Positions 1-52,381 of a stretch of 52,381 bases of DNA are shown one piece after another. This DNA comes from Verrucomicrobiota bacterium (GTDB lineage: Bacteria > Verrucomicrobiota > Verrucomicrobiia > Verrucomicrobiales > DEV007). The notes beneath the pieces are model-generated. The model worked only from the letters and a program-made list of their open reading frames with translations. It had not been told where the DNA came from and did no database searches. The translations under genes were made by a program, and so were the position numbers. The stretch lies in the NCBI GenBank assembly GCA_030625775.1, contig DAOUQC010000028.1, positions 1-52,381 on the forward strand, given 5' to 3'. Position 1 is the first letter of the stretch. Each line of letters starts with the position of its first letter.

Positions 1-76
1 CATCGTTGATGAGCTCGTCGTCGAGGGTGGTGTAATCCCACCATTCGGGGGCGATGTGGCTGAGTTTTCTGGACAT
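1..76 (-). CDS. Glucosamine-6-phosphate isomerase-like protein, N-terminus only
   Basis: The window edge cuts this gene, leaving an ATG at 76 and 25 codons on the minus strand. The visible peptide begins MSRKLSHIAPEWW and continues with DYTTLDDE. I associate this opening with the long glucosamine-6-phosphate isomerase/deaminase (NagB-like) proteins of Planctomycetota and Verrucomicrobiota, which act in amino-sugar catabolism. No catalytic residue lies inside the window, so the call depends on recognising the N-terminus. The product is cytoplasmic if the assignment is right. Confidence 0.5.
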   Translation of the reverse strand, partial: MSRKLSHIAPEWWDYTTLDDELIND

Positions 77-163
77 GGTTTTGCGTTATTATTTAGAGGC
101 TGGAAATTTACGTGGGATCGGAATATTCACAAGCGAAAGCCACGGGTTTTTGTGGGGAGGGGA

Positions 164-232
164 GAACCACGAACCACCGTCGCTAAAGCTATGGCGAGTC
201 AAGATAGACGCTAATGAACGCGAATAAGAAGG
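164..232. repeat. Degenerate short intergenic repeat-like sequence
   Basis: This non-coding stretch contains GAACCACGAACCACC and then AGACGCTAATGAACGCGAAT. I have seen similar phrases repeated between genes in Verrucomicrobiota and Planctomycetota. Only one copy of this type is present here, so the repeat status comes from recognition and not from comparison within the window. No hairpin or ORF is evident. Confidence 0.25.
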
Positions 233-243
233 AAGGCTAGAGT

Positions 244-1611
244 TTAGAACTCAAGAGGCTCAGCTCCGTGAAACTTGTCTTCCGGTACGGAAATCATCCG
301 TTCATCGAAGTTGATGGTAAGTCCATTACCGGGGAGGATTTGCAGAGGCAGGGAGTCGAGGGTATTCTGATCCAGTGTTTTTAAATCCTGTCCTTCAGAT
401 TCAAGCTTTCGCAGAGTGAATGCGAGTTCGTATTGTTTGAGAACGGCTTGTGCACGGAGATAGCCTGTTTCAAACGCTTCAAGACCAGTTAAAAAAAGCT
501 CAATTATTTTCTGGCTCTTCCGGGTGAGGTGATCTGGAATCGAGGGCATCTCAGATGCTGATGAGGTCATTTTTTCGGGATCAGCAAAATCATTCACCAT
601 GGATGAGTAAGTAGCCAATAGGGGCATGATGTCCCTGAGATTATAATCGAGCAATACCTGTTTCCACCAAAGCGCTTTCATACAGAAATGCCACTCTCCT
701 CGCCACATGCGTGATCGTTGTTTCTGATTGTCGTTATTGTATGAAGTAAGTTCAGCCCATGGGGTGAGATCTTCTTTTGCTTCCAAAAGCAGAGGGATGA
801 TTTGTGAGTGGAGTGTATTCTGGACGCCGAGATGAATAGCTGTGGCCAAAGTTGTCATTATTAAATTTGGTGCTTCCACGTCACCAAAATGATTTCCCCA
901 TCCGCGGATAGATTTTAGTGTCAGAAAAGCAGCTTCAAAGTCTCCTCGTTTGGCTTCCATGAGCGCTCTTAACTTGAGATTATCGACGATGTTTTTGGAG
1001 AAACGTAGCGATAACATCATATAGCGGTCAGGCACAATGTTGGCGTTGGATTGTTCCGGTAGCAGGCCAATGACCAGGGCTCGATCTAAAACGCCTTTTT
1101 TACTTAGCAGGTAGGTTTCAACTGCGAGAATTTGTTCATTCGAAATAGCTTCATTCTTTTCTTTGGAAAAAAGCGCATCGGAGATGGCTTTGATGTCTTC
1201 AGGCATATCCAGATACTTCCATTTGTGTTCCAGTGAATCGATTTCCTCGCGCCACTCGATAAACATCAGAAAACCATTCTGATCATCGGGGACACTATTG
1301 TTGTTCACTTCGAGATTAGGGTAAGTCTTAATTGCCTCCGGAATCCACTGGTCAATTTTCTGCTGCAAGCTCTGTATCTCCTCGGATGGCTCATCCGGAT
1401 ATTCATAGATATCGAATTCTACAGCGTATTCTGAGGGGCCGGAGTTGAAGGACCCGCGGCTGAACTCGCATTGGGCGGAGTATTTGAGGTCGTGAATCCA
1501 GCCACGTCCCCATGGTTGGTTCTCCGCAACGATGCCCATCACGATGAGGTATCCCAAAACACAAATCGGGATCAGCCAACGGGGTTGTTTGAGGGTGTCG
1601 ATAAACTTCAT
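244..1611 (-). CDS. Membrane-anchored protein of unknown function
   Basis: This is a 455-residue protein that I do not recognise. One hydrophobic segment at about residues 12-29 (WLIPICVLGYLIVMGIV) follows a short basic start, so it is probably a single-pass anchor or uncleaved signal with the rest outside the cytoplasm. The remainder is rich in Glu, Leu and Trp, looks mostly helical and has no cysteine motif or catalytic signature I can name. It starts with ATG at 1611. The upstream gap of about 290 bases separates it from a divergent gene, so it probably has its own promoter. It may be lineage-restricted. Confidence 0.75.
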   Translation of the reverse strand: MKFIDTLKQPRWLIPICVLGYLIVMGIVAENQPWGRGWIHDLKYSAQCEFSRGSFNSGPSEYAVEFDIYEYPDEPSEEIQSLQQKIDQWIPEAIKTYPNLEVNNNSVPDDQNGFLMFIEWREEIDSLEHKWKYLDMPEDIKAISDALFSKEKNEAISNEQILAVETYLLSKKGVLDRALVIGLLPEQSNANIVPDRYMMLSLRFSKNIVDNLKLRALMEAKRGDFEAAFLTLKSIRGWGNHFGDVEAPNLIMTTLATAIHLGVQNTLHSQIIPLLLEAKEDLTPWAELTSYNNDNQKQRSRMWRGEWHFCMKALWWKQVLLDYNLRDIMPLLATYSSMVNDFADPEKMTSSASEMPSIPDHLTRKSQKIIELFLTGLEAFETGYLRAQAVLKQYELAFTLRKLESEGQDLKTLDQNTLDSLPLQILPGNGLTINFDERMISVPEDKFHGAEPLEF

Positions 1612-1904
1612 TGATGCGGGCTATGGATGACAAGAATTTTAAGATAGCTAATATTTTATGACTTACTCATTACAAAAAACGACCTAGATTATAACGCTTA
1701 TAGTGCTTAAATATTGAGCACGCTGAACCTATGAAGATACCCGTTATCACAGGATTTATCCGATGCCGCTGCAGGCGGTATTGAATTTGATCATGCTTTA
1801 CTGATGTGGGATATTTTGCATGAATGACATTTACAAGCTGAGATGATTGTAAAAAATTGAACCATGTAGGAATTGAAGGGCATGAAGTTTAAAAAAAGAG
1901 GAGC
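1612..1904. other. Divergent intergenic region, no gene
   Basis: AT-rich spacer between two divergent genes. A weak plus-strand sigma-70-like pair, TTGATC at 1787-1792 and GATATT at 1810-1815 with a 17-base spacer, could drive the downstream exported amidohydrolase. The -10 match is poor. A purine-rich AGAGGAG sits immediately before the ATG at 1905, closer than usual for a ribosome binding site. I see no RNA gene or terminator. Confidence 0.3.
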
Positions 1905-2819
1905 ATGAAATACTTGAGTGAGATTTATCGCTTGGTGATTTCACTGAGTTTTGTCTTTGTTGCATCGGGTCCAGTTTGTGCGAGTGATAGTGTGTCCGTA
2001 GCCGGGCAGAGTCTTTTCAGTAAAGACAAACACATTGAATACATTGTTGGGAGTTCTTCGGTGATCATCTCGGCGCCACATGGAGGTCGGTTGGTGCCTG
2101 CGAGTATCCCTGACCGTAAGAATGGAGTTCTGCTGGCCGATGGGGGAACCGATCGGCTCGCTCGGGATATCGCACAGGCATTCCATCGGCAGACAGGCAA
2201 ATACCCGCATGTCATTATCTGCCACCTCAAACGCTTGAAGGTGGATTGTAATCGGGAGATCAAAGAAGCGGCGCAAGGAAGTGTCGAAGCAGAGCGGGCT
2301 TGGACTGAGTTTCACCAATACATTGAACAGGCTAGGCGGGCAGTGATCGAGAAGCATGGGGGAGGTCTTTACATCGATTTGCATGGTCACGGGCATCCTG
2401 AAATCCGGTTGGAGCTGGGCTACTTGTTAAGCAATCTGGAACTGAAAGGTGAGGATGGAAAAGTGGAAGAGCTGCGGGGCAAATCGAGCATTCGCAAGCT
2501 TGCAGATGACAGCAAAGCTTCTTTCGCCGAATTACTCCGTGGCGATTCGAGTTTCGGTGCGTTAATGAAAGAGCGTGGTTTTCCCGCTGTGCCAAGTCCG
2601 GAATTTCCGCATGCCGGTGAGGAAAAGTATTTTAACGGGGGATACAACACCCGGCGTTATGGGTCACGGGATGGCGGAAAAATAAGTGGTTTTCAAGTGG
2701 AGTGTCCCGGCAAAGGGGTTCGTAATTCCAAGAAAAACCGTCGAATTTTTGCCAAGGCTTTTGCCGATGCTGTGACAGTGTATTTGAAAATCCACGCAGC
2801 GGTAGGAGTGGGGAAATAG
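1905..2819 (+). CDS. Exported N-formylglutamate amidohydrolase-like hydrolase
   Basis: The 304-residue product begins with a cleavable-looking signal peptide: basic start, hydrophobic core to about residue 22, and VCAS near the cleavage site. The mature part resembles the N-formylglutamate amidohydrolase (FGase, PF05013) family. Its early SAPHGGRLVP motif and central DLHGHGHPEIRLELG motif supply likely metal-binding histidines and an aspartate, and CNREI occurs between them. Classical family members hydrolyse N-formyl-L-glutamate in the cytoplasm as part of histidine degradation. This one is exported and stands alone, so its substrate is more likely an external amide or peptide. It converges on the ATPase gene downstream with only 22 bases between them. 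Confidence 0.7.
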   Translation: MKYLSEIYRLVISLSFVFVASGPVCASDSVSVAGQSLFSKDKHIEYIVGSSSVIISAPHGGRLVPASIPDRKNGVLLADGGTDRLARDIAQAFHRQTGKYPHVIICHLKRLKVDCNREIKEAAQGSVEAERAWTEFHQYIEQARRAVIEKHGGGLYIDLHGHGHPEIRLELGYLLSNLELKGEDGKVEELRGKSSIRKLADDSKASFAELLRGDSSFGALMKERGFPAVPSPEFPHAGEEKYFNGGYNTRRYGSRDGGKISGFQVECPGKGVRNSKKNRRIFAKAFADAVTVYLKIHAAVGVGK

Positions 2820-2841
2820 TATCATTAGCAATTCACTCTAT

Positions 2842-3612
2842 TTATCGTTTCAAGTTCAGGAGATAGTTGTCTTCCTCGGTGAGAAGGTGGTGCAGCATTC
2901 GTTCCGGGCAATCGAGAAATGATTTTGTGATTTGATAGTGCTCGGTGTCCTTGTATTCAACTTGCTCGATTTTATGATCACTCAGTTGATAAATCGTGGC
3001 ATTGGGGTAGGCCATGATAATAGGAGAGTGCGTAGCAATCAGCATTTGTGAGCGGTGGTAAATGAGCCGATGCATAATGGTAAGCATCGCCAATTGTCTT
3101 TGCGGCGAGAGGGCGGCTTCAGGTTCATCAAAAATATAGAAACCACCTCCGAGTAGGCGGTAGTTGATCAGTGAGAAGAACGATTCGCCGTGTGATTGTT
3201 CGTGAAGCCCGTCGCCTCCGTATGCATCGGTCAAGGGAGGGGCTGAGTAGGAAGGATCATCGAGCCGCTCCAGTTCAGAGGCGACATTATAAAAACTTTC
3301 AGCTCTGAGGAAATAGCCGTCAGTGGGTTTTTCGGGTGTTCTTGGAACGACTAACTTGCTGTATAATTCTGAGTGGGATTCCCGTGTTGAGAAGTTGAAG
3401 TTTTTACTGCCTCCTTCAGGATTGAATCCCAGACGCACGGCGACAGCTTCAATGAGAGTGGATTTCCCTGCCCCATTTTCACCAATGATAAACGTGACGT
3501 TTTCGTCGAGGGTTATTTCATCAAGATTACGGATCGCAGGGATGGAGAAGGGGTATTGATTGAAATCTTCAACCTCGTCCCGCTTGAGCCGGATGCTGGT
3601 GTAGTAGCGCAT
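2842..3612 (-). CDS. AAA/ABC-type ATPase of the COG3910 kind
   Basis: This is a 256-residue soluble ATPase. Walker A is GENGAGKST (about residues 44-52), a signature-like region contains HGES, Walker B is FYIFDEPEAALS, and the switch histidine lies in IATHSP. The order and short length match the predicted ATPases of COG3910, which are related to RecF/SMC-type ABC ATPases but lack the long coiled coil. The cellular role of this group is not established. It lies 31 bases downstream of the PQQ-propeller gene on the same strand, so it could be co-transcribed. Confidence 0.8.
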   Translation of the reverse strand: MRYYTSIRLKRDEVEDFNQYPFSIPAIRNLDEITLDENVTFIIGENGAGKSTLIEAVAVRLGFNPEGGSKNFNFSTRESHSELYSKLVVPRTPEKPTDGYFLRAESFYNVASELERLDDPSYSAPPLTDAYGGDGLHEQSHGESFFSLINYRLLGGGFYIFDEPEAALSPQRQLAMLTIMHRLIYHRSQMLIATHSPIIMAYPNATIYQLSDHKIEQVEYKDTEHYQITKSFLDCPERMLHHLLTEEDNYLLNLKR

Positions 3613-3643
3613 TCGTGGGTGAATTGATGAAAATCAGATGCCG

Positions 3644-6640
3644 TCACTCCTGCGAAAAACACAACAGCTCTCCATTCTCCAGTGTGAGGTAAATATTGCC
3701 ATCGTGATCAATCGCACTTCCTCCTTTGACGGGCACAGCGGGAAGTTTTTCGAACCAGATGTCCTTGCCGTCTTTCACATTGGTTAGAGCCATAAAGGCT
3801 TTTTCTGGTTTTTTATCAGGATGCCCAGTCGAGAGCAGTTGATCGCCGGAAACGATGAAGCTGGTGAAACGTCGTTGCTCCTGGTCCTCCCACAGGTATT
3901 CGGGTTTAGCGGCTTTGCCGCGTCGACGCAGCCATTCGCCGGCTTTGTCTCTCATTGGGCGTATGGCTCCTTCAGGCAGGGCCTTCTGCAAGGCGAGATT
4001 GGCAAAAGAGCTGCCTTCGTAAGCGGCATTGTGACAAAGAAATGTACCGTCATCGTAATCGTGTTCGAGGGAGACGTATTTGCCGTAGTCTGGATAATAG
4101 GGATAGAAGGCGGTGCGGAACTGGGATGTGACCTGGACTTTGGGTGTATTTAAGCAGGCAAGGTTTTTCAAGTTGTAACGGGCGGTTTCATAGACGCCAC
4201 CGCCGAGGAATTGTAGTTCACCGTCGACGATTTTTAAATTGCCCTGCATGCTGATTCCGTTATCAACCTCGCTGGAAAGTTCGCCGGAGCTTGTATTGCT
4301 GGCTTTGAGTTTTCCTGTTGTTGTGTCCAGGGCAATCACGTAAGTGCCATCGTAATGGGTGATGCCCCCTGCGGCATAGAGGGTATTATTTTTGTCATCG
4401 ACCACCACTCCACCTGAGATTGGCCAGGAGGAGATGAGTTTGTTGAAAACTGGTATGAACTGGTCTTTCAAACCGATGCGGAAGGTCCAGAGTAATCGTC
4501 CGGTTTTGGCTTCGTAGGCATAAACGCGTCCGTCGGCAGATCCAACAAAGAGGCGGTCATTACTGATCGCAGGCGGATAATAAACTGGTCCGGCGGTGTA
4601 GTTTTTCCACACGGGTTTGCCGTCTTTAGCTGTCGCATGAATGATCCCGGAGCGGTCGGCAGTGAAGATCAGTCCACCTGCGGTGACCGGTGCCGTGGGC
4701 AGGTCGCCATTACTGATTTTTGTTTTCCATTTGAGCTTTACCTTATCTGGCATTTTGACAGCGGTGGTATTAGTCCGTTGTTTGTCACTGCGATACGCGG
4801 GCCAGTCGTTTGTCTGTGCATTGAGGGCTTCGACTGCTGATGGCTCACTGTGAATGGTGAGTGCGTTCTGATACATGGCTGCGGCATCGGGGGCTCCCGC
4901 AGTAGTGAGAGTGTCCGGGCCGAGAGTGATATTTCCGTAGAGGGATAACTGGCAGCCACACATCCACGGACCCCAGTAAAGGTGACCGTTGGAGACGAGA
5001 ACTCCGTCCTGACAAGCCGGACGCATCGGGGCAATGTGCTGGGCGGTGTCGGTGTCGGTGAACAGTCGAACAGTGCCGCCACTGGCACGATAAAAAATAC
5101 TGTCAACACTCCCGGTAGCACGGGTGCAGGCGCGACGAGAGGTTAATTCCTTGAGAATCTTACCAGTGGCATAGTCGAGTTTCACTCCGGAGGAAGCTTT
5201 TTGCGATCCGGCTGCGTAAATGGCATCCTCACGCAGCACAAGTTGCAGGTTTCCTGCAGGGTAGTTCCAAGCCAGCTTGCCATCCCTGGTGGATGCGACG
5301 GTCATTTTTTCACGTTGCGGGCCAGCAAAAAACAGGTAATCAGCATTGCATTTAATGTAGTTGCTGGTCGAATATCCGGTGACGTAATGTTGAGCCTTTG
5401 CATTCGGGCCGATGGAAGCCAGTAGGTCGGCGTCAGAATTTTTCCAAGCTGGCTTGCCTGTGGCGATGTCGATGGCCATGAGGAATTTTTCCGGGCTGTA
5501 TAGATAGATCTGTTTGTCATTCATACACACCGCTCTAGCGTCCAGGAAATCCTGGTCACGGAAGTTCCATTTGATTTTTCCGCTTTTGATATCGATCGCC
5601 ACCAGGGTACGGCCGAATCCGAAGGAGGTGCGGGGATCAGCGTAATCGTGACCCTTCCACATGCCCCAGGGCCAGTGGCCGAGACCACGACGGGTGGCTT
5701 TTTGAGTATCGACCTGCACTTCCTTATTGCCGACCAGCGCATAGAGGGTGCCGTTTTTCATGCCCATCCATTTCCATGTCGGGCCGTCGGTGAGATCTTT
5801 GGGGATAGTGATTTCCCTGCGGATTTCACCTGTCTTGCCGTCGATGATTTTGCAGGATTCGTGATCGCCCATGTAGAGGGCTTCGTCGGTAGTGATCATT
5901 GTATTGCGGTGAATCATGAAACCTTTGGGTAGCGGTTTTTTCCACAGGATGGTGCCGTTGTAGGCGTTCATGCAAAGCAGAGTGTTCAGCATGAGGTTCT
6001 GGTTTTTTTTGTGAGCGATGTGACCCATCGCTTTGTATATCCGCCCACCCCCGATCACCGTTTGTTGGGGCATCGGGCTGAACTTGGGAGCGGCGATAAA
6101 CTGTGTGCGGAATTTACCGCGTGCCAACTGGTCGTTAGACTGGGGATTGTTGTCCGGACTGTGATAGGGATGATTCCAGTCTTCGCTCCCTTCAGGCACA
6201 AGTTTGGTGAGTTTTCGGCCAGCAATAAATGCGCTGGCCTTGGGGCGTAGAGCCCGCAGGAGTTCTACGTCCGAAATGTAGGTAATGCCATCGGCGACTA
6301 GAATGGCGTCAGCAATATTGTTGGTGAGGTGGATAGAAGAAAGCTGGCCTTGATCTACGAAAAGACGTTTCCCCAGCAGGCCTGCGGTCTCTGCTTTTTC
6401 ACGAACCTCACGAACTTGTTTGGCATCGTCTGATTGAAAATAGATCTGCAATTTGCTGGATTTTGCGAGGTCGACAGGAAAAGAGCTGTCGCTGTCCTTA
6501 TCTAAGCCAATAACGCAGACAATGCCGTGTTGTTGGTCGATTTGCTTGAGTGTCTCATCGACGGAAGGTGCCGCTATGGTGGTCGTTAAGGTGAAAAATG
6601 CAATAGCCAGGATTGCACGCCAGGTATGAAGGGGAGGCAT
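3644..6640 (-). CDS. Large exported PQQ-like beta-propeller protein
   Basis: This 998-residue protein has a Sec-type signal peptide (hydrophobic run AILAIAFFTLTTTIAA, then AAPS). It carries many WD-like PQQ-propeller blades of the form 'x-x-G-K-x-x-W', such as YNGTILWKKPL, KSGKIKWNF, ATGKPAWKN, KDGKPVWKN and KTGRLLWTF. A first propeller spans about residues 190-560. A second begins near residue 640 at DWPAYRSDKQRTNT. Such two-propeller proteins are common in Planctomycetota and Verrucomicrobiota and probably work in the periplasm or cell envelope. I see no evidence that it binds PQQ or is a dehydrogenase. The ATG at 6640 is preceded on the same strand by the pilT-like gene, 45 bases away. Confidence 0.85.
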   Translation of the reverse strand: MPPLHTWRAILAIAFFTLTTTIAAPSVDETLKQIDQQHGIVCVIGLDKDSDSSFPVDLAKSSKLQIYFQSDDAKQVREVREKAETAGLLGKRLFVDQGQLSSIHLTNNIADAILVADGITYISDVELLRALRPKASAFIAGRKLTKLVPEGSEDWNHPYHSPDNNPQSNDQLARGKFRTQFIAAPKFSPMPQQTVIGGGRIYKAMGHIAHKKNQNLMLNTLLCMNAYNGTILWKKPLPKGFMIHRNTMITTDEALYMGDHESCKIIDGKTGEIRREITIPKDLTDGPTWKWMGMKNGTLYALVGNKEVQVDTQKATRRGLGHWPWGMWKGHDYADPRTSFGFGRTLVAIDIKSGKIKWNFRDQDFLDARAVCMNDKQIYLYSPEKFLMAIDIATGKPAWKNSDADLLASIGPNAKAQHYVTGYSTSNYIKCNADYLFFAGPQREKMTVASTRDGKLAWNYPAGNLQLVLREDAIYAAGSQKASSGVKLDYATGKILKELTSRRACTRATGSVDSIFYRASGGTVRLFTDTDTAQHIAPMRPACQDGVLVSNGHLYWGPWMCGCQLSLYGNITLGPDTLTTAGAPDAAAMYQNALTIHSEPSAVEALNAQTNDWPAYRSDKQRTNTTAVKMPDKVKLKWKTKISNGDLPTAPVTAGGLIFTADRSGIIHATAKDGKPVWKNYTAGPVYYPPAISNDRLFVGSADGRVYAYEAKTGRLLWTFRIGLKDQFIPVFNKLISSWPISGGVVVDDKNNTLYAAGGITHYDGTYVIALDTTTGKLKASNTSSGELSSEVDNGISMQGNLKIVDGELQFLGGGVYETARYNLKNLACLNTPKVQVTSQFRTAFYPYYPDYGKYVSLEHDYDDGTFLCHNAAYEGSSFANLALQKALPEGAIRPMRDKAGEWLRRRGKAAKPEYLWEDQEQRRFTSFIVSGDQLLSTGHPDKKPEKAFMALTNVKDGKDIWFEKLPAVPVKGGSAIDHDGNIYLTLENGELLCFSQE

Positions 6641-6685
6641 AGGGGGTGGGTGTTAGGGTTAGGAGGTGAGGGCTTAGTGAAAAGC

Positions 6686-7852
6686 TTATACTCCCAGATG
6701 TTTTTTTGCCAGTTTGGCGCGTTTGCGGTCACTGTTGCCGATTTCGTTGATGAGTGTTTGGATGCGTTGCTGGTCTCGGGCATTGGCGAGGGCTTCTTCA
6801 TCCGAGATGAGGTTTTGCAGCAGCAGCTCAATCAGGCTGTCATCGATCGAACGCATGCCGTCAGCTTGCCCAATTTCCATGAGGCCGATAATTTGCTCGA
6901 AGCGTCGTTGGCGCAGGCAGGCTCGAATTCCATGATTCATGATCATGACCTCAGATACGAGAACACGTCCCTGACCATCTTTCCGGGGGATCAGGCGCTG
7001 CGATACGACTGCCTGTAAGGCATTGGCTAATTGGGCTACAATCTGATCCTGTTGATCAGCGGGAAAAGCATCGATGATTCGATCCAGAGATTTTGGAGCA
7101 TCCATGGTATGTAGCGTGCTCAAGACCAGATGTCCGGTTTCGGATGCAGTGATGGCGGTGGAGATCGTTTCGAGGTCGCGCATTTCACTGACTAGAATAA
7201 CATCGGGGTCCTGTCTCAGGGAATGGCGTAGTGCGGCTGAAAAACTGTGGGTGTCCTTGCCGATTTCACGTTGCTTGACGATCGACATGCTGTGTTGGAA
7301 GACGTATTCAATCGGGTCCTCGATGGAAATGATGACGCCGGATCGTTGCTCGCTAATACGTTTCACCATGGAAGCAAGGGTAGTGCTTTTGCCCGAACCT
7401 GTGATGCCTGTTACCAGAATGAGGCCCTCCCGCAGCCGACAGAGATTTTCTACGATGGGGGAATGTCCCAGATTCTGAAGGTCGGGGATGGCATCCGGTA
7501 TATGGCGGAATGCGGCTTCGAGAAAGTGGCGGTTGTAGTGAGCATTGCCTCTGAAACGCCCCAGGCCTTCAATTGAAATAGCGAAGTCGAGCTCCCAGTC
7601 CTCTTCAAGGCGGGCCCGCTGCTGGTCATTGATGACGCTGAGAATCAGCTGCCTGCAGTGCTCGGTGGCTAAGGGGAAAGCTTCAAGAGGTTGTAAGGTT
7701 CCGTTGACACGAGCCATGGGCGGGGCGTTCACCGAGAGATGAAGATCAGATCCTCCGCGGCGGACGGTTTCACTCAAATACTCGACGAGGTCTTTGACTT
7801 GGGGGGGCTCACCCGGGGAGGCAGGCTCAGACGTTTTGTTGAATATGGACAT
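6686..7852 (-). CDS. pilT: PilT-family type IV pilus retraction ATPase
   Basis: This 388-residue hexameric ATPase should power pilus retraction at the inner-membrane base. A PilT N-terminal domain (SDLHLSVNAPPMARVNG) is followed by Walker A GITGSGKST, the Asp box IEDPIEYVF, the Walker B region DPDVILVSEMRD and the His box HLVLSTLHT. Two details are unusual. Walker B has Ser where PilT normally has Gly (GEMRD). The C-terminal retraction motif, usually AIRNLIRE, reads GIRACLRQ. It starts with ATG at 7852 and lies 72 bases downstream of a second PilT-like gene, so the two probably form a motor pair like PilT/PilU. Confidence 0.88.
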   Translation of the reverse strand: MSIFNKTSEPASPGEPPQVKDLVEYLSETVRRGGSDLHLSVNAPPMARVNGTLQPLEAFPLATEHCRQLILSVINDQQRARLEEDWELDFAISIEGLGRFRGNAHYNRHFLEAAFRHIPDAIPDLQNLGHSPIVENLCRLREGLILVTGITGSGKSTTLASMVKRISEQRSGVIISIEDPIEYVFQHSMSIVKQREIGKDTHSFSAALRHSLRQDPDVILVSEMRDLETISTAITASETGHLVLSTLHTMDAPKSLDRIIDAFPADQQDQIVAQLANALQAVVSQRLIPRKDGQGRVLVSEVMIMNHGIRACLRQRRFEQIIGLMEIGQADGMRSIDDSLIELLLQNLISDEEALANARDQQRIQTLINEIGNSDRKRAKLAKKHLGV

Positions 7853-7924
7853 GGGATCAGGATTCAGGAGGTAGGATAGGCTGTTTTATTCTGGATTCTG
7901 AATACGGTTCTGCTGAGTCCTGGT

Positions 7925-8998
7925 TTAAGTAATTCGTGCAGAGATGCCACGCAGAGCGCGGGCAAAATCATCAGGGTTGTCACAGGCTTTGGTAGCGGTG
8001 TTTTCATCGATATTTCCTGCACGGAATTCTGCGAGGATAGATTGCAGAAAGGATTGATTACCTGCGTTGTCCTCCCGTGTGATAAGATCCGCAATTTTTT
8101 GATGAGCGCCTTCGCGGATCCAATTGGGAGCCGCACCTTGAATCTGAATGTGTTCGGCGACCGGGGTGAGTGTACCAGCTGTACCCGGCAGAAGCCGTTG
8201 GGCCATAACGCCGGTCAATTGCTTGGAAAGAATGAGCAGTGCACTTTCCCGGTTCTCGGGAGGGAAAAGATTGGTGAGTCTTTCGAAGGCGTCTGAGATG
8301 TTGTAGCAGTGTAGGGTGGAAAAAACCAAATGCCCGGTTTCGGCTGCTTGGAGAGCCGTTATAGCGGTTTCAGTATCACGGATTTCTCCGACAAAAATGA
8401 CGTGAGGACTTTGACGCAGAGCGCTGCGAAGACCTTGTGCAAAAGAGCCTGTATCACTGCCCACTTCACGTTGGGTGAATATTGATTTTTTTGACTGGAA
8501 AAGGAATTCGATAGGATCCTCGATAGTCACGATGTGGGCTTGTCGATGTTGGTTGACCCATTCCAGGCAGGCTGCCACGGTGGTTGATTTGCCGCAGCCT
8601 GTCGGGCCTGTAAGCAGTACCAGGCCGGCTGATCGGGAAGACCAGTCTTCTAATACAAGGGTGGGCAGGCGGAGTTGCTCAAAAGTGGGGATGTGGATTT
8701 CGATCGGACGCAGTACGGCTGCCAATTTTCCAAGTTGTCTATTCAGGTTAACTCGAAAGCGTCTTCCGTTGCTTGCAATATAGGCACTGTCCCGATCGGT
8801 CGTTGTATTTGGGTCGGCTCCGCAGTGAATCCAAAATGTTTCCAAATCTAAATGTGACAGCAGTGTGTCATCAATAGCGGATACAGCATTTTGAGCCCTG
8901 TAGTGTGGGAGGGAGTCTTCACTGAGGTAAAGATCAGTGGTGGCATTGGATCCAGTGATGGCGCAGCAAAGCTGATCTATTCGGTGAGGGTGTTCCAC
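7925..8998 (-). CDS. Second PilT/PilU-like secretion ATPase
   Basis: A 357-residue paralogue of the neighbouring PilT. It has Walker A TGPTGCGKST, Asp box IEDPIEFLF, Walker B SPHVIFVGEIRD and His box HLVFSTLHC. The C-terminal segment APNWIREGAHQKI is nearer to the classical AIRNLIRE motif than in the adjacent paralogue. The N-terminal domain is shorter and more divergent than in canonical PilT. The start used here is a GTG at 8998 with no clear Shine-Dalgarno sequence, so the exact N-terminus is uncertain. By analogy with PilT/PilU it may be an accessory retraction motor. Both lie downstream of a Ser/Thr kinase gene on the same strand. Confidence 0.82.
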   Translation of the reverse strand: MEHPHRIDQLCCAITGSNATTDLYLSEDSLPHYRAQNAVSAIDDTLLSHLDLETFWIHCGADPNTTTDRDSAYIASNGRRFRVNLNRQLGKLAAVLRPIEIHIPTFEQLRLPTLVLEDWSSRSAGLVLLTGPTGCGKSTTVAACLEWVNQHRQAHIVTIEDPIEFLFQSKKSIFTQREVGSDTGSFAQGLRSALRQSPHVIFVGEIRDTETAITALQAAETGHLVFSTLHCYNISDAFERLTNLFPPENRESALLILSKQLTGVMAQRLLPGTAGTLTPVAEHIQIQGAAPNWIREGAHQKIADLITREDNAGNQSFLQSILAEFRAGNIDENTATKACDNPDDFARALRGISARIT

Positions 8999-9064
8999 GA
9001 TGGTGCTGTTGTTGGGCTTAAGTCTATACGGTAGGTGGCTTGCTATTGTCTGGTAGGATGAGCT

Positions 9065-10936
9065 CTAGCCAAAAGGTTGTTTGAATTGAGTCGTATAGAT
9101 GGTTTTTGATTCACTTTCGATCTCTGCAATACGTTGTCCTACTTTTGTGTTTGGATCGGGAAACGGCGGGGCGGTTGGCCTGGGGGCATTGTTTGCCGGG
9201 GCGTTATTGTGAGCAGTAGCTTGTATCGGTGATGACGGCCAGGCAAATACGAATAGCGGGGAATGAAAGTTTCCTGCAGTTATAGCAATGATTTCCCCCA
9301 GGTTTTTAGGAATGTCGAGTTGTTTGTGGCTGTTGTCTCCCCACGCGGAAAGGGTTCCATCATGATGAAGGGCCAGGGCAAAGGGTTTGGAGTTTTTGGT
9401 ATGTGCCCCCGAAATTTTCAAGGTGTGAATTGCTTTGAACTTCTCCGGCATGTGGGTGACCCCGGAAGCATTAAGTTTTTCTCTATCTCGCCGCATGATG
9501 GCTAGAGGTATCTCATCTTGATTAAAAGTTGGTATTTTTTTTATGAAAACAAAACTCTTGTCAGCTAACCGGGATTTGGTGTTTTTTGTTGTGACAGATG
9601 CGGCAATACCCTCCATTAATTGTTGTTGGCCGATCTGGGTGTTTTTTTCCGGGGCTTTGCGGGTTTTTACAATCGCAAAAATGATCAGGAAGATTGCGAC
9701 AATAATAAAAGGGATGATGTAAGGAGGGCGGGATGAGTTCCTCCGATCAATGCTTCGTCTCAGCTCGGTTGAGGGGCGTGGGTTCGAGTTGCTTGAAGGG
9801 AGTGTTGTTATACGACCGGTGACTAAAGTAGGCGGTTTTCCTGCAGCGGCCACACGGTCAGCAGGGATGTTGATTTTTCCTGTAAGGGTAGAGACACGAC
9901 CAGTTGTAAGGGGAGGGCTTTTCGATTTTGCTCGAACCGGGCCAGTGATAAGCCGTTTGCCGGAAGGCGTGATGCTGGGGTCGTCTACAGGTGCTTGCCT
10001 TTTTTCCGGCTCTTTTCCCGGCATCCCGTTTTTAGTGGCATGAATAGCAGCCAGACGATCAGATATTTCACCGATTGTCTGGAAGCGGTCATCGGCATCT
10101 TCCTGCATGGCCCGCAGCACGACTTCATCAAGTCGGATGTCGATGTGGGGATTGCATTCCGAGGGCATCGGAAATGCTCCTTTGGGCATTTGCCCTGTTA
10201 ACATTTGGTACATGACCACTCCAAGGGCATAGATATCGGCTCGGCCATCCACCTGGGCATCTTTATTGAATTGTTCCGGTGCAGCAAAACCCGGCGTGCC
10301 CATTGAAATCGCATCTTCATCTATCTCTGCCGCGGAGTTTTCATCATCAGGATCCCATGTGGGTTTTGCCCCGGTGAGTCTCGCCAGTCCAAAGTCGGCC
10401 ATTTTGACGTTGCCTTCCTTGTCGATGAGGATGTTAGCCGGTTTGATATCCCGGTGAACGATATCTCGCTTGTGAGCGTATTGAATGGCACTACAAACTT
10501 GCGGAATCCAGCCAAAAAAATGGGCAAGAGTCAGTTGGCCACCGCAAATCAGCTGAAACATGTCGGCCCCCTCGATGAACTCCATGACAAAATAGGCCTG
10601 CCCGCCTTTGGTTTCCCCGAAGTCGAAAATAGGAACTATGTGCGGGTGGCTCAGTTTGGCCATGGCCTTGGCCTCCTGCTCAAACCTGTCGCCAAAACCA
10701 TATTCGTCATGGTCCATTTTTGGCAGCAGTTTGATGGCGATCAGGCGATCAAGTTTAGGTTGCCGGGCTTTGTAAACAGCCCCCATTCCACCCACAGCGA
10801 TCAGCTCTATAAATTCGTATTGGGGCAGGCGCTCATTAAGGTCTTCGACTGTATGCGGGGCATAGTGATCCAAATCGGCCTGGCTGAGCGTTTTCAGGGA
10901 AGGATTGAGTGCTTCTGTATTGAAAAGTTCTGTCAT
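9065..10936 (-). CDS. Transmembrane Ser/Thr protein kinase with C-terminal RCC1-like repeat
   Basis: This 623-residue kinase has a canonical Hanks-type domain: glycine loop VGGMGAVYKA, ATP-binding Lys in IAIKLL (Lys69), catalytic loop HRDIKPANIL, DFGLAR and GTPGFAAPEQ. A Pro/Ser/Thr-rich linker follows (about residues 300-410). One membrane helix (PYIIPFIIVAIFLIIFAIV) is next, then an extracytoplasmic tail with a single RCC1-like unit (ALALHHDGTLSAWGDNSHKQ). Kinases of this layout are frequent in Planctomycetota and Verrucomicrobiota, and the tail may sense an external signal. It sits between an FHA-adenylate cyclase gene and two pilus ATPase genes. Since FHA domains read phosphothreonine, a kinase-cyclase link is plausible but inferred. 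It starts with ATG at 10936. Confidence 0.88.
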   Translation of the reverse strand: MTELFNTEALNPSLKTLSQADLDHYAPHTVEDLNERLPQYEFIELIAVGGMGAVYKARQPKLDRLIAIKLLPKMDHDEYGFGDRFEQEAKAMAKLSHPHIVPIFDFGETKGGQAYFVMEFIEGADMFQLICGGQLTLAHFFGWIPQVCSAIQYAHKRDIVHRDIKPANILIDKEGNVKMADFGLARLTGAKPTWDPDDENSAAEIDEDAISMGTPGFAAPEQFNKDAQVDGRADIYALGVVMYQMLTGQMPKGAFPMPSECNPHIDIRLDEVVLRAMQEDADDRFQTIGEISDRLAAIHATKNGMPGKEPEKRQAPVDDPSITPSGKRLITGPVRAKSKSPPLTTGRVSTLTGKINIPADRVAAAGKPPTLVTGRITTLPSSNSNPRPSTELRRSIDRRNSSRPPYIIPFIIVAIFLIIFAIVKTRKAPEKNTQIGQQQLMEGIAASVTTKNTKSRLADKSFVFIKKIPTFNQDEIPLAIMRRDREKLNASGVTHMPEKFKAIHTLKISGAHTKNSKPFALALHHDGTLSAWGDNSHKQLDIPKNLGEIIAITAGNFHSPLFVFAWPSSPIQATAHNNAPANNAPRPTAPPFPDPNTKVGQRIAEIESESKTIYTTQFKQPFG

Positions 10937-11045
10937 CTAAGCAGATAGAGCAGTGGGAGAGTTTATAAATAGGAAATAATAGCCTGGAGAGGGCATTTTT
11001 GAGAGGAATGAAAGTGAATAAATAAAGCTGCGTTTTGTTGTTTAT

Positions 11046-11972
11046 TCAAGCTTCTGGAAACGAGGTGACGGCACAGACATCAACCAGTTTGGCACGGCCT
11101 TTTACTTTGTGGGGGCCAAGATTTTTTTTGTATTGCTCTCCTTCGTCCCAGTTTTCAAAAAATGCAGACGAAGTTAAAACGCTTTCATCCAAGCTCCGGG
11201 TCAGACTTTCCAGACGGAAGGTGAGATTGACCGGGTCTCCAACCAGGGTGAATTCACTCTGGCTCATTCCTCCATAAGCGACCTCTCCCATGTTGATAGC
11301 GACGCCAGCGCTGAAATTCTGCCGAGCCTGGTCAAAAACTTCCCGGTGATCTGCATAGATATGGGTGCATGCGTCCAGTAGATCCCGGCTGGCTTTCAAT
11401 GCCGATAGACGTTGTTCCGGGCCGGTGGAAGTCCAGTAAGCGAGCACAGAATCACCAATAAACTTGTCCACGGTAGCACCGTGTCGGGCCAAGATCTGAT
11501 CGCATTCGCGATACCACTGGCCAATCGTTCTGGCGAGTTCGTCGGCAGGCAGGTTTTCGGACAAACTTGTGAATCCTTTGATATCACTCACGATGATAAT
11601 CACTTTGACAGAGCGAATCAAAGCAATAGTCGCGCTGCCTATAAGGCTACTATCCTGATTGGACGAGGCGTCACCCTCTTGCTCGAAGCGGTAAATATGA
11701 TCAGCTAATTGCAAGGTGTCGCCGTTGGTGAGCTTGAGAGTGGTGGTGACGCGGGCACCGTTCAGGAGGCTGCCGTTGAAACTGCCCAGATCATAAAACC
11801 AGAAGCCGTTATCCTGATGGCGGATCATGGCGTGGCGGCGGGAAACCCGCTGGTCGTCAATGTGCAGCTGGCAATCGGAGTTGCGCCCAAGAATTGTCAC
11901 TGGATCCAGATCACAGCGAGAGTTGTTTGAGACATCGACAAGACTTCCTTTCATTCGTGGCCGATTGAACAC
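11046..11972 (-). CDS. FHA domain-class III adenylate cyclase fusion
   Basis: In this 308-residue protein an N-terminal FHA domain (ILGRNSDCQLHI, SRRHA, DLGSFNGSLLNG; about residues 20-96) is joined to a class III cyclase domain (about residues 120-305). Metal ligands are Asp130 in SDIKGFT and Asp174 in FIGDSVLAYW. The adenine-selecting positions are Lys170 and Thr242, and Asn249 and Arg253 complete the active site. A Lys/Thr pair is typical of class IIIb adenylate cyclases, some of which respond to bicarbonate. There is no membrane segment. The GTG at 11972 is supported by GAAAGG eight bases upstream. The FHA domain should bind a phosphothreonine partner, and the kinase encoded next downstream is the obvious candidate. 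Confidence 0.87.
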   Translation of the reverse strand: MFNRPRMKGSLVDVSNNSRCDLDPVTILGRNSDCQLHIDDQRVSRRHAMIRHQDNGFWFYDLGSFNGSLLNGARVTTTLKLTNGDTLQLADHIYRFEQEGDASSNQDSSLIGSATIALIRSVKVIIIVSDIKGFTSLSENLPADELARTIGQWYRECDQILARHGATVDKFIGDSVLAYWTSTGPEQRLSALKASRDLLDACTHIYADHREVFDQARQNFSAGVAINMGEVAYGGMSQSEFTLVGDPVNLTFRLESLTRSLDESVLTSSAFFENWDEGEQYKKNLGPHKVKGRAKLVDVCAVTSFPEA

Positions 11973-12090
11973 AAAATTAACCTTTCAGGCAAGTAGATAT
12001 ACGGCTTTTTATGATTACCAGATCCGGATTTACAAGTTTGCCAGATGAATTAGCTGTGAATTTTTGTGATGGTGGAGGAGGGGGCTGTAA

Positions 12091-13404
12091 TCAGCCTTTT
12101 AACTCGAACGGCGCTTCTTTCTCATCCTCATTTTCATCCTTGTCCTTGTCATCAGGCGTGGCAGATGCTTCCTTTTGAGAGTTGCTGCCGCTTTGTGCTG
12201 GTGGGCCGGCATTTTTTTTGACTGGGCTTTCACCAGAATCATCAGAACTGTCTTTCACCTCAGCAGTTTTACCGGCACTCACACCGTTTTCGTCAGTAGA
12301 TTGCGGTGCGGTTTCTTTTTTCTCTACCGTCGGCGTTTTCTCAACTTTGATGACCTTGTCCCGGGACTTGGATTCTTCAACAGGTTCAGTTACAGGGGAG
12401 TTTTTTTTGTTACTTTTGGGTGGCTCCTCCTTTTTCTTCCTGGCGGTGTCAGTTTCAGGTGGTTTCTCTTTCTTTCTGACAACGTCAGCATGTCGAGGAC
12501 GTGCATCTCCCTTTCCAGGAAGGCTGATGTCAACATCGTGCTGGATGTTCATCTGCCCGGTGAGAACAGCGCCATCTTTCATCACAATAGCCCGAGCGCT
12601 GGCGTCACCAAGTACGGAACCTGTTTTAAAAATATGAATTGTGCCTGCACACAGAATGTCCCCGCGAACCACTCCATAAATATCGGCAGATTCGGCGATG
12701 ATTCCCTGAGGGAAGTCCAGTTCGCATTTTTTTTCGATGACAATGTGTTTGCAGTGCATGCTGCCCAGCACCTTGCCAGAGCTTTTAAATGTAGCGTTGC
12801 CAGAGCAGTCTACCGATCCGGAAATTTCACCCAATACGGTTAAGTTATGACAGGCGATCTCACAGCCTATGACCGAACCTTTTTTATGGATGGTCACATC
12901 ACCCCGGGTACGGATATTTCTCGAATACTGACCCCTGATGTCCTGGTCACTAAGGCTGATATAGAGACTGCACCGGGCACATTGGGTAGAGGTGGCAGCT
13001 ACACTGACTTCATGTATATGCCCACATTCAAAACAGCGGACTGGTTTTTTTTCTGGCTCGATGCTCGTTGTCTCATTACTATTACTCTGCAGTAAGCGCC
13101 CAAGTCCAAAAAATGAGCGCTTGGGAGCAGGAACAGGTTCATCCTTTTTTGTTAGCGATTTGTCGCTCACGTCCGGCTCATCAAAGCCTACATCTTGATA
13201 TTCAGCAGCTTCGCTGGCGGTGCTACGGAATCTGGGACCGGGGTCGTTGGCACCGAAAGGCGGCAAGGCCACTCCGTTCTCGATCTGATAGTGCTGTCCG
13301 CAGGAGCGGCAGAACGTAGATATGGCTAAGCCGGGCTCATGCTGTTCCTTTCCACAATGGGGGCAGGCAAGCAGGACTTCGTTCCGGCGAACGCTTTTTA
13401 ATAT
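12091..13404 (-). CDS. Zinc-ribbon bactofilin, polymer-forming cytoskeletal protein
   Basis: The bactofilin beta-helix core (SRNIRTRGDVTIHKKGSVIG onward, about 130 residues) is preceded by a CFEC/CARC zinc ribbon. A long acidic, Lys/Pro/Ser-rich disordered tail of about 120 residues follows. An annotation from the GTG at 13272 gives 393 residues. The frame stays open upstream to a stop at 13435-13437, and this extension encodes a second zinc ribbon, CPHCG and CRSCG. The extension has no ATG, GTG or TTG before CPHCG. An ATA at 13404-13402 is preceded at 7 bases by AAGGA and is my chosen start. Bactofilins self-assemble into filaments that organise cell shape or pilus components. The start is the uncertain part. 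Confidence 0.75.
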   Translation of the reverse strand: MLKSVRRNEVLLACPHCGKEQHEPGLAISTFCRSCGQHYQIENGVALPPFGANDPGPRFRSTASEAAEYQDVGFDEPDVSDKSLTKKDEPVPAPKRSFFGLGRLLQSNSNETTSIEPEKKPVRCFECGHIHEVSVAATSTQCARCSLYISLSDQDIRGQYSRNIRTRGDVTIHKKGSVIGCEIACHNLTVLGEISGSVDCSGNATFKSSGKVLGSMHCKHIVIEKKCELDFPQGIIAESADIYGVVRGDILCAGTIHIFKTGSVLGDASARAIVMKDGAVLTGQMNIQHDVDISLPGKGDARPRHADVVRKKEKPPETDTARKKKEEPPKSNKKNSPVTEPVEESKSRDKVIKVEKTPTVEKKETAPQSTDENGVSAGKTAEVKDSSDDSGESPVKKNAGPPAQSGSNSQKEASATPDDKDKDENEDEKEAPFELKG

Positions 13405-13480
13405 GCTGGTATCCTTCGTAACTGAGGGCCGTTTTCAGGTTGAGGGGATTTGCTGTTATCCGTTGTCAGAAAAAAAGATC

Positions 13481-13978
13481 TTATTTGCCTGCGGAGCCGG
13501 AGGATGAAGATTTTGAATCTCCCGAAGAAAAAGACGAACCCTGCTTGGTAGCAGTTGCGCCAACTGCCGACGAACCCATGAAAGTGGCTCCTTCCTCAAT
13601 CGCCAGTTTCCCGGCTTTGATATCACCAACCAACTCGGCATTCTGCTTCAACTCACAGCGGTCAGACACGGTGATGTTTCCGGTCACTTTACCAAAGACC
13701 GTCACCGAACGAGTTTTCACGTTTCCTTTGATCCGGGCATTTTCACCAATCGTGAGGTCACCGTCCGAGGATACTTCTCCATCGATTTTCCCATCGATAA
13801 TCAGGTCGTTTGAAAATTTAAGAGTTCCGGTGATTTCAACGTCGCTGGAAAGTATATTCTTGCTCATATTGCTGGCTGCTAGTCTGGGTGAAGTGATATT
13901 GTCGGCGAGAGGAGGATTTGATTCACCTGGAGCCGGGTCCATTGGTGAGGATTGATTGATTATTTGTTTTAAGGCCAC
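13481..13978 (-). CDS. Small bactofilin
   Basis: A 165-residue protein made almost entirely of a bactofilin domain. A short variable N-terminus precedes SSDVEITGTLKFSNDLIIDG, a regular beta-helical repeat with hydrophobic-Gly spacing runs to about residue 135, and a Ser/Gly/Lys tail ends the protein. Bactofilins polymerise without nucleotide and scaffold envelope enzymes or pilus motors. The GTG at 13978 lacks a visible Shine-Dalgarno sequence. Internal ATG codons (Met13 before DPAPGE, or the Met before SKNIL) are alternatives. It lies 76 bases upstream of the larger zinc-ribbon bactofilin, so the two probably act together. Confidence 0.83.
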   Translation of the reverse strand: MALKQIINQSSPMDPAPGESNPPLADNITSPRLAASNMSKNILSSDVEITGTLKFSNDLIIDGKIDGEVSSDGDLTIGENARIKGNVKTRSVTVFGKVTGNITVSDRCELKQNAELVGDIKAGKLAIEEGATFMGSSAVGATATKQGSSFSSGDSKSSSSGSAGK

Positions 13979-14026
13979 GCTTTACTAGACCAAAGAGCTG
14001 CACGGACGTCAATCGAACATCGTCAG

Positions 14027-14068
14027 AAAGTTGCAAAAAAGACAAGTAAAGTTGCAAAAAAGACAAGT
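14027..14068. repeat. Perfect tandem duplication of a 21-base unit
   Basis: AAAGTTGCAAAAAAGACAAG plus T occurs twice, head to tail and without mismatch, at 14027-14047 and 14048-14068. It ends just before the stop codon of the oxidoreductase gene (14070-14072) and so lies in that gene's 3' untranslated region. The lack of divergence suggests a recent slippage or duplication event. Confidence 0.95.
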
Positions 14069-14069
14069 T

Positions 14070-15488
14070 TTACAGCTCAGCCAATTCCTCTGCCGGATAA
14101 GTCCAAATTTCACTGAGGGTGGGGTGGTAGTGGGGGATGGATGCCAGATCTTTCGCCGTTGATCCGAAATGCATGGCGACGACGATTTCGTGAATGAGTT
14201 CCACGGCTTCTGGTCCGATCACAGCACCCCCGATCAATTTGCCGGTTTTGTTATCCTGGATCAGTTTTACGAATCCGTGTAATTCGTTCATGATCATGGA
14301 TTTGCCGTGATCATCAAAAGGGTAGGTGGCACATGTGAAGTCGAGTTCCCGAGCGACCGCCTCGTCGGTAGTCATGCCGACCCAGGCAACTTGCGGGCTT
14401 GAAAAAACACCGTAAAGCTTGAGCCGGTAATCGATCCGGCGTTGTTTTATTTGTGATTTCCCCAGCAGGATGGCGGCATTTTGTGCAGCGATTTCTCCTT
14501 GTTCAATTGCGATGTGAACAATCTCATGGGGGCCGGTTACATCGCCTGCGGCAAAAATATGAGGGATTGAAGTGGCCATCGAACGATCTGCAGCGATGTG
14601 GCGTCCTCTCATATCGATATTGACCACATCAAGATTCAGACTGCCTGTATTGGGGGCTCGTCCGAGTGCGTAGAGGATCTCATCCGCTGCGACTTTCCTT
14701 GGGTGGCCAACCTGATCAAAGTGAACCACTTTCAGACCGTCCCGGCTCTCCACTTTCCGTAAACCTGTGCCAGTGTGGATTTCGATTCCACGGGATTTCA
14801 TAGATGTTTCAAGTGCCTGGGCCACATCGGCATCGACGCCTCGCAGGAGTTGGCCGCTGCGTTGAATAATGATAACTTTTTTTCCCAGTCCTTCGAGGTA
14901 ACAGGCCATTTCCAGAGCAATGGCCCCTCCTCCGAGTACAGTGATGCTGTCAGGTAAGTTTTCAGCATCGAGGATGTCATCACTGGTGAGGAAGCCTGTT
15001 TCGGAAAGGCCGGGTAAATCGATGGTGTTAATGTGAGAGCCGGTAGCAACACAGATGGTGTCAGCAGTGATCTGAATTGATCCACCTGAATCTCTTAAGG
15101 TCACATCCAATGTGTTCTCATCTTTGAATTCAGCACTTCCTCGGATGAGATTAAAGGTTCCGCATTCAAGTTGTTCTTTGCGGTAGCTGGAAAAGTCGTC
15201 AATCAGACGTCGTTTTCGTTTAATGATGGCGGGTAAGTCGACCTGGACTTGCTCCGGGGCCAGGCCGAATTCAGATGCCTCCCGGATATCCCGTGCACGT
15301 TTGGATGATTCGATCAGTGCTTTGCTCGGCATACAGCCTTTGAGAATGCATAAGCCTCCGAGGGCCTCCGAACCGTCGATCACGGCAGTGCTTAAGCCGA
15401 AATCGTTGGCGGCTGTTCTGGCGGCTGCGTAACCGGCACTGCCTCCTCCGATGACGACAAATTCGAAGTGTGGCGGCGATGTTGGCAT
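14070..15488 (-). CDS. Class I pyridine nucleotide-disulfide oxidoreductase (Lpd-like)
   Basis: This 472-residue flavoprotein has an FAD-binding motif GGGSAGYAAA at its N-terminus and the redox-active pair in GGLCILKGCMPSK (Cys-x4-Cys). An NAD(P)-binding GGGAIALEMA motif follows, then a second FAD contact FAAGDVTG, and the C-terminal dimerisation motif HYHPTLSEIW with the active-site His. The overall form matches dihydrolipoamide dehydrogenase, mercuric reductase and related enzymes. No 2-oxoacid dehydrogenase or mer genes are adjacent, so the substrate is not fixed; dihydrolipoamide or another disulfide is possible. The ATG at 15488 is 13 bases downstream of the DUF1501 gene, which suggests co-transcription. 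Confidence 0.85.
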   Translation of the reverse strand: MPTSPPHFEFVVIGGGSAGYAAARTAANDFGLSTAVIDGSEALGGLCILKGCMPSKALIESSKRARDIREASEFGLAPEQVQVDLPAIIKRKRRLIDDFSSYRKEQLECGTFNLIRGSAEFKDENTLDVTLRDSGGSIQITADTICVATGSHINTIDLPGLSETGFLTSDDILDAENLPDSITVLGGGAIALEMACYLEGLGKKVIIIQRSGQLLRGVDADVAQALETSMKSRGIEIHTGTGLRKVESRDGLKVVHFDQVGHPRKVAADEILYALGRAPNTGSLNLDVVNIDMRGRHIAADRSMATSIPHIFAAGDVTGPHEIVHIAIEQGEIAAQNAAILLGKSQIKQRRIDYRLKLYGVFSSPQVAWVGMTTDEAVARELDFTCATYPFDDHGKSMIMNELHGFVKLIQDNKTGKLIGGAVIGPEAVELIHEIVVAMHFGSTAKDLASIPHYHPTLSEIWTYPAEELAEL

Positions 15489-15501
15489 GTTTGAATAGAG
15501 G

Positions 15502-17001
15502 TCAGTTTAGAATGTCGAGTATGGGTCGGGCTGGTTCCACCCCGGTGAGGCGCGCATCCAGTCCGTTGAACTTATACGTCAAACGTTCATGATCAATCCC
15601 CAGTGTGTGCAGCAGAGTGGCATTCAAATCACGGATATGCACCGGGTTTTCGACAATGTTGTAACAATGGTCGTCAGTTCGCCCGTAATCAAATCCACCT
15701 TTGACACCACCGCCAGCCATCCAGATGCTGAAGCAGCGTCCGTGGTGGTCGCGTCCGGAAGTGGGATCACCGAATTTCCCCTGGCTGAAAACCGTTCGCC
15801 CGAATTCACCGCCCCAGATGACCAGGGTGTCTTCGAGCAGGCCGCGCATTTTGAGATCTTTGATGAGAGCAGCGGATCCCTGGTCGACGTCGTGGCATTG
15901 ACGGGGGAATTGATCCCGGATGCGAACATGTTGATCCCAGCCGCGGTGAAAGAGTTGGATGAAGCGCACACCTTGCTCTGCCATGCGTCGTGCCATGAGG
16001 CAGTTGGCGGCATAACTGCCTGGTTTGGCAACTTCGGGGCCATAAAGATCCAACACATGCTGGGGTTCGTCGCTGAAGTCAGTCAAATCTGGAACCGAGG
16101 TTTGCATGCGGTAGGCCATTTCGTAAGAATCAATACGTGCCTGGATTTCGGGATCACCGACTTCGGCGGCGTGTTGTTGATTCAATTTCTCGAGATCATC
16201 CAGGAACCGGCGGCGTTGTTTTGCGGATATACCTTTAGGATTGGCGAGATACAATACCGGACTCGACCCTGGTCTGAGCTGCACGCCCTGATGACTCGAA
16301 GGAAGGTAGCCGTTTCCCCACAAGCGGGAAAACAGCGGCTGCCCCGGATTTTTTCCTGTGCCCTGGGATAACAAAACCATGTAAGCGGGCAGGTTGCTGT
16401 TTTCACTGCCCAGGCCGTAACTCAACCAGGACCCGAGACTGGCATGACCGAGTTGCTGACTGCCGGTGTTGATGAAAGTGATCGCCGGATCGTGATTGAT
16501 CGCTTCAGTGTGTAGAGAGCGCACGATGGTGATGTCGTTCGCAATGCTCTGAATGTGAGGCAGGAGATCGCTGATGTAGGTGCCGTGTTTGCCGCATTGT
16601 TTCATGCCCCAGAGCGGAGCCATGGTGGGGTAGCTTTTTTGATTGGCCGTCATACCGGTGACACGCTGGTTGCCCAGTACAGATGCCGGCACATTGGTTC
16701 CATTGAGCCGATCCAGTGCCGGTTTGTAATCAAAAAGGTCGACGTGTGAGGGGCCGCCCGATTGGAAAAGGTAGATCACCCGTTTAGCGGTCGAGGGGAA
16801 ATTGGGAAAGCCAGGGAGTCCTGTCGATCCTATGGACGGGGATGTAGCTGGCGCTACGCTTGATTTTGCAGCCTCGGCGGATCCGGGAAAAAGATGGGGG
16901 AACAATAGACTGCCAAGCGCTGCCTGACCGATGCCGTTGGCGGATTGGCTAAAAAAGTTGCGCCGGTTGATTTGGCGACTGTGATCTAAAAAGGGATTCA
17001 T
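15502..17001 (-). CDS. DUF1501 family exported protein
   Basis: The 499-residue protein has a Tat-like signal ([19 protein letters not shown]). The DUF1501 fold (PF07394, related to alkaline phosphatase/sulfatase folds) follows, with [19 protein letters not shown] near the start. Further family motifs are [38 protein letters not shown] and [10 protein letters not shown]. The His and Asp residues could hold a metal, but biochemical function in this family is largely unknown. It lies 28 bases downstream of a PSD1 cytochrome gene on the same strand, a pairing seen very often in Planctomycetota and Verrucomicrobiota. The two products are therefore probably a functional unit in the envelope. Confidence 0.9.
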
Positions 17002-17029
17002 GAGGGAAAAGTTGAGATTTCAAATGGGT

Positions 17030-20000
17030 TCATTCTCGAGTGAGGGTTTCGCTTAGATTCATGATCAAGCTGGCAACGGTGGTCCAGGCGGCGTGTTCGA
17101 CGGGATCGATATTTTCGGGATGGGTGGACTCGCCTATTTCAAGGAAGGCCGAGGCGGAAGCGGGCTTGGCTGAATAGTTTGCGCGTTCCCTTTTCAGAGT
17201 ATTCATGATGATAGCTGTCTCGCTGGCAGTGGGTGGTCGCGCGGTGCATTCTTCAAAAGCAAAGCGGATTCGTTCCGCGGTATTTTTAGGGGCTTCCTTC
17301 AAAATACGTTGAGCAAAAGTTCGGGAGGCTTCCACAAATTGCGGATCATTTAATAATACCAAAGCCTGCAGGGGGGTGTTGGTAATGGCGCGAGAGACGG
17401 TACAGGTTTCCCGGTTGGGGGCATCAAAGGTCAGCATCGAGGGTGGGGGGACCGTGCGTTTCCAATAGGTGTAAAGACTGCGACGATAGAGGTGCTCGCC
17501 GTGATCTTGAATGAAAACCTGGGCCGTTGCCGGGCTGCTGCCGTAGTGACTGACTTCTTTCCACAGGCTGGGAGGCTGGTAGGGCAGTACGCTGGGGCCT
17601 CCGATTCGTGGTGATAAAAGATGGCTGATCTTCAGGGCTGAATCGCGAATGAACTCGGCTTGTAGGCGAAAGCGGGGGCCGCGAGCAAGCAAGCGATTCT
17701 GTGGGTCAATTTTTGCCTGTTCGGCGGTGCTTGCGGAATCCTGCCGGTAGGTGTTTGAAAGCACGATTTTGCGGATCAGGGCTTTGGTGTTCCAACCGGA
17801 CTCGATGAAGTCGACGGCCAGCCAGTCGAGCAGTTTCGGATGCGAAGGCCATGCGCCCTGAGAACCGAAGTCTCCCGATGAAGCGACGATGCCGATACCG
17901 AAGAGATTTTGCCACAAGCGGTTCACTGCCACTCGAGCGGTGAGAGGGTGATTGTCTTGAACTAACCATTGAGCAAACCCGAGCCGGTTGTCGGGAGCAC
18001 CTTTTAGGAGGGGTGGCAGTGTCGCTGGAGTTCCCGGGGTGACCTTTTTTGTGCGTTGATCGTATTGTCCGCGAACCAGCATGAAGGTTTCCCGGGGTTT
18101 ATCAGCGGTGTTCATTACCAGGGAGGATTGGGGTTTGCCGAGGTAATCAATCCGGTCTTTCAGGTTGCCGATCCGGTAGCGCAGGTTTGCCAACTCCGGC
18201 GCATGACGGGTATAGTAAGTTAATAGTTTGTCGTTTTGTTCAGCGGAGCGTTTGTCTGATGTCAGGATGTCTTGGATTTCCTGCGGGATGTTGGTGCCGT
18301 CGTCCTGACCCGTGATGGCATACATTCGGTATTTGCGGGCGATCAAACGGTCGGACATTTTAAATTCGCCGCCACCCCAGTTCATCAAGGTGGTGAGGAA
18401 GGGCGCTTTGCCTGCGTCGAGCGCTTGATTAAAATTGAAGGTCAGGTGTTGGGCTTGCTGGTCCTCGGGGTAGGGTGACCACCCATTGCTGTTATGTTCG
18501 TCCAGGCAATCGTTGGCAGGGTATTTGGGATTGGAAAAACTCGCAGTCGCTTCGCGGATATTGATCAGCCCATACAGATCGGTTTGCGCGGAGGGAATGG
18601 TGGTAGCTGATACCGAAAATCCAGTGAGGATGAAACCGCCTTCGAATCCTTTTTTACCAAAACCACTTCTCTTATGCGGGGACTTTTCATCGGGTAAAAA
18701 TTCGATACGTAGTCCGGTAACAGGCTTCTTGAGAGATTTTGGGATTTGGGCTGAGATCGAATGTGCGCTGCCTCCTGCCGTTTCGAAATCAACCAGAGTC
18801 CCATCCTTGATTTCAAATTGGTTGCCTCGATTGGGCACGGAAATTTTAAGGATTTTCAGCGGATGCAGTTTGAGGTTTTTGCCCCGCGCGGCCAGTTTTT
18901 TTAGCATGCGTTGCTGCCAGTTTTTCTGGCCTGCGGTGGACTTATTCAATTGATCCTGCAGATGGGTGAGTTCTTTATTCAGTTGAGTGAGTTCTTGATT
19001 GGAATGCAAAGCCGAAACAGCGTCGATGGATGGGATGGCGTTGATGCCGGCATTGCCATCGTTGCCTTTGTCACCAAGGGTATTGAAGTAGGCGAACATC
19101 CTGTAGTAATCCACCATGGTAAGCGGATCGAATTTATGATCGTGACATTGGGAGCAGGCCATGGTCAGGCCGAGCCACACCTGGGAGGTGGTGTTCACAC
19201 GATCGACGGCGTAGTTGGTCAGATTTTCGAGTGGAATAGTGCCGCCCTCGTGAGTGATCATGTGATTGCGATTGAAACCGGAAGCCACAATTTGCTGGGG
19301 AGTGGCATTGGGCAGGAGATCACCGGCTAATTGTTCGATGGTGAACTGGTCGAAAGATTTGTTGGTATTGTAAGAGTGGATGACCCAGTCCCGCCACAGG
19401 GACATGTGACGACCACCGTCAATGGAATAACCGTTGGTATCCGCATACCGGGCCTGATCGAGCCACGGGACGGCCATGCGTTCGCCGAAGTGTCGCGAGG
19501 CGAGCAGGTGGTCGACAAGTTTTTCATAGGCCTTGGGATCTTTGTCTTCGGCAAATGCCTGGACTTCTTTGGAGGCGGGCGGTAGTCCGGTCAGGTCGAA
19601 GGACAAACGGCGGATCAGTTTGCGTCTCGTGGCTTCTTTTGAGGGTGACAGTTTTCCGTCTTCCAGCTGCTTGAGCACAAAACGATCGATATCGTTGATA
19701 GGCCAGGTGGATTTCGACTGCGGTGGAGTGGGACGTTCGGGGGCAATGAAAGACCAATGGTCTTGATACTTTGCTCCTTGTTCGATCCAGAGTTTGATCA
19801 ATTTTTTCTCATCGGGTTTTAATTTCAAATGAGAATCCGGCGGAGGCATCAGTTCTTCCGCGTCGGCCGTGATGATGCGCTGCCAGGCGAGGCTCTTTTT
19901 TGGATCGCCGGGGCTGATGGCGATATGATCATCCACTTCTGCGTAAGCAGCTTCGGGAAGATCGAGCCGCAGATCAGCTTCGCGGCTTTCTGGATCCGGT

Positions 20001-20161
20001 CCGTGACAACGGAAACAGGTTTCGGATAAAATCGGTCGGATATCCCGGTTGAATTCGATTTTTTGTTCAGCACCTGTTAACGACGAGAAAGGCATGGTGC
20101 ATCCCGTAAGTAAAGCGATGATTGAAAATTTGGGGGATCGGAGATTCTGGGGCAGGGTCAC
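17030..20161 (-). CDS. PSD1-type cytochrome c (PSCyt1-DUF1549-DUF1553) lipoprotein
   Basis: This 1043-residue protein has a planctomycete-type cytochrome c domain near the N-terminus, with FNRDIRPILSETCFRCHGPD giving one CxxCH heme site. A DUF1549 region (WPINDIDRFVLKQLEDGKL, FGERMAVPWLDQARYADTNG) follows, with a further CSQCHDHKFDP motif that could bind a second heme. The C-terminal DUF1553 contains RVAVNRLWQNLFG and RETCTVSRAITNTPLQAL. The N-terminal IIALLTGC is a good lipobox, so the mature protein may be lipid-anchored. The start is a GTG at 20161. It is the partner of the DUF1501 gene just downstream. Its electron donor and acceptor are unknown. Confidence 0.9.
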   Translation of the reverse strand: MTLPQNLRSPKFSIIALLTGCTMPFSSLTGAEQKIEFNRDIRPILSETCFRCHGPDPESREADLRLDLPEAAYAEVDDHIAISPGDPKKSLAWQRIITADAEELMPPPDSHLKLKPDEKKLIKLWIEQGAKYQDHWSFIAPERPTPPQSKSTWPINDIDRFVLKQLEDGKLSPSKEATRRKLIRRLSFDLTGLPPASKEVQAFAEDKDPKAYEKLVDHLLASRHFGERMAVPWLDQARYADTNGYSIDGGRHMSLWRDWVIHSYNTNKSFDQFTIEQLAGDLLPNATPQQIVASGFNRNHMITHEGGTIPLENLTNYAVDRVNTTSQVWLGLTMACSQCHDHKFDPLTMVDYYRMFAYFNTLGDKGNDGNAGINAIPSIDAVSALHSNQELTQLNKELTHLQDQLNKSTAGQKNWQQRMLKKLAARGKNLKLHPLKILKISVPNRGNQFEIKDGTLVDFETAGGSAHSISAQIPKSLKKPVTGLRIEFLPDEKSPHKRSGFGKKGFEGGFILTGFSVSATTIPSAQTDLYGLINIREATASFSNPKYPANDCLDEHNSNGWSPYPEDQQAQHLTFNFNQALDAGKAPFLTTLMNWGGGEFKMSDRLIARKYRMYAITGQDDGTNIPQEIQDILTSDKRSAEQNDKLLTYYTRHAPELANLRYRIGNLKDRIDYLGKPQSSLVMNTADKPRETFMLVRGQYDQRTKKVTPGTPATLPPLLKGAPDNRLGFAQWLVQDNHPLTARVAVNRLWQNLFGIGIVASSGDFGSQGAWPSHPKLLDWLAVDFIESGWNTKALIRKIVLSNTYRQDSASTAEQAKIDPQNRLLARGPRFRLQAEFIRDSALKISHLLSPRIGGPSVLPYQPPSLWKEVSHYGSSPATAQVFIQDHGEHLYRRSLYTYWKRTVPPPSMLTFDAPNRETCTVSRAITNTPLQALVLLNDPQFVEASRTFAQRILKEAPKNTAERIRFAFEECTARPPTASETAIIMNTLKRERANYSAKPASASAFLEIGESTHPENIDPVEHAAWTTVASLIMNLSETLTRE

Positions 20162-20281
20162 TGTAGGTAGGCAGGTTCAGGATTTCAGACGCTGATGTAT
20201 TTTCGTGCTTTAAAAGCTCGTATGCTTGGAAGATAAACGCAATTTTTTGTAAAAAATCGGCATTTGACTAGGAATTGCGTT

Positions 20282-20311
20282 TTGCACTTGTTTGTTGCTT
20301 GGATGTAAAAT
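20282..20311 (+). promoter_or_regulatory. Candidate sigma-70-type promoter for the helicase gene
   Basis: TTGCAC at 20282-20287 and TAAAAT at 20306-20311 are separated by 18 bases in the 270-base divergent spacer between the PSD1 gene and the helicase gene. The helicase start is about 120 bases further on. The match is reasonable for both boxes, but it was found by eye and there is no support from expression data. Confidence 0.35.
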
Positions 20312-20432
20312 TGACACCCTCTGCTCGTCGGTGGCTAGCTTTGTTTTTGATGGATAGGTCCAACATTTTTGCTGATTGGGATTTTACTGAAAAAGTAGAC
20401 GCAGGGCGGAGAAGGCTTGAAGGTGCTTGGAC

Positions 20433-23054
20433 GTGAAAAAAGAAGGGGTCCAGCTTTTACCTATTTATGAAATTGAGGAGGATTTGTGCGCCGCTCTTAG
20501 CGAGGCGGTGGAGAGACCTCGAGTGGTGATCGAGGCGCCGACGGGTTCGGGTAAGTCAACCCAGATACCGCAGATTTTACTCGATAGACAGCTGTTGGCG
20601 GAGGGGGAAGTCCTAGTGCTGCAGCCGCGCCGGATGGCGGCGAGAATGTTGGCAAAACGGGTGGTGTGGGAGCGGGGCGGGCGTTTAGGGGATGAAGTGG
20701 GTTATCAAGTGCGTTTTGAGAAGGTTGCCGGGCCGCAAACCAAAATCCGTTATTTGACCGAAGGCATTGTGCAACGGCGATTGATCAATGACGTGAAACT
20801 TGAAGGGGTAAGCGCGGTGGTATTGGATGAATTTCACGAGCGTCATCTGGATGGCGATGTGGTGCTGGCCCGCTGTTTGGATTTGCAGCAAACAACACGG
20901 CCGGATCTGAAGGTGATCGTGATGTCCGCCACCCTGGGCAGCGAAAGCTTGAAGGAATATATGGGATCGGATTGCAGATATTTGAAATCCAAGGGACGAA
21001 CTTTCCCAGTGGAAATCTGTTATGAGCCCGTTAAGCAGCGCCACGGTGACCAGATTTGGGATCACACGGTCAGGGCTATTTCAAATTTCGTAAAAGAATT
21101 TGGCAATAAAGGGAATATGCTCGTTTTTATGCCAGGAGCGTATGAAATAAATCGCACTATTCAAGCTCTGGGACGAAGTGTTTTGAGCAAAACGCACCAA
21201 GTGCTGCCCCTGCATGGCAGTCTTTCCCCCCAGGCCCAGGATGAGGCGGTGAGCGGTGGGCGTGGTGATCGGCCTAAAATTGTGGTGGCAACAAACGTGG
21301 CAGAAACCTCGCTGACGATTGATGGGGTGACTCTGGTGGTGGACAGTGGTTTGGCGCGGATGGCGAGTTATGATGTGCGTCGCGGAATGGAAACCTTGAT
21401 GGTGGAGAAAATTTCCCGGGCTTCGGCGGATCAGCGGGCCGGAAGGGCCGGGCGGACGGTGGCCGGGCATTGTTTGCGATTGTGGAGCGAGGAAGATCAT
21501 GCGCGCCGACCGGAATCAACCTTGCCCGAGATTCATCGCATTGATCTGGCTGCGATCATTCCGGGATTGATGGCAGGTGGAGTGGAAGATGTGGCGGCTT
21601 TTCCCTGGTTCGATGCTCCTGGCAAAGTAGCGTTGGATTGTGCCTTGCGGCAACTGAAGCAGTCGGGGGTTATTGATCCGGATACAGGCAGACTTACAGA
21701 TCTTGGTTGGAAACTGGGTCAATTGCCTTTGGATCCTCGACAGGGGCTGGTGTTGTTGAAGGCAGCGGAAGGTGGCTATCTGGAGTTTTTCTCAATTGTG
21801 ATGGCTTCGACGCAGGGACGATCCTTGTTTTTAGGGCGGGGTCGGGCAGCAGTCCAATTTGAGGACTATGTGATGGCGGATGACTCATCGGATTTTCAGC
21901 CCTTGTATCGTGCCTGGTGCGGGGCAAGAGCAGTAAGCTATGATGTGGCGCGTTGTGATCAACTTGGGATCAGGGCGAATGCGGCACGAGAAATCGAGCG
22001 CACGGCGGATCAGTTTTTACGGGTCGTGGGGCGCTTGGTAGAGGGGGTGCAGGATCAGGGAGCTGAGCCGTCGGGAGAAGAAATTGCACGGATTTTGTTG
22101 GCAGGCTATTCGGAACAGGTGGCCCGCCGTTTGAGTGAATCGACCTTGTCCTCGGTTGTGGTGGGGAATCGACGGGGTGTGCTCGACAAAGAAAGTGTGT
22201 TGGCGCAAAAGCAGTTCGCAAAAAGCTTGTTTCTGGTCGGGGCAATGACAGAAGTGGAAGGCAAGGAAGTTCAAGTTCGTTTGAGTCTGGCGAGTTGTGT
22301 CGAGAGAGTTTGGCTCGAAGAGCAATTTCCTGATGACTTGGTGACGGAGGTGGTGGCTGAATATGAAGAATCCGCCCGGCGTGTCGTAGCTAGAAAGGAG
22401 TGTCGGTTTCGTGACCTGGTATTGGAAAGTAAAGTCTCTGGTGAAGCTCCCGAGGATCAGGCCGCTCGTTTGCTGGCCTGTGAAATAGGGGCGGGAAATT
22501 TAATCTTAAAAAAGTGGGATAATTCTGTTAATCAATGGATTGCTCGAGTTAATACGTTTTCCAGATATATTGAAGAGTTACAAATTCCAGCGATTGATGA
22601 CGAAGCGAAGCTGATGATTTATGAGGAAATTTGTCGCGGGGCCAGCAGCTATCGCGAGATCAAGAATCGTGAGGTGAAAGCGGCGTTGAAGACTTGGCTA
22701 TCGAGGGGGCAGAAGGTTTCACTCGATCACTTTGCTCCTGAGCGTGTGAAGCTGTCAGAACAAGGCAGCGCGAAGGTGATTTACCACGAAAGCGAGGTTG
22801 CCAGGATATCAGTGGTTATCCAGCAGTTGTTTGAGATCAAACGTACACCGGTCCTGGGAGATGGGCGCATTCCTTTGAGAGTTGAGATTCTGGGACCCAA
22901 TCAACGTTCGGTACAGATCACAGATGATCTTGGTCGTTTTTGGAAAACCAGTTATGCAGATGTGAGGACTATGTTGCGCGGACGATATCCAAAGCACGCC
23001 TGGCCGACTGTGGAGGAACTGGAGACGAGGCATTCACAGTCTTTTAAGTCCTAG
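20433..23054 (+). CDS. hrpB: HrpB-type DEAH-box ATP-dependent helicase
   Basis: The protein of about 873 residues carries superfamily 2 helicase motifs in order: APTGSGKSTQ (I), LQPRRMAARM (Ia), LDEFHERHLDGD (II, the DEFH variant typical of HrpB), MSATLGS (III) and ATNVAETSLTIDGV (V). SADQRAGRAGRTVAGHCLRLW (about 60% in motif VI) completes the set. The C-terminus (ILGPNQRSVQITDDLGRFW, then GRYPKHAWP) matches the HrpB C-terminal domain. HrpB proteins are presumed RNA helicases of unclear role. A TTG at 20427 is possible, but GAAGG at 20419-20423 is better spaced for the GTG at 20433. It is followed by malQ after 51 bases. Confidence 0.9.
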   Translation: MKKEGVQLLPIYEIEEDLCAALSEAVERPRVVIEAPTGSGKSTQIPQILLDRQLLAEGEVLVLQPRRMAARMLAKRVVWERGGRLGDEVGYQVRFEKVAGPQTKIRYLTEGIVQRRLINDVKLEGVSAVVLDEFHERHLDGDVVLARCLDLQQTTRPDLKVIVMSATLGSESLKEYMGSDCRYLKSKGRTFPVEICYEPVKQRHGDQIWDHTVRAISNFVKEFGNKGNMLVFMPGAYEINRTIQALGRSVLSKTHQVLPLHGSLSPQAQDEAVSGGRGDRPKIVVATNVAETSLTIDGVTLVVDSGLARMASYDVRRGMETLMVEKISRASADQRAGRAGRTVAGHCLRLWSEEDHARRPESTLPEIHRIDLAAIIPGLMAGGVEDVAAFPWFDAPGKVALDCALRQLKQSGVIDPDTGRLTDLGWKLGQLPLDPRQGLVLLKAAEGGYLEFFSIVMASTQGRSLFLGRGRAAVQFEDYVMADDSSDFQPLYRAWCGARAVSYDVARCDQLGIRANAAREIERTADQFLRVVGRLVEGVQDQGAEPSGEEIARILLAGYSEQVARRLSESTLSSVVVGNRRGVLDKESVLAQKQFAKSLFLVGAMTEVEGKEVQVRLSLASCVERVWLEEQFPDDLVTEVVAEYEESARRVVARKECRFRDLVLESKVSGEAPEDQAARLLACEIGAGNLILKKWDNSVNQWIARVNTFSRYIEELQIPAIDDEAKLMIYEEICRGASSYREIKNREVKAALKTWLSRGQKVSLDHFAPERVKLSEQGSAKVIYHESEVARISVVIQQLFEIKRTPVLGDGRIPLRVEILGPNQRSVQITDDLGRFWKTSYADVRTMLRGRYPKHAWPTVEELETRHSQSFKS

Positions 23055-23105
23055 TTTTTCGTTGCTTCCGCCTGATATTGAAGAAATATGGGGCCTTCTT
23101 GATTC

Positions 23106-24926
23106 ATGAGTGAAGTGACTACAAATAGTTCTGTCGACCCAGCTGGAAAAGATCTGTGCAGCAGACGTAGCGCGGGAGTACTGGTTCCGTTGTTTTCTCT
23201 TCGTCGGCAAGGGGGGCTGGGGATTGGAGATGTAACGGCCTTGAAGGAATTTGTTGATTGGGCTGCTGGCATTGGCTTGGGATTTGTGCAGCTTTTGCCG
23301 GTTAATGAAACAGGCAGTGATAACAGCCCCTACAATGCGATCAGTTCGGTGGCTCTCGATCCCTTGATGCTCGACTGTTCACCGGAAGCTTTACCTGATT
23401 TGGCCCGTAAACAGTATGAAAAAGTCCTGTCCAGTGCCGATGAAGATTTGTTGCACGATGGTAAAGTCCACTATGAGATGGTAAGGTTGCTAAAACTGGA
23501 ACTGCTATGGCGATCATTTCAGATGTTTTTTTCGACCCAGTATAAAAAGCGGACTGAGCGGGATCTTGCCTTTCATGCTTTTTGCGAACAGGAGCAGAAG
23601 TGGTTGGCAGATTATTGTTTGTTCCGGCTTTTCATGGATATGGAGGGAGCCAACCAGAATTGGCAATCATGGAGCGAGGATTATAATACGGTGGACAAAG
23701 CTCGTGAGCATTTGAAACGTTTGTTGGAAGCAGAGCCGGAAAAAACTGAAAGGCAGCTGGTTTTTTATGCCTATATCCAATGGGTTGCGCAACTGCAGTG
23801 GAAAGATGTCAGTGTTTATGCCAAGGAGCGTGGAGTGGCCTTGATGGGAGACATGCCGATTGGGGTGGCATTGAGTAGCGCCGATGTGTTTGCCAATCCT
23901 GATTTATTTGATTTGAATTGGTTTGGCGGGGCCCCGCCGGAAATGAATTTCAAGGACGATGAGTTTACCCAGAAGTGGGGGCAGAACTGGGGCATCCCGC
24001 TCTATCGTTGGCAGCACATGGAGGAAGAGGGTTTTTCCTGGTGGCGGCAGAGGGTGGCAAAGATGTGTGAGATTTTTTCAATGTTTCGTATCGATCATGC
24101 CCTCGGTTTTTTCAGGATTTATGGTTTCCCATGGAATCCGGTTCGCAATGGGGAGTTTTTGCCTTTGAACCATGAAGAGGCGGCGCGGCGAACGGGAGGG
24201 CGTTTGCCGGGATTCCAGGCGAGGGATGATGAGAGTGAGGCAAACCGGGCAAGCAATCGTGAAGAGGGCATGCGTTATTTGCGGATGATTCAAGAGGCAG
24301 CAGACGATGCCGTCATTGTTGCTGAAGATCTGGGGGTGGTGCCGGACTATGTGCGTCCCGCTCTGGCGGAGATGGAAATTCCCGGAATGAAAGTGCCCCA
24401 ATGGGAGTTTCAGGAACACAGCAATGATTTGCTGTGTGGGGCGGACTATGCTGATATTTCCTTTGCGACCTATGCCACTCACGACCATCCCCCCATGCGC
24501 ACCCAGTGGGAGTATAATCGTGAGATCATTTTGAAGGGGAAGCAGGATACCGGAGAGTACTGGGAAGCGTGGCGCTTTCTCCACGGACTGGCCAATTATG
24601 CGGGCATTGATTTGAGCGAAGGTGAGGAGATCCCGGAATATGGTGATGAAATTCGGGAAAAGCTGCTGGCGGCTTTGTCATTTTCCCGCTCTCGTTATGC
24701 GGGGATTATGATTACTGATTTGTTGGGTTTATCGGATCGAATTAATACTCCCGGAGTGGCGGGGGATGAAAACTGGGTCTGGCGTCTGGCTTATTCGGCG
24801 GAGGCTTTGAGTAATGATCAAAATTTGGTAAAAATTGGTGGAGGAGTGAAAAAGCTCTTGAATGAAAGCAATCGTGTATCAACGGTGAGTCAGGCGCGTG
24901 ATGAACACGCATTTCAGAATATATAA
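23106..24926 (+). CDS. malQ: 4-alpha-glucanotransferase (amylomaltase, GH77)
   Basis: The 606-residue enzyme transfers alpha-1,4-glucan segments between maltodextrins in the cytoplasm and so serves glycogen and maltose metabolism. It has the family opening GVLVPLFSLRRQGGLGIGD and SDNSPYNAISS. MGDMPIGVALSSADVFANP and the three acidic residues expected in GH77 follow: Asp330 in FRIDHALG (nucleophile), Glu407 in VAEDLG (acid/base) and Asp460 in THDHPPMR. The ATG at 23106 is clear. It lies only 9 bases upstream of mdh, so the two are probably co-transcribed. Confidence 0.93.
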   Translation: MSEVTTNSSVDPAGKDLCSRRSAGVLVPLFSLRRQGGLGIGDVTALKEFVDWAAGIGLGFVQLLPVNETGSDNSPYNAISSVALDPLMLDCSPEALPDLARKQYEKVLSSADEDLLHDGKVHYEMVRLLKLELLWRSFQMFFSTQYKKRTERDLAFHAFCEQEQKWLADYCLFRLFMDMEGANQNWQSWSEDYNTVDKAREHLKRLLEAEPEKTERQLVFYAYIQWVAQLQWKDVSVYAKERGVALMGDMPIGVALSSADVFANPDLFDLNWFGGAPPEMNFKDDEFTQKWGQNWGIPLYRWQHMEEEGFSWWRQRVAKMCEIFSMFRIDHALGFFRIYGFPWNPVRNGEFLPLNHEEAARRTGGRLPGFQARDDESEANRASNREEGMRYLRMIQEAADDAVIVAEDLGVVPDYVRPALAEMEIPGMKVPQWEFQEHSNDLLCGADYADISFATYATHDHPPMRTQWEYNREIILKGKQDTGEYWEAWRFLHGLANYAGIDLSEGEEIPEYGDEIREKLLAALSFSRSRYAGIMITDLLGLSDRINTPGVAGDENWVWRLAYSAEALSNDQNLVKIGGGVKKLLNESNRVSTVSQARDEHAFQNI

Positions 24927-24935
24927 AGGATTTTT

Positions 24936-25922
24936 ATGAGTGAACCAATTCATGTAGCAGTGACCGGCGCGGCGGGTCAGATCGGGTATTCTCTTTTGTT
25001 TCGTATCGCATCAGGTTCGATGTTCGGGCCGCAGCAGAAGGTCCATTTGCACTTGATTGAAATCGAACCGGCAATGGCTGCGCTTGAGGGGGTGGCGATG
25101 GAATTGGATGATTGTGCTTTTCCTCTATTGAGTGGGATCGATGCGACTTGTGATTTGAATGTAGGTTTTAATAGTGTGAACTGGGCTTTGCTGGTGGGTA
25201 GCGTGCCCCGTGGCAAGGGGATGGAAAGGGGTGACCTGTTGGGCATCAATGGTAAAATTTTTACTGGGCAGGGAAAGGCGATCGAGGCAAATGCGGCTTC
25301 GGATGCACGTATTCTGGTGGTGGGCAATCCTTGTAATACCAATTGCCTGATTGCGATGAACAACGCACAGGATGTTCCGGCGGAGCGTTGGCATGCGATG
25401 ACACGGCTCGACGAGAACCGGGCCAAATCCCAACTGGCGGCCAAAGCAGGCGCTCATGTGAGTGAAGTTAGTAATGTGGCAATCTGGGGCAACCACTCGG
25501 CGACCCAATATCCGGATTTTACCCATGCTAAAATTGGAGGCAAGGCCGCGAGCGAAGTGATCTCGGACCGCGAATGGCTCGAGGGTGAGTTCATCTCTAC
25601 CGTGCAGAAACGCGGTGCAGCGATCATCAATGCACGTGGGGCATCTTCAGCGGCTTCCGCTGCCAATGCAATCGTCGATACGGTGAGCAGTCTGACGAGC
25701 GTGACTCCGGAGGGGGATTGGACCAGTGTGGCTCTTTGCTCGGACGGAAGTTATGGCATCGACGAGGGCTTGATCACTTCCTTCCCTGTGCGTTCGGATG
25801 GACAGAAGCGTGAGATCGTTCAAGGACTGGAGATCAGCGATTTCAGTCAGGGCAAAATTGATGTAACTATCAACGAGCTGAAAGAAGAGCGTGAGTTGGT
25901 GAAGGATCTGCTGCCCGGTTAG
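24936..25922 (+). CDS. mdh: Malate dehydrogenase
   Basis: The 328-residue NAD-dependent enzyme interconverts malate and oxaloacetate in the TCA cycle. The Rossmann motif is [18 protein letters not shown], and substrate-binding arginines occur in [13 protein letters not shown]. Asn appears in VVGNPCNTN, and [13 protein letters not shown] and [13 protein letters not shown] contain the Arg and the catalytic His. The GAAGQI form and length match the cytosolic-type malate dehydrogenases found in many bacteria. The ATG is preceded by AAAGGA at good spacing. Confidence 0.95.
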
Positions 25923-25943
25923 AGAAAGAATTGGAAATTTATT

Positions 25944-25975
25944 TTCACCATGAGAAAAATGAAGTTCATGAAGGT
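25944..25975. repeat. Degenerate intergenic repeat-like sequence
   Basis: This spacer after mdh contains CACCATGAGAAAAATGAAG followed by TTCATGAAGG, a short series of imperfect 'ATGAAG' units. A similar phrase (GGGCATGAAG) occurs near 1878-1887 ahead of the exported amidohydrolase gene. I recognise this as a type of low-complexity intergenic repeat seen in several Verrucomicrobiota. No hairpin of note is present. Confidence 0.25.
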
Positions 25976-26095
25976 AAATAAATAATAATATTCCTTCTAT
26001 TATTTCATGTGTGACCATCGGACAAAAAACTCCGGCTGTCTCATCCCGCGTCCGCGGGACTCGGCTCACAGTGAACTTACTTGTTTTTTTTGATT

Positions 26096-27214
26096 ATGGA
26101 AGTTGGAGGGCAGCACTATCGGACGATCTGGTTTAGTGAAGACGAGTCGGATACGGTTTCCATCATCGATCAGCGCAAGTTGCCGTTTCGCTTTGAAATC
26201 GAAAAACTGCGAACGGTTGAGGAAGCGGTGGCTGCGATTCGTGACATGCATGTGCGTGGTGCCGGTTGTGTAGGTGCGGCAGCGGGATACGGGATGTTTT
26301 TGGCGGCTCGTGAAGCGGCAGCTAGTGCTGATTTTGAACGTTCATTGAGATCCAGTGCGGATATTTTGCTGGCGACTCGTCCAACGGCGGTGAATTTGCA
26401 GTGGGCTGTCGATCGTCAGTTGGTAGCGATTTTGGCTGAGCCTGATAACGATAGACGGGTGGCTTGTGCACGCAAAACAGCACAGACGATTGCGGATGAA
26501 GATGTGTTGGCTTGCCAGAAGATTGGCGAGCATGGCCTGGAATTGATCCGACGCCTGGCATCAGAAAAGATTGATGGTGAAGTGGTGAATATTTTGACGC
26601 ATTGTAATGCTGGCTGGCTGGCTTTTGTCGATCATGGTTCAGCTACAGCTCCGATCTATGCGGCCCATGGCGAAGGGATTCCGGTGCATGTGTGGGTTGA
26701 TGAAACCCGTCCCAGAAATCAAGGTGCTCGTTTGACGGCCTGGGAGTTGGAGCAACAGGGGGTGCCTTATACGGTCATTGTGGACAATGCGGGGGGGCAT
26801 TTGATGCAGCGGGGAGATGTGGATCTGGTGATCACGGGAACTGACCGCACAACCTATACCGGTGATGTGGCCAATAAGATTGGAACTTATCTCAAGGCTC
26901 TGGCTGCTTTCGATAATGGAGTGCCGTTTTATGTGGCGCTGCCGTCCTCGACCTTCGACTGGGAAATAGCGGATGGCGTGAAAGGGATTCCGATCGAAGA
27001 ACGCGGAGGGGAGGAAGTGGTCAGGATGGAGGGGGTGGCCGATACTGATAGTGATCCACAGATCTTCCATGTGATGGGTGAGGGAACGCCGACTGCCAAT
27101 TATGCTTTTGATGTCACCCCGGCGAGACTGGTGACTAAATTAATCACCGAGCGTGGAGTTTGTGATGCGTCGAAAGAGGGGGTGCTTGCTTTGTATCCTG
27201 AGAAAAAACGGTGA
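26096..27214 (+). CDS. mtnA: S-methyl-5-thioribose-1-phosphate isomerase
   Basis: This aldose-ketose isomerase of the methionine salvage pathway converts methylthioribose-1-phosphate to methylthioribulose-1-phosphate. It shows RGAGCVGAAAGYG, the catalytic Cys170 in LTHCNAGWLA and the catalytic Asp250 in TGTDRTTYTGDVANKIGTY. The ATG at 26096 gives 372 residues and begins MEVGGQHYRTIWF, the usual family start. A TTG at 26081 would add five implausible residues. No clear Shine-Dalgarno sequence is seen before either. No other methionine salvage gene is nearby. Confidence 0.92.
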   Translation: MEVGGQHYRTIWFSEDESDTVSIIDQRKLPFRFEIEKLRTVEEAVAAIRDMHVRGAGCVGAAAGYGMFLAAREAAASADFERSLRSSADILLATRPTAVNLQWAVDRQLVAILAEPDNDRRVACARKTAQTIADEDVLACQKIGEHGLELIRRLASEKIDGEVVNILTHCNAGWLAFVDHGSATAPIYAAHGEGIPVHVWVDETRPRNQGARLTAWELEQQGVPYTVIVDNAGGHLMQRGDVDLVITGTDRTTYTGDVANKIGTYLKALAAFDNGVPFYVALPSSTFDWEIADGVKGIPIEERGGEEVVRMEGVADTDSDPQIFHVMGEGTPTANYAFDVTPARLVTKLITERGVCDASKEGVLALYPEKKR

Positions 27215-27277
27215 AGGCTTGGCAAAGCCTGGGAGTATGGAGTAGACTGCAGGTCGTTGTGAAAGCGACTCACCCCC

Positions 27278-28442
27278 ATGCTGACATTTTCTGAACCATA
27301 CGGTAACGGGAACACCTGTTCTGCTCGTTCCCGACGGAGCTTCCTGAGGGTGGGAAGTTTCGGATTGGGTGGCATGGCTTTGTCGCTGCCGCAAATACTG
27401 GCAGCAAAAGACGGGGAGCTAAGAGGAGACCAGGCGATTACGCACCCGTTGGTGAAGGATCGCTCGGTGGTATTTTTATTCATGCATGGAGAGCCCTCCC
27501 AGATTGAAACTTTCAATCCAAAAATGGACGCTCCGAGTGAGATACGCAGTGTCTCGGGTGAGGTCAAAACGAGTATCCCCGGAGTCACCTTCAGGGCGAC
27601 TTTTCCCAAACTGGCCAAGCTGGCAAAGGAGATTTGCAGAGTGACATGGTGCTGTCGCTGCCGCGCGGAAGAATGGAGGATCGGCGGATGTTGCTGAAAC
27701 AATTAGACGATATGAGACGTGTGCTTGAAGGAAAAGATAAAGCGGAGGGGTTGGATCGTTTTCAGCAACAGGCTTTTGATACAGTTCTGGGTGGAGTAGC
27801 AGACGCCTTTGTTCTTTCGGATGAAGATCCCAAAATGATCGCCCGGTACGACACGGCGCCACTGGTAAATCCAGCTTCAATTTCAAAGAGGTGGAATAAT
27901 CATGAAATGTACCGTGATCATGGACAGACCCTGGGTAAGCTCATGCTGATGGCGCCACGCCTCTGCGAGCAGGGTGCAGGTTTTGTTGACGTGACGACCA
28001 ATTTTGTCTGGGGGATATGCACGCAGACAAAAACAACGTGATGATGTCAGAGGGGCAGGGATATGCGGGAACTCCTTTTGATCACGCGGTGGCTGCTTTT
28101 ATCGAAGATGTCAAACAACGCGGATTGAGTGAGAAAATCCTATTGGTGTGTTGCGGAAAAATGGGACGAAATCCGACTATAAACAAGAATGGTGGCGGGG
28201 ATCACTGGGGACGTATTGCCCCATTGATGATTTATGGAGGGGGGTTGAATATGGGGCACGTGATCGGGGAATCGACTGCCAATGGAGGAGAGCCGGCAAG
28301 CAGTCCGGTAACAATGCAAAACTTGATCGCGACGATTATGCATTCACTGCTCGATATCGGCCAGGTGCATTTGGTGGATGGATTGTCACAGGATTATTTG
28401 AATGCGGTGACGGGTTACTCTCCGATCAGGGGTTTGGTGTAG
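27278..28442 (+). pseudogene. Broken DUF1501 gene
   Basis: Fragments of one DUF1501 protein appear in three frames. 27278 to about 27635 encodes an intact Tat-like start (RRSFLRVGSFGLGGMALS) and FLFMHGEPSQIETFNPK. A jump then loses roughly 100-150 residues. 27634-28014 continues with SDMVLSLPRGRMEDRRMLL. Near 28015 a one-base loss turns the expected GDMHADKNN into GICTQTK, and 28017-28442 finishes with GGGDHWGRIAPLMIYGGG and SPIRGLV at the stop. Intact family members have about 430-500 residues. Its last 264 bases are repeated, diverged, at 40146-40417. The internal deletion and frameshifts show it is no longer functional. Confidence 0.88.
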
Positions 28443-28449
28443 AAGAAAA

Positions 28450-28482
28450 AGGATTCTCGCAAGGCACAAAGAACGCAAAGGA
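28450..28482. repeat. Degenerate 'GCAAAG' intergenic repeat
   Basis: GGATTCTCGCAAGGCACAAA followed by GAACGCAAAGG shows an 8-9 base period around GCAAAG/CACAAAG. Sequences of this form recur between genes in many bacterial genomes, including Planctomycetota and Verrucomicrobiota. Here it sits in the short gap between two pseudogenes. Confidence 0.35.
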
Positions 28483-28490
28483 AGAGAGTT

Positions 28491-28876
28491 ATGTTTGTTG
28501 TTGTAGACACCGAAGACTTGATTCAGCGGGTGGTGGTATTGGTGGACCTGATTTGGAGAGAGCATTATCCTGCTGTCATCAGTGAGCAGCAGGTCGAATA
28601 TATGCTGGCTAAGTTTCAGGGGCCGGAATCCATTCAAGAACAGATTAGGGAAGGTTTTGAGTATTATCTGGTATGTCGGGGAGGGGGAGCCGGGTGCTGA
28701 CATTCATTCAGGAGCAGTGGAAACCGGGAAGTGTGCGCCTGACCGTGAATAGAGAGAATTTGGATAGCATTTCGTTTTACGAAAACCGGGGGTTTATCAA
28801 GAGCGGTGAAGTGGTTCAGGAAATAGGTGGTGGTTTTGTGATGGATGATTATCAGATGGATCTTCTGTGGCAGTAA
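28491..28876 (+). pseudogene. Broken GNAT-family N-acetyltransferase
   Basis: The first part (28491 to about 28672) encodes a typical GNAT N-terminus, with WREHYPAVISEQQVEYMLAK and GFEYYLV. The second part, in another frame (about 28673-28876), encodes the C-terminal half: TFIQEQWKPGSVRLTVNREN and SISFYENRGF. The central strand and the acetyl-CoA pyrophosphate-binding loop (Q/RxxGxG/A), about 50-70 residues, are absent. A frame change at the join (VGEGEPG lies in a third frame) confirms decay. The substrate of the intact ancestor is unknown. Confidence 0.75.
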
Positions 28877-29431
28877 CAGGCCAGATAAAAGCTTCGCTTA
28901 CAAAAATGGGCTTAGTTTGTAATCGCGCGGATTACGGTTTGAGGCGAAACTTCTTGTAGTCACTGCAATTACGAAATGGATAACTTTCCGTCCATCGCAA
29001 CTTACTCATTTCGGGGAAATGGAAAATATGTGCTGCTCTTTGGAGTGATTATGTTGCTCTCCTTCAGCCACAGGTCGTACTGGTCGAGACTAGACTGAGC
29101 CTGACGAATCGCCAGTCGGTTTCGACCATGTTTGAAATCTTGTCGATCCAGATGAGGAGGCCGTGCTGCTCGCGGTAGTCTTTGCATCCGTAGACGATAG
29201 AAAGTGGTGGACGAAAGGTGAGTTGCTCGGCTAGGATATCGGTCATGGGGCCGGTGGGTGTATTTTTTTTTGCTAAAACATATAGGCACCGTTTCTGGGT
29301 CAGGGAGCGAAATCTCGATCTCTTGACCCACCAACTTTCACTCGGAGCCTTCACTGGCTCAAGGATTTCCACGGGGCTCTAACTTAGCGTTCCACGGATC
29401 GAAGATTGGGGGTCATCTCAATGACATAAAA
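28877..29431. other. Gene-poor left edge of the accessory island
   Basis: These 555 bases hold no convincing intact gene. They start just after the broken GNAT gene and end at the ATG of the DUF418 gene, where base composition changes from mid GC to high GC. The only coding-like signal is a short minus-strand fragment at 29064-29372 that resembles a transposase N-terminus. No clean terminal inverted repeat was found by eye. Confidence 0.5.
29064..29372 (-). mobile_element. Possible truncated transposase N-terminus
   Basis: The minus-strand frame contains TFRPPLSIVYGCKDYREQHG followed by IDKI and RFVRLSL. An opening of this kind (RPPLxxVYGxxDYRxxRxxLxxID) resembles, from memory, the start of some transposases of Planctomycetota and related bacteria. 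No catalytic DDE residues remain and the frame is short. It may be a scrap of an insertion sequence at the island edge, or chance. The resemblance needs a database search. Confidence 0.25.
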
Positions 29432-30694
29432 ATGAATCAACTCCCGAAACAATTTGCGTTGAGTCGAATGCTGCCTGGACCGGTTGCCCCGGCTTCGCGT
29501 ATCGTTGAGATCGACATTGTTCGCGGCTTCGCCCTCTTCGGTGTGCTGTTGGTGAACATGTACAATTTCGGCGCCGAGTCGATCGCATGGAACTCCAACG
29601 GCGACCAACTGGCGTTCGCTTTCATGCGTGTGTTTTTGCAGTCGAAGTCGTGGATCCTGTTCGCCATGCTGTTCGGATTCGGTTTCGCTTTGCAACTACA
29701 GCGCGGCGACGTAAGGAACTTTCGTTTCCTCTTCGCCTACCTCCGTCGGCTGGCCATGCTTTTTGCATTTGGCACCGCTCACGCGTTGCTCTTCGACGGC
29801 GATATCCTGATGCTCTACGCGGAGCTTGGGCTCGGGCTGCTTTTGGTGCGTCGTCTACCCACGCGAGTAATCCTTGTTCTGGCTGTCGGGCTCATGCTGA
29901 TTTTTCCCGCGGGCCGTCTCGCCTTGGGCCCTGAGCGGGAAGAGGTCGAAAGCGTTGCCGAAGTACGGGCTGAGCTCGAGATTACGCGGCAAACGGACGT
30001 GTACGCCACCGGGTCGCTCGCCGAGGTCATGGCAGACAACGCGAGCGCGATCCCCGCAGACCCTCTCGAGGACATCGACTCGCCGGAATCCGGCCTCGCT
30101 GTCTTTGCGATGCTCCTTCTCGGATTCTTAATAGGTCGATCCGGGGCTCTGCGCGACATCCCCGGTCACGTGGTCCACATTGCACGTGCGCGGAACTGGG
30201 GGCTGGGTCTGGGACTCGCGGCCATGGCGGCGGAACGAGTCCTCACTGCCACCGCCGGTTACGCAGTGTTCCGGCCGCAGCAAGCGGGACCGGGCGCACA
30301 GCTCGCCGGCGATCTCGTCTTCGCCTTCGGGGCTCCGGCGCTCGCCCTTGGATATGCTGCGACGCTCGTTCTCGCAGCGCAGACTCCCCACGGCAGGGCC
30401 GTGCTCGCGCCCCTGGCTGCTGTTGGTCGTCTCGCCCTGACCGTCTACCTGACTCAGACCCTGATGTTCTCCACATTGTTCTATGGGTATGGCTTCGATC
30501 AGGTCTTTCGCTTGGGCCCAGTCGCCATCACCATCTGGGCGGTGGTGATCTTCAGTGCACAGGTTGTTGCGTGCCAGTGGTGGTCGAGACACTTCCGCTT
30601 CGGCCCGGCGGAATGGCTGTGGCGTTCGTTGACCTACTTGAAGTGGCAGCCGCTACGTCTGCGGAACGAGCTGACGCCGCGGGGAGAAAGCTGA
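29432..30694 (+). CDS. DUF418 family polytopic membrane protein
   Basis: This 420-residue membrane protein has about eight to ten hydrophobic helices. Near the start, EIDIVRGFALFGVLLVNMYN is the typical opening of the DUF418/YeiB group (COG2311). The C-terminal half contains PLAAVGRLALTVYLTQTLM and RFGPAEWLWRSLTY, which match the DUF418 signature region. Its function is unknown; distant similarity to acyltransferase-3-type membrane proteins has been noted for the group. The gene has high GC and is the first gene of the accessory island. It could modify or export the product of the downstream biosynthetic genes, but 78 bases and an AT-rich stretch separate it from the next gene, so it may be independent. 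Confidence 0.85.
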   Translation: MNQLPKQFALSRMLPGPVAPASRIVEIDIVRGFALFGVLLVNMYNFGAESIAWNSNGDQLAFAFMRVFLQSKSWILFAMLFGFGFALQLQRGDVRNFRFLFAYLRRLAMLFAFGTAHALLFDGDILMLYAELGLGLLLVRRLPTRVILVLAVGLMLIFPAGRLALGPEREEVESVAEVRAELEITRQTDVYATGSLAEVMADNASAIPADPLEDIDSPESGLAVFAMLLLGFLIGRSGALRDIPGHVVHIARARNWGLGLGLAAMAAERVLTATAGYAVFRPQQAGPGAQLAGDLVFAFGAPALALGYAATLVLAAQTPHGRAVLAPLAAVGRLALTVYLTQTLMFSTLFYGYGFDQVFRLGPVAITIWAVVIFSAQVVACQWWSRHFRFGPAEWLWRSLTYLKWQPLRLRNELTPRGES

Positions 30695-30756
30695 GCGCTT
30701 CAGTCTCCTGTTGTTAGTCACTCATAGGGAAGTGTGAGCCTCGCTGTCCGCACCCC

Positions 30757-30802
30757 TCCCGCCAGCAGTTAAATGAAAGGGTCGAAAAATCTATTTCTAA
30801 TC
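30757..30802. repeat. Left copy of an imperfect 46-base direct repeat
   Basis: TCCCGCCAGCAGTTAAATGA and the following GAAAGG-GTCGAAAAAT region match 39175-39220 at 35 of 46 positions when aligned without gaps by hand. The shared core is GAAAGGGTxGAAAAA. The two copies flank the secreted-repeat protein and the whole sbnA-sbnB-amidinotransferase-synthetase run, and both are in the same orientation. Confidence 0.5.
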
Positions 30803-30850
30803 AATTATATACTTGAGAATCAAATTCCTATCATTTACGCTGGCGCCACT

Positions 30851-31654
30851 ATGACAAAACAAAGCCCTATTGAACTAAGTAGCACCCAACAGATCAGACG
30901 GCGCGTGATGGGCCGATGTCTGTCATGCATTCTCGCTGCCGTGATGTTAATTGCCGTCACTCCGGCCTTTGCAGGCGGAAAGGCCACGCAGATGTGGAGA
31001 TGCGAATTGGACGACGATGCAACCGAGGAGCAAGTGATAAAGTCTGCTCAGAAGTGGCTCGCTGCTGCCAAGAAGACAAAAGGTGGTGAGAACCTTGAGG
31101 CCTACATATATTTCCCAGTTGCCGTCAACAACAACGGTGACAGTGACATGATCTTTGTGGTTCGCGCGCCGAATTTCAAGGAGTGGGGTGAGTTCTGGGA
31201 TGGCTACGCAGATTCTCCGGCAGCGAAGCTCGACAAGGAAAACCAAGATATCATTACTCCTACGGACAGCGGTTTGTGGGAATCAATCAAAGTGAAATCG
31301 CCGACCGCTCCGAAAACTGCGGGAAAGGCCACGCAGATATGGAGATGTGAATTGGACGATGACGCAAGCGAAGAGCAGGTGGTGAAAGCTGCTGAAAAGT
31401 GGCTCTCTGTTGCCAAGACGATGGATGGGGGTAAGAACCTTGAGGCTTATGTATACTTCCCGGTTGCTGTCAACGACAATGGTGATAGTGACCTGTTTTT
31501 CGTGATCAGCGCACCGAATTTCAAGGAGTGGGGTGAGTTCTGGGATGGCTACGCGGATTCTCCGGCAGCGAAGCTCGACGAGGAAAACCAGGATATCATT
31601 ACACCTACGGACAGCGCTCTGTGGGAATCCATCAAAGTGGAAGCAGCGGAATAG
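30851..31654 (+). CDS. Secreted protein with two tandem copies of an unknown domain
   Basis: From the ATG at 30851 this encodes 267 residues. A signal peptide (RRRVMGRCLSCILAAVMLIA, then VTPAFAG) is followed by two copies of a domain of about 105 residues. Both copies share the blocks MWRCELDDDA/IWRCELDDDA, GGxNLEAYxYFPVAVN and APNFKEWGEFWDGYADSPAA, and end in LWESIKV. I do not recognise the domain; small exported proteins with a similar 'KAT-x-W-C' start occur in marine bacteria with no known role. It lies 81 bases upstream of the Dap biosynthesis genes. Possible roles such as binding or protecting against the cationic product are guesses. An alternative start at 30908 would remove part of the N-region. 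Confidence 0.75.
   Translation: MTKQSPIELSSTQQIRRRVMGRCLSCILAAVMLIAVTPAFAGGKATQMWRCELDDDATEEQVIKSAQKWLAAAKKTKGGENLEAYIYFPVAVNNNGDSDMIFVVRAPNFKEWGEFWDGYADSPAAKLDKENQDIITPTDSGLWESIKVKSPTAPKTAGKATQIWRCELDDDASEEQVVKAAEKWLSVAKTMDGGKNLEAYVYFPVAVNDNGDSDLFFVISAPNFKEWGEFWDGYADSPAAKLDEENQDIITPTDSALWESIKVEAAE
30977..31642 (+). repeat. Intragenic duplication, two units offset by 345 bases
   Basis: Bases 30977-31297 and 31322-31642 are clearly similar along their length. GGAAAGGCCACGCAGAT is identical in both, as is AAGGAGTGGGGTGAGTTCTG. Differences are scattered and many are silent, which points to duplication within the gene followed by selection on the protein. This explains the two-domain structure of the encoded secreted protein. 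Confidence 0.9.
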
Positions 31655-31735
31655 AATTTGTGGTGCAAACGCAAGGCGATCGAGCTCCTTAAGTCGATTC
31701 GCCTGCGTATCTGCGTGCAACGAGTCCACCTTTCC

Positions 31736-32752
31736 ATGCCTGAACTTCGACAGCCAGTCGTTGCCAACGACTCAGAGATCCCATTGATCGGCGACACACC
31801 CAATAGGCGGATTCAGTTGCTCATCGACGGCAGGTATCGGAACGTGCATCTGAAGCTCGAGGGCCACAACCCGGGCGGCTCCGTCAAAGACCGGACTGCG
31901 TTCAGCTTGCTTAAGAGCCTTGAGGTAACTGGACAACTGCGCGAGGGCGGGCGACTAATCGAATCGTCATCAGGCAATCTGGCCATCAGCCTGGCGATGC
32001 TCGCTCGCGATCGTGGGTATCAGTTCACCGCCGTGGTAGACTCGAGCGTGACCGCGGAGAATATGCATCGCCTTCAGGCTCTGGGGGCCGAAACGAGGAT
32101 CGTCGAATCGCGTGACAAAACTGGTGGGTATCTCCTGAACAGGCTGACACTCGTCCAGGAAATGCTGGCTGAAGACCACGGATTGGTGTGGACGAACCAG
32201 TACTCCAACGCTGCCAACCCCGAAGCCCATCACTCGGGGACTGCACCCGAGATACACAGGCAGATGGAGCACAGGGTCGATGCCGTTTTCGTCGCTGTCT
32301 CCACGGGCGGCACGCTCGCGGGCATCGGGAAATTTTTCCGCGAAGCGAGTCCTGACACTCGCATCATCGCGGTCGACGCCAGAGGATCAGTAGCCCTGGG
32401 TGGATCTCTCGGTGCGCGGAAGGTGACCGGTATCGGCTCCGGCCGGCGATCCGAGTTCGTGTATCCTGAGCAATACGACGAGAGCATTTACGTTGGAGAT
32501 GGCGAGGCGTTTGCCTTCTGCCGGGCCTTGGATGCCGCTACCGGAATCAAGGTCGGCGGGTCGAGCGGGGCGGTCCTGACTGCCTGCTCCCAGTATTTAC
32601 AAACACACGACCAGGTCGAACGGGTGGTCTGCATTTGCGCGGATCGCGGAGAGCACTACGCCTCCACCATCTATAGCAACTCGTGGCTCGCGCAGAACGG
32701 GCTGGAGATTGGTCAGCAACACTTGGGAGGAGTATCTGAAATCCGTGGGTAG
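31736..32752 (+). CDS. sbnA: SbnA-like N-(2-amino-2-carboxyethyl)-L-glutamate synthase
   Basis: This 338-residue PLP enzyme is of the cysteine synthase fold type II. The PLP lysine is Lys51 in [13 protein letters not shown]. The substrate loop is [10 protein letters not shown], the phosphate-binding loop is [11 protein letters not shown], and the cofactor-ring Ser motif is [10 protein letters not shown]. Staphylococcal SbnA, of about the same length, joins O-phospho-L-serine and L-glutamate to give ACEGA, the precursor of L-2,3-diaminopropionate. The SbnA identity rests on the adjacent sbnB; alone, the sequence could be read as an O-acetylserine or O-phosphoserine sulfhydrylase. The ATG at 31736 fits the family start. 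The gene overlaps sbnB by 8 bases, which indicates translational coupling. Confidence 0.85.
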
Positions 32753-33764
32753 GGTCGTGTCAGACAGCCTGTTGATCCTCACTGCAGAGGAGGTAAAGGT
32801 GCTGCTTGAGGGCAGGGAGAGAGAGGTCATCGACTCTGTGCGCCTTGCCTACGAAACCCATGCCAGTGGGCAGAGCAGCCTTCCCCATTCCACCTTTCTC
32901 CGCTTTGCAAGCAAGCCGCGAGACAGGATCATTGCTCTACCCGCTTACCTAGGCGGCAGCGACCCCGTAGCCGGGGTCAAGTGGATTGCGTCCTTCCCTG
33001 AGAACGTGGAGCGAGGCATGGAACGAGCCTCCGCCGTCATGGTCCTCAATTCCGTCGATACCGGTCGGCCGGAGATGCTGCTGGAGGGTTCACTGATCAG
33101 CGCCCGGCGGACCGCTGCAAGTGCGGCGCTGGCAGCGAGACATTTAGCTAACATGGAAGAGACGACTTCCATTGGACTCATCGGCTGCGGCGTGATCAAT
33201 CGGGAGATCCTTCGATTTCTCGTGGCGCTGTGTGGTTCTCCCAAGCGGCTCCTCGTGTTCGACACCGATGCGTCGCGTGCCAGATCCTTCCTGGACGAGT
33301 GTGCTTCGCTGTGTCCTGGATCCGAAGGCGTGGTCGCCAGCCGCCTGGAGGAGATCGCCGATGAGTGCCAATTGGTCTCTTTTGCCACCACAGCGCTGGC
33401 CCCCTACGTGGGTTCCGAGATCCAGTTCCAGTCGGGCAGCACGATCCTGCATGTTTCCTTGCGCGATTTAAAGCCCGAGGTCATCCTGACGGCTGACAAC
33501 GTCGTGGACGACATCGACCATATCTGTCGGGCGGAGACCTCCGTCCATCTGGCCGAGCAGCAGTCTGGTAGCCGGGCGTTCATTCGCTGCACCTTGGCCG
33601 ATGTCCTGCTCGGTAAAGCTCCACCTCGGCACAGCCGTGAAGGCGTGACGGTCTTCAGCCCCTTCGGTCTTGGTGTTCTGGACCTCGCTGTCGCTCGACT
33701 GCTGCGGAACCTCGCCGAAGAGAAGGCTGTCGGCACACGTGTAAGCGGGTTCCTGCCCGGATAG
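32745..33764 (+). CDS. sbnB: SbnB-like Dap synthase (ornithine cyclodeaminase family)
   Basis: The 339-residue product belongs to the ornithine cyclodeaminase/mu-crystallin family. It has a substrate-binding [20 protein letters not shown], the Rossmann motif [16 protein letters not shown] and a C-terminal [15 protein letters not shown]. SbnB oxidatively hydrolyses ACEGA with NAD to release L-2,3-diaminopropionate and 2-oxoglutarate. The GTG at 32745 is preceded by GGGAGGAG and overlaps the end of sbnA by 8 bases; a TTG at 32709 and a GTG at 32757 are alternatives. Together with sbnA it forms a complete two-step Dap pathway. No siderophore (NIS synthetase) genes are nearby, so Dap is probably fed into the synthetase downstream. 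Confidence 0.85.
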
Positions 33765-33771
33765 ATGACTT

Positions 33772-34854
33772 ATGAAATCAATACCTAACGTTTGGAGTTG
33801 TAATGAATGGGATCCGCTCCAGGAGGTCATCGTCGGGAATCCGCTGGGCGCGCGGTTTCCGACGGCAGATCCCAGCACCCAGGTGGCTGAATTTCCCGAC
33901 AAGTCGCTTGAGGAGATCCCGCGTGGTCCATTTCCCCAGTGGATCATCGACGAGACGGAAGAGGATCTGAGCGAATTTATAGCCGTTCTGGAAGGACAGG
34001 GTGTTACCGTCAAACGCCCGGAGATATGGCCACACGAGGCCGCGTTCTCGACGAACGATTGGGAATCCCAGGGATTCTACAACTATTGCCCTCGCGATCT
34101 CATGCTCGTCATTGGCGATCAGATTATCGAAACCCCCAATGTCATCCGCAGCCGTGCCCAGGAATCGTTCAGCTATCGTGCCATGATGGTGGATTACCTG
34201 AAGTCAGGTGCAAAGTGGTATAGCGCACCCCGTCCCATGCTCCAGGACTCGCTCTTCGATGTCGATCTGAACAAGCCAACGCCGCGCAATGATGAACCGG
34301 CCTTTGATGCGGCAAACATCCTGCGCCTGGGTCGGGATCTCATCTACCTGGTTAGTGGAACAGGGAACCGAATGGGAGGGCAATGGCTGCAGACGATACT
34401 CGGAGACAAGTTCCGTGTTCACTTCTTCGAGGATGTCTACTACGGCAGCCACATCGACTCGACATTCGTGGCTCTACGTCCAGGCCTGATGCTGTGCAAT
34501 CCGGCCCGCATCAACGACGATAACCTGCCCGAGATCCTGAAACAGTGGGACATTATCTACAGCCCCCCTATGGAAGGCACGAACCCTTACGGAGCCGATT
34601 ATCTGTCCAAGAGTATCGGCAGCGAGTGGATCGACATGAATCTCTTCAGCATCAGTCCGGACCTGGTCGCGGTCGATCGAGATCAGACGCAGCTGATCAA
34701 GCTGCTGGAGAAACATGGCCTCGATGTTGCCCCGCTCAAGCTACGCCACTCGAAAATGCTGGGTGGCGGGTTCCATTGCGTGACCCTGGATATCCGCCGG
34801 GCAGGAACGCTCCAGCGGTATTTCGACGAACATCCCACTGTCACAAATGTGTGA
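33772..34854 (+). CDS. Glycine/inosamine-type L-arginine amidinotransferase
   Basis: The 360-residue product has the beta/alpha-propeller signature of the arginine:glycine amidinotransferase family: NEWDPLQEVIVGNP at the start, EDVYYGSHIDSTF, and GGGFHCVTLD near the end. The triad is Asp179 (PAFDAAN), His227 and Cys336, with Asp and His at the same numbers as I recall for StrB1 of streptomycin synthesis. These enzymes move the amidino group of arginine to an amine, leaving ornithine. Acceptors in the family include glycine, lysine and inosamine phosphates. Here the likely acceptor is Dap, giving 2-amino-3-guanidinopropionate, or a free amine of the polymer. The gene starts 8 bases after sbnB and ends 9 bases before the synthetase. 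Confidence 0.88.
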   Translation: MKSIPNVWSCNEWDPLQEVIVGNPLGARFPTADPSTQVAEFPDKSLEEIPRGPFPQWIIDETEEDLSEFIAVLEGQGVTVKRPEIWPHEAAFSTNDWESQGFYNYCPRDLMLVIGDQIIETPNVIRSRAQESFSYRAMMVDYLKSGAKWYSAPRPMLQDSLFDVDLNKPTPRNDEPAFDAANILRLGRDLIYLVSGTGNRMGGQWLQTILGDKFRVHFFEDVYYGSHIDSTFVALRPGLMLCNPARINDDNLPEILKQWDIIYSPPMEGTNPYGADYLSKSIGSEWIDMNLFSISPDLVAVDRDQTQLIKLLEKHGLDVAPLKLRHSKMLGGGFHCVTLDIRRAGTLQRYFDEHPTVTNV

Positions 34855-34863
34855 CGACTTTTC

Positions 34864-37800
34864 ATGTTAGGAACGATTCTGGCAGTCATAATCGTGGTCT
34901 TCTTCGGCTTGACGTTCGCGGCGTGGCGGCGCTACCTCTGGGTGGCTGAGAAGGCTCGGCACCCGCAGGAGGACACCTGCCCATACAGCTTGACGGATAT
35001 TTTTGATGATGGTCACATCGTGAATGTTCCGCATCAGGAGGGAGTCCTATGGCTGACGGAGATCTTCAGCCGCTCCGCCAGACGGTTCCCGGACCATCCG
35101 GCCTTACAGATTCCGCACACCGGAGAGATGCTGACGTTCGCTGAACTCGACGCGCGAGCCGAAGACGTGGCAGCGGCTCTGTCTCCCTTTCTTACCGGCC
35201 CCGATCAAGTCGTGGCCGTGGCCATGACACAGGACAACTGGCAGATTGTAGCTGGTCACCTCGGTATTCTCAAGGCTGGCGGAGCCGTGATGTTCCTCGA
35301 TACCACCTTGCCCGAAGCCCTGATCACCCACATGCTAGAGGACGCGCAGCCAGTGGCCATCCTCACGCGCGGACAAGAAAACTTCCGTGAGTTGCCGACA
35401 CTCGATGTCCTGGCCATGCGCGAGACGAGATCGCAAAGCGTGCCGCCGTCATGGCTGGACGACCCCACACAACGCCTGGCGACCATTTTCTACACGAGCG
35501 GAACCACCGGGATGCCCAAGGGGGTGGAATGCGCACACGCGGGGTACGTGAATCTGGCGCTAAGTTACGCGGACTACTTCGATCTCACCCCGGGTATAGA
35601 CGCGACTTCGCTCACGTCGTCACTGGGATACGACGGAAGCATCTCCGAAATGTACAGCGCCTGGGTTGCAGGTTGCTCGGTAGTCTTGCTAACCAAGGAG
35701 CAGGTCCGGTCCGGTCCAGATCTTGTTTCTGTGCTCCGTGAAGCTGAGGTCACGGTTCTGTTTTGCCCGCCGGTTCTGCTGACCACACTCACACCGAAAC
35801 CCGAGCAGGATCTCCCTTACCCATTGTGCCGCTACGTCGTTCCGGCGGGCGAAGCCTTCCCTTCCTCGCTCGTGGAGCCGTGGACACGAGGTCGACGGCA
35901 GATCATCAATACCTACGGCCCGACGGAGGCGAGCACCGACACGAGCCGCCAAAGCTTGAGACCGGGGGAGCCCGTGACCATAGGCCCTCCGCTTGCCAAC
36001 GTCACCTACGTCATCCTTGAAGTCGGCGAGGTCGACCCGCTGCCCCACGGGGAGGTCGGAGAGCTCTGCATCGGGGGAGTTCACGTTGCGCGCGGCTACC
36101 GCAACTTGCCAGAGCAAAGCGCGGAGAAGTTCATCACGCACCCTCGGTTCGGGCGTCTCTACCGCACCGGCGACAAGTGCAGGATCGATGTCAGGACGCA
36201 GCGTGTGCACTTCCTCGGCCGAATCGACACTCAGCTCAAGGTGCGGGGGCATCGGGTCGAGACCCAGCCTGTTGAGGACATCCTCCAGACGCAGTTCCCT
36301 GTGATAGAGGCCGCTGTGCTGGATTACCAGAACGAGGAGTTGGTCGCCTTTGTCGTTGCGCCGTCAGTCGCCGAAAGTAAAATCCCGGTCGTCTCTCCGG
36401 CCCCGACGGAGTGGGCAGCCCTCGTCACGAGGAGTCTGAGTGAGCAGCTTCCGGCACCGTCAGTCCCGACGAGAATTTTTCTGGTCGATGCATTCGTTTT
36501 GAAGCCTGTGTCCGGGAAGATTGACCGGGAGCGCCTGCCCGTCCTTTCCCGCCTACTGTCGAACGAGGCGTCGGCAGCGGGGGGAGCAGGGGAGGGCTTT
36601 GGTGTCTTCGAGACCAGGACGCTGGACGAAGAGGCCAGCAACATGCAAGCGCCCAAAGCTGATTCAGTGGAAGCGCCGGGCGCAGCGGAAGTGCTGGAGA
36701 TCTGCGGGGAAGTGTTCGATCATGCGCTTGGATGGGATGATGTCTTTGCCGATCACGGAGGGCATTCGATCGTCATTGCCCGTTTGGCGTTCCGCTTGCG
36801 GGAGGCGGGATGGGTGGTCTCCGTTCCGGCTCTGCTGACCGACTGCAACACTGCGAGGAAAGTCGCCCACTGCTCACGGGAACAACCGCAGAGCTCTGGG
36901 GCCAGTACGTCCACCGTGCCATCTGACAGCAAGCGAGGTGAGTGCGCAGAGGTAGGCGCAGAGGTGATTTCCGTCGGCTACTTCACGATCTTACAGATCC
37001 TGTTTCTGCTGCTACTTTACTCCCCACACCTCGTGGGCTTCATCGGATTTGTCGCCTTCGCGGAGATTGGCGAGTTTTTCGTGACTGCTGACCTCGGGGA
37101 GTTCATCATCGTCGGTTTCTTGACCTACTTACTTGCTCTCACGCTGCCGCTTGCAAGCCTGATCTGGGTCAAACTGATCAAGCTCTGCTTGGGTGTTAAC
37201 TTCCGCAAAAACGGAATGAAGCCGGGCGTCTATCACAGGTGGAGCCGAATGCATTTGCGAATCTGGTGTATCGGGAGGATGCAACTCTCGGTCCTCCGAC
37301 CGCTGAACGCAATGTTCCGCAGTGCACCGTTCATGGTATGGGTGTTGCGTGGGCTCGGAGCGACCGTGGGTAAAAACGTTCACTGCGCGCACGCCGTGGA
37401 GTTCTCCGGGCCGCTGGGACTCCTCTCCGTTGAGGACGATGTCACCATCCAGACTGGAGCTTACCTGTCCATGTCGAGGTGGGTGGGGAGGGAGTTGCAT
37501 ATTGGTCCGGTTCATCTCGAGAGTGGCTGTAAGATCGGCATGCGGGCCGGCGTCGCCAACCATGTGACGGTGGGGCGGGGGAGCTGGATTACTCCACTAA
37601 CGCCCATACTTGATGACGTGGGTGCTGAGGAAATGTGGGAAGGTGCTCCCGCCCAGTTCGCAGGCCGTTGCATGGCGTTGAAGCGCCCGACAAAGCACTG
37701 TCGTAATGCATTGCCGGTCTGGTTTCTGGAGACTCTCGGAATCCTCCAGCAGATGTTCCTGGATTTCTGCCTCCTGGTTGCTCCCACGGCCTTGGTCGCC

Positions 37801-39219
37801 TGGTTCACCGTCCTCTTTCTCCCCGCCGGTGAGACGGTCGGCTCCAGTGATTACTTTCGGATCACACCGCTGCTAGAGATCGTCTGGCACATGGGCCTCT
37901 ACGCGTTCGTCACCACCTGGGTGACCATGGTTCTGGTGTCGGTTGTTGGCTGCCTTTTTCTTCGCTGCACGCCCGCCTCGCCGGGGCTGTATCCCACCCG
38001 CGGGCTTAGGGCGCATCTCATCCTTTACCGGGTGAAGATGATGGATCAGATTCAGCGCGTCTGGACCTGGAGTATTTTCGGACAGTATCTGCGTTCTCTT
38101 GCTGGTGTGCGCTTTACACACACCGGCGCGTCTGAGTGTGACGCCATGTTCAACCTCGTCCCGGAGCTCATCAAGGCCGACTCCCAAGTGTTCTGGTCTC
38201 ACGGGTGTTATACAAACATCCTCGACCAGGGGGCTGAGCACCTGACACTCCGACGGATCGAAATGCCAGCGAACTCTTTCTTAGGCAACAATTGCGTCGT
38301 GGAGCACGGGAACCTCGCATCCAACTTCCTCATCGGTGTCTCCACGCCCGCGAATGACATCCGGTTCAGGCGCCAGATGCGGTCACGGCTCGGCGAATCC
38401 ATCACAGTGGTTGGAAACCCTCCAGTGAAGTTCGGCAGTGCGGACTTCAAGGTGGAGAACGAAGCTCAAAGACCGCCGAGCCTGCCGATCTTCCTGGCAC
38501 GTGTTTTCCTTCATGACATCTTCAATGTTGGCATGGTGCCCATCGCCGAAGTGCTCGTCTACGCGATCCTCTATACGGTTTTACTGAGCCTTGGAGGGCA
38601 TGCGGTGGTGAGCGCATGCCTTGCACTGGTTCTCGCAGAATTTGCCTTGCTTGCTTTCTGTATCCTGCTCAAGCGACTCGTCGTCGGCAATCAATGGGGA
38701 AAGTCGCACTCGACTCCGTTCTGGTCCTTGAGACACTTCACCTACTTTTTCATGCAGGACTGCTTTTTTGCCTGGTGCGGGAGATCCATGAGAACCCTCG
38801 CTGGGACAGTGCTCGCTAATCGCACCCTGCGTTTGATGGGGTGTCGGATAGGGCGGCGGACCATCATCGCTGATCCGCTGCAGGCCTTTGACTGGAACGC
38901 AGTGAATTTAGGCGACGATTGCATCATTGACGGCATGCTGCAGCTCCACACTTTCGAAAACATGATGCTGAAGGTGAAGCGCACGGAGATCCGGGATGGC
39001 ACCTCGGTCAGCTTCGGTGCCACGGTCATGGGCGGCGCGGTCATTGAACGCGAGACGACGCTCCTCCCAATGAGCCTGGTCCTGAAGGAGATGCGACTGC
39101 CCACAGCCATATACGAAGGCAGCCCCACGGAGCCAAGCTGTGATCATCTTCATTGCAACCCCTCCAATCCCGGCTCCCACAAGCAGCCAAACGAAAGGGT
39201 TGAAAAACCAATTTCCTAG
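34864..39219 (+). CDS. Pls/PosA-type membrane non-ribosomal peptide synthetase
   Basis: The 1451-residue protein opens with one hydrophobic helix (residues 3-20). The adenylation domain shows FYTSGTTGMPKG (about 209-220), NTYGPTEAS (349-357), LYRTGDK (432-438) and the A10 Lys552 in SGKIDRE. A carrier domain follows, with Ser635 in DHGGHS. The rest is three units of two membrane helices plus a left-handed beta-helix-like soluble part: helices near 704-770, 960-1035 and 1220-1275. This is the layout of epsilon-poly-L-lysine synthetase (Pls, about 1319 residues). There the C-terminal part links and releases a homopolymer without a normal condensation or thioesterase domain. By hand alignment with GrsA the pocket reads D-G-S-F-V-A-T-T-D-K, which suits a basic amino acid. 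The gene has high GC and is the last of the operon. Confidence 0.92.
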   Translation: MLGTILAVIIVVFFGLTFAAWRRYLWVAEKARHPQEDTCPYSLTDIFDDGHIVNVPHQEGVLWLTEIFSRSARRFPDHPALQIPHTGEMLTFAELDARAEDVAAALSPFLTGPDQVVAVAMTQDNWQIVAGHLGILKAGGAVMFLDTTLPEALITHMLEDAQPVAILTRGQENFRELPTLDVLAMRETRSQSVPPSWLDDPTQRLATIFYTSGTTGMPKGVECAHAGYVNLALSYADYFDLTPGIDATSLTSSLGYDGSISEMYSAWVAGCSVVLLTKEQVRSGPDLVSVLREAEVTVLFCPPVLLTTLTPKPEQDLPYPLCRYVVPAGEAFPSSLVEPWTRGRRQIINTYGPTEASTDTSRQSLRPGEPVTIGPPLANVTYVILEVGEVDPLPHGEVGELCIGGVHVARGYRNLPEQSAEKFITHPRFGRLYRTGDKCRIDVRTQRVHFLGRIDTQLKVRGHRVETQPVEDILQTQFPVIEAAVLDYQNEELVAFVVAPSVAESKIPVVSPAPTEWAALVTRSLSEQLPAPSVPTRIFLVDAFVLKPVSGKIDRERLPVLSRLLSNEASAAGGAGEGFGVFETRTLDEEASNMQAPKADSVEAPGAAEVLEICGEVFDHALGWDDVFADHGGHSIVIARLAFRLREAGWVVSVPALLTDCNTARKVAHCSREQPQSSGASTSTVPSDSKRGECAEVGAEVISVGYFTILQILFLLLLYSPHLVGFIGFVAFAEIGEFFVTADLGEFIIVGFLTYLLALTLPLASLIWVKLIKLCLGVNFRKNGMKPGVYHRWSRMHLRIWCIGRMQLSVLRPLNAMFRSAPFMVWVLRGLGATVGKNVHCAHAVEFSGPLGLLSVEDDVTIQTGAYLSMSRWVGRELHIGPVHLESGCKIGMRAGVANHVTVGRGSWITPLTPILDDVGAEEMWEGAPAQFAGRCMALKRPTKHCRNALPVWFLETLGILQQMFLDFCLLVAPTALVAWFTVLFLPAGETVGSSDYFRITPLLEIVWHMGLYAFVTTWVTMVLVSVVGCLFLRCTPASPGLYPTRGLRAHLILYRVKMMDQIQRVWTWSIFGQYLRSLAGVRFTHTGASECDAMFNLVPELIKADSQVFWSHGCYTNILDQGAEHLTLRRIEMPANSFLGNNCVVEHGNLASNFLIGVSTPANDIRFRRQMRSRLGESITVVGNPPVKFGSADFKVENEAQRPPSLPIFLARVFLHDIFNVGMVPIAEVLVYAILYTVLLSLGGHAVVSACLALVLAEFALLAFCILLKRLVVGNQWGKSHSTPFWSLRHFTYFFMQDCFFAWCGRSMRTLAGTVLANRTLRLMGCRIGRRTIIADPLQAFDWNAVNLGDDCIIDGMLQLHTFENMMLKVKRTEIRDGTSVSFGATVMGGAVIERETTLLPMSLVLKEMRLPTAIYEGSPTEPSCDHLHCNPSNPGSHKQPNERVEKPIS

Positions 39220-39220
39220 C
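39175..39220. repeat. Right copy of an imperfect 46-base direct repeat
   Basis: This copy matches 30757-30802 at 35 of 46 positions and contains CCAAACGAAAGGGTTGAAAA. It overlaps the last codons and stop of the synthetase gene, so the C-terminal residues NERVEKPIS are encoded by the repeat. High GC ends here and more AT-rich DNA begins. Confidence 0.5.
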
Positions 39221-39300
39221 AGTAGTCAGTCGGAACCCCGGATCAACTTTTTAACTTGATGCAGGTGCCCATCCTGTAGTGGAAAGGGGATTGATATTAC

Positions 39301-39328
39301 TGTTCATTATCAATTGTTCCACTATAAT
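39301..39328 (+). promoter_or_regulatory. Candidate promoter of the phosphopantetheinyl transferase gene
   Basis: A perfect TATAAT lies at 39323-39328, 38 bases before the ATG at 39367. TGTTCA at 39301-39306 gives a weak -35 at a 16-base spacing, while the better TTGATA at 39291 is too far away (26 bases). The surrounding 100 bases are AT-rich, unlike the synthetase gene before them. Confidence 0.4.
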
Positions 39329-39366
39329 TGTCACTCAAATGAGGCTTCGTTTCCTCCGTTACGGTT

Positions 39367-40089
39367 ATGCTTCGTGAGAGCTTGAGTCAGAATAGTCTGG
39401 AGGTCTGGTACACCTCCTGCGCGGATATTGACGACGACACGTTTCATCGCGCCGAAACACAAACCCTTGCCCGCGAAGAGAGGGAGCGTATGTATCGCTA
39501 TCGTCAACCTTCTGATAGACGGCTTTACTTGACCTCCCGATTGCTTCTACGCTCGATGCTTGAAGTGTTTACCGGCGTGGCCGCTGAGGATTGGCGTTTT
39601 CGCTTTAATGAATACGGTAAACCTGAGCCTGAAGAAGGTTTCCCGCCTGTTCATTTCAATATCTCCCATTCAAAAGGTCTTGCCGTCTGTGCTATGCATC
39701 CTGGCATGGACGTTGGCGTCGATGTGGAACCTTTGGGCCGGCAGGTAGATTCAGGCACCGCATCCAGTGTTTTAATTGCAAGAGAGTGGGAGTCTTATTC
39801 GGAATCACCGCAAGCACAGAGATCTGAAATTTTCATCAAATACTGGGTTTTGAAAGAAGCTTATATCAAGGCAACGGGCAGGGGACTTTTCATGCCTCTC
39901 ACCGATTTTTCCTTTGAGTTTGACCAAGCGGGCAATCCTCAGCTCAGTTTGACTCATTCCGAAGGAGATCAGGTAAATGATTGGCTTTTCTTTGAATTCC
40001 AGCCTTCGCCGGACTATTCGGCGGCAGCGGCCATTCGAAAGCAGGCAAATGAGGAGATTGATTTGAATGTCAGGCAGTTCACTCCCTGA
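39367..40089 (+). CDS. Sfp-type 4'-phosphopantetheinyl transferase
   Basis: A 240-residue enzyme that transfers phosphopantetheine from coenzyme A to the serine of carrier proteins. It shows the Sfp-family motifs FNISHSKGLAVCA (P1b), VGVDVEPLGR (Mg-binding Asp and Glu) and FIKYWVLKEAYIKATGRGL. The most likely partner is Ser635 of the adjacent synthetase. GC content and third-base use look nearer to the flanking chromosome than to the synthetase, and the gene has its own candidate promoter. It may therefore have been resident before the biosynthetic genes arrived, or come from another source. Confidence 0.92.
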   Translation: MLRESLSQNSLEVWYTSCADIDDDTFHRAETQTLAREERERMYRYRQPSDRRLYLTSRLLLRSMLEVFTGVAAEDWRFRFNEYGKPEPEEGFPPVHFNISHSKGLAVCAMHPGMDVGVDVEPLGRQVDSGTASSVLIAREWESYSESPQAQRSEIFIKYWVLKEAYIKATGRGLFMPLTDFSFEFDQAGNPQLSLTHSEGDQVNDWLFFEFQPSPDYSAAAAIRKQANEEIDLNVRQFTP

Positions 40090-40145
40090 TGTGTATTAGG
40101 CACGGTTCATAAGGCCCTATGTGGAATGGTGCTAGTTTAAGCGGT

Positions 40146-40417
40146 TTTCGACCACAAACAAGAATAGTGGCAGGGATTACTGGGGGCGTATTGCCCCATT
40201 GATGATTTACGGAGGAGGTTTGAATATGGGGCAGGTGATTGGCGAATCGACTGCCAATGGAGGGGAGCCGGCAAGCAGTCCGGTAACGATGCAAAACTTG
40301 ATTGCGATAATTATGCATTCACTGCTCGATATCGGCCTGGTGCGTTTGGTGGATGGTTTGTCACAGGATTTGTTGAACGCAGTGACAGGCTATTCTCCAA
40401 TCAGGGGCTTGGTGTAG
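40146..40417 (+). pseudogene. C-terminal fragment of a second DUF1501 gene
   Basis: Only the last 88 or so codons remain, from CACAAACAAGAATAGTGG to the TAG at 40415-40417, encoding IAPLMIYGGGLNMG, NGGEPASSPVTMQNLIAI and SPIRGLV. Over 264 bases it differs from 28180-28443 at about 29 positions, so it is about 89% identical by my count, and most changes are at third codon positions. It therefore descends from a paralogue that was under selection, not from a fresh duplication. The sequence upstream (40090-40145) is unrelated to DUF1501. Confidence 0.85.
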
Positions 40418-40468
40418 GAAACACACTGCTTTTTAAATGTCCACTGTCAGAGGCAAAAACATCACTTC

Positions 40469-42169
40469 CTAGCTGAATCTCCGGGAAGGTTTTTTCTCAG
40501 TGAAAAATGATTCCATGCGGGTGCGCATTTCGCTGTAGTAGGCTTGTGCCATCTCCTCGAGCATGGCAATGCGTTCAGGTGAGCGACCTTGTGCACGTTC
40601 CTGGGCGATTCGTTCCTCGAAGGACTGTTCGAGTTCCATCAGCTGTTCAAGGAATTCCTTGGCGGCACGGGAGCGGTCAACGCCTTCCACCAAGGCACTC
40701 TCCAGCGGTTTGTTCCGGGTGAGATGCAACATTCGTCCATCTGCCAGTTCATCCATGTAGCGATGGTAGCTCTTGAGGAAAGTCTGGCGTTCTTTTTCGA
40801 AACGAACTTCCTCGCAATCCACCAGTGTGTCGTAAGGGCCCGGCTTGGAGAAAAATTTAACAATCAAGGGGATGGTATCGATGAGCATGAAAAGCAGTGC
40901 GAGAATCACATAAGCCGTCAGTGCAAACCGGCCACCTTTTTCTCCGGCGTTGAACAAGTCGTGCAGAGCCAGTGTCTGGGTAAGTAGATCACGACGAGGT
41001 TCTTCTTTAATGGAGGCAACGCGTTCCTGTTCGTCAACTCCAAGGGCGACAATGTCTGCCTGGAATCGTTTGAGTTCCTCCAGGCGGGAATCGATCTGGG
41101 TGGCAATGGTCGCACGAATAGCGTTTTGTTGTCCGACAAACTGGCCTGCCTGCTCTTGCTGCACATCGCGTTTCAGGCCGGCGATGCGGTCGGCTTCGGC
41201 TTTGCTGGCCAGGTTTCGTTCAGCAGCAATGCCGACGTATTCCGCCTTTAATGCCAACTCGGTTGCAACGACAGTTGATTTCAGGCTGCTTTGCTGTTGC
41301 GTCAAGCTGTCTACAACCGATCCCAGGCGTTTGGCTTCTGTCCGTCTCCACGCCAGTTGGTCGTCGCGAATGCTTTTTGCCCTCGGGCCAAGTCCGACGA
41401 TGCCGCTGCGTTGACCGTTGACTTCCCGTTCAAATTCACGTTGCCAATGATCGAGCTCACTTTGCATGGTCTTGTAGGTCGCCGCTCCCTTGGTCATTTC
41501 GAGATTGAGTTTGGCCAGCTTGGTTTTGAGTGGCCCGGTTTCTTCCAGAATCCTCTGATCGAGTTCTTTCTGGGTTGCGGCATCAAGCTCGCTGGTGGCA
41601 TCTTTGGCATCACTTACCTTGTTGGCGACAAGGAACTCGGCGTTGAAGGTTTCATCCCATTTGCCTCGATGGCCGGCGATGTTTTCTTCGAGCGCAACGA
41701 CTTTTGCCTCGATTTTTGTTTTTTCGGCGGAGGCATCCTGGCGGACTGCGGCGATGTCGGCTTCGCGCTCTTTTTCGATCACCGAACTGATGGTGTCTTT
41801 GAATAAGAGTAAGGTCAGTGGGTGGGAAATAGTCAGGCCCATCAATACGGCGACGACAAAACGTAACATGAATTGGTTGAACTTCCGGTGCAGCGGTTGA
41901 TAGGAGCGATAGGTGGAGAGCAGGGCACGGTCTATAGTCAGGATGATGAATCCCCAGACAAGGGAAACGGGAACGATGATGCGCCAGTTGTCGGTGATGG
42001 TTGAGAGAGCGTAGGCACAGGCAATAAAGGCAAATACGGTGGGCACCAGCACGGTGGCTCCGAAGGCAACATATTTTCGCTGTTCCCAGTCGGGGCAGTT
42101 TTCCAGGCTTTCGCTTCCGGCCCCTGAGAGCCAGAAAAAGAGATGTTTGGATTCTGGATCAGATTTCAT
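40469..42169 (-). CDS. DUF4407 family membrane protein with long coiled coil
   Basis: The 566-residue protein has three to four N-terminal membrane helices (ATVLVPTVFAFIACAYAL, IIVPVSLVWGFIILTID, FVVAVLMGLTISHPLTLLLF). A long charged, predicted coiled-coil stretch follows (about residues 125-375). One or two further helices near residue 390-420 (RFALTAYVILALLFMLIDTI) precede a charged C-terminus. This fits DUF4407 (PF14362), whose role is not known. The early WLSGAGSESLENCP and IDRALLSTYR are family-like. It has its own ATG at 42169 and is separated from its neighbours on both sides. Confidence 0.85.
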   Translation of the reverse strand: MKSDPESKHLFFWLSGAGSESLENCPDWEQRKYVAFGATVLVPTVFAFIACAYALSTITDNWRIIVPVSLVWGFIILTIDRALLSTYRSYQPLHRKFNQFMLRFVVAVLMGLTISHPLTLLLFKDTISSVIEKEREADIAAVRQDASAEKTKIEAKVVALEENIAGHRGKWDETFNAEFLVANKVSDAKDATSELDAATQKELDQRILEETGPLKTKLAKLNLEMTKGAATYKTMQSELDHWQREFEREVNGQRSGIVGLGPRAKSIRDDQLAWRRTEAKRLGSVVDSLTQQQSSLKSTVVATELALKAEYVGIAAERNLASKAEADRIAGLKRDVQQEQAGQFVGQQNAIRATIATQIDSRLEELKRFQADIVALGVDEQERVASIKEEPRRDLLTQTLALHDLFNAGEKGGRFALTAYVILALLFMLIDTIPLIVKFFSKPGPYDTLVDCEEVRFEKERQTFLKSYHRYMDELADGRMLHLTRNKPLESALVEGVDRSRAAKEFLEQLMELEQSFEERIAQERAQGRSPERIAMLEEMAQAYYSEMRTRMESFFTEKKPSRRFS

Positions 42170-42395
42170 GATTCTTTAAAGGTAATTGAGTCGAAGAAAG
42201 TTATGCATGTTTATGACCACGCTTGATGGTTATTGTTTAAAAATACTTAAATATTTTTCAATCCCTATTTTTCAAATCGCGTTTCCTGTTGACGGCAGGA
42301 AGTCTGGAGGGTCTTTCGCAGACTGTACCCGGGTACGAATTCATGCATCTCTCAAAAGATAGAAATGCAACAGCCGTGTAAAGGGGATAGCTAGA

Positions 42396-42428
42396 GGGCA
42401 GGTTCTCACCCATGAGACGGGGTAGCCC
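42396..42428. other. Two-part stem-loop in the spacer downstream of topB
   Basis: In the 280-base spacer between topB and the DUF4407 gene, GGGC (42396-42399) can pair with GCCC (42425-42428), and TCTCA (42404-42408) with TGAGA (42413-42417), around a four-base loop. It begins about 22 bases past the topB stop and may act in termination or RNA stability, but there is no T-tract. A perfect 12-base palindrome, GTACCCGGGTAC, lies nearby at 42325-42336. Nothing else in this spacer looks like a gene. Confidence 0.3.
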
Positions 42429-42449
42429 AGTCTGAGTGTGCGTTAGCGT

Positions 42450-45056
42450 TTACTCGCTCGCATCAGCAGTCTTTTTTTTAGCTGACTTCTTCTTACTCGC
42501 AACTTTTTTTGCAGGGACTTTTTTCTTCCGGGGGGGGAATTGCCAGCTAAGGATACGTCGACCTTTGGCATTGCAGCCAAGTTTGGCAGAAAAGGGGCGG
42601 CCTTTTTTGGAGATGAAAGCTTCAATCAAATCGGTTTCACCTTCGGTAAAAAACTTGAGTGCCTGTTCACGCGGGATCTCATATTTGCACATCTCTTTGG
42701 AGAGGCGGCCTTTGCAGCCGTCACCCAGGACGCGCTCACTACAAACATAGGAAGTCGGAGTTTCGTAAATATCACCTTTTTCACAAACCGGACATTTGCA
42801 CATGGATTCACCGTTATGCATCGCCTCCTTGATTGAAGCCTCCTCGGCTTCTTCAGCTTCAGACTTTTCAAAAACGAATCCAGCCTTCAGGCCGTTTTTC
42901 TTGTCTTCGCTAAGTATGATGGCGGCATCAAAGGGTTTCTTGAATCGGCTGAGGAACCCTGTTAGTGGGCCGACATGCTTGGTGGTGAGCAGTTGTTTGG
43001 CCTCATCTTCACTCAATGCACGACTGGCAACTACTTTTGAAAGATTGAAATTGCATTCGGGTTCAATGCATTTGTAGCGTCCTGCATCCTGGCCGAGTTC
43101 GGCAGAGCCGCAGACGGGACAGGGGACGGGGAAGGGAGGGTATTCCCGGTTGAGCTCTTCCTCGGCATAGGCTTTTGCAGTACTGACTACATTGCTGGTC
43201 AGGCTACGAATTTCTTCCATGAACACCGGGCGGGAGAGTTGCCCCTGCTCCATTAACTTGAGCTTGTGCTCCCATTCACCCGTCATTTCAGGAGAGGCGA
43301 GGATGTTGATTTTCATTTCGTGCAACTGATCGATGACACGTGTGCCACGGTTGCTGACAAAGATCTCCCTTCCTTCGCGGGAGATATATTTGTCGTAGAT
43401 AAGCCCCTCAATGATGGATGCGCGAGTGGCGGGAGTTCCTAGTCCTCGTTCACTCATGGCGTCCCGCAGCTCTTCATCTTCAACACGCTTGCCTGCCGTT
43501 TCCATAGCAGAGAGCAGGGTGGCTTCGTTATAGCGCGCAGGTGGTTTGGTCTCTTTTTCCTTGAGGGAAATTTCTTCGGCTTTGGCATTTTCGCCATCAT
43601 TGACGGGCACCAGGTTTTTGGCATCTTCTTTTTCACTTTCACCGCTGCCGCCACTGGCATTTTTTCCATACACTCCGAGCCAGCCTGGCACAGTCAGAAC
43701 CTTGCCGTCCGATTTGAAGGCGTCTTCACCGATACGGGAAATTCTCGTAGTGATTTGGAATTCTGCAGTGGGATAAAAAACTGCGATAAAACGGCGGGCC
43801 ACCATGTCGAATAGTTTCTGTTCGTATTCATCGAGCCCTTTGGGGACTTGTCCGGTTGGGATGATGGCAAAGTGATCACTGACTTTTGCCCCGTTAAAAA
43901 TCCTACGGTTGGGTTTGACCCATTGTTGATCCACCACGTGCGCGGCGAAGTCAGGCAAATTAGTAAAAGCTGAATTACCCGCTTCGGCGATTTTTTTCAG
44001 GGTCGAGATTGTAGTGGGAATATAATCATCGGGCAGGAAACGCGCATCGGTTCTCGGATAAGTGAGAGCCTTGCGGCGTTCGTAGAGTGATTGGGCAATC
44101 TGCAGAGTGCGGCGTGCGCTGAAACCAAAACGACCATTGGCTTCCCGTTGTAAACTGGTCAGATCGTAGAGCAGTGGAGGTGCCTGTTTGCTTGGCTTTT
44201 TCTTTTCGGTAACAATGGCGGTCTGGCTAGTGCAGCGGGTTACGATGGTATCCGCTTGCTCTCGATCCCAGATACGTTCAGCACGGCGGTGGGCGTCGTT
44301 TTCGTCCTTTTTGAAAGATTCATCAAACCAGCGACCGGGATAATTGCCTGAGGACACTGCAAAGTCACCGTGGATTTCAAAATAGGGACGCGAAGTGAAG
44401 TCTGCGATCTGCTGTTCCCGTTCGGCCAGAAGAGCAAGCGTCGGGGTCTGAACTCGACCAACAGGGGTTTTATTAAAGCCGCCGTATTTGGAATTGAATG
44501 CCGTCATTGCCCGGGTGGAGTTGATGCCCACCAGCCAGTCGCTCTCTGACCGGCACACGGCGGCGTCGGCGAGTGGCTGCATTTCTTCGGCCGTGCGCAA
44601 ATTGTCGAAAGCATCGAGGATGGCCTGATTGGTCATCGATTGAAACCACAGCCGTTTGGTGGGTTTGTTGATGCCTGAAAGTTTGATGATATAGAAAAAA
44701 ATCAGCTCTCCTTCTCTTCCGGCATCACAAGCATTGATGATTTCACTCACGTCTTTGCGCTTCATCAGGCGCTTGAGCAAATTGTAGCGAGCCTTGTTGC
44801 CATCAATCGGCTGGAGATCAAACTCATCAGGCATGACCGGCAGGCAATCAAATTTCCATGGCAGTGCCTTGCCATTGGGGCCGAGTGGCAGCTTTTGCTC
44901 TACCAGATGGCCAACGGCGGAAGAAATGATGTAGTGATCGTTCTCGAAGAAGTCTTTCTCCTTTTTGAATTTTCCCACGTTTGGAGAGCCGCCAAGAACT
45001 CGGGCCAGATCGGTGGCTACACTGGGTTTTTCGGCGATGATGAGCGATTTGGACAT
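42450..45056 (-). CDS. topB: DNA topoisomerase III (type IA)
   Basis: This 868-residue type IA topoisomerase relaxes or decatenates DNA by cutting one strand. The TOPRIM domain begins [20 protein letters not shown], with acidic residues in [10 protein letters not shown]. The catalytic Tyr is in [13 protein letters not shown]. Two zinc-ribbon-like segments ([16 protein letters not shown] and [19 protein letters not shown]) follow, then a topoisomerase C-terminal repeat and a Lys/Ala-rich tail ([19 protein letters not shown]) of the kind seen in other PVC bacteria. It is longer than E. coli TopB (653 residues) because of the C-terminal additions. It begins 5 bases after dprA ends, so they are almost certainly co-transcribed. 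Confidence 0.92.
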
Positions 45057-45061
45057 GAGAT

Positions 45062-46174
45062 TTAGAGCAGCTTGACGAATTGTTTGCCTGGCAGTTGTTT
45101 GACGAGCCTTTTCATTTCAAGGCGCAGCAGGGTAGAGGAGACAGTAGGACTTGGCAATTTTGTTCTTTGGATGATGATGTCAATCTGGGTTTCAGATGAT
45201 TCGAGAGCCTCGTAAACTGTTTTTTCCGTGTCGTCAAGTTTCGCGGTGGTGGAATGAGCTTCGTTTTCATCTGAAAACAGGAGGGCAGTGCTCTCATTAG
45301 GGAACAACATTTCCCGTTCTTCGAGGATGTCGTTGGCATCGGTCACCAGAGTGGCGCCTTGCTGGATCAGGCGATTGCAGCCCACGGAAGTCGGGCGATC
45401 AATGGGGCCGGGCACGGCGTAAACATTGCGTCCTTGATCCAGAGCCTGATTGGCCGTGATGAGTGAACCACTGCGGGCGGGAGCTTCGGCCACTAGGATG
45501 CCGAAGCTCATTCCGCTGACGATGCGGTTGCGCAAGGGGAAAGACTGTTTGTCCGGCACGTAGAGCACGGGGAATTCGGAAATCACCGCACCGGATTGGG
45601 TGATTTTTTCTGCCAGGGCGGTATTTTCCGGTGGGTAGATATTGCCTATGCCACTGCCAAGAACAGCCAGGGTTCGTCCTTTGGCTGCGAGAGCGGCTTC
45701 GTGGGCTGCAGTATCGATGCCTCGAGCCAGTCCCGAGATGATCGTTAAACCAGCGTAGGCGAGTTGGAAACTCAGTTTTTTGGCAGCTTCGGTGCCGTAG
45801 TGGGTGCAACGGCGGGCACCGACCACAGCAATGGCATGACGATCCCGTTCGAGCAGTTTGCCTTTTACGAAGAGCAGGAAGGGCGGGTCGTGGATTTCCC
45901 TCAAGCTGGGTGGGTAGTCCTCAGAATCCAGGGTTATCAGGTCAATGTCATGCTCATGGATACGGCGGTATTCTTCGGGAAGATCAACGTGATCTTCCCA
46001 ATGAACAATGAGATTGGCCATTTCGCTGCCAAATCCATTGACTGATTGGATTGCCTTCGCAGAGGCGGAAAGGATGTCCGGCGGAGTATTGAATCGCTCC
46101 AGTAGTCGGCGGACGCGCACGGGTCCGATTCCTGGCAGTAAAGTCAGGGCAAGATAGGCATCGGTGGCGTTCAT
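45062..46174 (-). CDS. dprA: DNA processing protein DprA
   Basis: The 370-residue protein protects incoming single-stranded DNA and loads RecA during natural transformation. An N-terminal helix-hairpin-helix/SAM-like part ([17 protein letters not shown]) precedes the Rossmann-like core, with [39 protein letters not shown] and [19 protein letters not shown]-terminal winged-helix DML1-like domain ends the protein. With type IV pilus ATPases elsewhere in the window, natural competence is conceivable but not shown. The gene lies between aroB (53 bases upstream) and topB. Confidence 0.93.
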
Positions 46175-46227
46175 GAGGGGATTTAAAATTTGGTATTAAA
46201 CAGGCCTCCCCAATTCCTCTCATCGGC

Positions 46228-47337
46228 TTAAGGGGGGCTGTAGAGGTCGTCTACTGCGGTCTCGATATCATCAAGGGTAACTTCATTGCTGACAAAAGCG
46301 TTACCCAGTGACTTGAGTAACACAAAACGGATTTGCCCGTCTACAAATTTTTTATCCAAACGCAGAGTTTGCAGGATGGTTTCACTGTTGATGGCCTTGT
46401 TGAGTTGGGTGGGGAGGGAACAAGCTTGCAAGGTGTTGATCAAACGTTTTGCCTCCTGCTCCGTGAGGGTGCTGTATTTTTGAGAGAGGCGAATGGCTGC
46501 CACCAAGCCGAGGCTGATAGCTTCTCCGTGCAGCATTTTCCCATAACCGGCAGCCGCTTCGATTCCATGGCCAATCGTGTGGCCGAAATTCAACAGCGCA
46601 CGGGTGCCGGAAATCTCGTGTTCGTCTTCTTCTACGACGGCTGCTTTAATGGCGACGTTGCGGGTGATGAGTTCAGTCAATTTTTTCCGTTCGGTGCCGA
46701 TTTCTTCTACCAGATCGAGGAGGCTGGCATCGCGAATGGCGGCGTGTTTGATAATTTCACCGAAACCTTCATTGTACTCCCGGTCGGGTAAGGTGTGCAG
46801 CGTGGACACATCGGCGAATACCAGATCCGGTTGATGAAATGCACCGATCAAGTTTTTGCCTTCGGGTGTGTTGACGCCGGTTTTTCCGCCCACCGAACTG
46901 TCGACTTGCGCTACGACGGTGGTAGGGATTTGCACCACCGGAATGCCACGCTGGAAAATAGCAGCTGCGAATCCTGCTGCATCGCCGACCACACCGCCAC
47001 CGAGGGCGATGAGGAAGGAATGCCGGTCAAGTTCAGCCTGCAGCATCAGGCGGCAGATATCGGTGATCTGTACCATATTTTTCGAAGCTTCACCAGCTGG
47101 AATGACGATACGGGTCAGTGTCATTCCCTGCTGCTGTAGAGATTCAATCACTTGATCTCCGTAAAGCGGATCGACATTGCTGTCAGTGACCAACACCCCG
47201 CGTTTGCCAACTCTTGCTTGTTCAGACAGCCACTGAGGCAATTGAGCAAGGATCCCCTCGCCGATGATGACCTCACTGGAACGAGGAGAGAGATCGAGTG
47301 TTATGCGGGTAAGCTCTCCGGAGTGAAGTGTTGGCAT
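46228..47337 (-). CDS. aroB: 3-dehydroquinate synthase
   Basis: The 369-residue NAD- and metal-dependent enzyme catalyses the second step of the shikimate pathway, converting DAHP to 3-dehydroquinate. It carries PAGEASKNM, the NAD-binding ALGGGVVGDAAGFAAAIFQR, TTVVAQVDSSVGGKTGVN, the metal ligand region EGFGEIIKHA and the metal-binding histidines in LNFGHTIGHGIE and LHGEAISLG. The length is normal for AroB. It starts with ATG 12 bases after miaA ends, on the same strand. Confidence 0.95.
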   Translation of the reverse strand: MPTLHSGELTRITLDLSPRSSEVIIGEGILAQLPQWLSEQARVGKRGVLVTDSNVDPLYGDQVIESLQQQGMTLTRIVIPAGEASKNMVQITDICRLMLQAELDRHSFLIALGGGVVGDAAGFAAAIFQRGIPVVQIPTTVVAQVDSSVGGKTGVNTPEGKNLIGAFHQPDLVFADVSTLHTLPDREYNEGFGEIIKHAAIRDASLLDLVEEIGTERKKLTELITRNVAIKAAVVEEDEHEISGTRALLNFGHTIGHGIEAAAGYGKMLHGEAISLGLVAAIRLSQKYSTLTEQEAKRLINTLQACSLPTQLNKAINSETILQTLRLDKKFVDGQIRFVLLKSLGNAFVSNEVTLDDIETAVDDLYSPP

Positions 47338-47349
47338 GATGGTTGATGT

Positions 47350-48279
47350 TTATGAAATTGAGAGGAGATCGGGAAAAGCTGCCAGGACTTTCCCGACAAG
47401 CGAGTCTGCCTGTTCGTCAGTCTCGACGCAAATTTTTTGAAATCCTTTTTCCCTTCGAAACCAGGTGGCCTGGCGTTTGGAAAAGCGTCGTGTGTTTTGC
47501 TGGATGGCGGCGATCGTTTCTTCTATTGATCCATGTCCCTCGATCAGTTGACGGATCTCGCGCAGGCCGATAGCTTTTTCTGCAGTGCACGAGCAGGGAG
47601 CGAGTTGCTTCACTTCTTCGACGACGCCCCGGCCAAACATCTCCAGAGTGCGCTGATTGATGCGGGTGTAGAGCTCCTCTCGTTCGCGTAGCAGAACGAT
47701 ACCCCGAAATGTGGGTTCGGGACTCATTTGCCAATCCTTTTTCAAAGTGGATGAGGGGCACCCAGACAAGAGGGTGATTTCCACAGCACGAGTGATATAG
47801 CGTCGGTTTTTCAGATTGATGGTGTCGGCTGCCTCGGGGTCGATGATTTTCAACCATTTGATCAAATCCTCAAGGGGGAGGGTATCACATTTCGCCCTCA
47901 ACTCGGCATCAGCCGGAGGAGTTGGGGACAGTCCATGGGTCAGAGCCTTGATATACAATCCGCTTCCTCCGGTGATGATAGGAAGTCTGTCACGGGCGAT
48001 GATGTTAGTAATCACCGGGTGGATACGTTCGATGTATTGCGCGACATCGAAGTCCTCATCCGGCGGGATGATGGCAAAAAGATGGTGGGGGACTTGCGAC
48101 TTTTCCCTGGCGGAGGGCATTGCCACCAGTGTATTCATGCCTTGATAGACCTGGAAGGCATCGGCATTGACGATTTCCCCCCGGCAGCGTTCAGCAAGCT
48201 TGAGTGCAAGTGATGTTTTTCCACAGCCGGTAGGCCCGGCCAGGAAAAACAAACGATCTAGTGGAAGGGCTCGTTTCAC
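47350..48279 (-). CDS. miaA: tRNA dimethylallyltransferase
   Basis: The enzyme, of about 309 residues, adds a dimethylallyl group to A37 of tRNAs that read UNN codons. Walker A is AGPTGCGKTSLA, followed by GEIVNADAFQVYQGM (catalytic Asp), GSGLYIKALTHGL, and FRRQ-like residues in the C-terminal part (TRRFSKRQATWFRRE). The frame is open further upstream to 48381, but that would overlap the RNA-binding protein gene. The GTG at 48279 gives the usual start just before LDRLFFLAGPTG and is 19 bases after that gene's stop. Confidence 0.92.
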   Translation of the reverse strand: MKRALPLDRLFFLAGPTGCGKTSLALKLAERCRGEIVNADAFQVYQGMNTLVAMPSAREKSQVPHHLFAIIPPDEDFDVAQYIERIHPVITNIIARDRLPIITGGSGLYIKALTHGLSPTPPADAELRAKCDTLPLEDLIKWLKIIDPEAADTINLKNRRYITRAVEITLLSGCPSSTLKKDWQMSPEPTFRGIVLLREREELYTRINQRTLEMFGRGVVEEVKQLAPCSCTAEKAIGLREIRQLIEGHGSIEETIAAIQQNTRRFSKRQATWFRREKGFQKICVETDEQADSLVGKVLAAFPDLLSIS

Positions 48280-48298
48280 GTGCCATTCCGGATAGGTT

Positions 48299-49429
48299 TT
48301 AGCTTTCGACAGCTGGAGTGGCTGTATCCTGGCTGGTTTCAGGGTCTTCGCTTGCTGCCTCGCTTGTTGCCGCAGTTTCACTTGCAGTTTCCACTACTTC
48401 GTCATCGGCTTTTTTCTCAGCCCCACTGATGTTCAGTTTGCGGCCCATGAAATCCTTGTTGTTCAAAATTTCGACAGCACGCTGGGCTTCATCGATGTGG
48501 CTCATTTCAACAAAACCATAACCTTTGGATTGATGGGTGTCGGGGTTGGCTACCACTTCAGTGCTGACTACAACACCGATGCCCTTGAACAATTCTTCGA
48601 GTTCATCTTCACCGACTTCATAGTCGAGGTTGTCGAGCTTGAGCCGACTTGATGTGATAATCACAGGAATTTCCTCTTTTTTAGCGCGACGAGGTTCTTC
48701 CCTGGTTTCAGAGCGACGGTTACCGCCGCGGTCATTGCGGTCATTGCGTCGATTGCGATCACTACCCGAGCCTTCACGCCTTTCATTGCGGCGGTCGTTG
48801 TTGGATCGATCACCACCTTCGCCACCAGCTCCCAGGCTTTTTGCTCCATTGACCAGCATACGGCGCCCCATGAAGTCTTCATTGTGGTAGGTGCTGACTG
48901 CCTTACGGGCTTCGTCGATGCTGCCCATTTCGACAAAAGCAAAACCCTTTGACTGTTGGGTGCGGCGGTTGATTACGATTTCCGCCGATTTGACGGTGCC
49001 CACCTGGGAAAAATGTTTTTCAAGGTCGGCTCCAGTGGTTTTATAGTCGAGGTTGCCTACATAGAGGCGTTCTGAAAGCACTTCAACTTTTTCAGCAGAG
49101 CGGTTGTTGTCACTTCGCTGTTGTCGTTGCTTGCCGCTGCCGCTGTTGCGGTTTGAGGATTGTGCTTTGGTTTTGGTATCACCACCCAGCCCCAGAAAAG
49201 ACAGTATTTTCTGGAAAAAAGATGGTTTTTTAGCAGCCTGACGACCGCGGTTGGACGGACGATATTCGCGTTTGCCTCCCTGGCGGTTGCCTCCCCCATT
49301 GCGTGGGCGGCGATTTGAGTTGCCTCCGCTGCTGCTATTGCGATTGTTTTGACGGTGGCGCCCACCACGATCTCCCTGACGATTTTGACCTGAGCGATTT
49401 CTGCGTTCGCCTGATGATGAATTTTCCAT
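48299..49429 (-). CDS. RNA-binding protein with two RRM domains and disordered RG-rich regions
   Basis: In this 376-residue protein the N-terminal 100 residues or so are rich in Arg, Gly, Asn and Gln. A first RRM follows (LYVGNLDYKTTGADLEKHFS, with KGFAFVEM as RNP1), then an Arg/Asp/Asn-rich linker. A second RRM (KLDNLDYEVGEDELEELF, RNP1 KGYGFVEM) and an acidic Glu/Ala/Thr tail end the protein. RRM proteins bind single-stranded RNA, and bacterial ones usually have a single RRM in about 90 residues. This tandem form with long charged low-complexity parts recalls eukaryotic hnRNP-like proteins. It heads a run with miaA, aroB, dprA and topB, and a spacer of 467 bases before it may hold its promoter. 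Confidence 0.88.
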   Translation of the reverse strand: MENSSSGERRNRSGQNRQGDRGGRHRQNNRNSSSGGNSNRRPRNGGGNRQGGKREYRPSNRGRQAAKKPSFFQKILSFLGLGGDTKTKAQSSNRNSGSGKQRQQRSDNNRSAEKVEVLSERLYVGNLDYKTTGADLEKHFSQVGTVKSAEIVINRRTQQSKGFAFVEMGSIDEARKAVSTYHNEDFMGRRMLVNGAKSLGAGGEGGDRSNNDRRNERREGSGSDRNRRNDRNDRGGNRRSETREEPRRAKKEEIPVIITSSRLKLDNLDYEVGEDELEELFKGIGVVVSTEVVANPDTHQSKGYGFVEMSHIDEAQRAVEILNNKDFMGRKLNISGAEKKADDEVVETASETAATSEAASEDPETSQDTATPAVES

Positions 49430-49896
49430 TTTGATTTGAATTATTGGGGGATCCTTCCGGGATCCAGTTATTTGTAATAAATTCGGAGTTATTCGCAGTT
49501 GCCGGTGAAGGAGAAATCACCAATTCATTGGTGTTATCTCCGTTCATCCAAGACAAGTCCGATTGGCAGTTGCTGAAAAAAGTGACCAGCCAATTTGTGA
49601 AAAAGCTGGCCAGAACTGCCCATAAACTCCGATGAGTCGATGTGCTGCAGCTCGCTGGATGAGTAGATCCAATGGTCAATACCAGTGGATCATCCATGTT
49701 TTGAGTGACATGAGCGCGGAATTTCATCTTTGGATGAGATCCTGTCATGAATTGATGAACACTTAAGAACATTTGAGAGCCTACAGCAGTTAATAATAAA
49801 GTGCCGAGTGTTCGCAGAGAGCTTACTGCGCGAACAAACCCCAGCACATAATCACTATAATTCAAAAAAGGTGCTTGAGCAAGTGCTGATTCGCGC
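49430..49896. other. Spacer upstream of the RRM gene, no gene seen
   Basis: These 467 bases separate the RRM gene from the CNNM/CBS genes. Short open frames exist on both strands but have no recognisable motifs or start signals. On the minus strand a small inverted element, GGATCCCGGAAGGATCC, lies about 20-35 bases before the RRM gene start and includes AAGGA. It could sequester or present the ribosome binding site, which would allow control of the RNA-binding protein's translation. No RNA gene was recognised. Confidence 0.35.
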
Positions 49897-50862
49897 TCAG
49901 GCCGAGTGTGGCGAAAATTTGATCAGATGGGAGATCATGTCGTCAACGCTGACGATGCCAAGGGGACGTTTTTTTTCATTGTGAACCGCTGCCACACTGA
50001 GTCCTGCCCGTCTCAGGCGGCGTAAAACATCAATAGCGCGGGCATCCGGGGAAGTTTCGACCAGTTTCCGCAGATAGTTTTTCACCGAACCCTGGCTGAC
50101 AGCGGCATTTAGTAGTTCTAACACATCAACGAGGCCGACAAGCTCTCCCTTGGAAGAGATCACCGGAAATTGTGAGATATCCGTTTCCCGGGCCAAATTG
50201 AGAACAGAAGTGATTGGCATTTCCAGAGGGACGGCGGTGACTCGGGAAAGAGGCAGCATCACCTCATTCACTGACAGGCTTTGAAAATCGAGCACCCGGT
50301 GAATCATATTTTTTTCCCCAGAGCTGAATACCCCTTCCCGGTCGAGAATGTCGGTCAAGACACGGAGTTCATCCCTGGCGGCATTGGCAGGCAGTTGCTT
50401 GTTATTGTTGGATTTTCCGGATACCAGCTTGATAAAAGGCCTGGAGGCATAGATGAAGGGGCGGGTGATGCCGTCGATCAACAAAAGGATGGGAAGGAAG
50501 CGCAACAGAGCTTTATGGGAAAGGTTTTTGAATATCGATTTTGGGAGCAATTCGATCCAGATCAGATAGACCGGCAGTGACAGCAGGAAAGCTATCAGGT
50601 AGCCCCATCGTCCAAAGCTATCGACGGTGAGCCGGGTTACCAGGGCAAAAGCGACTAGGTTTATGGCGGCATTGATCAGTAAAATGGAGATGAGTAATTG
50701 TTGCTGGCGGGGCAGAAGCCTTTCGAGACGCAGGGCCTTGTTTTGGCCCCGCCCGGCCTGCTGGTGCAGCCGGGCGGGGCTGATTGACAGCAGTGCGGAT
50801 TCCAATCCCGAAAGAATGAAAGAGGTAATCAAGCAGAGGCTGATGGTCAGGATTAAAGTCAT
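49897..50862 (-). CDS. CNNM (DUF21)/CBS membrane protein
   Basis: The 321-residue product has an N-terminal DUF21/CNNM membrane domain of about four helices (TLILTISLCLITSFILSGLE, ISILLINAAINLVAFALV, YLIAFLLSLPVYLIWIE). A pair of CBS-like modules follows (about residues 195-320), containing LDFQSLSVNEVMLPLSRVTA and ISQFPVISSKGELVGLVDVL. Such proteins are linked to Mg/Co efflux and general metal-ion homeostasis. It lacks the CorC/HlyC C-terminal domain, which its upstream partner has. The two genes overlap by 4 bases (ATGA), so they are translationally coupled and may form a heteromer. Confidence 0.87.
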   Translation of the reverse strand: MTLILTISLCLITSFILSGLESALLSISPARLHQQAGRGQNKALRLERLLPRQQQLLISILLINAAINLVAFALVTRLTVDSFGRWGYLIAFLLSLPVYLIWIELLPKSIFKNLSHKALLRFLPILLLIDGITRPFIYASRPFIKLVSGKSNNNKQLPANAARDELRVLTDILDREGVFSSGEKNMIHRVLDFQSLSVNEVMLPLSRVTAVPLEMPITSVLNLARETDISQFPVISSKGELVGLVDVLELLNAAVSQGSVKNYLRKLVETSPDARAIDVLRRLRRAGLSVAAVHNEKKRPLGIVSVDDMISHLIKFSPHSA

Positions 50863-52106
50863 CGTGTATTTTTAGAGCTGCTTTTTTCATCCTTTTTCCA
50901 GACCATGGCTTCGGTGATGCGGTTGCCTTGGCATTTTCTGACAAGGATGCTTACCGCTTGCAGATTGATTTGTTGGCCGGGTTCAGGAACTTTGCCGTTT
51001 TTGTTGAAAATCAGCCCGCCGATGGTGTCGAGTCCGTCCGATTCCAAATTGAGATTGAGCTTTTCCCCGATGTTATCGAGTCTGGCACTGCCGGAAACCA
51101 GTAGTTGTTCGTTGCCCAGGTCCTGGATGGAGGAAGCTTGTTCGGGTGAAGGAGCAGTGTCCCCGATGATTTCTTCGATCACGTCCGTGTGGGTAAGTAC
51201 ACCTTCGACTCCACCATATTCATCAACAACGATGACGAGATCATAACTGCGGTGGAGATAACAGCGCATCACTTCCAGCGCCATCATGGTCTCGGGAACA
51301 AAAACCGGTGGGCGGATGAAATCCTCGAACGAGGAATCGGGGTGCTGAAGCCAGGATTTGATATCCAGGATGCCGGTAATGACATCCTGGGTCTGCTGGT
51401 AAACCGGGGCCTGCCAGTGACCGCTTTGGCGCACACTGTCGAGCATGGTTTTTTTTGTTAGTTTAGAAGAGATCATGAAAGCATCGCGGCGCGGTGTCAT
51501 ACAGTCTTTGGCTGTTTTTTTGCCGATCTTGATGATCTCATGAATCAGTCCACACTCTGTTTCCCGCAGAACTCCTTCGTCTCGTTTGATGTCGATCAGG
51601 CTTTCGAATTCTTTTTCGCTCCAGTGATTGTCTGGATCCGTGGTGGAAAAGTTCAGTTTTTGACTCATCCATTCGGTGAACAAAATCATTTGCCCAGTGA
51701 CGGGATTGATCAATTTTCCGATATAAACAAATGGCGCCACGGTGATTCGAAAAACTCGTGCAGGTTGGCTGAGGGCGATCATTTTAGGGAGCAAATCGAC
51801 CGCAAAAATCATAGTACTGAACAAGATGACCGCAGTAAGAATGGGGCGATTGGGAATGCCGAAGCCGGACTCTCTGAGGAAATACAGTGCAAGAACCGCC
51901 AGACTCAGATTGGCGGTTGAACTTAGGACGAGGGTTTGGTTCAGACTGCGGCGGGGGTGGCGGGCAATTCCGAGGACTTTTTTCTGCAATGCAGTGTCTT
52001 TTTTTGTTAGGGACACCACATGATGCTCGCGCAAACAGAGCAGAGCAGTTTCTAGGGCCGATGACAGGGCGGCTACGGCAATGGTAAGGATCAGCAGGGC
52101 AGCCAT
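50859..52106 (-). CDS. CNNM (DUF21)/CBS/CorC_HlyC membrane protein
   Basis: The 415-residue product begins with DUF21-type helices (ALLILTIAVAALSSALETALL, TANLSLAVLALYFL, ILTAVILFSTMIFAVDLLP). Two CBS modules come next, with GKKTAKDCMTPRRDAFMIS and YDLVIVVDEYGGVEGVLTHT. A C-terminal CorC/HlyC-associated domain (LDNIGEKLNLNLESDGLDTIG) follows. This is the full hemolysin C/CorC/CNNM layout, associated with Mg/Co transport. It starts with ATG at 52106 and overlaps the second CNNM gene by 4 bases. Confidence 0.88.
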   Translation of the reverse strand: MAALLILTIAVAALSSALETALLCLREHHVVSLTKKDTALQKKVLGIARHPRRSLNQTLVLSSTANLSLAVLALYFLRESGFGIPNRPILTAVILFSTMIFAVDLLPKMIALSQPARVFRITVAPFVYIGKLINPVTGQMILFTEWMSQKLNFSTTDPDNHWSEKEFESLIDIKRDEGVLRETECGLIHEIIKIGKKTAKDCMTPRRDAFMISSKLTKKTMLDSVRQSGHWQAPVYQQTQDVITGILDIKSWLQHPDSSFEDFIRPPVFVPETMMALEVMRCYLHRSYDLVIVVDEYGGVEGVLTHTDVIEEIIGDTAPSPEQASSIQDLGNEQLLVSGSARLDNIGEKLNLNLESDGLDTIGGLIFNKNGKVPEPGQQINLQAVSILVRKCQGNRITEAMVWKKDEKSSSKNTR

Positions 52107-52172
52107 GATGGAAAAACCAGCCGATGAAGCTGGAGGAGAAACAAAAGCGAAAGACTGTTCACTGAAGTAGGG

Positions 52173-52192
52173 GTCAGATGTTGAGATCTGAC
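52173..52192. repeat. REP-like short palindrome
   Basis: GTCAGAT (52173-52179) and ATCTGAC (52186-52192) are inverted around GTTGAG, within GGGGTCAGATGTTGAGATCT plus GACAGGGG. It is between tRNA-Leu and the CNNM gene. The phrase recalls REP sequences ('GGGGTCAGxxxTTGA') that accompany RAYT-type transposases in many genomes. No T-tract follows on either strand, so a plain terminator is less likely. Copy number in the genome would settle it. Confidence 0.45.
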
Positions 52193-52207
52193 AGGGGATA
52201 AACCAAG

Positions 52208-52290
52208 TACCGGCGGAGGGAATCGAACCCTCACTCCCAAAGGGAACAGGATTTTGAATCCTGCGCGTCTACCAATTCCGCCACACCGGC
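52208..52290 (-). tRNA. tRNA-Leu (anticodon CAA)
   Basis: On the minus strand an 83-base cloverleaf can be drawn. The acceptor stem is GCCGGTG with CGCCGGT (two G-U pairs). The D-arm has GGAATTGGTAGACGCGC, and the anticodon stem CAGGA/TCCTG encloses the loop TTCAAAA (anticodon CAA). A long variable arm, TTCCCTTTGGGAGT, marks a class II tRNA such as Leu. The T-arm is GAGGGTTCGATTCCCTC and the discriminator base is A. CCA is not encoded. It decodes the UUG codon. Confidence 0.96.
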
Positions 52291-52381
52291 ATTCCTGGTT
52301 TTGTGTGAGCCGCGAGTGTATCTGCTTGAGCGGGGAATGCAATGGATAATTGAAAATGGACAAGGGAAAATTGACAATGCT
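52291..52381. other. Window end, AT-rich spacer upstream of the tRNA
   Basis: No gene is visible. The last 40 bases include AATTGAAAATGGACAAGGGA and then AAAATTGACAATG, an imperfect repetition of 'AATTGAxAATG' that resembles a small degenerate intergenic repeat. It may also contain part of the tRNA promoter, which I cannot place with confidence. Confidence 0.25.

Follow-up and report, generated by a model that had tools for sequence, protein, structure and literature searches.

The locus described here lies in a window of 52,381 nt, the whole stretch of DNA that was analyzed (contig DAOUQC010000028.1, assembly GCA_030625775.1); all coordinates are positions in this window on the forward strand. 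The cluster is compact, occupying ~10 kb, and its genes and domains are as follows:

29432..30694, +, DUF418/YeiB-like membrane protein (Pfam DUF418, 130 bits)
30773..31654, +, secreted protein with two ferredoxin-like α/β-barrel domains (homologues in other loci, fold model)
31736..32752, +, SbnA-like PLP enzyme of 2,3-diaminopropionate (Dap) synthesis (TIGR03945, 344.9 bits)
32745..33764, +, SbnB-like dehydrogenase of Dap synthesis, GTG start (TIGR03944, 414 bits)
33772..34854, +, arginine-dependent amidinotransferase (AT), StrB1/AGAT family (matches to 1bwd and 1jdw, conserved residues)
34864..39219, +, single-module synthetase of Pls-like type, with a membrane helix at the N terminus, A and T domains, and three C domains interspersed with membrane helices
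34864..34938, +, extra N-terminal hydrophobic helix of the synthetase, residues 1 to 25 (hydropathy scan)
35053..36549, +, adenylation domain, residues 64 to 562, pocket code DGSFVATTDK
36688..36870, +, carrier (PCP) domain, residues 609 to 669 (Pfam PP-binding, 27.8 bits; cut-off, 20.8)
36952..39135, +, C-terminal condensation region with three membrane-helix pairs and three C domains (hydropathy, models)
39367..40089, +, Sfp/HetI-type 4'-phosphopantetheinyl transferase (PPTase; ACPS domain match)

The SbnA and SbnB reading frames share 8 bases, gaps of 7 and 9 bases separate SbnB from AT and AT from Pls, and the PPTase follows after 147 bases; these ORF coordinates agree with the spacing given in the initial annotation. 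The block drawn there stands as a four-gene unit, but not with respect to its start, because the recurring part opens upstream, at about 29432, and includes the DUF418 and secreted-protein genes. Homologues of the two are found in 11/35 (65% identity in L039) and 12/35 AT-family loci, respectively. The DUF418 gene has a core-like GC3 of 0.717, and its product shows a weak likeness to HGSNAT membrane acetyltransferases (HGSNAT_cat, E value of 0.0027, under the cut-off); in other loci the membrane acyltransferase-like partner is TraX-like. The secreted protein matches no Pfam family at its cut-off; judged by eye, it probably starts at 30908 and carries a signal peptide, and it consists of two copies of a ~105-residue ferredoxin-like α/β-barrel domain. 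For the L039 homologue, a fold model (mean pLDDT of 84) gave Foldseek matches to hydroxynitrile lyase, chlorite dismutase, olivetolic acid cyclase, and SnoaB, with E values from 1e-4 to 2e-3.

AT homologues with 65 to 84% identity occur at 35 further loci, in unrelated environmental bacteria of several phyla, and Pls is present at the same locus in 29 of them (the locus counts used an identity limit of 50%, which excluded the S41 match at 23% in L035). SbnA, SbnB, and AT are colinear in 17/35 loci by script; the complete sbnA-sbnB-AT-Pls order is found in 15/35 by script and in 17/35 by hand, the latter count adding L066 and L067, in both of which the AT frame is broken. The recurrence of the four-gene arrangement is no accident, and the gene-order comparison bears out the earlier claim that the four genes travel together. 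One of the clusters is found in a named strain, Zhengella mangrovi X9-2-2 (L051). Pls is absent from the genomes of L056, L058, L063, and L064 at E ≤1e-30, with the AT of L064 reaching the contig end. AT matches are also found on plasmids (45 records), and no Pls is annotated near AT in the four records inspected (H31 to H34), whose gene table is incomplete. Pls-type matches were also seen among A. baumannii records. Within the phylum of the window, AT matches at E ≤1e-20 occur in 2 of the 387 sampled genomes, namely, its own and G177; the latter has two more distant ATs (32 to 49% identity by segment) in neighborhoods that, judged by eye, hold sugar/glycan-type genes, and no Pls was seen there, so that the four-gene combination is uncommon in the phylum, as had been supposed. 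No description of the gene combination was found among the titles and abstract openings of the open-access literature.

The PPTase (ACPS domain, 69 bits; cut-off, 25) had been counted as a member of the locus, but it appears to be resident. Its GC3 is 0.494 versus 0.67 to 0.72 for DUF418, SbnA, SbnB, AT, and Pls, and a 54% identical PPTase is encoded in G411, a genome of the same genus without an AT match; on these two grounds its placement within the transferred block was rejected. Only two window proteins match G411, namely, the PPTase and, in its A-domain portion, Pls (31%, to a different NRPS gene), and synteny was not found when the empty site was sought there. PPTase matches at E ≤1e-20 are not widespread (6 of 38 relatives, its own genome counted). 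This enzyme is probably a resident one that can serve the predicted carrier domain.

The synthetase is of the Pls type, as first annotated: an A-T module is followed by six helices in three pairs (residues about 697 to 778, 960 to 1038, and 1214 to 1275 by hydropathy) and three C domains, and both the AMP-binding and the PP-binding profiles score over their cut-offs. C domains 1 and 3 are modeled as left-handed β-helix acyltransferase folds, whereas the middle one is modeled with low confidence (pLDDT of <50 for model residues 393 to 510). As far as the excerpts of the cited papers go, here and below, the poly(L-diaminopropionic acid) synthetase of Streptomyces albulus PD-1 is alike in its single A-T module and three C domains among membrane helices (PMC4668381), and a similar architecture is found in PosA, the δ-poly-L-ornithine synthetase, and its arginine-activating Bdellovibrionales homologue (PMC10522769). 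Compared with five Pls/PosA references, the window enzyme is about 20 to 25% identical in the C-terminal region and has an additional N-terminal helix, which was not seen in any of the five by hydropathy. The window matches TIGR02353 (Pls/PosA terminal domain) over profile positions 66 to 694 of 695; its score (155.2 bits) and those of L036 (174.2) and L061 (118.9) are all under the cut-off of 423.1, and among the four references scanned, L080 (559.5), L081 (557.6), and L082 (772.6) are over it and L079 (358.7) is under it. The 25 full-length Pls proteins (>1,200 aa, from 24 loci and the window; fragments L037, L040, L045, L054, and L066 were omitted, as were L053 and L061 from the fold alignment) form one group to the exclusion of the five references used (100/100 support). 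The closest reference is Streptomyces L079, with identities of 36.2% in the A domain (36.1% for L080) and 24.8% in the C-terminal region (19.6 to 21.6% for the others).

The pocket code DGSF[V/I]ATTDK is invariant in 25/25 Pls; in what we take to be PheA numbering, position 236 is Gly and position 239 is Ser in all of them, whereas Glu239 is present in 5/5 Pls/PosA references. Asp235 of A domains holds the α-amine, and its invariance indicates that the activated monomer should carry a free α-amine. Position 236 has been proposed to shrink as the substrate lengthens, from Phe in PDAP/PDAB synthetases to Met in PosA and Ala in Pls (PMC10522769). The window code equals none of the published codes compared in the excerpts. 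Streptomyces L079 bears DSECYGGVTK, the code of the Bdellovibrionales enzyme that activates L-arginine and not the four diamino acids tried (PMC10522769), which we count in favor of a guanidino monomer; relative to PosA and the latter enzyme, the window differs in having Ser for Glu at 239 and in its Asp at 331. Of the residues that characterize Arg domains (PMC12283262), the window code has Asp235, Val299, Asp331, and Lys517, with differences at 236, 239, 278, 301, 322, and 330, and Asp331 is not diagnostic because it also occurs in Ser, Lys, and Glu/Gln codes (PMC12283262). Given Gly236 and the lack of the Phe236 (reported for the PDAP synthetase in PMC10522769) and Glu239 of poly-Dap-type enzymes, plain poly-Dap, one of the products initially suggested, is unlikely; a monomer larger than Dap, perhaps guanidinylated, fits the predicted pocket better.

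Neither Pfam nor NCBIfam gives a match to AT at E ≤0.001, but the protein shares its sequence family with the solved inosamine-phosphate amidinotransferase StrB1 (1bwd; E value of 5.7e-109) and arginine:glycine amidinotransferase (AGAT; 1jdw; E value of 1.4e-57). The compared residues are common to all three: C336, H227, D109, D179, D229, R246, and S284 (presumed AGAT numbering), which we take to be the catalytic Cys, His, and Asp and the arginine-binding Arg/Ser residues, are kept in 32/32 aligned sequences (proteins >300 aa, as in the tree; L065 omitted from the alignment), and this suggests that AT is catalytically competent. The cluster ATs form a group (94/94 support). This group includes a 63% identical Robbsia plasmid enzyme, placed inside the AT family at a weak support of 86/71, which belongs to a different cluster together with EctB, a diaminobutyrate transaminase (572 bits; cut-off, 552).

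The window SbnB scores 414.2 bits against TIGR03944, above the cut-off of 326.9, and its SbnA falls slightly short of the TIGR03945 cut-off (344.9 versus 349.95 bits); SbnA proteins of other clusters lie on either side of it (L032, 374.3; Luminiphilus L057, 273.2). The AU test rejected a single clade of SbnA (P = 1.26e-7) and of SbnB (P = 3.37e-21) beside AT-Pls, although several long branches, including the window SbnA, make exact placements unsure and may affect the AU test too (L035 SbnB, with only 17 residues extracted, is absent from the tree). The Dap genes would therefore have joined, or been replaced at, one core several times, and this repeated, independent association ties the AT-Pls core to L-Dap, in line with the Dap link originally drawn for the locus. 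Both AT and Pls are present in 19 of the 23 genomes checked, 9 of which have no SbnB over the cut-off; SbnA is over its cut-off in 0/9, and 4 of the nine hold SbnA-type genes at about 249 to 271 bits. The SbnB result is firm, whereas the cut-off for SbnA is of little use as a test, because the SbnA proteins of the window and Luminiphilus also fall short. All nine genomes are metagenome bins, and some of them encode Pls proteins closely related to that of the window (L036, L038, and L039); incompleteness by itself hardly explains 9/19. The AT alignment has no column that tells loci with SbnA/B from those lacking them, so that Dap may come from another source in the latter, or the acceptor may be different. 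L059 to L061, which are closely related and have no SbnA/B, carry a PLP enzyme gene next to the cluster; of these enzymes, that of L059 was scanned and identified as a Dap ammonia-lyase (PRK08206, 487 bits versus a cut-off of 276; TIGR01747, 314 versus 274; TIGR03528, 343, under the cut-off of 532). Apart from this enzyme, nothing bearing on Dap was found in the partly scanned neighborhoods of loci missing SbnA/B or Pls (L036, L038, L039, L042, L045, L056, L058, L059, and L063).

To our knowledge, Pls enzymes link monomers via isopeptide bonds through the side-chain amine; amidination of the β-amine removes this linking amine, so a guanidinylated polymer would be α-linked or else amidinated after assembly. 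From the gene identities, recurring order, architecture, invariant pocket, and repeated Dap-gene association read in the sequences, we tentatively propose a horizontally spread cluster for a guanidinylated Dap peptide, a reading to which we give slightly less than an even chance. In the pathway that we infer, from the amidination acceptor and its position to the activated monomer, polymerization, accessory roles, and biological purpose, SbnA and SbnB would produce L-2,3-diaminopropionate, and AT would transfer the amidino group of arginine to its β-amine, yielding L-2-amino-3-guanidinopropionate, a short arginine analogue. The membrane-anchored Pls-like enzyme, primed by a PPTase, would adenylate this monomer and load it onto the carrier domain, and the three C domains among the membrane helices would link the monomers into a short cationic oligomer; as the side-chain amine is blocked, the bonds would be α-peptide bonds, unlike those of the isopeptide-linked Pls polymers. 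The DUF418 protein (TraX-like elsewhere) may acylate the product or aid its movement.

The nearest known system, S. albulus PD-1, makes poly-Dap by two-enzyme Dap synthesis (NjxA/NjxB) and a Pls-type enzyme (PMC4668381). This precedent, the similar C-terminal architecture, and the SbnA-SbnB-AT colinearity would suit a synthetase that polymerizes Dap via β-isopeptide bonds, with AT later guanidinylating free α-amines or the chain end; we consider this improbable in view of the missing Phe236 and Glu239, the TIGR02353 score far under the cut-off, and the nine AT- and Pls-containing genomes without a qualifying SbnB. In addition, the window operon has an amidinotransferase, a word absent from PMC4668381, and its cluster type recurs with membrane acyltransferase-like partners, unlike the PD-1 system as excerpted. 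The same nine genomes are compatible with a small mixed peptide or amide, in which a carrier-loaded guanidino or other amino acid is joined to a free amine of Dap or another metabolite and no polymer is formed; the blocked side chain rules out the usual isopeptide chain, and capping of a short product is a conceivable role for the membrane acyltransferase-like partner. This is unlikely, though worth bearing in mind, as the Pls-type enzymes named in the PMC10522769 excerpts make homopolymers and the Dap genes have associated repeatedly.

SbnA and SbnB are known from staphyloferrin B (PMC3179956), and three of the fetched plasmid SbnA/SbnB pairs adjoin IucA/IucC, which might suggest that the pair serves a siderophore and lies next to AT-Pls by coincidence. 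This can hardly be the case: the colinear order spans several phyla through separate associations, and the window's genome, which is 96% complete, has 0 IucA/IucC matches, whereas the controls, E. coli and Haloferax volcanii, match. The siderophore reading was rejected on the latter ground, and the absence of a siderophore synthetase, initially reported for the locus, extends to the whole genome.

Six diamino-substrate homopolymers and δ-poly-L-ornithine are known, none of them guanidinylated as far as the excerpts of PMC10522769 go. In its fullest form, the guanidinylated Dap peptide would be a homo-oligomer of 2-amino-3-guanidinopropionate, nonribosomal, α-linked, membrane-assembled, and possibly exported, an undescribed natural polymer class spread horizontally over at least three named phyla and the window's own; this form is rather doubtful. 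The compactness of the cluster and its presence in Z. mangrovi X9-2-2 make the proposal directly testable. If true, it would provide a natural counterpart to synthetic cell-penetrating polyarginine and show a membrane NRPS-like enzyme handling a monomer incapable of isopeptide bonds. Unrelated SbnA/SbnB pairs repeatedly joined to, or replaced at, one AT-Pls core clearly exemplify convergent pathway assembly.

The locus under study (29432-40089) comprises the following genes.

29432-30694, forward strand, DUF418 protein
30773-31654, forward strand, secreted alpha/beta-barrel protein
31736-32752, forward strand, SbnA
32745-33764, forward strand, SbnB
33772-34854, forward strand, StrB1/AGAT-family amidinotransferase (AT)
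34864-39219, forward strand, Pls-like synthetase (Pls)
39367-40089, forward strand, PPTase

The ORFs from SbnA to PPTase match the initial annotation in all coordinates, overlaps, and gaps. In profile searches, SbnB scored above its family-model cut-off and SbnA five bits below its own. Family searches supported the identity of the PPTase and assigned Pls as a single-module enzyme with adenylation (A) and carrier (T) domains, whose C terminus covers almost all of the Pls/PosA terminal-domain model, with a score well below the cut-off. AT clearly belongs to the StrB1/AGAT family; no match to it was found among Pfam or NCBIfam models.

An alignment of three ATs was scanned against a collection of genome contigs, yielding 41 loci, in 35 of which the AT is 65 to 84% identical to that of the window. 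Pls lies in the same locus as AT in 29 of these 35, and in 28 it follows AT on the same strand by no more than 1.6 kb, including L055, where an S41 peptidase gene is inserted between the two; L067 carries the same insertion, with Pls farther than 1.6 kb from AT. SbnA, SbnB, and AT are colinear in 17/35 loci by script count, and the order SbnA-SbnB-AT-Pls, for which the initial annotation had proposed a search across genomes, is kept in 15 (L055 included), or 17 by eye when L066 and L067, both with a broken AT frame, are added. SbnA/SbnB lie nearby on the opposite strand in L057 and L062. Six loci have no Pls; for two of them, L044 and L052, the genome holds Pls elsewhere, and for the other four (L056, L058, L063, and L064) the genome gave no Pls match at E≤1e-30. 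By record title, the hosts are Alpha- and Gammaproteobacteria, Acidobacteria, Gemmatimonadota (AT only), and Desulfuromonadales. A single cyanobacterial bin is also listed; its 3.9-kb contig behaves in trees like the Blastocatellia locus and may be misbinned. The cluster is a real, recurring biosynthetic cluster; no published description was found in the open-access literature searched (titles and abstract openings).

The accessory genes vary among the 35 loci. DUF418 occurs in 11 and a TraX-like membrane protein in 8, never together (Fisher P = 0.037), and the secreted alpha/beta-barrel protein and an S41 peptidase in 12 each, likewise never together (P = 0.002), these P values being indicative only because the loci are related and often truncated. 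A PPTase is present in 14. In some loci the TraX-like protein is fused to the Pls C terminus (L033, L049, L055, and L067; in L042, 15405-16271, it is fused or directly follows). The family name TraX comes from a pilin acetylase; the TraX-like protein passes the Pfam TraX cut-off (28.8 bits against 25) and misses that of NCBIfam TraX_Ftype (22.5 against 149). Given this family name and a weak similarity of DUF418 to HGSNAT, a membrane acyltransferase role for both proteins is a guess. A Rhodococcus plasmid with Pls/PosA carries an HGSNAT-annotated gene two genes downstream. The window's secreted alpha/beta-barrel protein (30773-31654) is tandemly duplicated; the 11 homologues called as ORFs have one copy each, and the second cysteine found in other homologues is missing from both window copies.

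The cluster in the window is probably of horizontal origin. GC3 is 0.67 to 0.72 for DUF418, SbnA, SbnB, AT, and Pls, 0.59 for the secreted protein, 0.494 for PPTase, and 0.50 to 0.59 for the 14 measured window genes outside the locus. At E≤1e-20, a search of the 37 other relatives, among them two of the same genus, gave no AT, and of 387 phylum genomes 385 likewise lack a match; besides the window's own genome, the one other match is a more distant AT. In the Pls tree the window pairs with the Acidobacteriota locus L039 (support 100/97), and in the AT tree it falls in a group of nine rows that holds Gammaproteobacteria and L039, at a position inside the group that the tree does not resolve.

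The tie to L-2,3-diaminopropionate (Dap) was assessed with SbnA and SbnB trees in which genes beside AT-Pls were placed among reference sequences taken from plasmids and from a single genome of the phylum to which the window belongs. The cluster genes fall at several places rather than one: a Luminiphilus pair, a Haliea/Lysobacterales/Desulfuromonadales group, an Alphaproteobacteria/Acidobacteriota group, and, with uncertain placement, the window. A single clade was rejected for SbnB (p-AU 3.37e-21, 20 rows versus 8) and SbnA (p-AU 1.26e-7, 21 rows versus 9); one AT-Pls core has therefore acquired SbnA/SbnB, or had them replaced, on several occasions, a repeated association that would be difficult to account for if the core did not use Dap. 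A Dap ammonia-lyase adjoins the core in L059, with homologues in L060 and L061 by clustering; since the three loci are closely related, they represent at most one further event. Serious counter-evidence to the Dap link is that 9/19 genomes with AT and Pls have no SbnB over cut-off, and none of these nine has an SbnA over cut-off. Neither the window's SbnA nor that of Luminiphilus reaches the SbnA cut-off, and four of the nine genomes hold SbnA-like genes at 249 to 271 bits, so that a divergent SbnA may be present there.

Two neighboring gene sets were also recorded. In L059 (6133-8889), the Dap ammonia-lyase, a glutamine amidotransferase, and an EutA-like racemase stand in a row beside AT-Pls and may form a Dap-related degradation operon. 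L028 (Robbsia andropogonis plasmid p3, 5337-16041) is a different cluster, in which an AT sharing 63% identity with that of the window accompanies EctB, a phosphoribosylglycinamide-synthetase-like protein, a PGM1-related peptide ligase, SIS, SDR, and aldehyde dehydrogenase; its product may be a guanidinylated diaminobutyrate peptide.

The C-terminal region of Pls contains three helix pairs. In its AlphaFold model (mean pLDDT 72), two domains adopt left-handed beta-helix folds, for which hexapeptide acetyltransferases are the closest solved structures (best E 9.7e-6), and the middle domain is poorly defined. A set of residues, including H1362 and E1365 of the third condensation domain, is shared by the window-type family and four or more of the five reference Pls/PosA proteins (L079 to L083), consistent with a common acyl-transfer chemistry.

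Adenylation pocket positions were assigned by core motifs and are given in PheA numbering. The ten-residue code DGSF[V/I]ATTDK is found in 25/25 full-length Pls proteins; its invariance down to 44% overall identity makes a single common substrate likely. Glu239 occurs in all five references. The size rule proposed for position 236 in PMC10522769 places Gly236 at the large-substrate end and argues against plain Dap as monomer. The closest of the five references to the window Pls, the L079 synthetase (Streptomyces sp. NBC_00060 plasmid, 2932-6951), which scores below the TIGR02353 cut-off, has DSECYGGVTK, the code given in PMC10522769 for an enzyme that activated arginine. According to PMC12283262, Asp331 is found in Arg domains but likewise in Ser, Lys, and Glu/Gln domains; the window-type pocket lacks most of the other Arg-typical residues. 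Taken together, the pocket leans toward a guanidino monomer and away from Dap, proving neither. A blocked beta-amine of Dap would require an alpha-peptide chain, a cap, or amidination after assembly. The AT-Pls core is the defining part of the cluster, to which Dap genes have repeatedly been added.
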